45,045 nt of DNA, taken from Acidobacteriota bacterium (GTDB lineage Bacteria > Acidobacteriota > Terriglobia > Bryobacterales > Bryobacteraceae). Every line of letters starts with the position of its first letter. Within the stretch, counting starts at the first letter, position 1. Shown here in pieces: positions 1-45,045 of the stretch. Made by a program: the position numbers and the translations under genes. Below the pieces are notes generated by a model. That model searched no databases, was not told the origin of the DNA, and saw only the letters and a program-made list of their open reading frames with translations. The stretch is taken from assembly GCA_026394015.1 (NCBI GenBank), contig JAPKZA010000277.1, positions 73,540 to 118,584 on the forward strand, in the 5' to 3' direction.

Positions 1-465
1 TCGGAACTCCTTTAGTGTCTTGCCTTCGGACGCAATTTGGAAACTGTTGAGGCAATCGAGGTCCAGCAGACGGTTTTCCGCGACGCCGGGATGGGCGAGC
101 TGGCCGGCCTTGATCATGCATTCCTCGTTGAAGGTGCGTTCCTGGTGGGCTAGGCGCATCAGGCGCCACTGGGTATCGGCAATGCGTTGGCAGACGGCGA
201 TTTCGACCTGATCCCGGGGCTGCAATTTGTCGGTGTAGTCGGCGACGACGGCCTTGTAGGCTTCCGGCCCTTCCCAGGGGAGGAGGACGAGACTTTCAAG
301 GGCGGACATGTCGATGACACTGGCGCGGGCGCCGGTGCGGAGGCCGTTGAGGCGGACCTTCATTTTCCCCGGCGCTGTCTTCGGGCCGGTGCTTTTCTGG
401 GCATTCTGCCGGTTGATTTCGGCGCGACGGGCCTTTTTCTCTTCGTCCGTTAGTTGGTTTTCCAT
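1..465 (-). CDS. Partial hypothetical protein of the 'NRxNAxxSTGPxT' family
   Basis: The reading frame is open from an ATG at 463-465 down to the left edge, so at least 155 codons are present and the C-terminus lies outside the window. A purine-rich ribosome site (AAGGAAA) sits just upstream of the ATG. The N-terminus is strongly charged and contains NRQNAQKSTGPKTAPGK followed by a conserved NGLRTGA stretch. This layout is typical of a very common, functionally unknown soluble protein family in Acidobacteriota and Planctomycetota. The rest looks helical and charged, with no signal peptide or membrane segment. I recognise the family by its N-terminal signature only and assign no function. A terminator-like hairpin on the same strand lies just upstream and separates it from older sequence. 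Confidence 0.7.
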   Translation of the reverse strand, partial: MENQLTDEEKKARRAEINRQNAQKSTGPKTAPGKMKVRLNGLRTGARASVIDMSALESLVLLPWEGPEAYKAVVADYTDKLQPRDQVEIAVCQRIADTQWRLMRLAHQERTFNEECMIKAGQLAHPGVAENRLLDLDCLNSFQIASEGKTLKEFR

Positions 466-794
466 GGTGATTTCCTTAAAAGCCGGGGGTAAAAAAGCGA
501 ATGCCCCACCTGGTTGGGCGGGGCATTCGAAAATTCCCTCAGAGCTTTGATTTCAGGCTAGCAAGCGAGGCGGCGAAATCGGATCGGAGGGTGGTCGAGA
601 ATTCCTTGTAGGTGGTTGAACCGTTAGGGACTTATCTTTATTTTCACGTGCTGTGAACGGAATTTGGCGGGAGGGGAAAACGGCAACTCAGGTCTGGAAG
701 TTGTTGATAGGGTGGGAGTTATCGACGGAGTTCCGAAAAGGGCGGGTCCGGGGTCGGCGAATCTGGCCGGCCGGGTGCCCGTTATGATGAACTC
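466..794. other. Gap: terminator and a start-less 30-codon minus-strand tail, no full gene
   Basis: Apart from the terminator, the minus strand has an open stretch at 539-631 ending in TGA. Its residues have a coding-like mix (ends FAASLASLKSKL), but a TAA lies directly upstream and there is no start codon. It may be a gene remnant or chance. I see nothing else convincing here. Confidence 0.4.
491..529 (-). terminator. Rho-independent terminator, minus strand
   Basis: A perfect 10-bp stem (498-507 with 520-529, arm CGAATGCCCC) closes a 12-nt loop. On the minus strand it is followed directly by C and six T residues (491-497). It would end transcription arriving from about 540 and higher. There the minus strand keeps only a start-less open tail of 30 codons (539-631), so its parent gene may be lost. 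Confidence 0.6.
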
Positions 795-1106
795 ATGAGC
801 GATGTAGCCGAGAGCCCGACAGTCCTGAACGACATGGTGCGGCGAATTGCAGAGCGATTCTCGCCGGATAGGATTATCCTTTTTGGCTCACGCGCCCGGG
901 GTGAGGCAGGTCCAGATAGCGTTTCGTATGTCGCCGATCCGAACAAGCGCGCGGCGGAACTCTATGCCTCACTCGTGGACTTCCCCTGTCCGATGGAAAT
1001 TGTGGTTTCTACCAGTGCTCGTTTCGAGCGCTACCGTAACGTAGTCAATACCGTCTACTGGTCGGCATCGCGGGAAGGCAGGGTTCTTTATGAGCGTGCC
1101 GCCTGA
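795..1106 (+). CDS. MNT-type nucleotidyltransferase (TA partner), catalytic Asp pair deleted
   Basis: This is a minimal nucleotidyltransferase of the MNT/HEPN toxin-antitoxin class, 103 aa. The G-S-R motif is clear (LFGSRARGEAGPDS, residues about 29-42), as is the family C-terminus (EGRVLYERA). In the family the G-S-R motif is followed at once by D-x-D, which binds metal for nucleotidyl transfer. Here PDS runs straight into VSYVADPNKRAAELY, so roughly 4-6 residues including the Asp pair are missing in frame. Family knowledge says MNT neutralises its HEPN partner by modifying it; without D-x-D that seems impossible. The gene overlaps the HEPN frame by 17 bp, the usual operon layout. The HEPN gene is also broken, which fits relaxed selection. 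Confidence 0.75.
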   Translation: MSDVAESPTVLNDMVRRIAERFSPDRIILFGSRARGEAGPDSVSYVADPNKRAAELYASLVDFPCPMEIVVSTSARFERYRNVVNTVYWSASREGRVLYERAA

Positions 1107-1503
1107 GGTTGTTGAGGTACTCCAGCAATGGGTCCGCAAAGCGGAACATGATCTCGAAGCGGCAAGGCGGATCATGATGATCGAGGAAGGCTGCCCGTTC
1201 GAACCTGTCTGTTTTCATTGCCAACAAGCCGCCGAAAAGTAGCTGAAGTGTTTGCTCACTCAACAGGCTATTCAGGCACCCCGAACTCACGATCTAAAGG
1301 CGCTTGCCGCACTGATTCCGTTGGGAGTTCGTTTTCCAGTGCGGGTGGAAGATTTGGCCGAACTGAACCCGTATGCCGTTGATGTTCGTTACGCCGATGA
1401 TTGGCGGGAACCGCAATTGATGGATGCCAAGCGGGCGCTTGTGCTGGCTGCGCAGGTTCGGACCGCCGTCCGTGAACTGATGCCGTTGCTTGCGGTTGAG
1501 TAG
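1090..1503 (+). pseudogene. HEPN-domain toxin gene with in-frame amber stop
   Basis: From the ATG at 1090 the frame encodes 50 residues of a typical HEPN protein (KAEHDLEAAR, then CFHCQQAAEK), stops at TAG 1240-1242, and resumes at once in the same frame as LKCLL. It then runs through THDLKALAALI and the conserved LNPYAVDVRYADD segment to a TAG at 1501-1503. The family has Tyr or another residue at the stop position (AAEK-Y-LKALL), so a single change from TAC/TAT to TAG explains the break. Full length would be 137 codons, normal for the family. HEPN proteins of this class are RNases paired with MNT antitoxins. It is called a pseudogene because of the nonsense codon; suppression or a restart at TTG 1252 is possible but unlikely to restore the fold. 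Confidence 0.8.
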
Positions 1504-1689
1504 ATCCGTAGGACTCCGCCGCGAACTTCGTTTTGGCGCGGTCGGCCTCGGGTTCGGGTACGAGATCGCGTTTGGGGCGACCGCATCCCAGCTAGTCTTT
1601 GGCGGATCGGTCGGGTCGGCAAACCTTTGGTTAGCGGGCGTACTTGCCAGCACCGGTGCGGCCTTGTTTCCGCAGCGGAGGGAGACTTT

Positions 1690-1729
1690 GTTAACGGTCA
1701 TGTTAAAACGTAGTTTTTTGATTGTGAGG
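1690..1729 (+). repeat. Left terminal inverted repeat, copy A
   Basis: It pairs imperfectly with 2232-2271. The core AAAACGTAGTTTT is itself near-palindromic. Confidence 0.8.
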
Positions 1730-2045
1730 CCGACCGGTACCGCCGTGGAAGCGGCGGGAAAGGGTCAAACCACTTGCTCGGCCGACCGCAGATGGCACAC
1801 CGGCATAATGGTTGAGGCGGGGGAGGACTCGGGCAAGCAGTTGTTTGGGTACCTTGATCTGTCCTCTCTTCGTTCGCCGACTGTGACCGATAACGGCGCT
1901 GGCCCTCGCGGTGCGCCTCGCGTCCCGGAACGCTTTGCTGATAACGCTGATAGGCAGCCTTCCGTTGCTGGCGACGGACTTCCGTGCGACATGGGTCGCA
2001 GCAATAGCGCTGCCCGCCATCGCAGCTAACGCAAACCACGAACAT
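1698..2045 (-). CDS. Cys/Arg-rich small protein carried by element A
   Basis: Read from the ATG at 2045 this is 115 aa. It opens with a Cys cluster (CVSCDGGQRYCCDPC), followed by a very basic stretch (RRQQRKAAYQRYQQS) and a Pro-rich C-terminus with a second Cys cluster (CRCAICG). The pattern suggests a metal-binding, nucleic-acid-binding protein. Short ORFs of this type are common in Acidobacteriota and Proteobacteria and I associate them with IS-like elements, but I cannot confirm that here. The frame extends upstream to a GTG at 2117. In copy B this upstream stretch keeps a Cys pair (CGNSAC) that is Tyr and Gly in copy A, so copy A looks degraded. The stop codon lies inside the left inverted repeat. 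No function is assigned. Confidence 0.5.
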   Translation of the reverse strand: MFVVCVSCDGGQRYCCDPCRTEVRRQQRKAAYQRYQQSVPGREAHREGQRRYRSQSANEERTDQGTQTTACPSPPPPQPLCRCAICGRPSKWFDPFPPLPRRYRSASQSKNYVLT

Positions 2046-2231
2046 CGCTCGGCCTGCTGGATTTCCGTAGAGCTTCTGGCGAAGACCAGGAGAACCATCA
2101 ACACTTGATTCGGCCACCTCGGAATCATGGCATCGGAACGAGCTGAACTAAAGCCGCGTTTCCGACCCACCGCCTCGATGATCCGAGGATGAGTCGCGCC
2201 TCCGGCGCGGATGATGTTGTTGGCGAATCGG

Positions 2232-2271
2232 CCCAATGCTCAGAAAACTACGTTTTATGAGGATCGCTAAC
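2232..2271 (-). repeat. Right terminal inverted repeat, copy A
   Basis: Its reverse complement begins GTTAGCGATCCTCAT and matches the left end. It interrupts the hicB-like frame. Confidence 0.8.
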
Positions 2272-2451
2272 CTCTCTCTTGTAGAGATCGATCACTTCGT
2301 CAACGGCTGTGCATAGTTGTTCGAAAACTGCCAACTCGTTGTCGCCATGGCAGCCGCGGATGAGCAAGCCCGGAGAACTACCGACGAAGCACTGGTCCTC
2401 GTCGGACCACGCCACGATCTTCAAGTAACGTGCGCTCTCCTTTACCGACAC
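2248..2451 (-). pseudogene. hicB: HicB-family antitoxin, 3' half lost at element A
   Basis: The first 60 residues match the HicB antitoxin core: YLKIVAWSDEDQCFVGSSPG, then GCHGDNELAVFEQLCTAVDEVIDLYKRE. After the Glu of YKRE the frame enters the right inverted repeat of element A (from 2271 down) and ends seven codons later in element sequence. Full HicB proteins continue for about 50 residues with a DNA-binding part, which is absent. The sequence on the far side of the element (below 1690) does not continue the protein, so the insertion was followed by loss of flanking DNA. The start is a GTG without a clear ribosome site. No HicA toxin is visible next to it. Confidence 0.7.
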
Positions 2452-2830
2452 CGCAAACTATCCAAACGGAACCCACCTCACGAAGTGTTGATCTGCCGCG
2501 ATTGGGAAAGTGACTCGGTATCGCGCCCAGTCCGGCTGCCCGATACTGGATCCGACAAGTTCGGCCGTCGCCCTTATTGGGCGACCGCCACCCCTCTGTG
2601 TCAGGCCTGCACTTTTGCTCGCCCGCCCCAGCTTCCGCCTCAGCTGTTCGTTGGCGACCACTTCTCCCGCTCGCGGCAGGAGTAGAACCAGCGCCGTGGT
2701 AGGTACACCGTGGCCCCACTTACTCAGGGTAATCCAACCAGGGAATGCAAACCTTCACGGTGGCGGACTGTGCTAGAGTTACAAATTCATATTTGCCCAA
2801 TTTGAGGTGGATTTGAGAGGAGATGACGCG
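2452..2830. other. Gap: no recognisable gene
   Basis: There are open frames on both strands. The longest minus-strand ones (for example to 2719) show no family I know, and a HicA partner for the adjacent hicB fragment is not evident. The region is probably decayed DNA. Confidence 0.35.
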
Positions 2831-3265
2831 ATGTTGCTAATGGGTGTTCCCAAGATTCGTCAGGAGAGTTCGATGTCGTGCTGGCATGCGTCGGCGCGGA
2901 TGTTATATGGGTACAAGCGACGAGCTTCCATTAACCCACTGCCTGCGGCATATACAGCGAATGCTGGTTTGACCGGGCGGCAGTTTATCGATCTGGCAAA
3001 GACGGTAGGTCTCCGGACAGTACCGCAAGTGAACCAGAGCTTTGACTGGAGCTACCTCGACAATCTGCTTCGAGTGTATGGACCCATATGGGCCGCTGGG
3101 AGATGGAACGGATTTCCGCATATTATCGTCATCGTCGGCGCATTTGCGGACGGCAAGATTGCGTACATCGACCCTGCCGATGGGCTGCAGCATGGTCAGG
3201 ACATGAAGTGGTTTAACGAAAAAATCGCATCGGAAGTAGCGATCCCAATGATGTACCTGCCGTAG
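2831..3265 (+). CDS. Papain-like cysteine protease (C70/AvrRpt2-like)
   Basis: This 144-aa protein has the layout of the small papain-like proteases of the AvrRpt2/C70 clan. The nucleophile motif is QESSMSCWHASARML, with Cys near residue 18 and the preceding Gln as oxyanion helper. The His lies in FPHIIVIVGAF (near 106) and the Asp in IDPADG (near 120). I chose the ATG at 2831 because AGAGGAG sits 10 bases upstream; a longer frame from a GTG at 2807 has no ribosome site. No signal peptide is present, so it is cytosolic or exported by a non-Sec route. It stands alone between two copies of the 582-bp element, in a region rich in toxin-antitoxin debris, so it may be a mobile cargo gene. Known relatives include effectors and toxins; the substrate here is unknown. 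Confidence 0.72.
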   Translation: MLLMGVPKIRQESSMSCWHASARMLYGYKRRASINPLPAAYTANAGLTGRQFIDLAKTVGLRTVPQVNQSFDWSYLDNLLRVYGPIWAAGRWNGFPHIIVIVGAFADGKIAYIDPADGLQHGQDMKWFNEKIASEVAIPMMYLP

Positions 3266-3657
3266 GGCGGGTACATTTGATGAGCGAGGGGACACCGCGC
3301 TCCGCCGCCAAAGCGTAGCCGAACCCCTTTCGTGTCGAGGGTTTCGAGAACGTTAGAGTACGTAAATTTCCCTTTCTTGAGGTGCCCCCTAAGAAAGGTA
3401 GTGAAAAACGTGTCCCCCGTTGTCCCCTTGTCCCCCGAAGGTGGTTTTGACACCGAAACGGGGCACCCCCCCGGGGCTGTTGGGTCCTTCCGGACTGTTT
3501 TCCGTGAGAGTTTGAATCTTTGCGCAAGGCCGCTAGTCAGTGGGGTGAAAAGTTGTTGACGGAAGCGGAGACGGGGGGAGATTCAGCGGGGGCCGGGCGT
3601 TTTTGGTGGTGCCGTTCTACGGGAACGTCAAAAGATTTATGGGTTGTAGGCCCAAAT
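3266..3657. other. Gap: no supported gene
   Basis: This stretch between the protease stop and element B has short overlapping frames on both strands, low-complexity runs of GTCCCC type near 3410-3440, and no recognisable protein. It is probably non-coding or decayed. Confidence 0.35.
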
Positions 3658-3697
3658 GTTAACGGTCATGTAAAAACGTAGTTTTTTGATCGTGAGG
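3658..3697 (+). repeat. Left terminal inverted repeat, copy B
   Basis: It pairs imperfectly with 4200-4239 and shares the AAAACGTAGTTTT block. Confidence 0.8.
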
Positions 3698-4013
3698 CCG
3701 ACCGGTACCGCCGTGGAAGCGGCGGGAAAGGGTCAAGCCACTTGCTCTGCCGACCGCAGATGGCACACCGGCAGAATGGTTGAGGCGGGGTAGGACTCGG
3801 GCAAGCAGTTGTTTGGGTACCTTGATCTGTCCTCTCTTCGTTCGCCGACTGTGACCGATAACGGCGCTGGCACTCGCGGTGCGCCTCGCGTCCCGGAACG
3901 CTTTGCTGATAACGCTGAGAGGCAGCCTTCCATTGCTGGCGACGGACTTCCGTGCGACACGGGTCGCAGCAATAGCGCTGCCCGCGATCGCAGCTAACGC
4001 AAACCACGAACAT
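3666..4013 (-). CDS. Cys/Arg-rich small protein carried by element B
   Basis: This is the counterpart of the ORF in copy A, also 115 aa from the ATG at 4013. It keeps CVSCDRGQRYCCDPC and the basic stretch. The in-frame upstream sequence still encodes CGNSACRAM, a further Cys pair that would complete a zinc-binding pattern, but no standard start codon lies between it and the upstream TAG, so the true start is uncertain. Over the 348-bp frame the two copies differ at 11 bases and 10 of these change the residue, which argues that neither copy has been under protein-level selection since they separated. The stop is inside the inverted repeat, as in copy A. Confidence 0.5.
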   Translation of the reverse strand: MFVVCVSCDRGQRYCCDPCRTEVRRQQWKAASQRYQQSVPGREAHRECQRRYRSQSANEERTDQGTQTTACPSPTPPQPFCRCAICGRQSKWLDPFPPLPRRYRSASRSKNYVFT

Positions 4014-4199
4014 CGCTCGGCAGGCTGAATTTCCGCAGAGCTTCTGGCGAAGAACAGGAGAACCATCAACACTTGATTCGGCTACCTCGGAATTATGGCA
4101 TCGGAACGAGCTGAACTAAAGCCGCGTTTCCGACCCACCGCCTCGATGATCCGAGGATGACTCGCGCCTCCGGCGCGGATGATGTTGTTGGCGAATCGG

Positions 4200-4239
4200 C
4201 CCAATGATCAGAAAACTACGTTTTCTGAGGATCGCTAAC
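4200..4239 (-). repeat. Right terminal inverted repeat, copy B
   Basis: Its reverse complement starts GTTAGCGATCCTCAG and matches the left end without gaps. Confidence 0.8.
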
Positions 4240-4411
4240 AGACTTAGGCACTCGTGACAGACGGGACCAGCACGCCAGCGTGGCATTTATCCCTTTACGT
4301 GCACCTTCGCGACATATGGGGTTCTCATGTGTCATTCAGGGTCAGCACCGGGGGGATTGCGGGGAAGCGGACTCCTCTGGCGTTAGACTAAACTTAGGAT
4401 TAGGAGTTGCC

Positions 4412-4603
4412 ATGCAAGATTCTGGCCTTATCGTCTCAAACCCAAAGGTCATGATGGGCAAACCCGTCATTCGGGGGACTCGGATCACCGTCGAGATGCT
4501 TTTGGAGAAATTCGCGGCTGGGCAGACCGAAGAACAAATCCTCCGGGTTCATCCTCACATCACCCGAGAGGGCATCCGGGCCGCTTTATCGTTCGCAGCC
4601 TAA
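4412..4603 (+). CDS. DUF433 antitoxin (VapB45-like)
   Basis: This 63-aa protein carries the DUF433 signature: IVSNPKVMMGKPVIRGTRITVEMLLEK, then ILRVHPHITREGIRAAL, a winged-helix-like DNA-binding fold. The ATG at 4412 has AGGAG six bases upstream; the frame opens earlier but only this start gives a normal family N-terminus. It is followed after 44 bp by a DUF5615 toxin gene, the standard partner. Such antitoxins bind the toxin and usually repress their own promoter. Both members look intact, unlike most TA pairs in this window. Confidence 0.85.
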   Translation: MQDSGLIVSNPKVMMGKPVIRGTRITVEMLLEKFAAGQTEEQILRVHPHITREGIRAALSFAA

Positions 4604-4647
4604 GCGCTGCAGGCGTCGGTTGTGTATCCACTGGAACGCGTGGCATT

Positions 4648-5004
4648 TTGAAGCTGGCGGCGGACGAATGCGTCGAAGCTCCGACGATGTCCGCTCTTCG
4701 CGCCTCTGGCCACGCTGTGCTGTTCATCGCAGAGACCTCTCCGGGAATCGAGGACACGGAAGTATTGGAGATCGCACGCCGGGAACGGGCCCTTCTGCCG
4801 ACCGCCGACAAGGACTTCGGAGAACCGGTCCATCGGAACCGGGAACCGCATCGTGGCGTGCTACTGATTCGGTCGCCAGAAGACGATCCGGACGAAAATG
4901 CGGCTAACGTTCTCGCCGCGGTGGATCAGCACGGACCGGCCCTGCTTGATCGGTTTTCCGTTCTTGTGGGCCGCGCCCTGCGGATTAGAGTTGCGCCCGG
5001 TTAG
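4648..5004 (+). CDS. DUF5615 PIN-like toxin (VapC45-like)
   Basis: This 118-aa protein belongs to the DUF5615 PIN-like ribonuclease group. The acidic start motif (KLAADECV) and the second acidic motif (LLPTADKDFGE, near residue 52) supply the metal-binding carboxylates expected of a PIN fold. Length is normal. The start is a TTG at 4648 with a poor ribosome site; it is chosen because the family begins within two or three residues of the ADE motif. It lies 44 bp after the DUF433 antitoxin and should be co-transcribed with it. Role by family: RNA cleavage toxin held inactive by the antitoxin. Confidence 0.82.
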   Translation: MKLAADECVEAPTMSALRASGHAVLFIAETSPGIEDTEVLEIARRERALLPTADKDFGEPVHRNREPHRGVLLIRSPEDDPDENAANVLAAVDQHGPALLDRFSVLVGRALRIRVAPG

Positions 5005-5071
5005 TCCCGCATCGAGAGAGGCGCAGCTACGACTTCGCGCGAGTGGATGACGGCGCCACTGCATCTTGCAA

Positions 5072-5542
5072 CTATCGACTGAGGTCTGGCTGGTCGCCAC
5101 GATACCGTTCATCGAAGCCAACTTCCCACGGGAGCTTTCCGCTCATGTCGGGCCACACAAGCTGCACAGCCGGAAATTCATCGTGCCCGTAGTACCACTG
5201 TGTGTAAGTCATGCGATTTCGGAGATTTTCGAGCGTCACATGCCGAAACCCGCATGTGTAGCCTTCAAGGAGTTCGTCGGAGGTGTCCCCATTCCTGAAA
5301 CACCCTCGCTCTCGGGCCATCTCGCTAACATCGTTGATCAGCGTGTGCATAGTATCGAGATCGAGCCCGAACAAGATGACCTCGGGTTGTCCGAGATTCT
5401 CGAATAAGCCAAGTGAGTAGGCAAACGCTGGCTCTCCTTCGCCGGCTCCAACCTTGATTACATACCAGCCTTGGTCCTCAAGTATCCGGAGGAGATCCCG
5501 GTCCTGGTCGTCAAGGGTCGGATCTGATGATTGACGCGGCAT
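5072..5542 (-). CDS. DUF4262 protein
   Basis: This 156-aa soluble protein matches DUF4262: LEDQGWYVIKVGAGEGEPAFAYS, then GLFENLGQPEVILFGLDLDTMHTLINDV, and a C-terminal WYYGHDEFPAVQLVWPD segment. Nothing firm is known of the biochemical role of the family; it is common in accessory regions. No signal peptide or membrane segment. It points toward the DUF433/DUF5615 pair and ends 67 bp after that pair. Start at the ATG 5542. Confidence 0.8.
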   Translation of the reverse strand: MPRQSSDPTLDDQDRDLLRILEDQGWYVIKVGAGEGEPAFAYSLGLFENLGQPEVILFGLDLDTMHTLINDVSEMARERGCFRNGDTSDELLEGYTCGFRHVTLENLRNRMTYTQWYYGHDEFPAVQLVWPDMSGKLPWEVGFDERYRGDQPDLSR

Positions 5543-5878
5543 CGGGGTACTCCAAGAGTGTACGTCGGGCTACGTCAACACCACAATTTATCCAACCGGC
5601 GTCAACGCATCGAAACCTCCCGTACCCGCTGAAACAACAGCCGCCCAGCCACTCCCAGCGCGAAGCAAAAAGTTCGAAAGGTATCCACCAGCGGGGGGCC
5701 GGTGGCGTTGTTCCAGACGCCCGTGACCGGACTGATTCCGTTGCGTGGACCCAAGAGGATATTCCACGGAGACACCCTGCGGACTGGGCATCCGCCAAAT
5801 GGACTCCGCCGAAGAGGGCTCGACCTGCTCGGTGCCGTGCTAGAGTGCCACCAGGTAACACCTAGGAGTACTCCGCTT
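5543..5878. other. Gap: no supported gene
   Basis: Open frames exist on both strands but none shows a recognisable protein. The right end should hold the promoter of the RHH/ParE pair: TAGGAG at 5863-5868 precedes the RHH ATG by about 11 bases. Confidence 0.35.
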
Positions 5879-6163
5879 ATGGCGACACTTTCGACGACCA
5901 GCGTAAAGCTCGATAGTGCGATGAAAGAACGTTTACATCGACTGGCCTCGGCGCGCCGCCGGTCCCCGCACTGGGTCATGCGCGAAGCAATCGGACAGTA
6001 TGTGGAGCGCGAGGAGAAGCGGGAGCAACTCCGTCAGGACGCGCTCGCCGCATGGGCCGATTATCAGATCAATGGCCTGCATGTTACCGCCAAGGAAGCT
6101 GACGGGTGGCTCGCCAAACTTGAGGCGGGCAAGCGAGCCGTGATTCCCAAATGCCACGACTGA
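5879..6163 (+). CDS. Ribbon-helix-helix antitoxin (CopG/ParD type)
   Basis: This 94-aa protein starts with a short beta strand and two helices typical of ribbon-helix-helix repressors (TTSVKLDSAMKERLHRLASARRRSPHWVMREAI), followed by a charged helical tail for toxin binding. The ATG at 5879 is chosen by the RHH start and the AGGAG upstream; the frame is open earlier without family similarity. It overlaps the downstream ParE-like gene by 13 bp, the usual antitoxin-first order with translational coupling. It likely represses its own promoter. Intact in length and motifs. Confidence 0.87.
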   Translation: MATLSTTSVKLDSAMKERLHRLASARRRSPHWVMREAIGQYVEREEKREQLRQDALAAWADYQINGLHVTAKEADGWLAKLEAGKRAVIPKCHD

Positions 6164-6441
6164 GGCGGTCCCCGCCGGCCTTGCTGGATATGGCAAGGCT
6201 CCATGAGTTCCTGGCGTCCAAGAGCTCGGATGCAGCACAGCGAGGCGTGAGGGCCATTCGGCAGGGGGTTGAAGCGCTCAGCAGACACCCGGAGATCGGT
6301 CGTCCCGTTGAGGACTTAGCGCCGGAGTTTCGTGAGTGGGTCATCGAATTCGGGCAAGGGGCCTATGTCGCCTTGTATCACTACGACGGGAAGGAGGTGG
6401 TGGTTCTCCCGGTCCGCAACGGACGCGAAGCCGGATATTGA
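6151..6441 (+). CDS. ParE/RelE-family toxin
   Basis: This 96-aa protein has the ParE/RelE plan: an N-terminal helix hairpin (LHEFLASKSSDAAQRGVRAI), LSRHPEIGRPVEDL, then the beta sheet with YVALYHYDGKEVVVLPVRNGREAGY at the C-terminus, a common ParE ending. ParE toxins poison DNA gyrase and RelE toxins cut mRNA; sequence alone does not tell which applies, although partnering with an RHH protein favours ParE. It overlaps the antitoxin by 13 bp. Both look functional. Confidence 0.87.
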   Translation: MPRLRRSPPALLDMARLHEFLASKSSDAAQRGVRAIRQGVEALSRHPEIGRPVEDLAPEFREWVIEFGQGAYVALYHYDGKEVVVLPVRNGREAGY

Positions 6442-6540
6442 TTCCTGCCGGCGCAAATCTGTTCCGTGATCGACCTTCGGCGGGCAGATCACCAAAGTTC
6501 GAAACGCGTCCGCCATACGGGCGTGTCCGGACCACGCATA

Positions 6541-6577
6541 CAACCACGGTGGTTGAGCCCATCGGGCTCTCTCAACC
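6541..6577. terminator. Hairpin cluster after parE-like gene
   Basis: Two mutually exclusive hairpins overlap: CAACCAC/GTGGTTG (6541-6555) and GGTTGAGCCC with GGGCTCTCTCAACC (6551-6577, with a bulge). There is no T-run on either strand, so the terminator role between the converging ParE-like and PEP-CTERM genes is inferred from position. Confidence 0.3.
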
Positions 6578-6701
6578 CCTCGACCGCTCGATTCTCGGTT
6601 GACCGCCCGGCGTCTCCGTGGAAGGTGAAATTCCCCGTATGTTTGCGCGGCGGGGAGTTCCTGGCGCGTGTAAAAGACTCGACGGTTACCTTGGGTGCGT
6701 T

Positions 6702-7355
6702 CTATCGCTTGCGCCGGCGGACTGCACATAGCAACAGCAGCGCAGCGCCACCCGTCATCGAAAACGTCGACGGTTCTGGCACGGAGGAGGTCACCGGATC
6801 GGCCGTCAACCGCAAGTAGGAATTGCCAAGCCCATTCCCCGCGACGCCTTGAGAGAACGTCTGGCCCGTCGCCGTGATTAGAGTGCCCGGATTACTCGAA
6901 CCAAAGGTTGGCCCGGTATACAAGCCCATTCCCAGGTGGAGTCCGGCAGACACATTCGAAACCGCCGCCGTAAAGACAAGGCTGTCCGGAACCGTCAGGT
7001 TGAGGTTCGTGAAGTCCACGTTCGGAAAGCCAAAGGCACCGATCGAGATTCCAGTGCGAGTGAAAGATCCGAGCAGGCCTCCCACCGGCGAGCCCACCTG
7101 CCAGAAGTAGAGGGTCGCATCGTAGGTCCCGCTGTTTAACGAGTTGTTGAACAACTGAATCTGCGCGCTAGTCAAAAACCGGTTGGTCCCCGCCAGGGTG
7201 ACGGTATCGCCGATCTGGGAATAGGACGAGAACCCGCTGGTATAGGGAAAAACATCGCCGCTGTCAGTCGTCGTGTTGTCATAGACAGTGGCCGCTCGCC
7301 CGGTCGCGGCGCAAACCAACGCCAAGGTGGCAAGGAAGCAATACCGATAAGACAT
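6702..7355 (-). CDS. PEP-CTERM sorting-domain protein
   Basis: This 217-aa exported protein starts with a signal peptide (RYCFLATLALVCAATGRA), continues as a Thr/Ser/Gly-rich beta-type body, and ends with the PEP-CTERM tripartite signal: VPEPS, a hydrophobic helix (GGAALLLLCA) and an RRRKR tail. By family knowledge such proteins are processed by an exosortase and released or anchored at the cell surface; no exosortase gene is in the window. The body (choice-anchor-like, with LYFWQVGSPVGGLLGSF) is of the type found in other acidobacterial surface proteins of unknown function. It stands alone between accessory TA genes. Confidence 0.88.
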   Translation of the reverse strand: MSYRYCFLATLALVCAATGRAATVYDNTTTDSGDVFPYTSGFSSYSQIGDTVTLAGTNRFLTSAQIQLFNNSLNSGTYDATLYFWQVGSPVGGLLGSFTRTGISIGAFGFPNVDFTNLNLTVPDSLVFTAAVSNVSAGLHLGMGLYTGPTFGSSNPGTLITATGQTFSQGVAGNGLGNSYLRLTADPVTSSVPEPSTFSMTGGAALLLLCAVRRRKR

Positions 7356-7612
7356 CGCGTGATTGCACCACGTGGCCGGCGACTCCGTCTTACCCCGGAG
7401 GTTCCGCGCGGGATACCCTGTTTTATAGTGCGGGAGTGGGCTAGCCTGTGCGCTTTCGAGAACCAGGCTCGATCATTTGCGGTGTTCGGGCTCCTGCCAG
7501 GAACTTCGAGATCGTCTCCGCACGGTCACCACGGTGATGCCGTCATTAGCGACCCCATGCCCTCGCTTTTCCAAGCCATGATGTAAACAGAGATCAACGA
7601 AAGAGCGACGCT

Positions 7613-7831
7613 ATGCCAAAAGTATTGATCCATTTCGGTGAGGCAACTTTGCGGGCCATCGACCGGGTCGCACCCGCCGCCAAGCACCAGCGGGCCAACT
7701 TCATTCGCCGAGCCGTCAAGGATGCCCTCTTTCTCCGGGAGACTGAGCGCATGCGCGAAGCCTACCGGTTGCAGCCTCACGTTGCCGAAGCCGCCGAAGT
7801 TTGGGAACTGCCTAGGGTACGGAAGGAATGA
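7613..7831 (+). CDS. Orphan ribbon-helix-helix antitoxin-like protein
   Basis: This 72-aa protein begins [20 protein letters not shown] and continues [18 protein letters not shown], an RHH repressor of the kind usually paired with a MazF-type toxin. Its stop overlaps an ATG (ATGA at 7828-7831), the junction expected before a toxin gene, but the frame that follows (to about 7966) has no MazF features. The toxin therefore appears to be lost. It could still act as a DNA-binding regulator. Start ATG at 7613 with only a weak purine stretch upstream. Confidence 0.75.
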
Positions 7832-7839
7832 AGCCGGTT

Positions 7840-7858
7840 CGACTCCAGTCTGGAGTCG
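7840..7858. repeat. 19-bp perfect palindrome
   Basis: CGACTCCAG and CTGGAGTCG flank a single T. It lies nine bases after the orphan RHH gene stop and upstream of the DUF1592-type gene. It could be a binding site for a dimeric repressor; too short a centre for a normal hairpin loop. Confidence 0.5.
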
Positions 7859-7991
7859 CTGCCGCTCACCTCAGCCGCGTCCTGGAATCCTCCCGCACTA
7901 CTGGGTGCCATCCCCCGTCGATGCCCGCGGAATCACCGCTCTCCACTCCCGGTATGACGTGATAAAATCTTGTCGGAGAATCTCCTCAAAC

Positions 7992-9938
7992 ATGGCCGCT
8001 GCTGTTGAGACCCGTCCTATTTCGAAGTTGCCGGTCTCGTTGGGCCTCGGCTTGATGCTGTGCCTAGTGTCTCCTGGCGGCTCGATGGCCGCTCCTCCCG
8101 AAGCTCTGAAGGCCGATGCGGACAAGTTCTTTCGGGACCGCGTCACCCCCTTTGTGACCACCTATTGCTTGCCCTGCCACCAAAACAGGCGGCCGACGCG
8201 GGGCGGAGTCAATTTCTCACCCGCCCTCAAAACTCCCGGACACGCGGCCTTCACCGAACACTGGAAGCGAGCGGACGCCCGCGTGAAGGCGCATGACATG
8301 CCGCCCAAAAGCGCACCCCAGCCGGACGAGGCCGACCGGCAGATGTTCGGCAATTGGTTGGCGAAGCTGAAATACCTCAGCGACAAAGATCCGGGACCCT
8401 TCGTCATCCGGCGATTGACCAAAACCGAGTATGGCAACACGCTGCGGGATCTATTTGGCGTCGATCCGTCGATTGCCGATGGACTGCCGGACGAAGTCAG
8501 CGGCCAAGGCTACCTCAATTCGCTCTCGTCGCTCCAACTCGAACAGTATCTGACGATCGCGGATAAAGTGTTGCGCCAGATTGTGGCGCCGAAAGGCGGC
8601 CGTCGCACGGAAATCGAGAAGCGGCTTTTCGGCCAGTCTTCCGCGCCGGGGAAAGATCTTCGGGAATCGGCGCGGAAAGTGGCCCGGTCGCTGGCTCGGA
8701 AAGCCTACCGCCGGCCACCGACGGAGGCAGAGCTGGATGTCCTGGTGGCGACGTTCGACCTGGGGCGGCGCAACAAATTGGCCTACCCGCAGGCGCTTCA
8801 ACTGATGACCAAGGCCGTCCTGGTTTCGCCGCAGTTCCTCTTCATAACGCCGGCCGGAGCAGCCGAGCCGAGCGGCGGGATCGTTCCGCTGGACGATTAC
8901 CAACTGGCCTCGCGTTTGTCCTATTTGTTGTGGGCGACGATGCCGGACGACGAACTGATGACTCTGGCCGACAGCGGAAAGCTGCATGAGCCGGCGGTGC
9001 TGCAGGCGCAGGCAAAACGGATGCTGGACGACCGTCGTTCGCGGGCCCTGTTTGACGGCTTCGGCGCACAATGGCTGAGCGTGGGCGGACTGAAACGCCA
9101 AGTCTTCGATCCGGTGATCTTCCCGCAAATGACGACGGGGATGCGCCAGGCGATGTACGACGAAGTCCGCCTGTTTTTTGGGAGCATCGTTCGGGACAAC
9201 GAGAAGGTGATCCGGTTCGTCGATGGCGATTACACCTACCTGAATGAAACCGTGGCGGGGATTTACGGCCTGGAGAAGACGGTGAAGGGAAACGAGATGC
9301 GGAAGGTGCCGCTGCGGGATGGCAATCGCGGCGGCGTGCTAGGGATGCCGGGCATTTTGGCCGCCACGTCGTTCCCCAATCGGACGAGCCCGGTGAAGCG
9401 CGGCGTGTGGGTGCTGGAACAGGTGCTCGGCGAACATGTGCCGGCCGCCCCGCCCGACGTTCCGGCCCTGGACAAGCAGGGGGATGCGGCGGCCGCCAAT
9501 CTGACGGTCCGGCAGCGGACCGAGCTGCATCGCACGAATCCCGTTTGCGCCAATTGTCATCAGATCCTCGACCCGATCGGATTTGGATTGGAGAAGTTCG
9601 ATGCCATCGGGCGGTGGCGCGAGAAGGATAGCAACGGCCAGCCCATCGATGCGGCTGGTGAGCTTCCGGGCGCAAAACGCTTTACGGGGCCGGCGGATTT
9701 GAAAGCCATCATCGCCGGGCGCGACGCCGATGTGGCCCGCAATCTGGTGGAGAAACTGCTGGCCTACGCATTGGGCCGGAAGTTGGAAGGCTACGACGAA
9801 ATTGTGGTGGATGACGTGATGGGGGAGATCGCCGGCGATGGGTACCGCATGCGGGCGCTCATCAATGGGGTGATCACCAGTTACCCGTTTACGCATCGGC
9901 GCATCGAAGAAGTGAGGAGGCTCAATGAGCAGAATTGA
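7992..9938 (+). CDS. Secreted DUF1587/DUF1592/DUF1588/DUF1585 protein with two CxxCH motifs
   Basis: This 648-aa protein has an N-terminal hydrophobic signal (about residues 13-34) and then CLPCH at 59-63, a haem-c-type motif in a cytochrome-like segment. The order of the planctomycete/acidobacterial multi-domain family follows: [17 protein letters not shown] (DUF1587), the DUF1592 core ([22 protein letters not shown]), the DUF1588 segment with [20 protein letters not shown] and a second CANCH at 519-523, and DUF1585 near the end ([18 protein letters not shown]). The start at 7992 is chosen for the signal peptide; the frame opens earlier without similarity. It overlaps the DUF1552 gene by 14 bp. 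Such pairs are widespread and believed periplasmic, with redox or polymer-degradation roles proposed; the reaction is unknown. Confidence 0.88.
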
Positions 9939-11301
9939 CCGGCGGACTTGTTTGAAGGGGTTGGGGGTTTCACTCGCCCTGCCGCTGCTGGATTCCCTGG
10001 GCTGGGCCGACACCCCGAAGGGCAAGGCGTACAAACCGCCGGTCCGGTTGGGCTTCATGTATATGCCCCACGGGGTGATCATGGATCAATTCTGGCCGGC
10101 CAATGCGGAGAGTTTTCTTTCGTCGCCGCCGCCGGCGCTGGAATCGTTGCGCCCGGTGCTGCATCAGTGTCTGCTGATGAAAGGGATTTCCGGCGTCCCC
10201 ATCGCTCCCTTCACGGGGGCACCGCACGCACTGGAACTCTCGACTTGGCTGACGGCGATGTTGCCGGCCGCCGATAAGCGGAACGAGATCAATATCGCTA
10301 TTTCCGCGGATCAGATTGCGGCCAACCACGTCGGTGCCTTCACGGCCTTGCCGTCGCTCGAGTTGGCCACCATGCCACAGACCTGGAAGGAGAACCAGGA
10401 AGGCCTGAACGAGGGTTACTACTCGCACTGTAGCTTTCGTTCGCCGACGCAGGCGGTGCCGGCGGAGGTGAATCCGCGAAACGTACTTTATCGCCTGTTC
10501 AACAAAGAGAAGCAGGGCGGCGGCGCACGGGAATCGTCATCGCTGAGTGCGCTGGATCGAAGCTTGTTGGACATCGTACTGGGTGGCGCGAGAGACCTTC
10601 GCCGTACCTTGCCCACTTCGGACCAGCGGAAGCTGGATGAATACCTGGACAGCGTGCGATCGGTGGAGCGGCGGATCGCTGCTATTGAGTACCGCCAGAA
10701 AGACGCTGCGATGGAGAAGGCGGGCGTCCGCGCCAGCAAGCGCAACGACTCCGATTCGCCGCCGATCGAGATCCGGATTCCGGAGGGCGAAAAGCGGAGC
10801 GAGTATATGCAGGTGATGTGCGACCTGAACATCCTCGCGTTCCAGACCGATACGACCCGGGTCAGCACCTACATTGGCTCGACACCGAACGGGGCTTCTT
10901 ATCCGGAGCTGGGTTTCAACGACCAGCATCACTCGAACACCCATCACAACCACGATGCGGAAAAGGTTCGGAAGATCGCCCGGATCACCGAATTCAATAT
11001 TACGCAGTTTGCGTATATGGTGAAGAAGATGGAGGGCTTACGGGAAGCCGGCGGTACTTTGCTCGACAACTGCATCATGATGTGGGGATCGGGGCTTGAG
11101 GATGGCAACAAGCATACTCGCGAGAACCTTCCGTTTGTGATTGCCGGGAAAGGTGGCGGTTCGTTGAAAACGGGACGTTACTTTGCGGAGACGAAGGGAA
11201 ATCAGGGTGATTTGCTGACGACGCTGCTAGCCTGCGCGGGTATTCCGATCGACCGGCCGGTGGGGATTGCGACGAAGCAGATTACGGAGATGAAGGCGTA
11301 G
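9925..11301 (+). CDS. DUF1552 protein with Tat-like signal
   Basis: This 458-aa protein opens with [25 protein letters not shown], a twin-arginine-type export signal. The body matches DUF1552: [19 protein letters not shown] near the start, a long helical middle ([19 protein letters not shown]), and a C-terminal half with [13 protein letters not shown] and [20 protein letters not shown]. The latter part resembles the alkaline-phosphatase-like DUF1501 group. Its ATG overlaps the end of the preceding gene, so the two are translationally coupled; this pairing is standard across Planctomycetota and Acidobacteriota. Several His clusters could bind metal. The substrate is unknown. Confidence 0.88.
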
Positions 11302-12135
11302 GAGTCGGACAGCGCCGCCATGGAAGCCTGTTGGGAAGCAGGGGCTTGCTCGGTCTACTTGGGTTCGAGATCAATTCGGAATTCGGTTGCTAGTATGTTT
11401 TGCGTTCTGGCCGGATCGTCGGCCACCCTTCCACTACTTTTCGGCATCGCCTCGACTTGGAGCCAAACTTCGAATTCGAAAGAGTAGTGTCCGGATGCGC
11501 CGTGATTCGGGCGGAAAGCTCAACACTGCGCGACTTCCCGCGAGTTTGGCTGCCGAACGTGGGGACTGGCCTACTGCAGAGTCTTGAGAAACGCCCGGAT
11601 TTCGGGCAACACATCTGCTTCATTGCTTCGAAAAATGTAAGCACTTCGACCCTCATACAGCGCTCGGTGCCGGTGTCGAAAGACCCAACGAGGCTCAGAT
11701 ACGAGTTCCTGCGCTCGCGCTTTGTACCGCATCAAGAACTTAGAGCAAGATGATGCCCGGTGCGCCAAAACTAACAGACCCCACAACAACGGGCAGCATC
11801 TGAACGAGTCGTCGCGGAGAACCCCTTTGTCGGCCTGCTTGACGTGCCGAAGGCGCGGCAAGTGATGCCGACGAGGTGGTACCGGGGATGCGGGCCAGGA
11901 GCCCAAGCGTATTCCAGGCTCTCCAAGCCCGGCTATTCCCATTCGACGGATTCGTGACGTCTGCTCTGGCCGCTTCCGCTGACCTACGACGGCGTGACGA
12001 GCGCCAGTCCCAAGGTGCAGTGCTGAGTGAAAGGGGTGTACTCCAAGAAAAAAATCATCCTCGTGATCTACTTTTCGGCCGTTCGTCGCGTTGTTCTATG
12101 GGCGGGCATGAGAACACGAAAAAGGTGCCATTGAT
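11302..12135. other. 834-bp gap: gene-poor, possible decayed coding
   Basis: No frame here has a family I recognise. The best candidate is a minus-strand frame at 11571-11942 whose C-terminal part (HRALYEGRSAYIFRSNEADVLPEIRAFL) has a natural-looking composition, but the N-terminal part does not, so it may be the tail of a broken gene. A clear ribosome site (AAAGGTG) at the right edge belongs to the next gene. Confidence 0.35.
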
Positions 12136-12990
12136 ATGTCGATACTTCCACATCCACAGCGTCCGACGTACCCCAACTGGGTTTTGTTGGCTGATTTTGC
12201 CTCCGGAAGCGCGACGCTTCAGGAAGATCATCGCCGCTGGTTGCGGCTGAACACAACGACTAATGTCGGGTCCACTCGTTGGGTGCACCTTCGGGGCCTG
12301 GCCAGTCGGCTCGGTTCTACCGATGCCAATCGGAGCCTTGCAACGGCGCGAGTTCAGGGCGTGCGGGACTTCATCCTACAGAATGTCTCGGTGCTGCCTA
12401 GCAGGATCACAGGTATGGAAGCGACCGGGGAGGATTGGTCCTCCGGGTCGGCTGTCGACGATAGCCCTCACTGGCGGGCCGTGGAGGTGGTCCTTGCGAT
12501 GACGCCACTGCCAACCATCAGGAGAGTCCCTGTACCCATCACGATGATTGAACGGCGCGTGACCGCATCTTTGCTCGTCACGCCTCGTACGACCGCGCCA
12601 TTCGAGCCTGGCGAGTCCACCTTCAATCGCACGATGGAGATGATGGAAGCACGTAGCAGCCGGAGCCGCTTGAACACTGAAACGCGAAGAGTTTCCAGCG
12701 ACCAGTCCTTGGTGCGAATCCGAAGTACCACCGTTGAGGTTCGCGACTTCATGACGGTAGCGCGTTTCCCGAGAATTACTTTCGAATGGGGGATTAGCAC
12801 CTCCGAAACCGTTGAGATGGTCACCGACAGATTCTCGACTTACATCTCGAGGCGCCAAGCGAACCTGATTTATGGCGATCCGGTTCGTGCCTTGGTGCAC
12901 CAAGAAGGAAATCCCTGGACCAATGGCGGCGACTTGAGCAGGTGGCTCGGCGCAATCGCCGGCACGGTCACTGACAGTGGGGCTCTCTGA
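12136..12990 (+). CDS. OmpA-C-like domain protein without signal peptide
   Basis: This 284-aa protein carries, at residues about 17-90, an OmpA/MotB C-terminal-like segment: LLADFASGSATLQEDHRRWL, HLRGLASRLGSTDANRSLATARVQGVRDFI. In the family this fold binds peptidoglycan through an Asp and an Arg; here N of DANRSLATAR and the Arg are retained. No signal peptide or membrane helix precedes it, which is unusual for a periplasmic-binding module. The remaining 190 residues are Thr/Arg-rich and unknown. AAAGGTG lies about nine bases before the ATG, supporting the start. It stands alone after a gene-poor stretch. It could belong to a contractile or effector apparatus encoded elsewhere, but that is speculation. 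Confidence 0.65.
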   Translation: MSILPHPQRPTYPNWVLLADFASGSATLQEDHRRWLRLNTTTNVGSTRWVHLRGLASRLGSTDANRSLATARVQGVRDFILQNVSVLPSRITGMEATGEDWSSGSAVDDSPHWRAVEVVLAMTPLPTIRRVPVPITMIERRVTASLLVTPRTTAPFEPGESTFNRTMEMMEARSSRSRLNTETRRVSSDQSLVRIRSTTVEVRDFMTVARFPRITFEWGISTSETVEMVTDRFSTYISRRQANLIYGDPVRALVHQEGNPWTNGGDLSRWLGAIAGTVTDSGAL

Positions 12991-13294
12991 AATGTGTCGT
13001 TAGAAGAATGACCCGGGTTTGGGAATACCGGAGAGTGCTCAGATCGCCGGTAGGTTTCGGTCGATCAGCATCCAAGTCACGATCAACGGCATAGTGTTTA
13101 CTGATTGTGTCCGGTTGGTCGGCAATTCGGAAGTTGGCAAGGTGCAGTTGTTTCGAATTCGAGATTGCGTAAAGAGGGCACCTAGGCTGGATGGAGCAAG
13201 ACCGGGTCTTGAGGGGCATCGAAATCTACTTGGAAAGCCACGACGTTCTGTCTCGAATGGGGGACGAACGGCAAGTAGCGGTTGCGGTCTATCG
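12991..13294. other. Gap: no supported gene
   Basis: Short frames on both strands (for example minus 13182-13439) show no recognisable family. It separates the OmpA-like gene from a decayed minus-strand gene. Confidence 0.35.
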
Positions 13295-13720
13295 CTAGCG
13301 AGGCCAACTCTGACATGAAGCCACAGGCAATTCTAATTTGGTCGCTGAGGGTGGGTATTGCGTATCGATGAAGACCGGGGCCGACTGCGAGATTGGTGCT
13401 CCGGCTTCCGGGCAGACGGCGGTCCGAAACTGCGGGCATGCGGCGACCGGAGCGCCCCCGACGAAGAATTCGGCACGCAACTCGCCCGCTGTTCCATCCA
13501 GAATACGAAGGCGAAATGAGCCGTCAGGCCCGGTGTTCGCACGCTCTTCATAGGACTCCGCCGTCGCGGAAAATCGATCCGTCGGCACTCGTATCCGTAC
13601 TAGCGACCGTGAGGTCCTCTGGCACGGTAACGGGGATGGCCTGTATCGGGTCAGCGGTGATCGGATACATGTAGTGCGGGAAACGGCTCAGGAACTTGTG
13701 AAGACGTTACGGTAGCATGA
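13295..13720 (-). pseudogene. Remnant of a carboxypeptidase-regulatory-like protein
   Basis: In one minus frame, residues ending at about 13550 read RFPHYMYPITADPIQAIPVTVPE, and in another frame the stretch down to the stop at 13295 reads TGPDGSFRLRILDGTAGELRAEF and finishes with ELPVASC. Together these resemble the C-terminal third of long acidobacterial proteins with carboxypeptidase-regulatory-like repeats (a YPGT-type strand, then TGPDGSF, then a terminal Cys). The change of frame near 13555-13590 and the absence of a start or signal peptide suggest a 5'-truncated, frameshifted relic. The DUF433 gene that follows on the other strand begins at its upstream edge. Family assignment is from memory of the pattern only. 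Confidence 0.35.
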
Positions 13721-13723
13721 GGA

Positions 13724-13957
13724 ATGACTGCCTACGGAAAGTACGCGTGGATCGTCTCAGACCCGGAGATGTTGGGCGGGAAGTTGGCGATTCGGGGTAC
13801 GCGGCTGTCGGTAAGTTTGATCCTGGAGTGTTTTGCGTCGGGGATGACGCTGGCGGATATCGACGAGAGCTTTGCGAATGGTTTTCCGCATGAGGCGCTG
13901 CCGGAAGTGTTGGCGGTGGCGGCGGAATTGGCGGATTCGTTTCGTACGGCGGCGTGA
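13724..13957 (+). CDS. DUF433 antitoxin, second copy
   Basis: This 77-aa protein has the DUF433 signature (IVSDPEMLGGKLAIRGTRLSVSLILE, then an alpha-helical half) and is intact. It differs widely from the DUF433 protein at 4412, so it is an independent module, not a recent duplicate. Its stop overlaps the GTG start of the DUF5615 partner by 4 bp (GTGA), indicating coupled translation. The toxin partner is truncated, leaving this antitoxin without a functional target in cis. The ribosome site is poor because GAGGA abuts the ATG. Confidence 0.82.
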   Translation: MTAYGKYAWIVSDPEMLGGKLAIRGTRLSVSLILECFASGMTLADIDESFANGFPHEALPEVLAVAAELADSFRTAA

Positions 13958-14166
13958 GCATGTGGCTGCTGGACGCGAACATGGACATTCACCTTCGTTC
14001 GGTTTTGCTGGCGAAGGGGATCATCGCGGAGTCGGCTTGGTATAAGGGCTGGACGGAATTAGTGAACGGTCAGTTGATGACCGAGGCCTTGGCCTTAGAG
14101 CGACGGAGGGAGGGTAAGGCAGGGAGGTCGATGCTATCCTTTAACCCATGCGTCGCCGAGAACTGA
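13954..14166 (+). pseudogene. Truncated DUF5615 PIN-like toxin
   Basis: The GTG at 13954 leads into MWLLDANMDIHLRSVLLAKG and then WTELVNGQLMTEALAL, the first half of a DUF5615 toxin. In the family the next segment carries the second acidic motif (LLTxDRLF-like) and a further 35 residues. Here the frame changes to unrelated sequence (ERRREGKAGRSML) near 14095 and stops inside the start of the phzF-like gene. The catalytic half is missing, so the toxin should be inactive. A deletion joining this gene to the PhzF gene region is the simplest cause. Confidence 0.72.
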
Positions 14167-15053
14167 TGATGTCGCTGGCGGCTTCCGCGCCGCGGACGTT
14201 TCGCTATGAGGTCTGGGACGTCTTCACCCGACAGCCGCTGACCGGCAATCCGCTGTGCGTCTTCCTCGACGCCCGCGGGATGAGCGACGCGGAAATGCAG
14301 TCGATCGCCCGCGAGACCAACCTTTCGGAAACCACCTTCGTCCTGCCCGGCAGCGGCAAAGGCCCGCGGGTCCGCATCTTCTCGCCTACGACGGAGTATC
14401 CTTTTGCCGGCCATCCGACGCTGGGGACGGCGCTGGCCCTGCGCCAGCCCGGCCAGCGCCAAATCGTCCTCGAAGAGAACATCGGGCCGATTCCGGTGGA
14501 CTTCTCGGAGCGCGACGGGGTGTTCGGCGACATGCTCCAAACCGATCCGATCCTGGCCGAAACCCACGAACCGGAGAAGATCGCCGCCCTGCTCGGCTGC
14601 CCGGCCAGCGCCTTCCTCGCCGACCGGCCCATCGTGAACATCTCGACTGGACGGCCGAACCTGATCGTCCTGTTCAAGAACCTGGCCGCCATGCGTTCGG
14701 TGCAACCGGACTGGCGAGCCGTGGAACGCTACTTCTCCGGTGGCGACCCGGCGCGGGGATTCTACTTCCTCACTCCGGAAACCGAGTCTCGTACCGCCCA
14801 GTTCCACGCTCGCAAACTGAACTCGCGGGGCGAAGACCCGGCGACCGGTTCGGCGGCGGGATGTGCCGCGGCGTACCTCGTCCAGTTTGGCTTGGCGGCT
14901 TCCGGCAAGCAGGTGTTGATCGAACAGGGGACGGAGGTCAAACGGCCCAGCGAACTCTACGTTTCCGCGGTGAAGCAGGGCGGGAAGATCGGCAACGTGC
15001 GGGTGGGCGGGTATGGGGCCCGGGTGATGCGGGGGGAGTTGCGCCTCGCCTAA
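14148..15053 (+). CDS. PhzF-family isomerase-like protein
   Basis: This 301-aa protein is a full-length member of the PhzF / diaminopimelate-epimerase fold. Clear landmarks are YEVWDVFTRQPLTGNPLCVFLD near the start, the catalytic Glu in NLSETTFV (E61), FAGHPTLGTA, and the second-half motif GEDPATGSAAGC. PhzF of phenazine synthesis isomerises trans-2,3-dihydro-3-hydroxyanthranilate, but most homologues outside phenazine loci have unknown substrates and no phenazine genes are near. The first 17 residues (MRRRELMMSLAASAPRT) precede the domain; a later start is possible. It overlaps the truncated DUF5615 frame by 19 bp. Confidence 0.88.
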   Translation: MRRRELMMSLAASAPRTFRYEVWDVFTRQPLTGNPLCVFLDARGMSDAEMQSIARETNLSETTFVLPGSGKGPRVRIFSPTTEYPFAGHPTLGTALALRQPGQRQIVLEENIGPIPVDFSERDGVFGDMLQTDPILAETHEPEKIAALLGCPASAFLADRPIVNISTGRPNLIVLFKNLAAMRSVQPDWRAVERYFSGGDPARGFYFLTPETESRTAQFHARKLNSRGEDPATGSAAGCAAAYLVQFGLAASGKQVLIEQGTEVKRPSELYVSAVKQGGKIGNVRVGGYGARVMRGELRLA

Positions 15054-15079
15054 GAGAACAAATTTGGCGATGATGGATC

Positions 15080-15298
15080 ATGATCGAAATCAGCGCTTCC
15101 AAGTTTAAAAAGCAGTGTTTGTCTCTGCTTGATCACCTCGATCCGGAGGGGATTGTAGCGACCAAACATGGAAAGCCCGTCGCTCGCGTCATCCCCACCA
15201 ATTCGGATTGCGCCTCCCTCATCGGGAGCATGAAGGGCGAGGTCAAAGTGAAGGGAGACGTATTCTCGACTCGGGTCAGTTGGAATGCTGAATCTTGA
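15080..15298 (+). CDS. Phd/YefM-type antitoxin
   Basis: This 72-aa protein starts IEISASKFKKQCLSLLDHL and continues IVATKHGKPVARVIPT, the DNA-binding and dimerisation part of Phd/YefM antitoxins. The short C-terminal tail would bind a PIN toxin. It overlaps the following VapC fragment by 14 bp. The gene seems intact whereas its toxin partner is reduced to a stub. Start ATG at 15080. Confidence 0.83.
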   Translation: MIEISASKFKKQCLSLLDHLDPEGIVATKHGKPVARVIPTNSDCASLIGSMKGEVKVKGDVFSTRVSWNAES

Positions 15299-15398
15299 TA
15301 CCCACATTCCGCTGCTCGCATTAGACGGTTCCCTCAAGCCCGCCGAACACGCGCCGCTTCGCAAGGCGGCAAGTTTGGAAGGGTACGGGAGGAGTTGA
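15285..15398 (+). pseudogene. Truncated VapC PIN-domain toxin
   Basis: The frame starts MLNLDTHIPLLALDGSLKPAEH, the standard first 22 residues of a Phd-partnered VapC (NLDTH holds the first catalytic Asp). It then continues as unrelated sequence and ends after 37 codons. A normal VapC has about 125-135 residues, with three more acidic positions, all missing. The stub lies directly upstream of the convergent DUF4384-like gene (stop at 15411). A deletion that removed most of vapC is likely. Confidence 0.75.
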
Positions 15399-15410
15399 GA
15401 CCGGAGAAGC

Positions 15411-16253
15411 CTACAGGCGGATCCTCAGCTTGACTAAGAACGGTTCGCCCGGCTTGACGGCTACCCGATAGACCGTCTGCGGGGCGGGATCGTCCTGCGT
15501 TAAAGCTCGCGTTCGCCCGGCCGCCGCGGCTTGCTCGGCGCGGGTCCAGGGTTGACCGGAGCCGCCCGCCAACTCGAACACCCCGGGCTTGACGGCTCCC
15601 CATTTGGCTTCCCATTCGGCGACCTGCGGTTCGCTGAGCTTCAGGGCGCGCGGGCCGATGGCGAGGCCTTCGAGAGGCGTCGGGGTGAGCAATACCGTTA
15701 ACTCTTCCCCGGTTTGATCGGTCCGGCTGCGGCGGAGCGAGAAGAAGTTGGGCCGATCTTCCTGGCCGGGGATATCGATCAACCGGCCAGCGGCTACCTG
15801 GTTGTCTCCGCCGTTGGTGCGGGTGGTGGGAAAGATCAGGTACGGCTCTCCCCGGGTTCCGTTAGCGTACTGCTCGCGGTCAATGACGTAGAGGTAACCG
15901 GACTCCGGAGATTCCAGGCTCAGGCGGACCTTGTCACCAACCTTCAACCGGCTCGTCGAGGAGACGCGCTCGGGGATCCATTCCTGGGTTTGGGTCTCTT
16001 CCTGGACGAGGATCCGGGCCGCGGCGGTATCGGTGGCGGTGGCGGCGCGGAGACGCCAGATGGTGACGCCGATTTGGCGGCCCGGGGCGGCGGGCCGGGC
16101 GACGGCGGCGACGGGTTGATACTTCGGCTTAGGGGCCGCGGGGGTGGCGGGCGTGGGCCGGGCCTGGACGACTTCCTCGGGGACGATGCCGCGCGTGGCG
16201 GTCTGGGCGGAAAGGCCGACGGTGATCGCGAATAGGAATGCTGATTTTGTCAT
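15411..16253 (-). CDS. Secreted DUF4384-like protein (last gene of the sigma-kinase-CHAT run)
   Basis: This 280-aa protein has a short signal peptide (KSAFLFAITVGLSAQT), a Pro/Ala-rich linker (about residues 28-60), and a DUF4384-like domain at about 100-200: LKVGDKVRLSLESPESGYLYVIDRE, then EPYLIFPTTRTNGGDNQVAAGRLIDIP. The C-terminal 60 residues include TVYRVAVKPGEPFLVKLRIRL. DUF4384 domains are typically linked to Ser/Thr kinases or to CHAT/caspase-like proteins and are thought to be envelope sensor or adaptor modules. The gene follows the CHAT gene with a 6-bp gap and belongs to the same transcription unit. The kinase three genes upstream carries a similar extracytoplasmic part. Confidence 0.78.
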   Translation of the reverse strand: MTKSAFLFAITVGLSAQTATRGIVPEEVVQARPTPATPAAPKPKYQPVAAVARPAAPGRQIGVTIWRLRAATATDTAAARILVQEETQTQEWIPERVSSTSRLKVGDKVRLSLESPESGYLYVIDREQYANGTRGEPYLIFPTTRTNGGDNQVAAGRLIDIPGQEDRPNFFSLRRSRTDQTGEELTVLLTPTPLEGLAIGPRALKLSEPQVAEWEAKWGAVKPGVFELAGGSGQPWTRAEQAAAAGRTRALTQDDPAPQTVYRVAVKPGEPFLVKLRIRL

Positions 16254-16259
16254 GACGAT

Positions 16260-19214
16260 TTACCTCCACTCTCCTTGCTGGACAAATGCGGCCCAGTAAT
16301 AGGGCGATGCCCACTTACTTTGCTTGCGCAGTGCTAGTTGGGCCTGGCGCAGCGCGGCGGCGGGGCGGAGGCCATTTTGCAACATTCGGCGGTACATGGT
16401 GGTCATTAACTCCGCGGTGGCGCGGTCGTTGACGTTCCATAGGCTGACGACCACTCTCGGCGCTCCCGCGTAGAGGAACGCCCGGGGCATGCCCAGGAGG
16501 CCTTCGCCCCGCACGTCCTTCCCCAGCCCGGTTTGACAGGCGCTGAGGACGACGAGGTCGGCGTGGAACTCGAGGTTGTAGATATCGTTGACGCGAAGAA
16601 AGCCGTCTTCGCGGCCTCCTTTCTCGTCCTCAAAGGAGAGCAGGAGGGCGGAGAGACCCGGGCGTTCGGGGTCGAGGTAGCCGTGGGTGGCGAAGTGGAC
16701 GAAGCGGTATTCCGCCAGGCTGGGGTCGAGCGCGGCAGGGCGGTTGGCTTTGGCTCCGAGGGCCAGGAGGTTGCCGGCCTTTGGCGTCAAGCGGGTGATT
16801 TGTTCGGCCTCGCGGCGGGTGTAGGGCAGCTGGGGGATTTCGGTATTGCCTTCGCCGAAGTGTTCGAGGAGCCGGGTGGGTGCGGGTGCGCCGCGAAAGA
16901 CGGGGTCGGCAAACATGGCGATGGAGCGGGTGGGGCGTGGGCGGCCGAGGGCCCCGGCGCGGAGAAGGGCGATGCTGGAAGCGGAGGGCAGGCTGACGGT
17001 CTCCATCGTCTCGACGAGAAGGGCGGGGCTGCCGGGCCGGGGCAACACGGCAAAGGGGACGCGTTGGAGGGCTCCGTCGGCAATGACAATCAAGCGTTCC
17101 GCGGTGAGCATGGCGGCGGCCGGGGCCAGGATGGAGTGGCTGAGGGCGGCGGCGGCCGCTTTGGTGGCTTCGTCGTTCTGCGCCTTCAGGGCTTGGGCCA
17201 ACGTGTTGGCCAAGGATTCGAGTTCCTGCCTTCCGGGCAAGACGTAGCTTTGGAAGGCGGTTTTGCTGGCGGCGAACAGGTAGCTCCGTTCCTGGCCGAG
17301 GACAAATTCGAGGAGCACGGTGCCGGGTTCCAGTTGCTCCTTTTGCAACTGCTCGACTCCGAGGGGGACGGGCTGGGTGACGGAGGCATAGCGGGGGCTG
17401 GCTTGGCGGATGGCGGTTTCGATTTCCTGGCGTTGGGTTTCGAGGTTTTGGATGGCGGCGAGCAGGGGATCGGCCTCTTTGCGGCCATAGACTGGGAGAA
17501 GCCGGGCTCCGAGGGCGTTGATCTTTTCGCCGATTTGGCGGGCCTGGGCGAGGAGGGGGGCGGGCGCGTCCATGCGGAGGCCGGCTCCGGCTTCCGAGAG
17601 CATGTCGAGAAGGCCGCGGGCGCGGGCGCGTTCGGCCATGGCGAAGGCCGCCGCGGGGTCCTTTAGGCGCATGAGCAGGTCGACGGCAAACTCGTAGTCG
17701 TTCTGGCGGCTGGCCAGATAGAGAGCTCGGAGTTCCTGGGCGTGGGCTTCGCGCCGGATGGATTCGGCGATGGCCAGGGAGCGGTCGATGGTTGCTTTGG
17801 CGGTGGTCAGTTGTCCCGAGGCGGCCTGAATGCGGGCGATGGTGGCTAGCGTTCGGGCTTCGCCGGCGCGGTCTGTAATGGCTCGGAACGTCTCCAGGGC
17901 GGCTTCGGCGAGCGTCAGGGCTTCGGGGGCGTTGCCTTGTTCCAACTTGACGATGGCGAGCGCTTCGCCGATGGCGGCCCCTTGGCGGCGTTCCTGGATT
18001 TCGCTCGCGAGGGCGAGGCCTTGGCGTAACGAAGTCTCGGCTTCGGCGAGGCGTCCGAGTCGGCGCAGCGCTTCGCCGTAGTTGCGGGCGGTCCGGACCT
18101 GCGCCAGCTTGTCGGCGCTTTCGGTGCCCAGAATCCGCGCTCGTTCGAGGTGCGGGATGGCTTCGGCGGGTCGGTTCAGGGAGATTTCCGTGTAACCGAG
18201 AGCGCCTTCGGTGTCGGCTTCCCCTCGTTTGTCGCCGACGGCTTGGCGGGCGGCGAGGGCTTTTTCGAACATTGGCCGAGCTTGGGAGGCGTCGCCTAAG
18301 CCGAGGTGCGCTAAGCCGATGTTGTGGACGAGGAGCGCTGCGCGGCGCCGGTCTCCGGTGGCCTGGACGATGGGCAAGGCCAAGGCATAGGAGGAGAGGG
18401 AGGCCTGCCAGTTGCCGAGGTTGGCTTCCAGGATGCCGAGGTTGTTCAAGACGAGGCCTTCGCCGGCGCGGTCTGCGTTGGCACGGTGGCGGGCGAGGGC
18501 GTCCTGGTAGGCGGTGCGGGCTGGGAGCGGCTCTCCGAGTACGTCCCACATGCCTCCTTCGAAGTTTTTTGTGGCGGCCAGGCGTCGTTGGTCTCCGAGC
18601 AAGGTAAAGAGCCGTCCGGCGTCTTGGATGCTCTTGAGCGCGGGGCGGAATTGGGCGGCCGCGGCCTGGACGCTGCCGATCGAAAATTGGACGATCGCTT
18701 CGTAGTAGCGGTCCCCTTTGGCGATGAAGTACGGCAGAGCGAGGGCATACTCGGCGAGGGCGAGCGACCGCCCCGCCGCGGAGCGCACTGTGAGGGCGGC
18801 TTCGGCCTTTTCGAAGTGGCTAAAGGCTTCGGCCAGTTCCCGATCCCCTGGGCCCCAGGCGAGGACCTGGAACCGGAAGGCTCCCCCGGCCGGGGCTTTG
18901 ACCTCCAAGCGATACTCGCCTGCGCTGCGGGCTGTATAAGCGACCGTTTCCGGCCCGTGGGCCCCGTTGCCGATATCCGCCCTGAAGACTGTGCGGCCGG
19001 TAGGGTCCCGCAAGGTGACCACAACGTCTGTTCCGGCCTGGGTGATCACGACATGCGCCACTTCGCCCGCCGCGAGAGTTCCGCTGAACTCCGCGGGGGT
19101 GGCTCCGGTTAACTGGCGCTCTCCTGCGAGACCCACTCGCAACGGCTCTCCTTGGGCCCAACTACCCGTTGCCAGGGCTAACCCGAAGAGAATGCGCCAG
19201 TACGCCGGTTTCAT
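16260..19214 (-). CDS. Secreted TPR-CHAT cysteine protease
   Basis: This 984-aa protein begins with a signal peptide (PAYWRILFGLALATGSWAQG), followed by a beta-type domain (about 22-125), a helical TPR array (about 200-480; repeats such as LVLNNLGILEANLGNWQASL and LVHNIGLAHLGLGDASQARP), and a C-terminal CHAT domain (about 680-984). The catalytic dyad is visible: His844 in FATHGY and Cys893 in VLSACQTG, followed by the family end WAAFVQQGEW. CHAT domains are caspase/separase-like proteases; TPR-CHAT proteins act in several bacterial signalling and defence systems such as Craspase. The signal peptide places this one outside the cytoplasm, unlike the defence examples. It starts 12 bp after the beta-rich gene and ends 6 bp before the DUF4384 gene. 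Confidence 0.9.
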   Translation of the reverse strand: MKPAYWRILFGLALATGSWAQGEPLRVGLAGERQLTGATPAEFSGTLAAGEVAHVVITQAGTDVVVTLRDPTGRTVFRADIGNGAHGPETVAYTARSAGEYRLEVKAPAGGAFRFQVLAWGPGDRELAEAFSHFEKAEAALTVRSAAGRSLALAEYALALPYFIAKGDRYYEAIVQFSIGSVQAAAAQFRPALKSIQDAGRLFTLLGDQRRLAATKNFEGGMWDVLGEPLPARTAYQDALARHRANADRAGEGLVLNNLGILEANLGNWQASLSSYALALPIVQATGDRRRAALLVHNIGLAHLGLGDASQARPMFEKALAARQAVGDKRGEADTEGALGYTEISLNRPAEAIPHLERARILGTESADKLAQVRTARNYGEALRRLGRLAEAETSLRQGLALASEIQERRQGAAIGEALAIVKLEQGNAPEALTLAEAALETFRAITDRAGEARTLATIARIQAASGQLTTAKATIDRSLAIAESIRREAHAQELRALYLASRQNDYEFAVDLLMRLKDPAAAFAMAERARARGLLDMLSEAGAGLRMDAPAPLLAQARQIGEKINALGARLLPVYGRKEADPLLAAIQNLETQRQEIETAIRQASPRYASVTQPVPLGVEQLQKEQLEPGTVLLEFVLGQERSYLFAASKTAFQSYVLPGRQELESLANTLAQALKAQNDEATKAAAAALSHSILAPAAAMLTAERLIVIADGALQRVPFAVLPRPGSPALLVETMETVSLPSASSIALLRAGALGRPRPTRSIAMFADPVFRGAPAPTRLLEHFGEGNTEIPQLPYTRREAEQITRLTPKAGNLLALGAKANRPAALDPSLAEYRFVHFATHGYLDPERPGLSALLLSFEDEKGGREDGFLRVNDIYNLEFHADLVVLSACQTGLGKDVRGEGLLGMPRAFLYAGAPRVVVSLWNVNDRATAELMTTMYRRMLQNGLRPAAALRQAQLALRKQSKWASPYYWAAFVQQGEWR

Positions 19215-19226
19215 GAGGCGGGCTCT

Positions 19227-19955
19227 CTATTCTGCTGCCGGAGGATAAACCGGCGGGGTGGGTTCGTCATCGATGGGTCCCTGGCCAGAGGCTTCCCAGT
19301 CCAGTTCCGCTTTTGGCCCACCTACAATCGTTCCGACGTAACCACCCGTGAGCGGGTTGGGTCCCCCGTTGCGGTTGACCCCCAGAAGGGTGGGGAATCC
19401 AGTAAAGGTAGCGTTGCCGGAGACCCAGCTGAGCGAGTCGTCGGAGCCCACGGTGACCTGCACTCCTGGCGGCTGCGAGCCAGAGGCGATGTAGGTGACG
19501 CTGCCGGTGGCGGAAAAGTTGAGCGATCCGACTGTGGTGCCCGCCGCCGTCACCGTCATGTTAGCGCCAAAGCTGTTTCCGACCACGTCGCCGATTCCGG
19601 CGACGGTGAAGGCCACGCCATTGATGGTCATGCTTTGGCTGAGGAAGTAGTACTTGCCTCCGAAGAAAATCAACGAGGCTGTGTTGAAGTTCCAAACGTC
19701 GGTGCCGGCCGTGATCGAAAACGTTGCAATACTGCCGAATTGCAGCAGATTGGACGAATAGGTGACCGAGGCGGAGCCGTTCGTGGCAGCCGCACCGTAG
19801 CGGATGCCGACGACGGGCGCGCCGGTGCTGGTAACCGATAGAAAGAGCCTGCCGCGAAAGGGGAGACCGCCGCTGACGGGTCGGCGTGACGCCCGCGGGG
19901 GCCGGACAAACATACGCAATTCGGCCGGTCCTGTCGGCCAAGGTAACGAAGGCAT
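19227..19955 (-). CDS. Beta-rich protein of unknown function between kinase and CHAT genes
   Basis: This 242-aa protein has a strong ribosome site (AAAAGGAG) before the ATG at 19955, so the frame is real. It is rich in Gly, Ser, Thr and aromatic residues in short alternating strands (for example SVTYSSNLLQFGSIATFSITAG and FFGGKYYFLSQSMTING) and ends in an acidic, Pro-rich tail (DDEPTPPVYPPAAE). There is no signal peptide or membrane helix. I do not recognise a family. It lies 19 bp after the kinase and 12 bp before the CHAT protease gene. A role as substrate or partner of the protease or kinase is a guess from position only. It lacks recognisable gasdermin features. Confidence 0.65.
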   Translation of the reverse strand: MPSLPWPTGPAELRMFVRPPRASRRPVSGGLPFRGRLFLSVTSTGAPVVGIRYGAAATNGSASVTYSSNLLQFGSIATFSITAGTDVWNFNTASLIFFGGKYYFLSQSMTINGVAFTVAGIGDVVGNSFGANMTVTAAGTTVGSLNFSATGSVTYIASGSQPPGVQVTVGSDDSLSWVSGNATFTGFPTLLGVNRNGGPNPLTGGYVGTIVGGPKAELDWEASGQGPIDDEPTPPVYPPAAE

Positions 19956-19974
19956 AATAATTCTCCTTTTGATT

Positions 19975-21504
19975 CTATACGTGACGTAGTTGTAGTAACT
20001 CGCCGGCCATGCCGGCGGGTAAGCGTGTGAGTAAGTTGCGAATTCCCGCGTCGCGTGTTTGGTCCGCGCGGCCTGGCTTGGCGATTAATTCTCGCGGTTT
20101 CTCCGACCAGATGACCCACACTCGTTCCATGCCTGGGGTCTGGTCGAACACATACCATCCGGTGACGGTGGCCCCGGCGGGCTGGGCGGCTTCTCCGGAT
20201 AGAGGATAGATCACGGCCACGTCGTTGGCGGTCTCGGTGAGCACGTAGAAGAACCCGGGCTGTGCCGCGTAGAGCCGGAGGCGAAATTTCCAGCCGGCCC
20301 GGAAGGTGTCGGTGACGGCGGCGCGGTAGGGCAGTTGGCCGGGTTCTTTCTGGGCTTCGAGTTCGTAACGGAGGGCGGGGCCGGTGGTCCAGCGTGAGAT
20401 TCCGAGCGTCAGGCCGCCGGCGGCTAGGGCCGAAGCTCCGGCGAGGAGCCAGCGGCGGCTTTGGGTTGCCGCGGGGGCCAGAATATCTTCGAGCTTTTCG
20501 GCCAGTTCGGTCATAGAGGGAAGGCGCGCTTCCGGCTTTTTAGCGAGGCACTTGGCGATGAGGTCCGCAAGTTGGCGGGTGGCGGCGGGATTGATGGAAT
20601 CGACGCGAGGCGGATCTTCGTTGACGATTTTGGTCAAGGTTGCCATGGCGTCCTTGCCTTGGAAGGGCCGGCGTTTGGCCGCCATTTCATACAGAATCAC
20701 CCCGAGGGCAAAGATGTCGGCGCGGGCGTCGGCGGTTTCTCCCTGGGCGACCTCGGGGGCCATGTAGGTGGGGGTACCCATGAGTAGGTTATGTTCGGTG
20801 GAGGAGTCTCCGGACTGCCGGGCGAGTTTGGCGATGCCGAAATCGAGGACTTTGACGAGTCCACCGTCGGCGATCATGATGTTGGCCGGTTTCAAATCCC
20901 GATGGACAATGCCCGCCGCATGAGCGCTAGCGAGCGCCTTGGCGGTCTGCCGGGCGATTTCCAGTAGCTCCGCCAACGGGGGCGGGTGCTGCTTCAGCAG
21001 TTGGGCGAGGGTCACTCCCCGGATGTATTCCATGGCTATAAAATCGATTTCATCCGCGCATCCATACTCGTAAATGGTGATGATGTTGGGATGGTTCAAC
21101 GCCGATGCGGCGCGAGCTTCGCGGGCAAATCGGCGCCGCTCTTCTTCGGTCTCGCCGAGCGAGGTGAGGACTTTGAGGGCGGCCAAACGGTCCAGCCGCT
21201 CGTCCTTGGCCAGATACACGACGCCCATGCCTCCGGCCCCGAGCTTGTCCGTAATCTCGTACTGCGCCAGTCGTCGACCGGGGGCTAGTTCCTGGGTGAA
21301 CGGCTGCACTTTTCCGATGGGCGAGCGGTCGATCCAGGTGGCGGTGGCCTCGGCACTTTCGAGGAGCGAATTCACTTCCGCCGCCAGTTCGGCGTCGCCG
21401 ACGGTCGCCTCCGCGACGTAGGCGATCCGCCGGTCGGTGGACAATTCGAGCGCGCTTTCGACGATCTCGCGAACTACCTGCCAGCGTTCCGCCTCAGGTC
21501 CCAT
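19975..21504 (-). CDS. Membrane Ser/Thr protein kinase with DUF4384-like sensor
   Basis: From the ATG at 21504 this is 509 aa. Residues 1-65 form the helical N-terminal segment common in acidobacterial kinases. The kinase domain covers about 81-345: Gly loop LGAGGMG (88-94), Lys111, HRDLKPAN (201-208, catalytic Asp203), DFG (221-223), GTPTYMAPE. One membrane helix (351-371) leads to an outside part at 390-480 (FRAGWKFRLRLYAAQPGFFYVL, then FDQTPGMERVWVIWS) that resembles DUF4384. A longer start at 21549 is possible; 21504 is chosen because related kinases begin close to ERWQ. It lies 105 bp after the ECF sigma gene (60 bp with the longer start), and kinases next to such sigma factors are proposed to control them by phosphorylation. 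Confidence 0.9.
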   Translation of the reverse strand: MGPEAERWQVVREIVESALELSTDRRIAYVAEATVGDAELAAEVNSLLESAEATATWIDRSPIGKVQPFTQELAPGRRLAQYEITDKLGAGGMGVVYLAKDERLDRLAALKVLTSLGETEEERRRFAREARAASALNHPNIITIYEYGCADEIDFIAMEYIRGVTLAQLLKQHPPPLAELLEIARQTAKALASAHAAGIVHRDLKPANIMIADGGLVKVLDFGIAKLARQSGDSSTEHNLLMGTPTYMAPEVAQGETADARADIFALGVILYEMAAKRRPFQGKDAMATLTKIVNEDPPRVDSINPAATRQLADLIAKCLAKKPEARLPSMTELAEKLEDILAPAATQSRRWLLAGASALAAGGLTLGISRWTTGPALRYELEAQKEPGQLPYRAAVTDTFRAGWKFRLRLYAAQPGFFYVLTETANDVAVIYPLSGEAAQPAGATVTGWYVFDQTPGMERVWVIWSEKPRELIAKPGRADQTRDAGIRNLLTRLPAGMAGELLQLRHV

Positions 21505-21609
21505 AGAGGCCGATCCTAGCACACCCGGAATTGGCGTTAGAGTTTTCATCGCGCATCGCTCTCACTAGGGTTAGCGATGATTCGTCGCGCGTTCGGCCAG
21601 CCGCTTGAA

Positions 21610-22170
21610 TTATTTTTCGCGTTTCATTTCGCGGAGGAGCCAGAGGCGGGCCGAGGCCCAAGATCGTCCAATGGAGCGGGGGGATATTTTTAGGGCGTGG
21701 GCGATCTCTTCGGTGGACAATCCGCCGAAGAAGCGGAGTTCGACGATCTTGCTTTGGATGGGGTCCAGCTTGGCCAAGGCTTCGAGCGCGTCGTCCAGGG
21801 CGATGAGTTCGATGGCTTTGGGCTGGCCGGCGGTGAGCGCTTCGTCGAACTCGACCATGGTGGCGCCGGATCCGCGCTTGGCGGCTTCCCGGCCGCGGGC
21901 GTGGTCGACGAGGATGCGGCGGATGAGTTGGCTGCTGACGGCGAAGAAGTGGGCGCGATCTTGCCAGGCGACGTCCGGGCCGCTGATGAGGCGCAAGAAG
22001 GCTTCATTGACGAGGGCCGTGCTTTGGAGGGTATGTTCGTTCCGTTCCCTGGCTAACTGGCGGTGGGCCATGCGGCGCAATTCGGCGTAGACGATGGGCG
22101 TGAGGGCCTCGAGGGCCGCCGGGTCGCCTTCGCCCCATTTGCGGAGCAGTCCGGTGAGGTCTTCGTTCAT
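21610..22170 (-). CDS. ECF-type RNA polymerase sigma factor (PF07638/TIGR02999 type)
   Basis: This 186-aa protein has the sigma-2 region near 10-80 (LTPIVYAELRRMAHRQLARE, TLQSTALVNEAFLRL) and sigma-4 near 130-180 (LDPIQSKIVELRFFGGLSTEEIAHAL, then SPRSIGRSWASARLWLLREM). The HTLQSTALVNEAFLRL wording is typical of the planctomycete/acidobacterial ECF group that is usually found next to Ser/Thr kinases and without an anti-sigma factor. Its ATG overlaps the stop of the GH29 gene (ATGA at 22167-22170), so its translation should be coupled to that gene. It is the likely regulator of the kinase-CHAT run, directly or in response to the kinase. Confidence 0.92.
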   Translation of the reverse strand: MNEDLTGLLRKWGEGDPAALEALTPIVYAELRRMAHRQLARERNEHTLQSTALVNEAFLRLISGPDVAWQDRAHFFAVSSQLIRRILVDHARGREAAKRGSGATMVEFDEALTAGQPKAIELIALDDALEALAKLDPIQSKIVELRFFGGLSTEEIAHALKISPRSIGRSWASARLWLLREMKREK

Positions 22171-23783
22171 GGCTTGCCCATCCGTTTTTCGGCCCCGTAG
22201 ATGGTGAGCAGGGGATGCTTGACCCAGGCTCGGTATTCATAGACGCCGTCGGGCTTCAGGCCGGCGATGGGCACGGAGAATTCGCCGGGGGCGGTCAGCG
22301 AGCGGGTGGGCCCGGGTTGCCAGGGGATGCTCCGGTCGCTGGCATCGAGGCCGACAATGCTGCGGTATTCGAAGCCGACTTCGAGGCGGGTGGCTTTGCC
22401 CATGTCCTTGAGGTGGCCTTTGAGCGTGACGTTGGACCCGCTCCATTGGCTGGTGCCAGTTTCGACGGCGGGCGGGGCGAAGGTGGGGCGGGCGTGGGTG
22501 ATTTTGAGGACAATCGGGTTCGGCCACTTGCTGTTGTCCTGCAAACGCTGGGTGAACATGGCGCGGATGTGGAGGCCGTCGGCCTGCTGCTGGAAAGACG
22601 GGGCCGGGTTAACTTCGGGCCTGTATTCGAGCACGCGACCGTTCTGGCCGAGGACGGTGACTTTCGTATTGGCGGTGGCGGCGACGCTTTGGAGGACAAA
22701 ATCGCGCCACTGGCCGCGGGCCCAGGGGGAGTCCTGCTTGACGATGGCATAGAGGGTGTCACTGTCCTTGGCTTTGGTGAACCAGACGTTGTTCTCGTTG
22801 GTGATCACCCACGGGCGCACGCTGTAAATGGCTTCCTGGTTGACTTGCATCCAGAGGGCGAGTTCGCGGAGCCGTTCTTCCTGTTCGATGGGGAGTTCGC
22901 CGTCGGGTTTGGGGCCGACGTTCAGGAGCAAATTGCCGCCTTTGGCGCGGGTTTCGACGAGGATATCGATGACGCGGCCGCCGGACTTGTAGCTTTCGTT
23001 TTGGGGCTGATATTGCCAGGCGGTGCCCATGGTGAAGCAGGCTTCCCAGGCGCCTTGGAGGGGGATGCCGGGGACGTAGAGTTCGGGTGTTTCGATGGCG
23101 CCGCGGGTGACGACGGTTTGGGGTTGGAGTTCCCAGGCGAGTTCACGGAGGCCTTGGGGTTCGCCGTCGAGGAAGACGTAGTCGATGGGCCCGTATTGGG
23201 TCATTAACTCGCGGAGCTGGGCGCGGTCGAGGTCCATGAGGCCGGGGTTGTTGCGGGGCTGGACGGCGGGGATGCCGCGTTGGAGTTCGATTTTGTTTTT
23301 GCGGAGCCACCAGAAGTCATCGGGGGAGAAGTAGATGCCGGGGCGGATGCCCTGGGCGGAGAAGGCATCGAGGACTTCGCGGGTGACGTCGCGGCGGAAA
23401 GGGGTTTGCTGGATGCCAAAGTCGGTGGTTTTGGTGTTCCACATGGCGAAGCCGGAGTGGTGTTTGGTGGTGAAGACGACGTAGCGGATGCCGGCGAGTT
23501 TGGCGAGGGCGGCCCAGTCTTGGGGGTAGAATTTGCGGGGGTTGAAGGTTTTGGGGAGGTCGTTGTAGAAGCGGTCGGTGTAGGCTTGGTCGGCGCCGGG
23601 GAGGGAGTGGGAGATGACGACACCGGTTTGGGAATCGACGGACCAGTGGATGAAGAGGCCGAAGCCGAGATCGCGGAACTGTTCGAGGCGATCGGGTTGG
23701 TTGAGGGAACCGGGGGGGAGGGGTGGTTGGGCGAGGCCGAGGCTGGTGAGGAGGCCGATTCCAATAATCAGTCGGGTGAGCAT
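22167..23783 (-). CDS. GH29 alpha-L-fucosidase, exported
   Basis: This 538-aa protein has a signal peptide (LIIGIGLLTSLGLAQ) and a GH29 catalytic barrel: FRDLGFGLFIHWSV (37-49), YVVFTTKHHSGFAMW (101-115), RPGIYFSPDDFWW, and the nucleophile Asp206 in DYVFLDGEPQ, followed by GGNLLLNVGPKPDGELP. GH29 enzymes cleave alpha-L-fucose from glycans with retention. The C-terminal 200 residues form beta-type domains. It is the first gene of a minus-strand run and its stop overlaps the ECF sigma start by 4 bp. Whether fucoside breakdown and the sigma-kinase system are functionally linked is not known; the overlap shows at least shared transcription is possible. Confidence 0.92.
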   Translation of the reverse strand: MLTRLIIGIGLLTSLGLAQPPLPPGSLNQPDRLEQFRDLGFGLFIHWSVDSQTGVVISHSLPGADQAYTDRFYNDLPKTFNPRKFYPQDWAALAKLAGIRYVVFTTKHHSGFAMWNTKTTDFGIQQTPFRRDVTREVLDAFSAQGIRPGIYFSPDDFWWLRKNKIELQRGIPAVQPRNNPGLMDLDRAQLRELMTQYGPIDYVFLDGEPQGLRELAWELQPQTVVTRGAIETPELYVPGIPLQGAWEACFTMGTAWQYQPQNESYKSGGRVIDILVETRAKGGNLLLNVGPKPDGELPIEQEERLRELALWMQVNQEAIYSVRPWVITNENNVWFTKAKDSDTLYAIVKQDSPWARGQWRDFVLQSVAATANTKVTVLGQNGRVLEYRPEVNPAPSFQQQADGLHIRAMFTQRLQDNSKWPNPIVLKITHARPTFAPPAVETGTSQWSGSNVTLKGHLKDMGKATRLEVGFEYRSIVGLDASDRSIPWQPGPTRSLTAPGEFSVPIAGLKPDGVYEYRAWVKHPLLTIYGAEKRMGKP

Positions 23784-23831
23784 GCTCTTTAAAGTAACAG
23801 GCGGTTCGCTGTCCGGCGCGGCGCGGGGTGC

Positions 23832-24884
23832 CTAGGCGGGCGGAACCCCAGGGCCGCGCAGGAATTCGAGCAGCGCCTTGTTCACTTCGGCGGAGCGCTC
23901 CTGCTGGATATAGTGGCCCGCGCCGTCCAGGATCAGCTTCCGCTCCAGATTCGGCACGGATGTGGCCATCGCCTCCAAGGGCGCCTTGCCGGTAGGACCG
24001 TTGATGACATGGTCTTCCGAACCGGCAATGAAGAGGGCACGCTGGCGGACGGGCAGGCCTGCCCACGGTGCCAATAACTCCCAGTTCCGATCGATATTCC
24101 GGTACCAGTTCAGACCTCCACGGAAGCCCGTTTTGGTCAAGTCGGCCGCCATGTAGTCGAGGTCGGCTTCGGTGAGCCACGCCGGGAGCCGGTCCGGGTT
24201 GATGGTGTTGTCGAGCACCCCTTTCCCGGGTTGGAGAATGCGGATATTTGGCCGACCCCTAGGAAAATCTCCAGAGAGACTGTAGAGGGTGCGACGAAGC
24301 GACTCGCGGACGTCGCGTTCGTATTCGACTTCTGCCACGCCCACATCCTGGTAGTAGAGCCAGTAGTAGGTGTACAACCCTTGTTCGCGCAGTAGACGCA
24401 TCGGCGGTGCCGGGCCGCGTAGGCGAAAGGGAACACTCATTGTTGCAAGCAAGGGAAATACGTCAGGACGAAAAAGGGCGGCGTGCCACGCCACGTTAGC
24501 GCCCACGTCATGACCGATGATCACCGCCTGTTTCCGTCCGAGGGCTGATACCAGACCGATCACGTCGCCGGTCATGTGCATGAGGCTGTAGGAGGAGATT
24601 TCAGGGGGGATGTCAGATTTGCCGTAGCCCCGCAGATCGGGAGCGACCACGTGAAACCCGGCGTTGGCCAGCGCCACGAACTGGTTCCGCCACGAGTACC
24701 AGCTTTCCGGAAAGCCATGGATCAGAAGCACCAGAGGCCCGGAGCCTAGCTCGGCGATGTGCATTTTGATGCCGTTGGTTTGGACAAAGCGGTGGGAGAC
24801 CGAGTTCGGATCAAAACGGGGCATCTGAGCCGCTGCGAGACCGAGGCCGGAAATCCCCGCCATACTGCGCCGAGTCAAATTCAT
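23832..24884 (-). CDS. Alpha/beta hydrolase, epoxide-hydrolase type
   Basis: This 350-aa protein has a Tat-like start (NLTRRSMAGISGLGLAAA), then the alpha/beta fold: HGFPESWYSW (56-65, oxyanion HGxP), PDLRGYGKSD, and the nucleophile elbow GHDVGANVAW with Asp126 in place of Ser, the hallmark of epoxide hydrolases and haloalkane dehalogenases. A cap segment has paired Tyr (YTYYWLYYQD). The catalytic His is H324 in GAGHYIQQE. The combination favours an epoxide hydrolase exported to the periplasm. It is divergent from the DUF1080 gene. Confidence 0.87.
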   Translation of the reverse strand: MNLTRRSMAGISGLGLAAAQMPRFDPNSVSHRFVQTNGIKMHIAELGSGPLVLLIHGFPESWYSWRNQFVALANAGFHVVAPDLRGYGKSDIPPEISSYSLMHMTGDVIGLVSALGRKQAVIIGHDVGANVAWHAALFRPDVFPLLATMSVPFRLRGPAPPMRLLREQGLYTYYWLYYQDVGVAEVEYERDVRESLRRTLYSLSGDFPRGRPNIRILQPGKGVLDNTINPDRLPAWLTEADLDYMAADLTKTGFRGGLNWYRNIDRNWELLAPWAGLPVRQRALFIAGSEDHVINGPTGKAPLEAMATSVPNLERKLILDGAGHYIQQERSAEVNKALLEFLRGPGVPPA

Positions 24885-24964
24885 GGCCGATACTATACAT
24901 GAACCAGAACGGTTTCGGTTTACTCAGGCTTGACGGTGGCGATTCGGTAGGAGATAGTGCGGGG

Positions 24965-25783
24965 ATGTGGTTGTGTGCGCTGTTTTTCGCTGTGGTGTTG
25001 CCGGCCAACGAACTGACCCCGGCGGAACGGGGGGCGGGTTGGTCGCTGCTGTTCGATGGGCATTCGTGGGCGAACTGGACGTTGAGCCAGGGGGCCGGGA
25101 CGACGTGGTGGAAGATTGAAGATGGTTGGATGCGGAGTTTGCCGGTGGGGGCGTCGGCGGAGGGGCGGCGGCTGACCACGCTGGAATCGTACGAGGATTT
25201 TGAACTCAGCTTTACGTGGAAGATTGATCGGGAGGGGAACTCCGGGGTGAAGTATCGGATTCAAGGGGCGTGGCAGTTTCAGCCGCAAGACCTGGAGACG
25301 GGGGCGGTGACTCGCCTGCCGCCGACGCTCGAGAATTTGCGGATCTCGACGGCGTTGGGGTTTGAGTATCAGTTGGCGGACGATGAAAATACGCCGGACG
25401 CGTTGGATAGCCCGGCCCGTTCGGCGGCGGCATTGTATCGGTTGGTGGCACCGCGGAAGGCGGGGCCGGTAAAGGCGGGGACGGTGCATACGTCGCGAAT
25501 CAAGGTGGTGGGTTCGCGTTTTGAGCACTGGCTGGATGGGGGGTTGGTGGCGGAGGGAGACTTGGCGGGGGAGGGTTTGCGAGGGGTGTTGCGGCAGAAT
25601 CGGGCGAAGGGGGAGGAGAAGTTTGCGGGGGCGGGCGGGGTTCGGCAACCTCGTTATGATGGGCTTCTGGAAAGGGTGACGGCGGAGGCGCTGTTGGCGT
25701 TTGAGGTTCCGGGGAGCCCGATTGACCTTCAGCACCATCGGAGTGGGGTTTGGTTTCGGGCGGTGAAGATTCGGCGTCTTTAG
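24965..25783 (+). CDS. Exported DUF1080 (3-keto-disaccharide hydrolase-like) protein
   Basis: From the ATG at 24965 (AGGAG about 11 bases upstream) the protein is 272 aa with a signal peptide (WLCALFFAVVLPA). The mature part has LLFDGHSWANWTL, WWKIEDGWMR, and ESYEDFELSFTWKIDREGNSG, the concanavalin-like DUF1080 fold now often named 3-keto-disaccharide hydrolase, and ends SGVWFRAVKIRRL. Related proteins act on oxidised sugars or glycosides outside the cytoplasm. Its stop overlaps that of the convergent PIN gene by 4 bp. Confidence 0.88.
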   Translation: MWLCALFFAVVLPANELTPAERGAGWSLLFDGHSWANWTLSQGAGTTWWKIEDGWMRSLPVGASAEGRRLTTLESYEDFELSFTWKIDREGNSGVKYRIQGAWQFQPQDLETGAVTRLPPTLENLRISTALGFEYQLADDENTPDALDSPARSAAALYRLVAPRKAGPVKAGTVHTSRIKVVGSRFEHWLDGGLVAEGDLAGEGLRGVLRQNRAKGEEKFAGAGGVRQPRYDGLLERVTAEALLAFEVPGSPIDLQHHRSGVWFRAVKIRRL

Positions 25784-26196
25784 AGGGCGAAGATTCGAAG
25801 GGCGGCTTCGGGGGAAAGCGGGCGGACGGGGGAGTGGCGAAAGCCCTTCGGGTCGCGAGTCACTATGTACTCACAGCCTGCCGATTGCGCGGCGGCGGCG
25901 GTGACGGCGTCTTCGAAGTCGGAGAAGGGAAGTTGCCGCGCTGCGTGGATAACGGACGCGTCGACGGATGCGACGCCGAAAACCCCGAGGATCGCGGAGA
26001 TAACTCGCTGGGCGTTGGCGCGGCCGTTCTGTTTTTGGAGGAGGTAATAGACTGTCGTGACAGAGTGCGCAGCCAGGACCCCCGCCGTGCGGCCAGTCTC
26101 GACGGCTGCCCAAGCCGCTGCACTTTCTCCAACAAAAGGTTGACGGTCAAGCAAGACATCGAGGACGACGTTTGCATCGAAGAGCACTCTCTTCAT
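25780..26196 (-). CDS. PIN-domain toxin (VapC-like)
   Basis: This 138-aa protein has the PIN ribonuclease motifs: FDANVVLDVLL near the start (first Asp), AAHSVTTVYYLL in the middle, and DFEDAVTAAAAQSAGCEYIVTRDPKGF near the C-terminus (last acidic residues). Length is normal and all acidic positions appear present. Its ATG overlaps the stop of the RHH antitoxin (ATGA at 26193-26196). It should be an RNA-cleaving toxin in an intact pair. Confidence 0.88.
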   Translation of the reverse strand: MKRVLFDANVVLDVLLDRQPFVGESAAAWAAVETGRTAGVLAAHSVTTVYYLLQKQNGRANAQRVISAILGVFGVASVDASVIHAARQLPFSDFEDAVTAAAAQSAGCEYIVTRDPKGFRHSPVRPLSPEAALRIFAL

Positions 26197-26423
26197 CGGT
26201 ACTTCGCGGCCAGGTGGTGCCGGTAGTCTTCGACGTCCACTCCCTTAAGCACACCGCGGACCGAATTCAGGATTGGGGTGGCAGCGGTGGACGACGGAGG
26301 TGGCTCGGCGACCGACGCGAGATAAGCTTCCACGATGGCGGAAACGGAGACTCCGCGCTGCTTGGCGTACACTTTCGCATTTTCAACGACCTGACTGTCG
26401 ACACTCAGAGTCAACTTGGCCAC
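26193..26423 (-). CDS. Ribbon-helix-helix antitoxin of the PIN pair
   Basis: From a GTG at 26423 the frame reads AKLTLSVDSQVVENAKVYAKQRG, then VSVSAIVEAYLASV, an RHH DNA-binding domain with a Pro/Ser linker and a toxin-binding tail (VRGVLKGVDVEDYRHHLAAKYR), 76 aa in all. The frame stays open upstream but without similarity, so the GTG is the best start although its ribosome site is weak. It overlaps the PIN toxin gene by 4 bp. Confidence 0.82.
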   Translation of the reverse strand: MAKLTLSVDSQVVENAKVYAKQRGVSVSAIVEAYLASVAEPPPSSTAATPILNSVRGVLKGVDVEDYRHHLAAKYR

Positions 26424-26458
26424 GTCCGGATGATAGCAGGCGGCCAGTACGTAGAGAA

Positions 26459-26490
26459 GGTCCCCGGTCCTTGCGGGAGGACCGGGGACC
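26459..26490 (-). terminator. Strong 13-bp hairpin after the DUF5684 gene
   Basis: GGTCCCCGGTCCT (26459-26471) pairs perfectly with 26478-26490 over a 6-nt loop. It lies 8 bases past the DUF5684 gene stop. There is no clean T-run (CCTTCTCT follows on the minus strand), so it may be a pause or an mRNA-stabilising hairpin as well. Confidence 0.5.
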
Positions 26491-26497
26491 TTGCTGG

Positions 26498-26854
26498 CTA
26501 GGCTGCCGCCGGTCCTTGGTAACGGGCGTCGGAGAAGCCGAGCATGGGGTAGAAGATCATGGGAAGGAGGGCGAGGCCGAGGCCGTAACCGGTGCTCTTG
26601 CCGAAGTTCTTGGCGACCTCGATATTCACCATGATGGCGATGACGATGCTGACGAGGGGGATCAACAGGAGGATGATCCACCAGATTGGCTTTCCGGCCA
26701 TGCCCAACAGTAGAATCACGTTGTAGATGGGAATCAGACAGCCCCATCCGGGTCGGCCCGCCTTCTCAAATACCTTCCATATGCCGGCGATCATAGCGAT
26801 CACGACGACGAGTCCGACTACTGCAATCAGAACTCCGACGACACTGTCATCCAT
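26498..26854 (-). CDS. DUF5684 small membrane protein
   Basis: From the ATG at 26854 (AAGGTGAAG six bases upstream) this is 118 aa with about four hydrophobic segments: VVGVLIAVVGLVVVIAMIAGI, then the signature KAGRPGWGCLIPIYNVILLL, WWIILLLIPLVSIVIAIMV, and GLGLALLPMIFYPMLGF. This order is typical of DUF5684, an uncharacterised family of small membrane proteins, sometimes near signal peptidases. A longer start at 26896 exists but lacks similarity. Confidence 0.85.
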   Translation of the reverse strand: MDDSVVGVLIAVVGLVVVIAMIAGIWKVFEKAGRPGWGCLIPIYNVILLLGMAGKPIWWIILLLIPLVSIVIAIMVNIEVAKNFGKSTGYGLGLALLPMIFYPMLGFSDARYQGPAAA

Positions 26855-26946
26855 ATCTTCACCTTTTCCTTGACGTTGTTCCGGTTGCTTCTGCAACTGG
26901 ACCGTGCGATGCTACACCTCTCGGTGGTCAGAGTCAAGGGGGTGAT

Positions 26947-27023
26947 TGGTCGGGGCGGTGGGATTCGAACTCACGGCCCTCTGCTCCCAAAGCAGATGCG
27001 CTACCAGGCTGCGCTACGCCCCG
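26947..27023 (-). tRNA. tRNA-Pro (anticodon TGG)
   Basis: On the minus strand the sequence folds as a full cloverleaf: acceptor CGGGGCG with CGCCCCG, D arm AGCGCAGCCTGGTAGCGC, anticodon stem TCTGC/GCAGA with loop TTTGGGA (anticodon TGG), and T arm with GTTCGAATC. The discriminator A and the 3' CCA are encoded in the DNA. It decodes CCA. Confidence 0.97.
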
Positions 27024-27048
27024 ACATACCTTTCCATCGTACCACTCT

Positions 27049-27867
27049 CTACTTCTTCGGTCTTTTTGCGCCGGCGGAATCGAGCCGTAGATACGCCGCC
27101 GCCGCGCGATAGCGCACCTTCTCGCTCTTATCTCCGAACAAACCCGCCAACTTGCCGCGCATCGCCGGATCCCGCGAACCCGCCACAAGCTGCACCCCGG
27201 CCGCCCGAACGCTCCACTCCTCGTCCACAAATGCCCGGTCCAGCATCGACGGGCATCCGGCAGACCGCTTCTTCGGATCCTGACACAACAGGATCAATGA
27301 GGTCGCGCGGGCCGAGAAACTCTCATCCGTCAACATCTGACTCACCGCCGACACGCCCGCGCCCAGACCGGGTACCGGCACGAAACTCATCCCCCTCTGC
27401 GCCACGAACAGAATGGCCGACTGCGGGGTCTTCAGCTTTCGCATCACCTTTCGCATCTCGCTTTTGGCGAAGTTCGACTTGGCCTTGGCCTCTTCGGCGA
27501 AGATGTCTTCGAGTAACTCCGCACCGGCGGGGTCGCCGATCTTCCAAAGGGCACGGGCCGCCGCGTAGGTGACCTCGGGGACGGGATCCTGCAAGGCCTC
27601 CTTGATAATCGGGTAACGGGTTCGGTCGCCGAGGTCAACGAGACTGTCGAGCACGGCCTGGCGGACGAGCACGTCCTTATCCTTGGCGAGCGAGACGAGC
27701 AGGTCGACCACTTGGTCCTTGGCGGGCGCCATGCTGAGGGCGACCGCTACTTCCCGGCGTTTTTCCGGGCTTTTTTCGACGAAGCCATCCCGCAGGACCG
27801 TTCTCGCCTGCTCGGCGGATTGGGACCAGGCGAGGCCCGAGAAGATCAACAGGGAAAGAATTCTCAT
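27049..27867 (-). CDS. Exported HEAT-repeat protein
   Basis: From the ATG at 27867 this is 272 aa with a signal peptide (RILSLLIFSGLAWSQS). The rest is helical repeats of the HEAT/PBS-lyase type, for example VLVRQAVLDSLVDLGD, VTYAAARALWKIGDPAG, WSVRAAGVQLVAG and VRYRAAAAYLRLD. Such repeats bind other proteins; no enzymatic motif is seen. A start at 27903 would add 12 residues and overlap the divergent sulfatase gene, so the later start, which gives a clean signal peptide, is preferred. Confidence 0.8.
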   Translation of the reverse strand: MRILSLLIFSGLAWSQSAEQARTVLRDGFVEKSPEKRREVAVALSMAPAKDQVVDLLVSLAKDKDVLVRQAVLDSLVDLGDRTRYPIIKEALQDPVPEVTYAAARALWKIGDPAGAELLEDIFAEEAKAKSNFAKSEMRKVMRKLKTPQSAILFVAQRGMSFVPVPGLGAGVSAVSQMLTDESFSARATSLILLCQDPKKRSAGCPSMLDRAFVDEEWSVRAAGVQLVAGSRDPAMRGKLAGLFGDKSEKVRYRAAAAYLRLDSAGAKRPKK

Positions 27868-27901
27868 AGCCCATTGTGGCCGATCTGATAAACTCACGCC
27901 C

Positions 27902-29557
27902 ATGCAGCGTCGTCACTTTTTGAGTCTTGCCGCCGGCTCGTTGGCCGCGGCCAACGCCGCCCCCGCGGCGCGTCCGAACATCATCGTAATGATGGCCGAT
28001 GATATGGGTTGGTCGGATCTTGGATGTTACGGGTCGGAGATCGCGACTCCCACTCTCGACCGCCTGGCCGCCAATGGCCTGCGCTTCACCCAGTTCTACA
28101 ACACCGCTCGCTGCTGCCCGACCCGGGCTTCGCTGCTATCCGGGCTGTACCCGCACCAAGCCGGCATTGGCCACATGATGAACGACTACGGCTTGCCGGG
28201 CTATCGGGGCAACCTGAACAAGAGCTGTGTGACGATTGCGCAGGTGATGAAAGGCGCGGGCTATCAGACGGCGATGTGCGGCAAATGGCACGTGACGCCG
28301 AAGTCGATCGCCGACCAGCCAGGCGGCAAGGACAATTGGCCGATGCAGCGCGGCTTCGACAACTTTTTTGGGACGATTGACGGGGCGGGCAGCTTCTACA
28401 ACCCCGGTACGCTCACGCGGGACAACGCCTACATCGAGCCGGAAGAGAAGGATTTCTATTACACCGATGCCTTGGGCAAGAACGCGGCCGCCTACATCGA
28501 TAAGTTCTCGGCGAAGGCGGATCCGTTCTTCCTCTACCTGGCGTTTACGGCTCCCCATTGGCCGCTGCACTGTCCGGAAGACACGGTGGCCAAGTACAAG
28601 GATACGTACAAAGACGGTTGGGATCAGCTCCGGCTGAAGCGTCATGCCAAACAAAAGAAGTTGGGTTTGGTGAAGGCGAACTGGGAGTTGACGCCGCGGG
28701 ATAAGTCGGTGGCGGCGTGGGCGGATGCGCCGGATAAGGAATGGGAAGCGCGGCGGATGGCGGTTTATGCCGGGATGATCGACCGGCTGGACCATGCGGT
28801 GGGTCAAGTGGTTCGAAAGCTCGAAGAGAAGAAAATGCTGGAGAATACGCTGCTTCTCTTTCTGGCGGACAACGGAGGATGCGCCGAAGGGATGAGTTCG
28901 ACGCCCGAGAACGCGAGCCCGAACACGTCCGGCAAGCCGAAGACGACGCGGGACGGTCGGACGGTTCGCTACGGCAATACGCCGGACATTCTGCCAGGTC
29001 CGGAAGACACGTATACGAGCTATGCGACGTCGTGGGCGAACGCCTCGAACACGCCGTTCCGCATGTATAAGCATTGGGTGCACGAAGGGGGCATTTCGAG
29101 CCCGCTGATTGCGCATTGGCCGGCTTCGATTAAGCGCCGGAATGCGATGTCGAGCGAGCCGAGCCACTTGATCGACATCATGGCGACCTGCGTCGACCTG
29201 GGCAAGGCGAAGTACCCAAGCGAATGGAAGGGCGAGAAGATTACGCCGTTTGAGGGCAAGAGTTTGGGGCCGGTGTTTTTAACGGGCAAGCGGACACCGC
29301 ACGAGGCGATTTATTGGGAACACGAAGGCAACCAGGCCATTCGCATGGGCCAATGGAAGCTCGTGAAGATGTACCAGGGCGAATGGGAGCTCTACGATAT
29401 CAATGCTGACCGGACGGAGCTAAACAACCTGGCTTCCGCGCAGCCGGACCGGGTGAAAGCGATGGCGGCGAAATGGGATAGCTGGGCCAAACGGGCCATG
29501 GTGGCACCATGGCAGAGTTGGGCCCAGCCGAAGAAGGCGGGGAAGAAAAAAGCCTAG
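27902..29557 (+). CDS. Arylsulfatase (S1 family), Tat-type export
   Basis: From the ATG at 27902 this is 551 aa, starting QRRHFLSLAAGSLAAANAAP, a twin-arginine-like signal. The sulfatase core follows: PNIIVMMADDMGWSDLG (metal-binding Asp33/Asp34), and the formylglycine motif C71-C-P-T-R75 in ARCCPTRASLLSGLYPHQ. Later motifs are GKWHV, LFLADNGGCAEG and the C-terminal GQWKLVKMYQGEWELYD. Cys71 must be converted to formylglycine for activity. The protein resembles the planctomycete/acidobacterial arylsulfatases that act on sulfated polysaccharides. It is divergent from the HEAT gene with only 34 bp between starts and lacks a clear ribosome site. Confidence 0.93.
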   Translation: MQRRHFLSLAAGSLAAANAAPAARPNIIVMMADDMGWSDLGCYGSEIATPTLDRLAANGLRFTQFYNTARCCPTRASLLSGLYPHQAGIGHMMNDYGLPGYRGNLNKSCVTIAQVMKGAGYQTAMCGKWHVTPKSIADQPGGKDNWPMQRGFDNFFGTIDGAGSFYNPGTLTRDNAYIEPEEKDFYYTDALGKNAAAYIDKFSAKADPFFLYLAFTAPHWPLHCPEDTVAKYKDTYKDGWDQLRLKRHAKQKKLGLVKANWELTPRDKSVAAWADAPDKEWEARRMAVYAGMIDRLDHAVGQVVRKLEEKKMLENTLLLFLADNGGCAEGMSSTPENASPNTSGKPKTTRDGRTVRYGNTPDILPGPEDTYTSYATSWANASNTPFRMYKHWVHEGGISSPLIAHWPASIKRRNAMSSEPSHLIDIMATCVDLGKAKYPSEWKGEKITPFEGKSLGPVFLTGKRTPHEAIYWEHEGNQAIRMGQWKLVKMYQGEWELYDINADRTELNNLASAQPDRVKAMAAKWDSWAKRAMVAPWQSWAQPKKAGKKKA

Positions 29558-31189
29558 CTAGCCGCGGCGACCGCCGAACACGTGCCGTTTGGCGGTCCAC
29601 TTGGCTTCGAGGTACTCGCCCATATTGAGGGTGCCGGAGATTTCGTTGCCCGAGAGTTGGCCGGAGAACTCGAATTGGAGCGAGTCGCCGTGGCGTTCGG
29701 TGTAGCTGCTCGTGAGCCGGACGCGGTCTCCTTCGACCGATCCACGGAGATCGCGGGAGACGAAATCGCCCTGGTGGGTGCCTTCCACCTGGCCGCTTGT
29801 CTGCTTCAGGTGGAGGACGTGGGTGGAGGAGCTGGCGAGGTATTGGATCTGCACGTCCCAGCGACCCGATAGGTCGGCGGCGGGGGCGGCGGAGGTTTTG
29901 GGTGCCTCGGGCGGCGGGGATTGGAGGGTGGCGACGATGCGGTCGGCGACGATCTTCTCATCGCCGGCGGCCATCATGTAGGGCACGACTTGGACGCTGT
30001 TGGGGCCGGCTCCAGTGGGAAGGGCGATGCGGGGTTCGGTCGTGAATAGATGCGTGGCGAGGGCGGTGCCGGTGACGCCGGTTTTGGCGGGATCCCACTT
30101 GATGACGAGGGTGGGGGTGTTGTTGGAGAGCCCTTCGGGGAGGCGGACTTCGGTGGTTACTCCCGGGACTGTGGCGACGCGTTTGGCAACGTGGTCGAGG
30201 CGGCTCGACCACTGGGCCCATTCGGCTTTGTGATCGCGTTTGAGCCACATTTCGACGGCCATCAGCATGCCGATGGCTTCTTCCTTACCGATTTTCATGG
30301 AGCGAGCGAAGCCATGATGGGGCGAGCTGTGGACCCAGGCGGCGCGGACGAGATCCTTCTTGCCGAGGAGGAGCCCGGCGGTTTGCGGCCCGCGCATGCA
30401 CTTGCCGCCGCTGTAGGCGACGAGGGTGGCACCGGCTTGCAGGTGAACGTTGGGGACGGTGAGGCCTTCGGCGGCGGCGTCAACAAAGACGGGGACGTTG
30501 CGCTTGCGGGCGAGTTCGCAGATGACTTTCGTGGTCAGCGGGCCGGATTCGGCGTTCGGGCCGGCAAGGATGTAGACCATGGCGGTCTTCGGTCCGAGGG
30601 CGGCTTCGAACTCTTCGATGGTGCCGGCTTCGACGACGGTGGCGCCGACGGAGCGGACGGCGGCGTCGTAGACGTTGCGCGAGTGGTTGGGGATGATGAC
30701 TTCCGTTTTGGCGAAGCCTTCGAGGTTGGGGATGCGGACGTGGAGATCGGCGTTGCCGCCGGCGATGCAGGCGGCGGTGGCGTGGGTGATGGCGGAGGAG
30801 CAGCCGCAGGTGACCATGCCCCATTCGGCCTGGGTGAGTTCGGCGAGGCGGGCGCCGATGCCGGCCATGAGTTCATCGATGTGGACGTAGTGCTGGGAGG
30901 CTTCGGTCATGGCCATGCGGACTTCCGGGAGCATGGTGGAGCCGCTGATGATGGTGAACGTGCCGCGGGCGTTGATGAGGGGTTTGACGCCGATGGATTG
31001 GTAAATCGAGGTGCCGAGTTGGAGGCCGGAGGTGGGGGCGGCTACTGCTTTCGAAGGCAGCAAGCTGGCGAAGAGGCCGAAGGCGGATCCGCGAAACACG
31101 TCGCGGCGGAGGAGGGCCTGGCCCAAGGTGGGGGTGGGTTCGTTCTTGCTCGCAGAGCCGAAGAGGTGTTTCGCGAAAAAGTTCTTCAT
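29558..31189 (-). CDS. Exported SelA-like PLP-dependent protein with extra C-terminal beta domain
   Basis: This 543-aa protein begins with a hydrophobic stretch preceded by basic residues (LRRDVFRGSAFGLFASLLPS), which suggests Tat/Sec export. Residues 55-430 match the SelA-like / class V aminotransferase fold: GVKPLINARGTFTIISGS, CGCSSAITHATAA, VFVDAAAEG (Asp237) and the PLP Lys263 in YSGGKCMRGPQ. The last 95 residues (LSGRWDVQIQYL onward) are a beta-type module not found in typical members. SelA-like relatives include ammonia-lyases and racemases on amino-sugar acids; selenium transfer is not implied. It follows an ECF sigma gene by 4 bp. An exported PLP enzyme is unusual. Confidence 0.82.
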   Translation of the reverse strand: MKNFFAKHLFGSASKNEPTPTLGQALLRRDVFRGSAFGLFASLLPSKAVAAPTSGLQLGTSIYQSIGVKPLINARGTFTIISGSTMLPEVRMAMTEASQHYVHIDELMAGIGARLAELTQAEWGMVTCGCSSAITHATAACIAGGNADLHVRIPNLEGFAKTEVIIPNHSRNVYDAAVRSVGATVVEAGTIEEFEAALGPKTAMVYILAGPNAESGPLTTKVICELARKRNVPVFVDAAAEGLTVPNVHLQAGATLVAYSGGKCMRGPQTAGLLLGKKDLVRAAWVHSSPHHGFARSMKIGKEEAIGMLMAVEMWLKRDHKAEWAQWSSRLDHVAKRVATVPGVTTEVRLPEGLSNNTPTLVIKWDPAKTGVTGTALATHLFTTEPRIALPTGAGPNSVQVVPYMMAAGDEKIVADRIVATLQSPPPEAPKTSAAPAADLSGRWDVQIQYLASSSTHVLHLKQTSGQVEGTHQGDFVSRDLRGSVEGDRVRLTSSYTERHGDSLQFEFSGQLSGNEISGTLNMGEYLEAKWTAKRHVFGGRRG

Positions 31190-31193
31190 GGAT

Positions 31194-31673
31194 CTACTTT
31201 AACCGCTTCGGCGGAAAGTAGTAACGGCGGAGTAGGCCGCGGGCGCGGCTCAGCCTGGACATGACGGTGCCGAGGGGGATTTGGAGGAGATCGGCGACCT
31301 CCTTATAGGACAGCTCGTCGAGGTCGGCGAGTTGGAGGACCTGGCGATAGGGGGCGGGCAACTGGGCGAGGGCGCGGGAGAGGTCGAGATCGGGAAGGGT
31401 GGGCGGGGCAACGAGAGGTTCGAGAGGTTGATGAGAGGGCCAGCGACGACGATGATGACGGGCGCAGTGGAACAGGATGCGAAAGAGCCAGGCACGGAAA
31501 TTGGTGCCGAGTTCAAAGCTGGGGAACTTCCGCCAGGCGATGAGGAACGTGTCCTGGAGAACGTCTTCGGCGGGGCCGGCGTGGCCGAGCAGGCGGACGG
31601 CGGCGCGGAGCAGGGCGGGCTGATGGCAGAGGGCTTCGGCGGCGAAGTGGTGAGAAAGGCTCAGGGTATCCAC
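31194..31673 (-). CDS. ECF sigma factor (RpoE type)
   Basis: This 159-aa protein has sigma-2 (LLGHAGPAEDVLQDTFLIAWRKF, then NFRAWLFRILFHCARHHRRR) and sigma-4 (LPAPYRQVLQLADLDELSYKEVADLL, then GTVMSRLSRARGLLRR). It is a standard ECF sigma factor different from the one at 21610. No anti-sigma gene lies next to it; the immediate downstream gene, 4 bp away, is the SelA-like protein. It is divergent from the Kelch gene with 56 bp between starts. Confidence 0.92.
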   Translation of the reverse strand: MDTLSLSHHFAAEALCHQPALLRAAVRLLGHAGPAEDVLQDTFLIAWRKFPSFELGTNFRAWLFRILFHCARHHRRRWPSHQPLEPLVAPPTLPDLDLSRALAQLPAPYRQVLQLADLDELSYKEVADLLQIPLGTVMSRLSRARGLLRRYYFPPKRLK

Positions 31674-31729
31674 GTCAAAAAATTCGCAAGTGTTGGGAAT
31701 AAAGTCACGTTCAAGAGGGATATAGGGGC

Positions 31730-33268
31730 ATGATGAAGCATTTCGTAACGATTTTTCTGGCCGCGGTGAGCATCGCGACCGCCCAGCCGCTGCAATATAC
31801 GTTGTTGCCGACGGGGTCGACGGCTCCGGCGGGCCGGACAGACGGGACGATTGTGCATGATCCGATGGGGAAACAACTGTTTCTGTTTGGCGGCTCGGCT
31901 GCTGGAGCGCGGAACGACCTGTGGGTCTATTCGTTGGAGCGGAAAGAGTGGCGGGAGTTGCAGCCGTCGGGAGCGAAGCCGGTACCGCGCTGGGGGCATG
32001 TCTTGGTGTTGGATGAGACGCGGCGTCGGTTGGTGATGTTCGGGGGCCAGGCTTCGGGCTTTTTTAACGACCTGTGGACGTACGATATTGTGCGGGGGAA
32101 CTGGGCGCAGATCGGGCAGCCGGGAGACGGGCCGAGCCGTCGTTATGGGCATTCGGGCATTTTCGATGCGGCCCGGGATCGGGTGGTGATTTCGCATGGG
32201 TTCACCGATGCGGGGCGGTTCGACGATACGTGGGCGTACGAGTTTGGGACGGGCCGGTGGCGGGATCTTTCGCCGCGGACAACGCGACCGCTGCGGCGGT
32301 GTTTGCACCACGCGGTCTACGACTCGGTGCGGGGGCAGATGCTGCTTTATGGCGGCTGTGCAAGCGGGTTTGGACCGTGTCCGTTGGGCGATTTGTGGGC
32401 CTTTGATCTGGTCAGGGGGGAGTGGACGGAGCAGGTGGCGACGCCGGCGCCGACTCCGCGCCAGTACTACGGCCGGACGTTTGATACGGGGCGGGATCGG
32501 ATGATTTTGTTTGGCGGGTCGGGCCGCGGGACCTTGAGCGATACGTGGGAGTTCAACCCCGGGACTCGGCAGTGGCGGGAGGCGGTGCTAGAGGGGCCGG
32601 CGCCGAGCGCGCGGTTTCGCCATGAGAGCGCCTATGGGGAGGGCATCACCTACTTCTTCGGCGGTTCGACGGACCAGGGGTTGACGAATGAGCTGTGGCA
32701 ACTGGGCCCGCGGCAAGCGGCTATGGTGTCGGCGGTGGTGAACGCGTTTGATGGGAGTAGCGGGGCTGTGGTGCCGGGGGGATTGGTTTCGATCTATGGT
32801 TCGGGGCTGGGGAATGCGGTGAGTTGGAATGGGTTGGTCTCGCCGATTCTGTTCGCTTCGGCGGGACAGATCAATGCTCAGGTGCCGGAGGGGCTGGCGG
32901 GAGCGGCGGAGGCGCGGTTAGTGGTGGAGGGGGCTACTGCGGCGACGACGCTGCCGGTGGCGGCGGCGCGGGTGGGGCTGTTTCCGCGGGTTTGGAATCA
33001 GGATGGGGGCGTGAATGCTCCGGCGCTACCGGCGCGGCCGGGGGAGATCGTCGTGCTGTATGCGACGGGCCATGGGGGAGCGACGGGGGCGGAGGTGACG
33101 GTGGGCGGTCGACCGGCCGAGGTGTTGTACGCGGATGCGGCACCGGGAACGATGGGGGTGATGCAGCTCAACGTGCGGATTCCGGCGGAGACCGCGGCGG
33201 GCGAGGCGGTGCTGGTGGTGCAGGTGAGGGGGAGTTTGGCGACGGGTACGGTGGCGGTGCGGCCTTAG
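31730..33268 (+). CDS. Exported Kelch-repeat protein with TIGR03437 C-terminal domain
   Basis: This 512-aa protein has a signal peptide (KHFVTIFLAAVSIATAQ), then five or six Kelch blades (about 35-325) with typical LFLFGGSAAGARNDLWVY, RLVMFGGQASGFFNDLW and MILFGGSGRGTLSDTWEF repeats forming a beta-propeller. The last 180 residues (VSAVVNAFDGSSGAVVPGGLVSIYGSGL onward, with LFASAGQINAQVP and VVLYATGHG) are the TIGR03437 module, which is abundant in Solibacter-type Acidobacteriota and almost diagnostic of them. Function is probably carbohydrate or protein binding at the cell surface. It is divergent from the ECF sigma gene. Confidence 0.92.
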   Translation: MMKHFVTIFLAAVSIATAQPLQYTLLPTGSTAPAGRTDGTIVHDPMGKQLFLFGGSAAGARNDLWVYSLERKEWRELQPSGAKPVPRWGHVLVLDETRRRLVMFGGQASGFFNDLWTYDIVRGNWAQIGQPGDGPSRRYGHSGIFDAARDRVVISHGFTDAGRFDDTWAYEFGTGRWRDLSPRTTRPLRRCLHHAVYDSVRGQMLLYGGCASGFGPCPLGDLWAFDLVRGEWTEQVATPAPTPRQYYGRTFDTGRDRMILFGGSGRGTLSDTWEFNPGTRQWREAVLEGPAPSARFRHESAYGEGITYFFGGSTDQGLTNELWQLGPRQAAMVSAVVNAFDGSSGAVVPGGLVSIYGSGLGNAVSWNGLVSPILFASAGQINAQVPEGLAGAAEARLVVEGATAATTLPVAAARVGLFPRVWNQDGGVNAPALPARPGEIVVLYATGHGGATGAEVTVGGRPAEVLYADAAPGTMGVMQLNVRIPAETAAGEAVLVVQVRGSLATGTVAVRP

Positions 33269-33270
33269 GG

Positions 33271-33873
33271 CTAGAGGCCGGCCCAGATGTCGGTGAGGTC
33301 GAGGACGAAGCCGTCGGTGAGGCCGTCGGCGGCGAGTTCCTGGATACCGGATAGCGTTTGGGGCGGCACGGTAGGACGGTAGACGGTGACGGTTTTGGCG
33401 TCGCCGTCGATGAGCCAGGCGAGAGGGACGCCGCTGGCGATCCACTCAGCCATTTTGAGCTCGAGGATGGAGCGGCGGTCAGAGGGGGAGCGGACTTCGA
33501 CGACGAAGTCGGGCGTAATCTGGGCGAAGCGGCGGCGCTGCGCCGGGGCTAGGGATTGGATCTTCTGGTTCGAGACCCATGAGGCGTCGGGTGAGAGGAT
33601 GGCACCGGAGGGGAGGACGAAGGCGGCGCTGCTCTCAAAAGCCCGGCCAGACTTAGACTGTTTGGCCCAATTTCGCAATTCGCCGGCGACGTCAAGAGAG
33701 CGGAAGGAGGATTCGACTCCGGCAGGAGGCATGATGGTGATTTCTCCTTGGGCGGAGAGTTCGGCCCGAAGCGAAGGGTTTTCGGCACAGAAGGCTTCGA
33801 AATCGTCGGCCGAGATTTTGCGATGAAAATTTATGGTGGCGGCGGAGTCGAGTTCAGGGAGGGCTACCTGCAT
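33271..33873 (-). CDS. Uma2-family (DUF820) putative restriction-endonuclease-like protein
   Basis: From the ATG at 33873 (GGAGG five bases upstream) this is 200 aa. It matches Uma2/DUF820: ISADDFEAFCAENPSLRAEL, GEITIMPPAG, LPSGAILSPDASWV and TPDFVVEVRSPSDRRSILELKMAEWI, a PD-(D/E)xK nuclease-like core with D, E and K retained. Uma2 proteins are abundant in cyanobacteria and Acidobacteriota and have no settled role. The stop lies 2 bp from that of the convergent Kelch gene. A start at 33915 is possible but less well supported. Confidence 0.9.
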   Translation of the reverse strand: MQVALPELDSAATINFHRKISADDFEAFCAENPSLRAELSAQGEITIMPPAGVESSFRSLDVAGELRNWAKQSKSGRAFESSAAFVLPSGAILSPDASWVSNQKIQSLAPAQRRRFAQITPDFVVEVRSPSDRRSILELKMAEWIASGVPLAWLIDGDAKTVTVYRPTVPPQTLSGIQELAADGLTDGFVLDLTDIWAGL

Positions 33874-33892
33874 TTGCCTCCAGTATAAGCCG

Positions 33893-34780
33893 TTACGACT
33901 TTTTTGAGACCACAAAGAGACCAGCTAGCACGAGCGCCCCGCCTAAGAGCAAGGTGCCGCGCAGGGGCTCGTCGAAGATCCAGGCGCTAAGGGCGATGCC
34001 GGAGATGGGGACGAGGAAGGCGTACATCGAAAGCGCTCCGGCGGGATAGCGTTGGAGCAGTTGCGCCCAGAGGATGAAGCAGACTCCGGCGACGATCACC
34101 CCTTGATAAGAGATAGCGGCGAGGGCCTGCCAGGAGACGGCTTTGAGCGTCGGCGGTTCGGTCATTACGGCGATGAGAAGAAAAAGCGGGACGGACCAGG
34201 CCATCTGCCAGACGACGGTGCGGACCGGATCCACCGTTTGCACGAGGTAGCGCATGTAGACCTGGCGGGCTCCGAGGAGGGCGGAGGAGAAAATCATCAG
34301 GGCGTTGCCGAGGAGCGGATTCGGTGCCAAGGTCGATTTCGTTTGGCCGACGGCGAGGATGGTGACCCCGGCGATGGCGAGCACGAGACCCGCGACGCGG
34401 GTGGGGGTGAGCGGGTCTTCCAGACGCTTGGCGAAGAAGTGGCCGGTGAGGTTGGCGAAGACGGCGTAGGCGTTGAGGATGACGACGCCGTAGGCGGGGG
34501 ACGTGAGGGCGGAGGCGGAGTTCAGCAGTCCGATTTGGACGGTGAAGAGGACGCCCAGCCAGAAGAGTGGCCGCCATTCGGCCGGGGTGGGCCAGAAGGT
34601 GACGCCGCGATGGCGGGCCCAGGCACCGACGACGAGCACGCCGATCAACATGCGCCAGAACGCACTCCACAGCGGCGGGATGCTATCGACGCCGACGCGG
34701 ATGGAGACGATGTTGCCGCCCCAAAGGATGGAGATGACGGTGGCCAGGAGAACCGTACGAAGGCCGATCGATTCGCGCAA
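33893..34780 (-). CDS. EamA/DMT-family transporter
   Basis: This 295-aa membrane protein has ten hydrophobic segments in two EamA halves; landmarks include VISILWGGNIVSIRVGVDSIPPLWSAF at the start, SPAYGVVILNAYAVF and LVPISGIALSAWIFDEPLRG near the end. Drug/metabolite transporters of this type usually export amino acids or small metabolites; the substrate is not predictable. It begins 3 bp after the CE15-like esterase gene, and the Uma2 gene follows 19 bp later, so these may be one transcript. Confidence 0.92.
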   Translation of the reverse strand: MRESIGLRTVLLATVISILWGGNIVSIRVGVDSIPPLWSAFWRMLIGVLVVGAWARHRGVTFWPTPAEWRPLFWLGVLFTVQIGLLNSASALTSPAYGVVILNAYAVFANLTGHFFAKRLEDPLTPTRVAGLVLAIAGVTILAVGQTKSTLAPNPLLGNALMIFSSALLGARQVYMRYLVQTVDPVRTVVWQMAWSVPLFLLIAVMTEPPTLKAVSWQALAAISYQGVIVAGVCFILWAQLLQRYPAGALSMYAFLVPISGIALSAWIFDEPLRGTLLLGGALVLAGLFVVSKKS

Positions 34781-34783
34781 GCT

Positions 34784-36067
34784 TTAAGGCTTCCAGTAGC
34801 GGGCGGCGAAAGTCAAGAAGGCCGGCCAGTTGGGGCCGGGGGTGTGGCCGGCGCTGTGTTGGCGGAAGGCGATGTCGCCATCGACGAGAGCGGTTTCCAG
34901 AGCCGGGAACTCCGCGGTGCCTAGGCCCCTTTTACCGAGGAGGCGGTAGACGGGCTCGGCCCCGACCCCGGCGAGGAACATGCCTTTGGCGTCAACCCAG
35001 CCGTCGCCTTTGTCGCCGGAGCTAATGAAGACGGGGCGGGGGGCGCAGAGCGCGATGAGTTCGTGGGAATCGACCGGGAGATCGGCGGCGGTTTTGGGGC
35101 CGGCGAATTGCAGGTAGTTGCCGGCCATCCAGTGATACTCGTTGGGGGCGGCGACGTTTTCGACCTGCTCGCCGTATAGGCGGCGGTGGAGTTTGACGCC
35201 GCCGGCACCGGAGGAGCTGAGGAAGGCGACGGAGAAGCGTTGGTCGTAGGCCATGGCGACGACGGCGGCTTTGCCGTAGCGGGAATGGCCTTCCAGGCCG
35301 ACGCGGGTTGCGTCGACGGCGGGGTCGGTGGAGAAGTAATCGAGGGCGCGGGAGGCACCCCAGGCCCAGGCGCGGAGGGCGCCCCAGGCGTCGACGGCGC
35401 GGGGTTGGCCTTTATTGACGAGGCCGATGATGCCTTGGGTGAGGCCGGCGCCGTTGTCAGGCTGGATGGAGGTAGGGGCGAGGATGGCGTAGCCCCAGCC
35501 TTTTTCGAGGACGAGCTTTTGCCAGGTGGTATCGCGGCGGGGGAAGTTGGTGAAGCCGAGTTCCATCACAACGGGCACCTTGGCTTTCGCGTTGGCCGGG
35601 GTGACGAGGGTGAGCTGGATGACGACTTTGATTTGGGGGTAGGCCGAGTTGTCGACGTGGCCGAGGAGGGTCTTCTTGACGACGGGGATTTCGGCTTCGA
35701 TTTCGTTGGTGGTGGCGGTGACTTCCCAGCGGACGGCGGGAGTGACTTTGGGCATGCGGCCGTAGATTTCGCGGTCGAAGTGCTCGACGATTTCGGGGCG
35801 GCGGAGCTTCCACCATTGGGCGGCCTTGGTGATCTTTTTCTTCTTGTCGGAGAGGATGGGGTCGGGGAGTTGGGGGTACGGGTTGGCTTTGGCTTCGTCG
35901 TAATTGGCGGCGTTGGGGGCGTTGGGGTTGCGGCCGTCGGCACCGCGGCGGAGTGCAGAGATTTTCAGAAGATCGAGGAGACGGCGCTGGTCCGCGGCGG
36001 CGGTGAGTTGGACGGGAGGGGGGTCGGCGGCGAGGAGGGCGACAGCCAGGAGGCAGAGGTAACGCAC
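34784..36067 (-). CDS. Exported CE15-like glucuronoyl esterase / acetylxylan esterase-like hydrolase
   Basis: This 427-aa protein has a short signal peptide (RYLCLLAVALLAADPP), then HFDREIYGRMPKVTP typical of the family, an alpha/beta hydrolase core and the nucleophile motif GLEGHSRYGKAA with Ser262 followed by Arg, as in CE15 glucuronoyl methylesterases. A Glu or Asp after LCAPRPVFISSGDKGDGWVD and the His in FRQHSAGHTPGPNW complete the likely triad. Glucuronoyl esterases cut ester bonds between lignin and glucuronoxylan, and Solibacter-type bacteria are a known source. The next gene on this strand, an EamA transporter, starts 3 bp later. The gene is divergent from the NTF2-like gene (42 bp between starts). 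Confidence 0.87.
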   Translation of the reverse strand: MRYLCLLAVALLAADPPPVQLTAAADQRRLLDLLKISALRRGADGRNPNAPNAANYDEAKANPYPQLPDPILSDKKKKITKAAQWWKLRRPEIVEHFDREIYGRMPKVTPAVRWEVTATTNEIEAEIPVVKKTLLGHVDNSAYPQIKVVIQLTLVTPANAKAKVPVVMELGFTNFPRRDTTWQKLVLEKGWGYAILAPTSIQPDNGAGLTQGIIGLVNKGQPRAVDAWGALRAWAWGASRALDYFSTDPAVDATRVGLEGHSRYGKAAVVAMAYDQRFSVAFLSSSGAGGVKLHRRLYGEQVENVAAPNEYHWMAGNYLQFAGPKTAADLPVDSHELIALCAPRPVFISSGDKGDGWVDAKGMFLAGVGAEPVYRLLGKRGLGTAEFPALETALVDGDIAFRQHSAGHTPGPNWPAFLTFAARYWKP

Positions 36068-36109
36068 CGCATGATTGTACCCGAGTTCCGGACTGATATA
36101 CTTTGCGGC

Positions 36110-36538
36110 ATGAAACTGTTTGTGATTGGAGTGATGCTGATGGCGGGCTGGGTGCAGGCCGAGACGAAGGCGGACATCATCGGGTTGGACCAGAGTTGGC
36201 GGAAGGCGATTCTGGCTAAGGATACGGCCGCGCTCGAAAAGATGCTGGCCGATGACTTAGTTTATGGCCACGCGACGGGGATTATCGATACGAAAACGAG
36301 CTACATCGCCAAGGTGAAGTCCGGCAAGCAGTTGTATCAGAGTTTGGATCAGACGAAGGTGAAGGCGAACGTGTACGAGAGTTCCGCGGTGACGCATTCG
36401 TACATGCACGTGACGGGGGTGAACCAGGACGGGAAGTTCGACGACAAGGTGATGTTGATTCACTTTTGGGTGAAGCAAAACGGAACGTGGCGACTAGCGG
36501 GTCATCAGACCACGAAAGTCGCCACGATTCCGAACTAG
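36110..36538 (+). CDS. Exported NTF2-like (DUF4440) protein
   Basis: This 142-aa protein has a signal peptide (KLFVIGVMLMAGWVQA) and then an NTF2-like cone fold: IIGLDQSWRKAILAKDTAALEKMLADDLVYGH, an SYIAKVKSGK segment and the final strand VMLIHFWVKQNGTWRLAGHQTTKV. DUF4440 proteins are small, variable ligand-binding or isomerase-like proteins; none of the catalytic arrangements is evident enough to assign a reaction. Its stop is 8 bp from that of the convergent rhlE gene. Confidence 0.87.
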   Translation: MKLFVIGVMLMAGWVQAETKADIIGLDQSWRKAILAKDTAALEKMLADDLVYGHATGIIDTKTSYIAKVKSGKQLYQSLDQTKVKANVYESSAVTHSYMHVTGVNQDGKFDDKVMLIHFWVKQNGTWRLAGHQTTKVATIPN

Positions 36539-36546
36539 GTTAGGAA

Positions 36547-37842
36547 CTAGCGGGCCGAGAATTTCTTCGGACGAGCGCCGAAGGTTTTCTTGGGTCCGAA
36601 GGAACCGCCTTGGGGGCGGCCTCCACCGGAGTAAGGACGATGGGTGGGGGCGGTGTGGACAATCTGTAGCTTGGAAGCAGGGGATTGGGCTAGGCGCTCC
36701 GGGATGGCGGCGATGGTGGCTCTGTCGGCAGCGGTGATCATCTGCCGTTCGAGCCGGATGTTGAGGTTCCGTTCGATGCGGCGGACATCGTTCCATTCCG
36801 AACGAGTGACGAAGGTGGTGGCGGTGCCCTTCAAGCCCGCGCGGCCGGTACGACCAACGCGATGGATAAAGTCTTCCGGAACCTTCGGTACGTCGAAGTT
36901 GATAACGTGGGCGACGGCTTCGATGTGAAGACCGCGCGCCGCAACGTCCGTGCAGACGAGAACGCGGAACTGGCCGTCCTGGAAGCCCTTGAGCGCACGG
37001 TTGCGCTGACTCTGCGAGCGGTTACCGTGAATGCTGGTCGAACTGATGCCGTCCTGTTCGAGTCTGTCGGCGAGTCTGTCGGCACCGTGCTTGGTGCGAA
37101 CGAAGACCATGAACGTTCCGTCGTGGATGCGCAGCATGTGCTCGAGCGTCCCGATCTTGTGATCCTGGTCTAACTCGTACATGTGGAGGTCGACCTGTTC
37201 GGCCGGCTTGCTGGCGTTTCCGATCGCGATGCGAACGGGGTTCACGAGGTGCTTGTTGATGAGGTGGGCGACGGAGGTCTCGATGGTGGCCGAGAAGAAC
37301 AACGTCTGACGAACGGGGGCGAGAAGGCCCATGATGCGTTGGATGGAGGGCAAGAAGCCCATATCGAGCATCCGATCGGCTTCATCCAGGATGAGCAGGT
37401 TGACCGTGTCGAGGCGCACTAAGCGGCGTTCGATAAAATCGCCGAGGCGGCCCGGGGTGGCAATAATGACTTGGACACCACGCTTAATGTCGGCAAGTTG
37501 GGGACGTTCACTCAGTCCGCCAACGACGACCGCGGTACGGATACCGGTGCCGGCGGCGAGTTTGTGGAACGTCTCTGAAATCTGCATCGCGAGTTCGCGA
37601 GTGGGGCTCAAAATAAGGGCTTGGGAGCCTTTGGCCGTTTTGTTTTTCAGGAGGCGTTCGAGGAGAGGGAGGACAAAAGCAAGGGTCTTGCCTGTGCCCG
37701 TTTGGGCTGTGGCGACAAGGTCTTTGCCTTCTAAAGCAGGTGGGATAGCCTGAGCCTGCACGGGCGTCGGTGTGACGAAGCCGTGCTTGGCCAGGTTGCC
37801 CTTCAAGACAGGGGACAACGTAAGGTCAGCAAAAGTATTCAT
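36547..37842 (-). CDS. rhlE: DEAD-box RNA helicase, RhlE type
   Basis: This 431-aa protein has all DEAD-box motifs in order: Q motif (GFVTPTPVQAQAIP), AQTGTGKT (I), PTRELA (Ia), TPGR (Ib), DEAD (II, in LLILDEADRMLDMG), SAT (III), then ARGLHIE (V) and HRVGRTGRAG (VI). The C-terminal tail is basic and Gly/Arg-rich (SGGGRPQGGSFGPKKTFGARPKK), typical of RhlE-like helicases of ribosome assembly and RNA turnover. It unwinds RNA duplexes using ATP. The RRM protein gene lies upstream on the same strand, separated by a terminator, so the two are independent but may both respond to cold or RNA stress. Confidence 0.95.
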   Translation of the reverse strand: MNTFADLTLSPVLKGNLAKHGFVTPTPVQAQAIPPALEGKDLVATAQTGTGKTLAFVLPLLERLLKNKTAKGSQALILSPTRELAMQISETFHKLAAGTGIRTAVVVGGLSERPQLADIKRGVQVIIATPGRLGDFIERRLVRLDTVNLLILDEADRMLDMGFLPSIQRIMGLLAPVRQTLFFSATIETSVAHLINKHLVNPVRIAIGNASKPAEQVDLHMYELDQDHKIGTLEHMLRIHDGTFMVFVRTKHGADRLADRLEQDGISSTSIHGNRSQSQRNRALKGFQDGQFRVLVCTDVAARGLHIEAVAHVINFDVPKVPEDFIHRVGRTGRAGLKGTATTFVTRSEWNDVRRIERNLNIRLERQMITAADRATIAAIPERLAQSPASKLQIVHTAPTHRPYSGGGRPQGGSFGPKKTFGARPKKFSAR

Positions 37843-37956
37843 TCAGTTGTATTTGGGGGAAGGCCGATCGAGCGAACCGGCAAACAGAAAAGCAGGCGGG
37901 TGCGGTAGAACAAACTTCCAGTACTTCTTAAACTATAGCGCATTTTGTGGCGAAAA

Positions 37957-37984
37957 TGAAAAAGCCGCTCGATTGAGCGGCTTT
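37957..37984 (-). terminator. Rho-independent terminator of the RRM gene
   Basis: On the minus strand AAAGCCGCTC (37984-37975) pairs with GAGCGGCTTT (37970-37961) over a 4-nt loop, followed by TTCATTTTCG. It lies about 25 bases after the RRM stop and before the rhlE start. Confidence 0.9.
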
Positions 37985-38009
37985 CATCACTATCACCAGG
38001 AGAAAGAAC

Positions 38010-38432
38010 CTAGAGAGCTTTGGCGAGTTCCTCAGCGAACGCGCTGGGCGGACCCGAGGGGCGGGTGGGCTTCTTATGCTTCTTCCCACCACGGCGCGAT
38101 TTGTCACCCATCATCATTGCTGACGACGGAGGCGGCATACCAGCACCCATGGGGGCGGCTCCCTTCACAGGGGTTTTGCCTTTCGGCGGTTGGGCAGGGT
38201 TAGCACGCAGCAAACGCTCTTCGAGCGGTGCGCGGTCAAAACGACGAATGATCGAATTCATCTCCTCGCCGTTAGGCGCTTCGATGAATGCAAATCCTTT
38301 CGATTCTTGCGTTTCGGGGTTACGGATTACTTTGATGGAATCGGCTACGAGGTTTTCCGCGGTGAGCCATGACTTGATGTCATCGGCAGTCACCCAAACG
38401 GGGAGATTGCCAAGAAAAACGGTGAAACTCAT
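38010..38432 (-). CDS. RRM-domain RNA-binding protein
   Basis: This 140-aa protein has a single RNA-recognition motif at residues 3-80: FTVFLGNLPVWVTADDIKSWL (RNP2) and ESKGFAFIEAP (RNP1), followed by a Pro/Gly/Met linker and a basic tail (KSRRGGKKHKKP). It resembles small bacterial RRM proteins that bind single-stranded RNA and often accompany helicases. It is flanked by the rhlE gene downstream on the same strand with a terminator between, and by serA upstream-side in the same orientation. The ATG has only a modest ribosome site. Confidence 0.92.
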   Translation of the reverse strand: MSFTVFLGNLPVWVTADDIKSWLTAENLVADSIKVIRNPETQESKGFAFIEAPNGEEMNSIIRRFDRAPLEERLLRANPAQPPKGKTPVKGAAPMGAGMPPPSSAMMMGDKSRRGGKKHKKPTRPSGPPSAFAEELAKAL

Positions 38433-38534
38433 TGAAGGGTAAAAACTACTCCTGGGAAGGATGTTGAACCGGGGAGGTCCGCTGAGAGCACTACCAGCGT
38501 AACACAGGGATTCCGGTAGAAAAAGTTTAATCCG

Positions 38535-40127
38535 TTAAACGCCGAAAGCAACTGGCCTGGCTACCAGTACGGCGGGATTGGATTTGAGTTCGGCAAGTAC
38601 CGTTTCCGGCACCAAAGCATCCACTTCTACCACGGCGACCGCCAAAAGACGCTGCCCAGGGGCAGGTTTCGGGGTGCGACCGAGAGAAAAGTTGGCAATA
38701 TTAATATTATTTTTCCCAAGCACGGAGCCGACGTGGCCGATGACGCCGGGGACGTCATCGTTCTTCATGTAGAGAAGATGGCCGTTCAAGTTGGCCTCGC
38801 AGGGGATGCCATCGACCTGAATCAGACGGGGCCGGTTGAGGATCACGGCCCCTTCGACGACCGTAAGGCCGGCATCGGTATCGAGCTCAAGACGAATGGA
38901 GTCGATGTGGCCGGTGCGCTGTTTTTCGTGAGTTTCGGCGACGTTGAGCCCGCGCTGGGTGGCGATGGGCATGGCGTTGACGAGATTGGCACGGTAGGAA
39001 AGTGAACGGTTGAGGACGCCGGCGAGTCCGGCGTTGCGCAGAAGGACCGTATTGAAGTCGGCGATGCGGCCCGAGTAGATGAGCCGAACCGACTTCGGGT
39101 TGCCCGAGGCCAAGTAAGCGGCAAAGCCACCCAGGCGCTCGGCCAGTTCAATGTAAGGCCCGACGGCCTTGTACATTTCCGGCGAAAGAGCGGGCATGTT
39201 GACGGCGTTCAGGGCGATGCCATTGAGCAGGTATTCGACGACCTGTTCGACAATGCGGACGCCGACGATTTCCTGAGCCTCTTCGGTAGAGCCGCCGATA
39301 TGCGGCGTGGCGAGGAGGTTTTCGGCTTGGAGAATGGCGGCGTCGGCGGGCGGCGGTTCGGCCTCAAACACGTCGAGACCGGCACCGGCCACCTTGCCGC
39401 TTTGGAGAGCGGCGGCGAGGTCGGCTTCGTTGACGAGTTCGCCCCGGGCGCAGTTGATGACCCGGACCCCGGGCTTCATTTTCGCGAACGCGGCGGCGTT
39501 GAGCATGCCGTGCGTTTCGGGGGTGAGGGCCATGTGGAGGGTGATGTAGTCGGATTCGGCGTATAGCCGGTCGAGCGAGACGAGTTCGACGCCGAGGTCG
39601 GCGGCGGTCTGCGGGTTAACGAACGGATCGTAGGCCAAGCAGCGCATTTCGAAGGCCTGGGCCCGGGAGACGACCGGGCGGCCGATCGCGCCGAGGCCGA
39701 GGACGCCCAGCGTTTTGCCGCGCAGTTCGTTGCCTTGGAACTTCTTTTTCTCCCACTTACCGCTTTTGGTGGAGGCGCTGGCGGCGGGAATCTGCCGGGC
39801 GAGCGAGAGCATCAGGCCGATCGCGTGTTCGGCGACGGAGATGGCGTTGCCACCCGGGGTATTCATGACGAGCACCCCGGCGGCGGTGGCGGCGTCGAGA
39901 TCGACGTTATCCACGCCGACGCCGGCGCGGCCGATGACGCGCAGCTTCGGCGCTTTCGAAAGAACGTCCGCGTTGACTTTGACGGCGCTACGGACGAGCA
40001 GGGCGTCGCAATCGGCCAGATGGGCGGCATAGCCCTTCGGATCTGAAATGACAATGTCCCAACCAGCCTGCGCGCGCAATAACTCTACGCCAGCGGCGGC
40101 GATGGGTTCCGCTACCAGAATTTTCAT
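38535..40127 (-). CDS. serA: D-3-phosphoglycerate dehydrogenase
   Basis: This 530-aa protein is a full-length SerA of the long form. Seen: substrate domain (ILVAEPIAAAGVELLRAQ), NAD domain with LGVLGLGAIGRPV, catalytic Arg/Glu/His region (NCARGELVNE, then ATPHIGGSTEEAQE), the intervening ASB domain and a C-terminal ACT domain (DDVPGVIGHVGSVLGKNNINIANFSLGR). It oxidises 3-phosphoglycerate to 3-phosphohydroxypyruvate, the first step of serine synthesis; the ACT domain suggests serine feedback. It lies 20 bp after a class V aminotransferase gene and is probably co-transcribed with it. Confidence 0.96.
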   Translation of the reverse strand: MKILVAEPIAAAGVELLRAQAGWDIVISDPKGYAAHLADCDALLVRSAVKVNADVLSKAPKLRVIGRAGVGVDNVDLDAATAAGVLVMNTPGGNAISVAEHAIGLMLSLARQIPAASASTKSGKWEKKKFQGNELRGKTLGVLGLGAIGRPVVSRAQAFEMRCLAYDPFVNPQTAADLGVELVSLDRLYAESDYITLHMALTPETHGMLNAAAFAKMKPGVRVINCARGELVNEADLAAALQSGKVAGAGLDVFEAEPPPADAAILQAENLLATPHIGGSTEEAQEIVGVRIVEQVVEYLLNGIALNAVNMPALSPEMYKAVGPYIELAERLGGFAAYLASGNPKSVRLIYSGRIADFNTVLLRNAGLAGVLNRSLSYRANLVNAMPIATQRGLNVAETHEKQRTGHIDSIRLELDTDAGLTVVEGAVILNRPRLIQVDGIPCEANLNGHLLYMKNDDVPGVIGHVGSVLGKNNINIANFSLGRTPKPAPGQRLLAVAVVEVDALVPETVLAELKSNPAVLVARPVAFGV

Positions 40128-40147
40128 GATGATTTCCTTGATGATTC

Positions 40148-41317
40148 TTAGGCTGTGACCGGCTGCTGCATGGCCACTTCGGCGTACACTTTCTGCACGG
40201 CGGCCACACCCTTGCCGAGTTCGACCGGGTGCCCGTTCTGCTGCAGTAGCAGTTCGAGGCCGGCGATGACGGCAAACATGTCCGCGAAGTCGAAGTAACC
40301 CAGATGCGCCATGCGGAAGATTTTTCCCTGCATGGAGCCTTGGCCGTTGGCGATGATGGCTCCGAAGTGGGTGCGGAAGCCTTTGACGATAAGCCCGGAA
40401 TCCATTCCGGCTGGCGTTTTGATAGCGGTGACGGAGGACCCGGGATTGTTGGGAGAGAACAGCTCCAAGTCCAAAGCGGCGGCGGCGTGCCGGGTGGCTT
40501 TGGCGAGGAGTTGGGCGTTCTCGATGAGCTTATCCATGCCGAGGTCGTTGATGTACTGGAGCGCGACGTTCAAGGCGATGAGATGGGAGGTGTTGGGGGT
40601 CCAGGAGGACTCGCCCTTGTCGGCCATCTTCTTTTCGCGTTTCAGGTCGAAATAGTAGCGGGGCATGCAGGAGTTGGCATTGAGCGCCCAGGCTTTCGGG
40701 CTGACGCTGATGAAGGCGAGGCCGGGGGGAATCATGAACGACTTCTGGGAGCCGCCGATGCAAATATCGATGCCCCACTCGTCGATTTTGAGCGGCATGG
40801 TGCCGAGACCGGTGATGGCGTCGACGATGAAGATGGCCGGGGTCTCGCGGACGATTTTGGCCATGGCTTCGACGTCGTGCGCGGCGCCGGTGGAGGTTTC
40901 GGAAGCTTGGATGAAGACGCCCTTGACGTCGGGGTTGGCCTTCAGGGTCTCGGCGAGACGCTCCGGGCTGACGACACTGCCATACGGTTCGGTGAGAACG
41001 ATGGCATCGAGTCCGAAGGCTTGGACCATCTCGGCCCAGCGTTCGCCAAACTTGCCCGCGGAACACACTACGACTTTATCCTTCATCGAGAAGAAGTTGG
41101 AAACGGAGGCTTCCATCGCACCAGAACCGGATGCGGTGAGGATGAGCGTGTCGTTGGACGTGCCCATCGCTTTCTTCAGACCCTGCATGGCGGACGCTTG
41201 GATTTTGATGAAATCCTGAGTCCGATGGTGGACATCGCTGGCCATCATTGCATGCAGCGCCGGTGGATAGAGGGGCGTGGGCCCGGGTGTCAGTAGGCGT
41301 TGTTTTTTGATGTGCAT
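40148..41317 (-). CDS. Class V aminotransferase (serine-pathway or alanine-glyoxylate type)
   Basis: This 389-aa PLP enzyme shows LLTPGPTPLYPPALHAMM near the start, LTASGSGAMEASVSNF, the binding Asp in FIVDAITGLGTMPL (near D166), and PLP Lys192 in GGSQKSFMIPPGL. These features belong to the class V group that includes serine-glyoxylate and alanine-glyoxylate aminotransferases and the alternative phosphoserine aminotransferases. Its position 20 bp before serA makes the transamination of 3-phosphohydroxypyruvate to phosphoserine a good guess, though glyoxylate-linked activity cannot be excluded. The start ATG at 41317 agrees with the family start. Confidence 0.88.
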   Translation of the reverse strand: MHIKKQRLLTPGPTPLYPPALHAMMASDVHHRTQDFIKIQASAMQGLKKAMGTSNDTLILTASGSGAMEASVSNFFSMKDKVVVCSAGKFGERWAEMVQAFGLDAIVLTEPYGSVVSPERLAETLKANPDVKGVFIQASETSTGAAHDVEAMAKIVRETPAIFIVDAITGLGTMPLKIDEWGIDICIGGSQKSFMIPPGLAFISVSPKAWALNANSCMPRYYFDLKREKKMADKGESSWTPNTSHLIALNVALQYINDLGMDKLIENAQLLAKATRHAAAALDLELFSPNNPGSSVTAIKTPAGMDSGLIVKGFRTHFGAIIANGQGSMQGKIFRMAHLGYFDFADMFAVIAGLELLLQQNGHPVELGKGVAAVQKVYAEVAMQQPVTA

Positions 41318-41365
41318 GAGATACGAATGAGAAAGAACGCGAGAACTATTAGAATAGCAAATACA

Positions 41366-41812
41366 ATGGCTCTTCTAGATCAGATACAGCGCGACATGGT
41401 TGCGGCGATGAAGGCAAAAGAGGAGGTTCGGCTGGGTGCCGTACGGATGATAAAGACCGTTCTCATCAAATGGCAGGCCGATAACTCTAAACCTCTAGAT
41501 GAAGCAGCCGAGCTGCAGATCCTTTCGATTTTGGTGAAACAGCGGAAGGAGTCGATCGACATGTTCCGGAACGCGGGGCGGGAGGACGCGGCGGCCAAAG
41601 AAGAAGCCGAGATGGCGATTGTCGAAAGCTACATGCCGGCGGCGCCGAGCGCGGCGGAGATTGACGCGGCCATTGAGGCGGCGATGGTGGAGACCGGGGC
41701 GACGGAGAAGGGGAAGATGGGGATCGTGATGAACGCGGCGAAGGCTAAGCTGGCCGGCAAGCGGCTCGATGGCAAGGTGCTGAGCGACAAGGTGAAGGCC
41801 CGGCTGAGCTAG
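41366..41812 (+). CDS. yqeY: GatB/YqeY-domain protein
   Basis: From the ATG at 41366 this is 148 aa: ALLDQIQRDMVAAMKAKEEVRLGAVRMIKT, then LSILVKQRKESIDMF, YMPAAPSAAEIDAAIEAA and the end LDGKVLSDKVKARLS. This is a complete YqeY-like protein, the same helical fold as the tail domain of GatB and thought to bind tRNA-related partners. The ribosome site is poor and the frame opens earlier without similarity. Its stop overlaps the stop of the convergent membrane gene by 4 bp. Confidence 0.93.
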   Translation: MALLDQIQRDMVAAMKAKEEVRLGAVRMIKTVLIKWQADNSKPLDEAAELQILSILVKQRKESIDMFRNAGREDAAAKEEAEMAIVESYMPAAPSAAEIDAAIEAAMVETGATEKGKMGIVMNAAKAKLAGKRLDGKVLSDKVKARLS

Positions 41813-42855
41813 ATTTTGAAAAAGATTCGACGCCGGTAGAGCCAGTAGCAGAGCCCCCACATGACGAGCATCACGAGGATGTTGTGGGGGATGGCTCCGA
41901 CGGAGCCGAGAAATGCGAACTGCTGGCCGTCGAAAGCAGCGAGCCCGCGGGAGAGCCAGCCGCGGAGGACTTGCGAGAAGGCGTAAATGAAGATGCTGTT
42001 GGCGCCGACGACGAGCAAGGGAAAGGTCCAGCGGCGTTCGGCCCGGATTTCGATGAGCCAGTAAAACGCGGCGAAGGCGAGCAGGACCCAGCCGGAGCTG
42101 AGGAAGAGGAACGAACCAGTCCAAAGGCGCTTGACCATGGGGATGACGGGTTCCAGGGCCAGGCCGAGCGCAAAGGCGACCGCGGCGCAGGCGAGGAGAA
42201 TTTTGAGGCGCTGGGCCGGGGTGCGGGGGGAGAGGAGGAGGAGGCCGGTCCAGCAGCCGAACAGGACCGTGAGCGCGTTGCCGAGGAAGTTGAGGGTGGT
42301 GTAGAAGCCGGAGTAGTTGTAGCCGAGGACGCGGAGGTCGACGAGGGCGGCGAAGTTGGCTTGGGGGTCGAAGGGACCGGTGGGGCCGGGGAAGAGGTAG
42401 AAGAGGGCGTGATGGAGCGCGAAGATGCCCGCGGCGGCGGCCACTTGGGCGCGGAAGGGGAACTGGAGGAGCGCGTAGCAGAGGAGGTAGGAGAACGCGA
42501 TTTGGCAGAGAACGTTAATGAACTGGAGCTTTAGCGGCGCCGTGGAGCCCCAGTTGGATAAGACGTTGGAGAGGACGACGAGCACTAGAGCGCGCCAAGC
42601 GACATGCCGCCACGGAGCGGCACGGCGGGCGAAAGCGATGGGCATGGCGACGCCGACGATGAAGGTGAAGGCGGGTTGGATGAGGTCCCAAAGGGTGCAG
42701 CCGGCCCAGGCGGCGTGTTCGAACTGATTGGCCCAATCGGCTTGGCCTTTGAAGGCCTGAAAGATGCCGAACCCATGGGAGATGAGCAGCAGCATGGTGA
42801 AGCCGCGGAAGGCATCGAGGGAGAGCAGGCGGTCTTCGGCCGGGGCGGTGGACAT
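41809..42855 (-). CDS. Membrane acyltransferase-like protein (HGSNAT/NagX, DUF5009 type)
   Basis: From the ATG at 42855 this is 348 aa with about ten membrane segments. The signature LLSLDAFRGFTMLLLISHG at the N-terminus, WAGCTLWDLIQPAFTFIVGVAMPIAFARR in segment two, and the conserved late segment VVGANSIFIYAFSQVL match the family of heparan-alpha-glucosaminide N-acetyltransferase-like proteins. They are proposed to move acyl groups across the membrane onto sugars. Longer starts exist (ATG 42921, which would share bases with the ytxJ ATG); 42855 is preferred because little precedes the LSLDAFRG motif in relatives. No clear ribosome site at either. Confidence 0.85.
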   Translation of the reverse strand: MSTAPAEDRLLSLDAFRGFTMLLLISHGFGIFQAFKGQADWANQFEHAAWAGCTLWDLIQPAFTFIVGVAMPIAFARRAAPWRHVAWRALVLVVLSNVLSNWGSTAPLKLQFINVLCQIAFSYLLCYALLQFPFRAQVAAAAGIFALHHALFYLFPGPTGPFDPQANFAALVDLRVLGYNYSGFYTTLNFLGNALTVLFGCWTGLLLLSPRTPAQRLKILLACAAVAFALGLALEPVIPMVKRLWTGSFLFLSSGWVLLAFAAFYWLIEIRAERRWTFPLLVVGANSIFIYAFSQVLRGWLSRGLAAFDGQQFAFLGSVGAIPHNILVMLVMWGLCYWLYRRRIFFKI

Positions 42856-42919
42856 GGGCGCAGCTGCGATTCTATCGGATTGCGGCGCCGGGGTGCGAAA
42901 CTGGAGGGATGGGGATTCC

Positions 42920-43273
42920 ATGTTGAACTGGTTTAAGAGCAGTGCCGCGGAGGAAGGGCCGGCCAAGGGGCCGTTGGACCTGGAGGCGATAAAGCAGGAA
43001 GAGTGCGCGATTCTGTTCAAGCACAGCCGGACCTGCCCGGTGAGCTTCATGGCACAGGCGCAGGTGAAACGGTTCGTGGCGCTGCATCCCGAGGTTCCGG
43101 TTCATACGCTGGTGGTGCAGGATGATCGGGAGTTGTCGCGGGAAGTGGCGCAATGGACAGGGATTCGGCATGAGTCGCCCCAGGTGTTTGTGCTGCGAAA
43201 AGGGACGGTGGTGGCTTCCACCTCGCATGAGGGCGTGACGGCGGAGTACCTTGCCGAGGCTGTGCAGCCGTAG
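42920..43273 (+). CDS. ytxJ: YtxJ-like monothiol bacilliredoxin-type protein
   Basis: This 117-aa protein has a thioredoxin-like fold: ILFKHSRTCPVSFMAQAQVKRF with the single Cys39 in the TCPVS active site, followed by VHTLVVQDDRELSREVAQWTGIRHESPQVFVLRKG, which supplies the cis-Pro segment (SPQVFV). YtxJ proteins act as monothiol disulfide reductases, in Firmicutes on bacillithiol; here the thiol partner is unknown. The ATG at 42920 is preceded by GGGATGGGG. The gene is divergent from the membrane acyltransferase gene with 64 bp between chosen starts. Confidence 0.9.
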   Translation: MLNWFKSSAAEEGPAKGPLDLEAIKQEECAILFKHSRTCPVSFMAQAQVKRFVALHPEVPVHTLVVQDDRELSREVAQWTGIRHESPQVFVLRKGTVVASTSHEGVTAEYLAEAVQP

Positions 43274-43311
43274 GCAGGCGCGTGAACGAGCGATTGTGAT
43301 ACGCTCCGCCC

Positions 43312-44952
43312 ATGATTTCGCTGCGCCTCTGTCTGCTGTCTGCCCTGGTTGTTCTCTCCCTGCCGGCTCAATCGGTTACCGGCACCATCGTCGGCACCGT
43401 CATTGACCCATCCGGCCTGGCGGTCGTAAAGGCCGACGTCACCCTGATGCAACCCTCGACGGGACTCGAACGGCGGACGACGACAGCGGAGACCGGCTCG
43501 TTTGCCTTTCCGGCCCTTTCGCCCGGGCAGTACAACCTGACCGTTAAACGTGACGGTTTCAAGCAGTCCGAACGGCGCAACCTGAACCTGACGGCCTCGG
43601 AAACGTTGACCGTGGGCGATGTCCAATTGCAGGTCGGCTCGACCACCGAAAGCGTAACCATCTCCGCCGAAGGCGCGACCGTGCAGACCGCCAGCGCGGA
43701 GCGCTCCGGCGTCATCACCAGCTCGCAGGTGGAAAACATTCTCATCCGCGGCCGCAACGTCACCTCGCTGCTGCAACTGCTGCCCGGCGTCGTGGATACC
43801 TCCGACCGCGACGCGATCGACCGTGGCTTCACCGTGAACGTCCAAGGCGGGCGCAACAACACGAACAACCTCACCGTCGACGGCATGTCCATGATCGACG
43901 TCGGCAACAACCAGGGCGGGACGGTGAGCGTCGGGATGGACGCGATTGCGGAAGTAAAGGTGCTGCTGACGAACTACCAGGCCGAGTACGGCCGGATGTC
44001 CGGCGCCAACGTGCAGCTGATTACCAAAAGCGGTACGCGGAAGCTGCATGGGATCTTCAGTTACTTCAAACGCCACGAACAGTTCAATGCGAATAACTTC
44101 TTCAATAACCTGACGGGCGTCGCCAAGCCGCGGACCCGGCTGAACACTTACAGCTATAACATCGGTGGCCCGATCATGATTCCGAAGTTGTTCAACACCG
44201 GTCGCGAGAAGCTGTTCTTCTTCTGGTCGCAGGAGTTTTGGCCCCGGTCTTCCAGTCTGCCGCTGGGCCAGCTGACGACGCCGACCGAACTCGAACGGGC
44301 CGGTGATTTTTCGCGCTCGGTGGAGTTGAACGGAGCACTCATCCCGGTGCTCGATCCGACCAACGGCCAAGTGCTGCCCGGCAATCGCATGCCCGCCAGC
44401 CGGATCGACCCCAGCGGCCGGGCGCTGCTGAACTTTCTGCCGGTCCCGAACTTCTTCGATATCGGCATCTCCGCCCGCCGCTACAACTACGTTTTCCAGG
44501 AGCAGGTGGATACGCCGCAACGCCTGGAAACCATGAAGATTGATTACCAGATCCATCCAAAAAGCCAACTCGCCTTCAGCCTCTCCCGCCACAAGGACGA
44601 ACAAACCGGCCCGTTTGGCATCCCCACGGGCGGGGCGAATTGGGGCCAGATGCGGAAGACGTTCTGGACGCAGGGTACGGTGCTCTCGGTGCGGAATCAG
44701 ATGATCCTTTCGCCGACCCTCGTGAGCGAGTTCACGTTCGGATACTCGCGTCGCCCCGAAGGGGAGCGCATTCCGGACGCCGAACTGAAACGCAATCAAC
44801 TGGCGACCATCGGCTACACGGCCCCGCAGCTCTATCCCGCCGCCAACCCGTTGAATCTCGTGCCCAACGTCACCTTCGGCGGGATCAGCCAGCCGATTAA
44901 CCTGAACCACTGCTGTCCGAAACAACTCGAGAACGGGCGACACGTGTTGTAA
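43312..44952 (+). pseudogene. Oar-like TonB-dependent receptor, 3' half missing
   Basis: This starts as a normal acidobacterial Oar-like receptor: signal peptide (ISLRLCLLSALVVLSLPAQS), carboxypeptidase-regulatory-like domain (residues about 22-105; GTIVGTVIDPSGLAVVKADV, TAETGSFAFPALSPGQYNLTV), and a TonB plug (QVENILIRGRNVTSLLQLLPG, VNVQGGRNNTNNLTVDGMSM, VLLTNYQAEYGRMSGANVQLITKSGT). The barrel begins and reads normally up to about 44910 (VPNVTFGGISQPINL). The next residues (NHCCPKQLENGRHVL) do not fit and the frame ends at 44952. Full receptors of this family have roughly 1000-1200 residues; 546 are present. Most of the barrel is therefore lost or displaced, most likely by an insertion. The 93 bases left after the stop hold no gene. 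Confidence 0.8.
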
Positions 44953-45045
44953 ACATGGGTCTTAAGCCGTTGGAATTGAGTTCGGAAAGTTGAGGTCTAG
45001 TTTTTCGGGTTACTGTCTCCTGTCCAAGAAGATTGCCCGTGGGCA
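44905..45045 (+). other. Possible left end of an insertion sequence
   Basis: From about 44905 the sequence no longer encodes the receptor. It reads ACTGCTGTCCGAAACAACTC and continues with non-coding, lower-GC DNA to the window edge. Such a start resembles IS termini with a short leader before a transposase, but the element body and its second end are outside the window. Confidence 0.3.

Follow-up and report, generated by a model that had tools for sequence, protein, structure and literature searches.

What brings the genes for an ECF sigma factor, a Ser/Thr kinase, a small beta-rich protein, a TPR-CHAT protease and a DUF4384 protein together in the genome of a soil bacterium (Acidobacteriota), and do their products take part in a common pathway or just happen to be encoded side by side? 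Bacterial proteases of the CHAT and C14 types are numerous and, to our knowledge, their substrates and triggers are known in few cases, and an arrangement such as this one may help to explain what caspase-like proteases do in bacteria. Within the window, i.e., the whole stretch of 45,045 nucleotides analysed, an ORF check found the five genes on the minus strand at 15411..22170, in agreement with a preliminary description that had presented them as a five-gene module, and the gaps between them are 60, 19, 12 and 6 bp (the first had been given as 60-105 bp, of which 60 bp holds, 105 bp corresponding to the next ATG of the kinase gene). Four of the five products proposed there were confirmed by family scans, the sigma factor scoring 208.7 bits against TIGR02999/PF07638 (cut-off 126.15), the CHAT domain of P0002 scoring 227 bits (cut-off 24) and the exported protein P0001 scoring 30.8 bits against DUF4384 (PF14326; cut-off 27), next to the recognisable kinase, while the beta-rich protein P0003 had no credible family match in the same scans. 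The features are collected in Table 1.

Table 1. Genes, domains and codons of the locus, in coordinates of the window.
Feature	Coordinates	Strand	Remarks
Alpha-L-fucosidase P0006	22167..23783	-	Lineage-specific upstream gene; 4 bp overlap with ECF start
ECF sigma factor P0005 (186 aa)	21610..22170	-	TIGR02999/PF07638; QSTA in sigma region 2.2
Codon of Thr51 (P0005)	22018..22020	-	By motif, counterpart of the Thr that is phosphorylated in ECF43 factors
Ser/Thr kinase P0004 (524 aa)	19975..21549	-	Pkinase; kinase domain ~97-348; hydrophobic segment ~368-385; DUF4384-like C-terminus
DUF4384-like C-terminal domain of P0004, residues 385-524	19978..20397	-	hhalign; periplasmic side inferred
Beta-rich slot protein P0003 (242 aa)	19227..19955	-	No signal peptide seen; AAAAGGAG ahead of start
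DWEA close to the C-terminus of P0003, matching [DNST]W.A (W220, last predicted strand)	19290..19301	-
TPR-CHAT protease P0002 (984 aa), predicted exported	16260..19214	-	TPR + CHAT
Codon of His844, predicted dyad of P0002	16683..16685	-	Invariant 8/8
Codon of Cys893, predicted dyad of P0002	16536..16538	-	Invariant 8/8
DUF4384 protein P0001 (280 aa), predicted exported	15411..16253	-	DUF4384 family match

The fucosidase gene is also found upstream of the ECF gene in locus L041 (with the same 4-bp overlap) and in L040 (directly upstream), and in 0 of the 18 other loci searched, some of which lie on short contigs; because of its overlap with the ECF start, the gene set in the host genus may begin farther upstream than the five genes. 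The adjacent window genes that were scanned encode sugar- and metabolism-type enzymes.

Recurrence of the arrangement was followed both from the DUF4384 protein and from the CHAT protease, gene finding outside the window relying on ORF scripts and home-made profiles, and repeat loci being removed before counting (8 of the first set, 6 and 10 of the later ones). With a profile made for the exported DUF4384 protein, strong matches were obtained in 18 of the 396 genomes of the phylum; 31 places were listed, and 24 of them, leaving out the one of the host genome and six others, were fetched. As the members of this profile were CHAT-linked, the starting point is not fully independent of the protease. 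A DUF4384-kinase was encoded in 19 of the 24 loci, a caspase-fold protease in 20 and both in 15 (15, 16 and 11, respectively, of the 20 loci left after the subtraction of four repeats of earlier contigs), while the number of loci with a caspase-fold protease expected from the per-genome CHAT and C14 counts would be 1.72 of 24, or 1.48 of 20, under random placement, an assumption made although such genes cluster. The protease was CHAT only in 14 of the 20 protease-bearing loci, whereas six (L136, L138, L139, L141, L142 and L150) contained a Peptidase_C14, two of them together with a CHAT; the four without any caspase-fold protease were L137, L144, L151 and L153, an M48 peptidase being encoded nearby in L151 and a kumamolisin-type one in L153. 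In L138, L141, L142 and L150, proteins encoded beside the DUF4384 genes end in RPR[VA]FY and differ in their N-terminal parts, and a caspase domain was confirmed for those of L138, L142 and L150.

From the protease side, 80 CHAT loci were gathered with a profile of eight relatives (six of these loci being contigs already in the profile), their phylum labels were assigned from the record titles, and a gene was counted wherever it lay in the stretch fetched, many contigs ending early. A DUF4384-kinase was accompanied by a separate DUF4384 gene in 18 of the 50 acidobacterial loci, 12 of them also with an ECF43-type sigma factor and six without; a further six had parts of the module (DUF4384 only in four, kinase only in one, kinase and ECF in one), and 26 had none, as was the case for all 29 cyanobacterial loci and the single KSB1 locus. 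The same order of genes is seen in further genera and families. A quick tree of 108 CHAT domains placed the CHATs of modules and those with a slot gene (the position occupied by the beta-rich gene, see below) mostly in one set of 34 rows (SH-aLRT 96), composed of 16 slot-associated, 14 module CHATs without a slot and four with neither, whereas four module rows fell outside it (two further copies in L071, plus L076 and L118). That a kinase and a DUF4384 gene simply come with any CHAT neighbourhood was considered and rejected, as none of the seven further CHAT genes in the host genome had either of them in the 8-20 kb stretches seen (two reaching a contig end). One of these seven, L024, does have an ECF gene of another type (9814-10683; TIGR02937, and not among the best 25 for TIGR02999) overlapping the CHAT start, and the vicinity of an ECF and a CHAT gene is thus not per se special to the module.

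Might these be envelope genes under ordinary co-regulation that share a neighbourhood and no pathway? The composition does differ between the loci, seven CHATs of the same genome do without the kinase and DUF4384 in the stretches seen, and more than half of the acidobacterial CHAT loci (those 26 of 50) show no part of the module, all of which would suit such an explanation; the association of DUF4384 with a caspase-fold protease, far above random placement, and a gene order kept across families make it, in our view, quite improbable. As to the module of the preliminary description, its genes do recur together, and it is the exact five-gene set that did not withstand the neighbourhood searches: the protease may be CHAT or C14, the slot gene gives way to unrelated sequences or is missing, and the ECF type is often absent. 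The stable core, therefore, is the kinase, DUF4384 and a clan-CD protease, and the five-gene set is one version of it.

The kinase has intact catalytic residues, Lys, HRD and DFG being conserved without exception in all nine aligned DUF4384-kinases. A hydrophobic segment separates the kinase and the C-terminal domains in 21 of 21 DUF4384-kinases examined (best 18-residue means of 1.3-3.6, weak in a few, the host genus included), which would place the C-terminal part outside the membrane. The earlier suggestion that this outer part is DUF4384-like was borne out through a profile-profile comparison, in which the profile of the kinase C-termini matched that of the DUF4384 proteins with an hhalign probability of 96.9% (E 1.3e-10), Pfam giving no DUF4384 match in P0004 at E<=1. 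An L-x-H motif at the extreme C-terminus (L521 and H523 in P0004) is common to the nine aligned DUF4384-kinases.

The sigma factor, to which the group name ECF43 is applied by resemblance, has no acidic DAED motif and carries QSTA, with T51, as its QTTA-like motif; a Hanks-type kinase with intact catalytic residues adjoins it, Thr51 is conserved in 12 of the 13 aligned module ECFs (the exception being L108), and in many full modules the ECF gene directly precedes that of the kinase. It bears both the threonine and the neighbouring kinase expected of the phosphorylation-activated ECF43 factors, which supports the preliminary description, where ECF factors of this group were said to be proposed targets of neighbouring kinases. 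In the case of EcfP, the cognate kinase is reported to phosphorylate the Thr of the 2.2 motif, and for EcfK, T51E activates, T51A is reported as still functional and further linker sites matter (sources for these and the other comparison systems: PMC8999054, PMC13147305, PMC6426788, PMC8283722, PMC7475262, PMC10028731, PMC8195603). Judging by these analogies, activation of P0005 through phosphorylation of Thr51 is likely, though the functional T51A of EcfK and the lack of Thr51 in L108 count against it. All the ECF counts given here cover the ECF43 type only, since the home-made profile missed the other-type ECF in L024, and with this restriction the factor is missing from 14 of the 24 loci found through DUF4384. 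The kinase could, then, form a sensor with the two DUF4384 proteins and have other targets, the ECF being a bystander or controlled otherwise; its presence in just 10 of those 24 loci, and in nine of the 19 with the kinase (this type alone scored), would fit such a division, against which stand the retention of Thr51 and the position of the ECF gene directly ahead of the kinase in many full modules, and we find it rather unlikely.

The His844/Cys893 dyad predicted for the protease, described earlier as intact, is made up of residues that are both invariant in the eight aligned CHATs. Signal peptides, called with a home-made heuristic and a reading of the sequence rather than with SignalP, were supported for both the CHAT and the DUF4384 protein, in line with what had been claimed, and were found in 27 of the 32 CHATs tested, P0002 among them.

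The beta-rich gene is another matter. As a single conserved family it was rejected, strong matches among 150 genomes of the bacterial family being limited to the host genome and G004 (with five further ones at E 0.003-0.01), and what recurs is the position, a diversifying slot usually found directly ahead of the CHAT gene. A lipocalin-like small beta-barrel is no more than a candidate fold for the slot protein. Slot genes, identified by reading ORF lists, fall into 13 sequence families, among which profile comparisons reached a probability of 21% at best (reversed decoys up to 2.3%), hinting at homology between them. Nine of the families have [DNST]W.A near the C-terminus, i.e., seven of 11 discovery families and two of three held-out loci, as compared to five of 192 control genes and none of 50 ORFs, each the longest one ahead of a CHAT that lacks the module; the motif was picked after the first set had been viewed, and the held-out set is small, three of 37 new loci having the layout, one of which, L133, carries a C70 papain-like protease gene rather than a slot gene. 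Within family F8 the motif is present in one of three members, family F11 (L081) follows the kinase without being directly ahead of CHAT, L123, from the host genus, shows the motif and was excluded as non-independent, and the partly masked slot of L044 was left out. In eight of the loci with a kinase, no slot gene could be recognised among the ORFs listed. Peptidase_C70 (AvrRpt2-like papain-fold) genes lie beside module CHATs in L133 (5697-6743), L075 (2099-3514) and L081 (8229-9653), perhaps as another occupant of the slot. The slot gene of L048 (3107-3722) seems to be frameshifted between its start and the conserved part, unless this is an error of a low-coverage contig.

The slot seems to follow the protease: L043 has two CHATs, each with a slot of its own, and L046 and L044 have a slot and a CHAT with neither the module kinase nor an ECF43-type ECF in the stretch seen. 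We tentatively suggest, with a probability of about one in three, that the slot protein would be a cognate partner or substrate of the neighbouring CHAT, recognised via its W.A-containing C-terminal end. A pairing of substrate and enzyme is, however, at odds with their predicted compartments, none of the 17 slot proteins with a covered N-terminus having a signal peptide by the same heuristic (20 entries were run, three of them, two second halves and L048, lacking the true N-terminus), whereas 27 of 32 CHATs have one; the two would have to meet although a Sec signal is missing from the slot protein, an absence that the model of the preliminary description leaves unexplained.

Another reading is a circuit resembling Craspase, with the slot protein as a cytoplasmic sigma inhibitor that the CHAT cleaves, freeing the factor, in the manner of Csx29-Csx30. 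That CRISPR system likewise unites a His-Cys TPR-CHAT protein (Csx29) with an ECF-like factor (CASP-sigma) and a further protein (Csx30). The likely trigger here is a kinase and not an RNA-guided effector; no Cas family, such as that of the type III-E Cas7-11 effector, came up when 19 products of the window, those of all direct neighbours among them, were scanned; the CHAT domain of P0002 had no match to Csx29 among PDB sequences at E<=1; its apparent export departs from the cytoplasmic TPR-CHAT of Craspase; the slot protein is small and beta-rich; and slots go with the CHAT even where kinase and ECF type are lacking (L046, L044), their sequences being wholly different while the ECFs are alike. 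We give such a circuit little credence.

Bacterial gasdermins provide a precedent for a pore set free by a protease, and a cell-death or defence device, with the slot protein as a toxin or pore released in a gasdermin-like manner, would account for a caspase-fold protease adjoining a fast-diverging small protein. Neighbourhoods with a caspase and an ECF have, in addition, been proposed as conflict systems. The slot proteins have no strong membrane segment (best 18-residue hydropathy means of 0.6-1.8), the PADLOC matches are to generic kinase and TPR models, and the scanned surroundings in the window are of the metabolic type noted above, on which account we hold a defence device to be very unlikely.

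The reading that we favour, to which we assign a probability of roughly 0.5 for the circuit as a whole, is that of an envelope-signalling module running from the kinase through the sigma factor to the protease genes. Through its DUF4384 domain, which may pair or compete with the DUF4384 protein that is exported, the kinase would sense the periplasmic state; it would then phosphorylate Thr51 of the sigma factor; the phosphorylated factor would bind RNA polymerase and transcribe the operon, the protease gene included; and the protease would act in the envelope. Instead of the pathway activating the protease itself, as the preliminary description had it, the sigma factor may control its expression. 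A further extension, speculative and on balance doubtful, is a kinase-gated caspase-like pathway with an exchangeable cargo, in which each CHAT would recognise, by the shared C-terminal W.A motif, a rapidly diverging beta-rich protein of its own, and the kinase and the sigma factor would set the expression of both in response to outside signals; if true, this would make the cargo a marker of a new kind, linked to a protease and perhaps to self/non-self distinction.

How does the proposed envelope-signalling module compare with what has been described? Pairs of ECF43 factors and Hanks kinases (EcfP-PknT, EcfK-PknS) are alike in the adjacent kinase, the lack of a DAED-type motif and Thr51, and differ in that the module kinase has a DUF4384-like C-terminus, a caspase-fold protease is added along with a DUF4384 protein predicted to be exported, and phosphorylation is a prediction here. 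Orthocaspases fused to DUF4384 share the domain and the protease fold, whereas the module has separate neighbouring genes, an ECF in many cases and mostly CHAT as the protease; DUF4384 is also said to co-occur with N-terminal kinase domains. CHAT proteins are reported in the genetic context of ECF54 sigma factors, the control of which is proposed to be proteolysis, unlike in the module with its kinase neighbour and Thr51, and the EACC2/caspase/ECF conflict-system neighbourhoods combine a caspase with an ECF sigma factor but have other partner domains, a word search of the available text returning no DUF4384. In the open-licence literature searched, we found no description of the combination of kinase, ECF, DUF4384, protease and slot, nor any paper on a CHAT domain with DUF4384, and the gene set of this soil bacterium looks undescribed. 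For some CHAT/C14 proteases, the module suggests which sensor and switch probably lie upstream, and it supplies DUF4384 as a constant partner and, often, a candidate partner encoded next door. DUF4384 itself, which occurs on the kinase as well as on the exported protein, would thereby receive a role that can be tested.

Some minor observations concern the surroundings of these genes. In L054 (8844-9317) and L098 (13826-14311), where no slot gene is seen, small, similar proteins with a signal-peptide-like start are encoded after the CHAT. Positions 1-6700 of the window have a slightly lower G+C content (57-60%) and no ORF of at least 180 aa, in contrast to most of the window, and the segment 29558-31673 contains a second sigma-70-like gene (31194-31673), located 4 bp ahead of a gene for a PLP-dependent enzyme.
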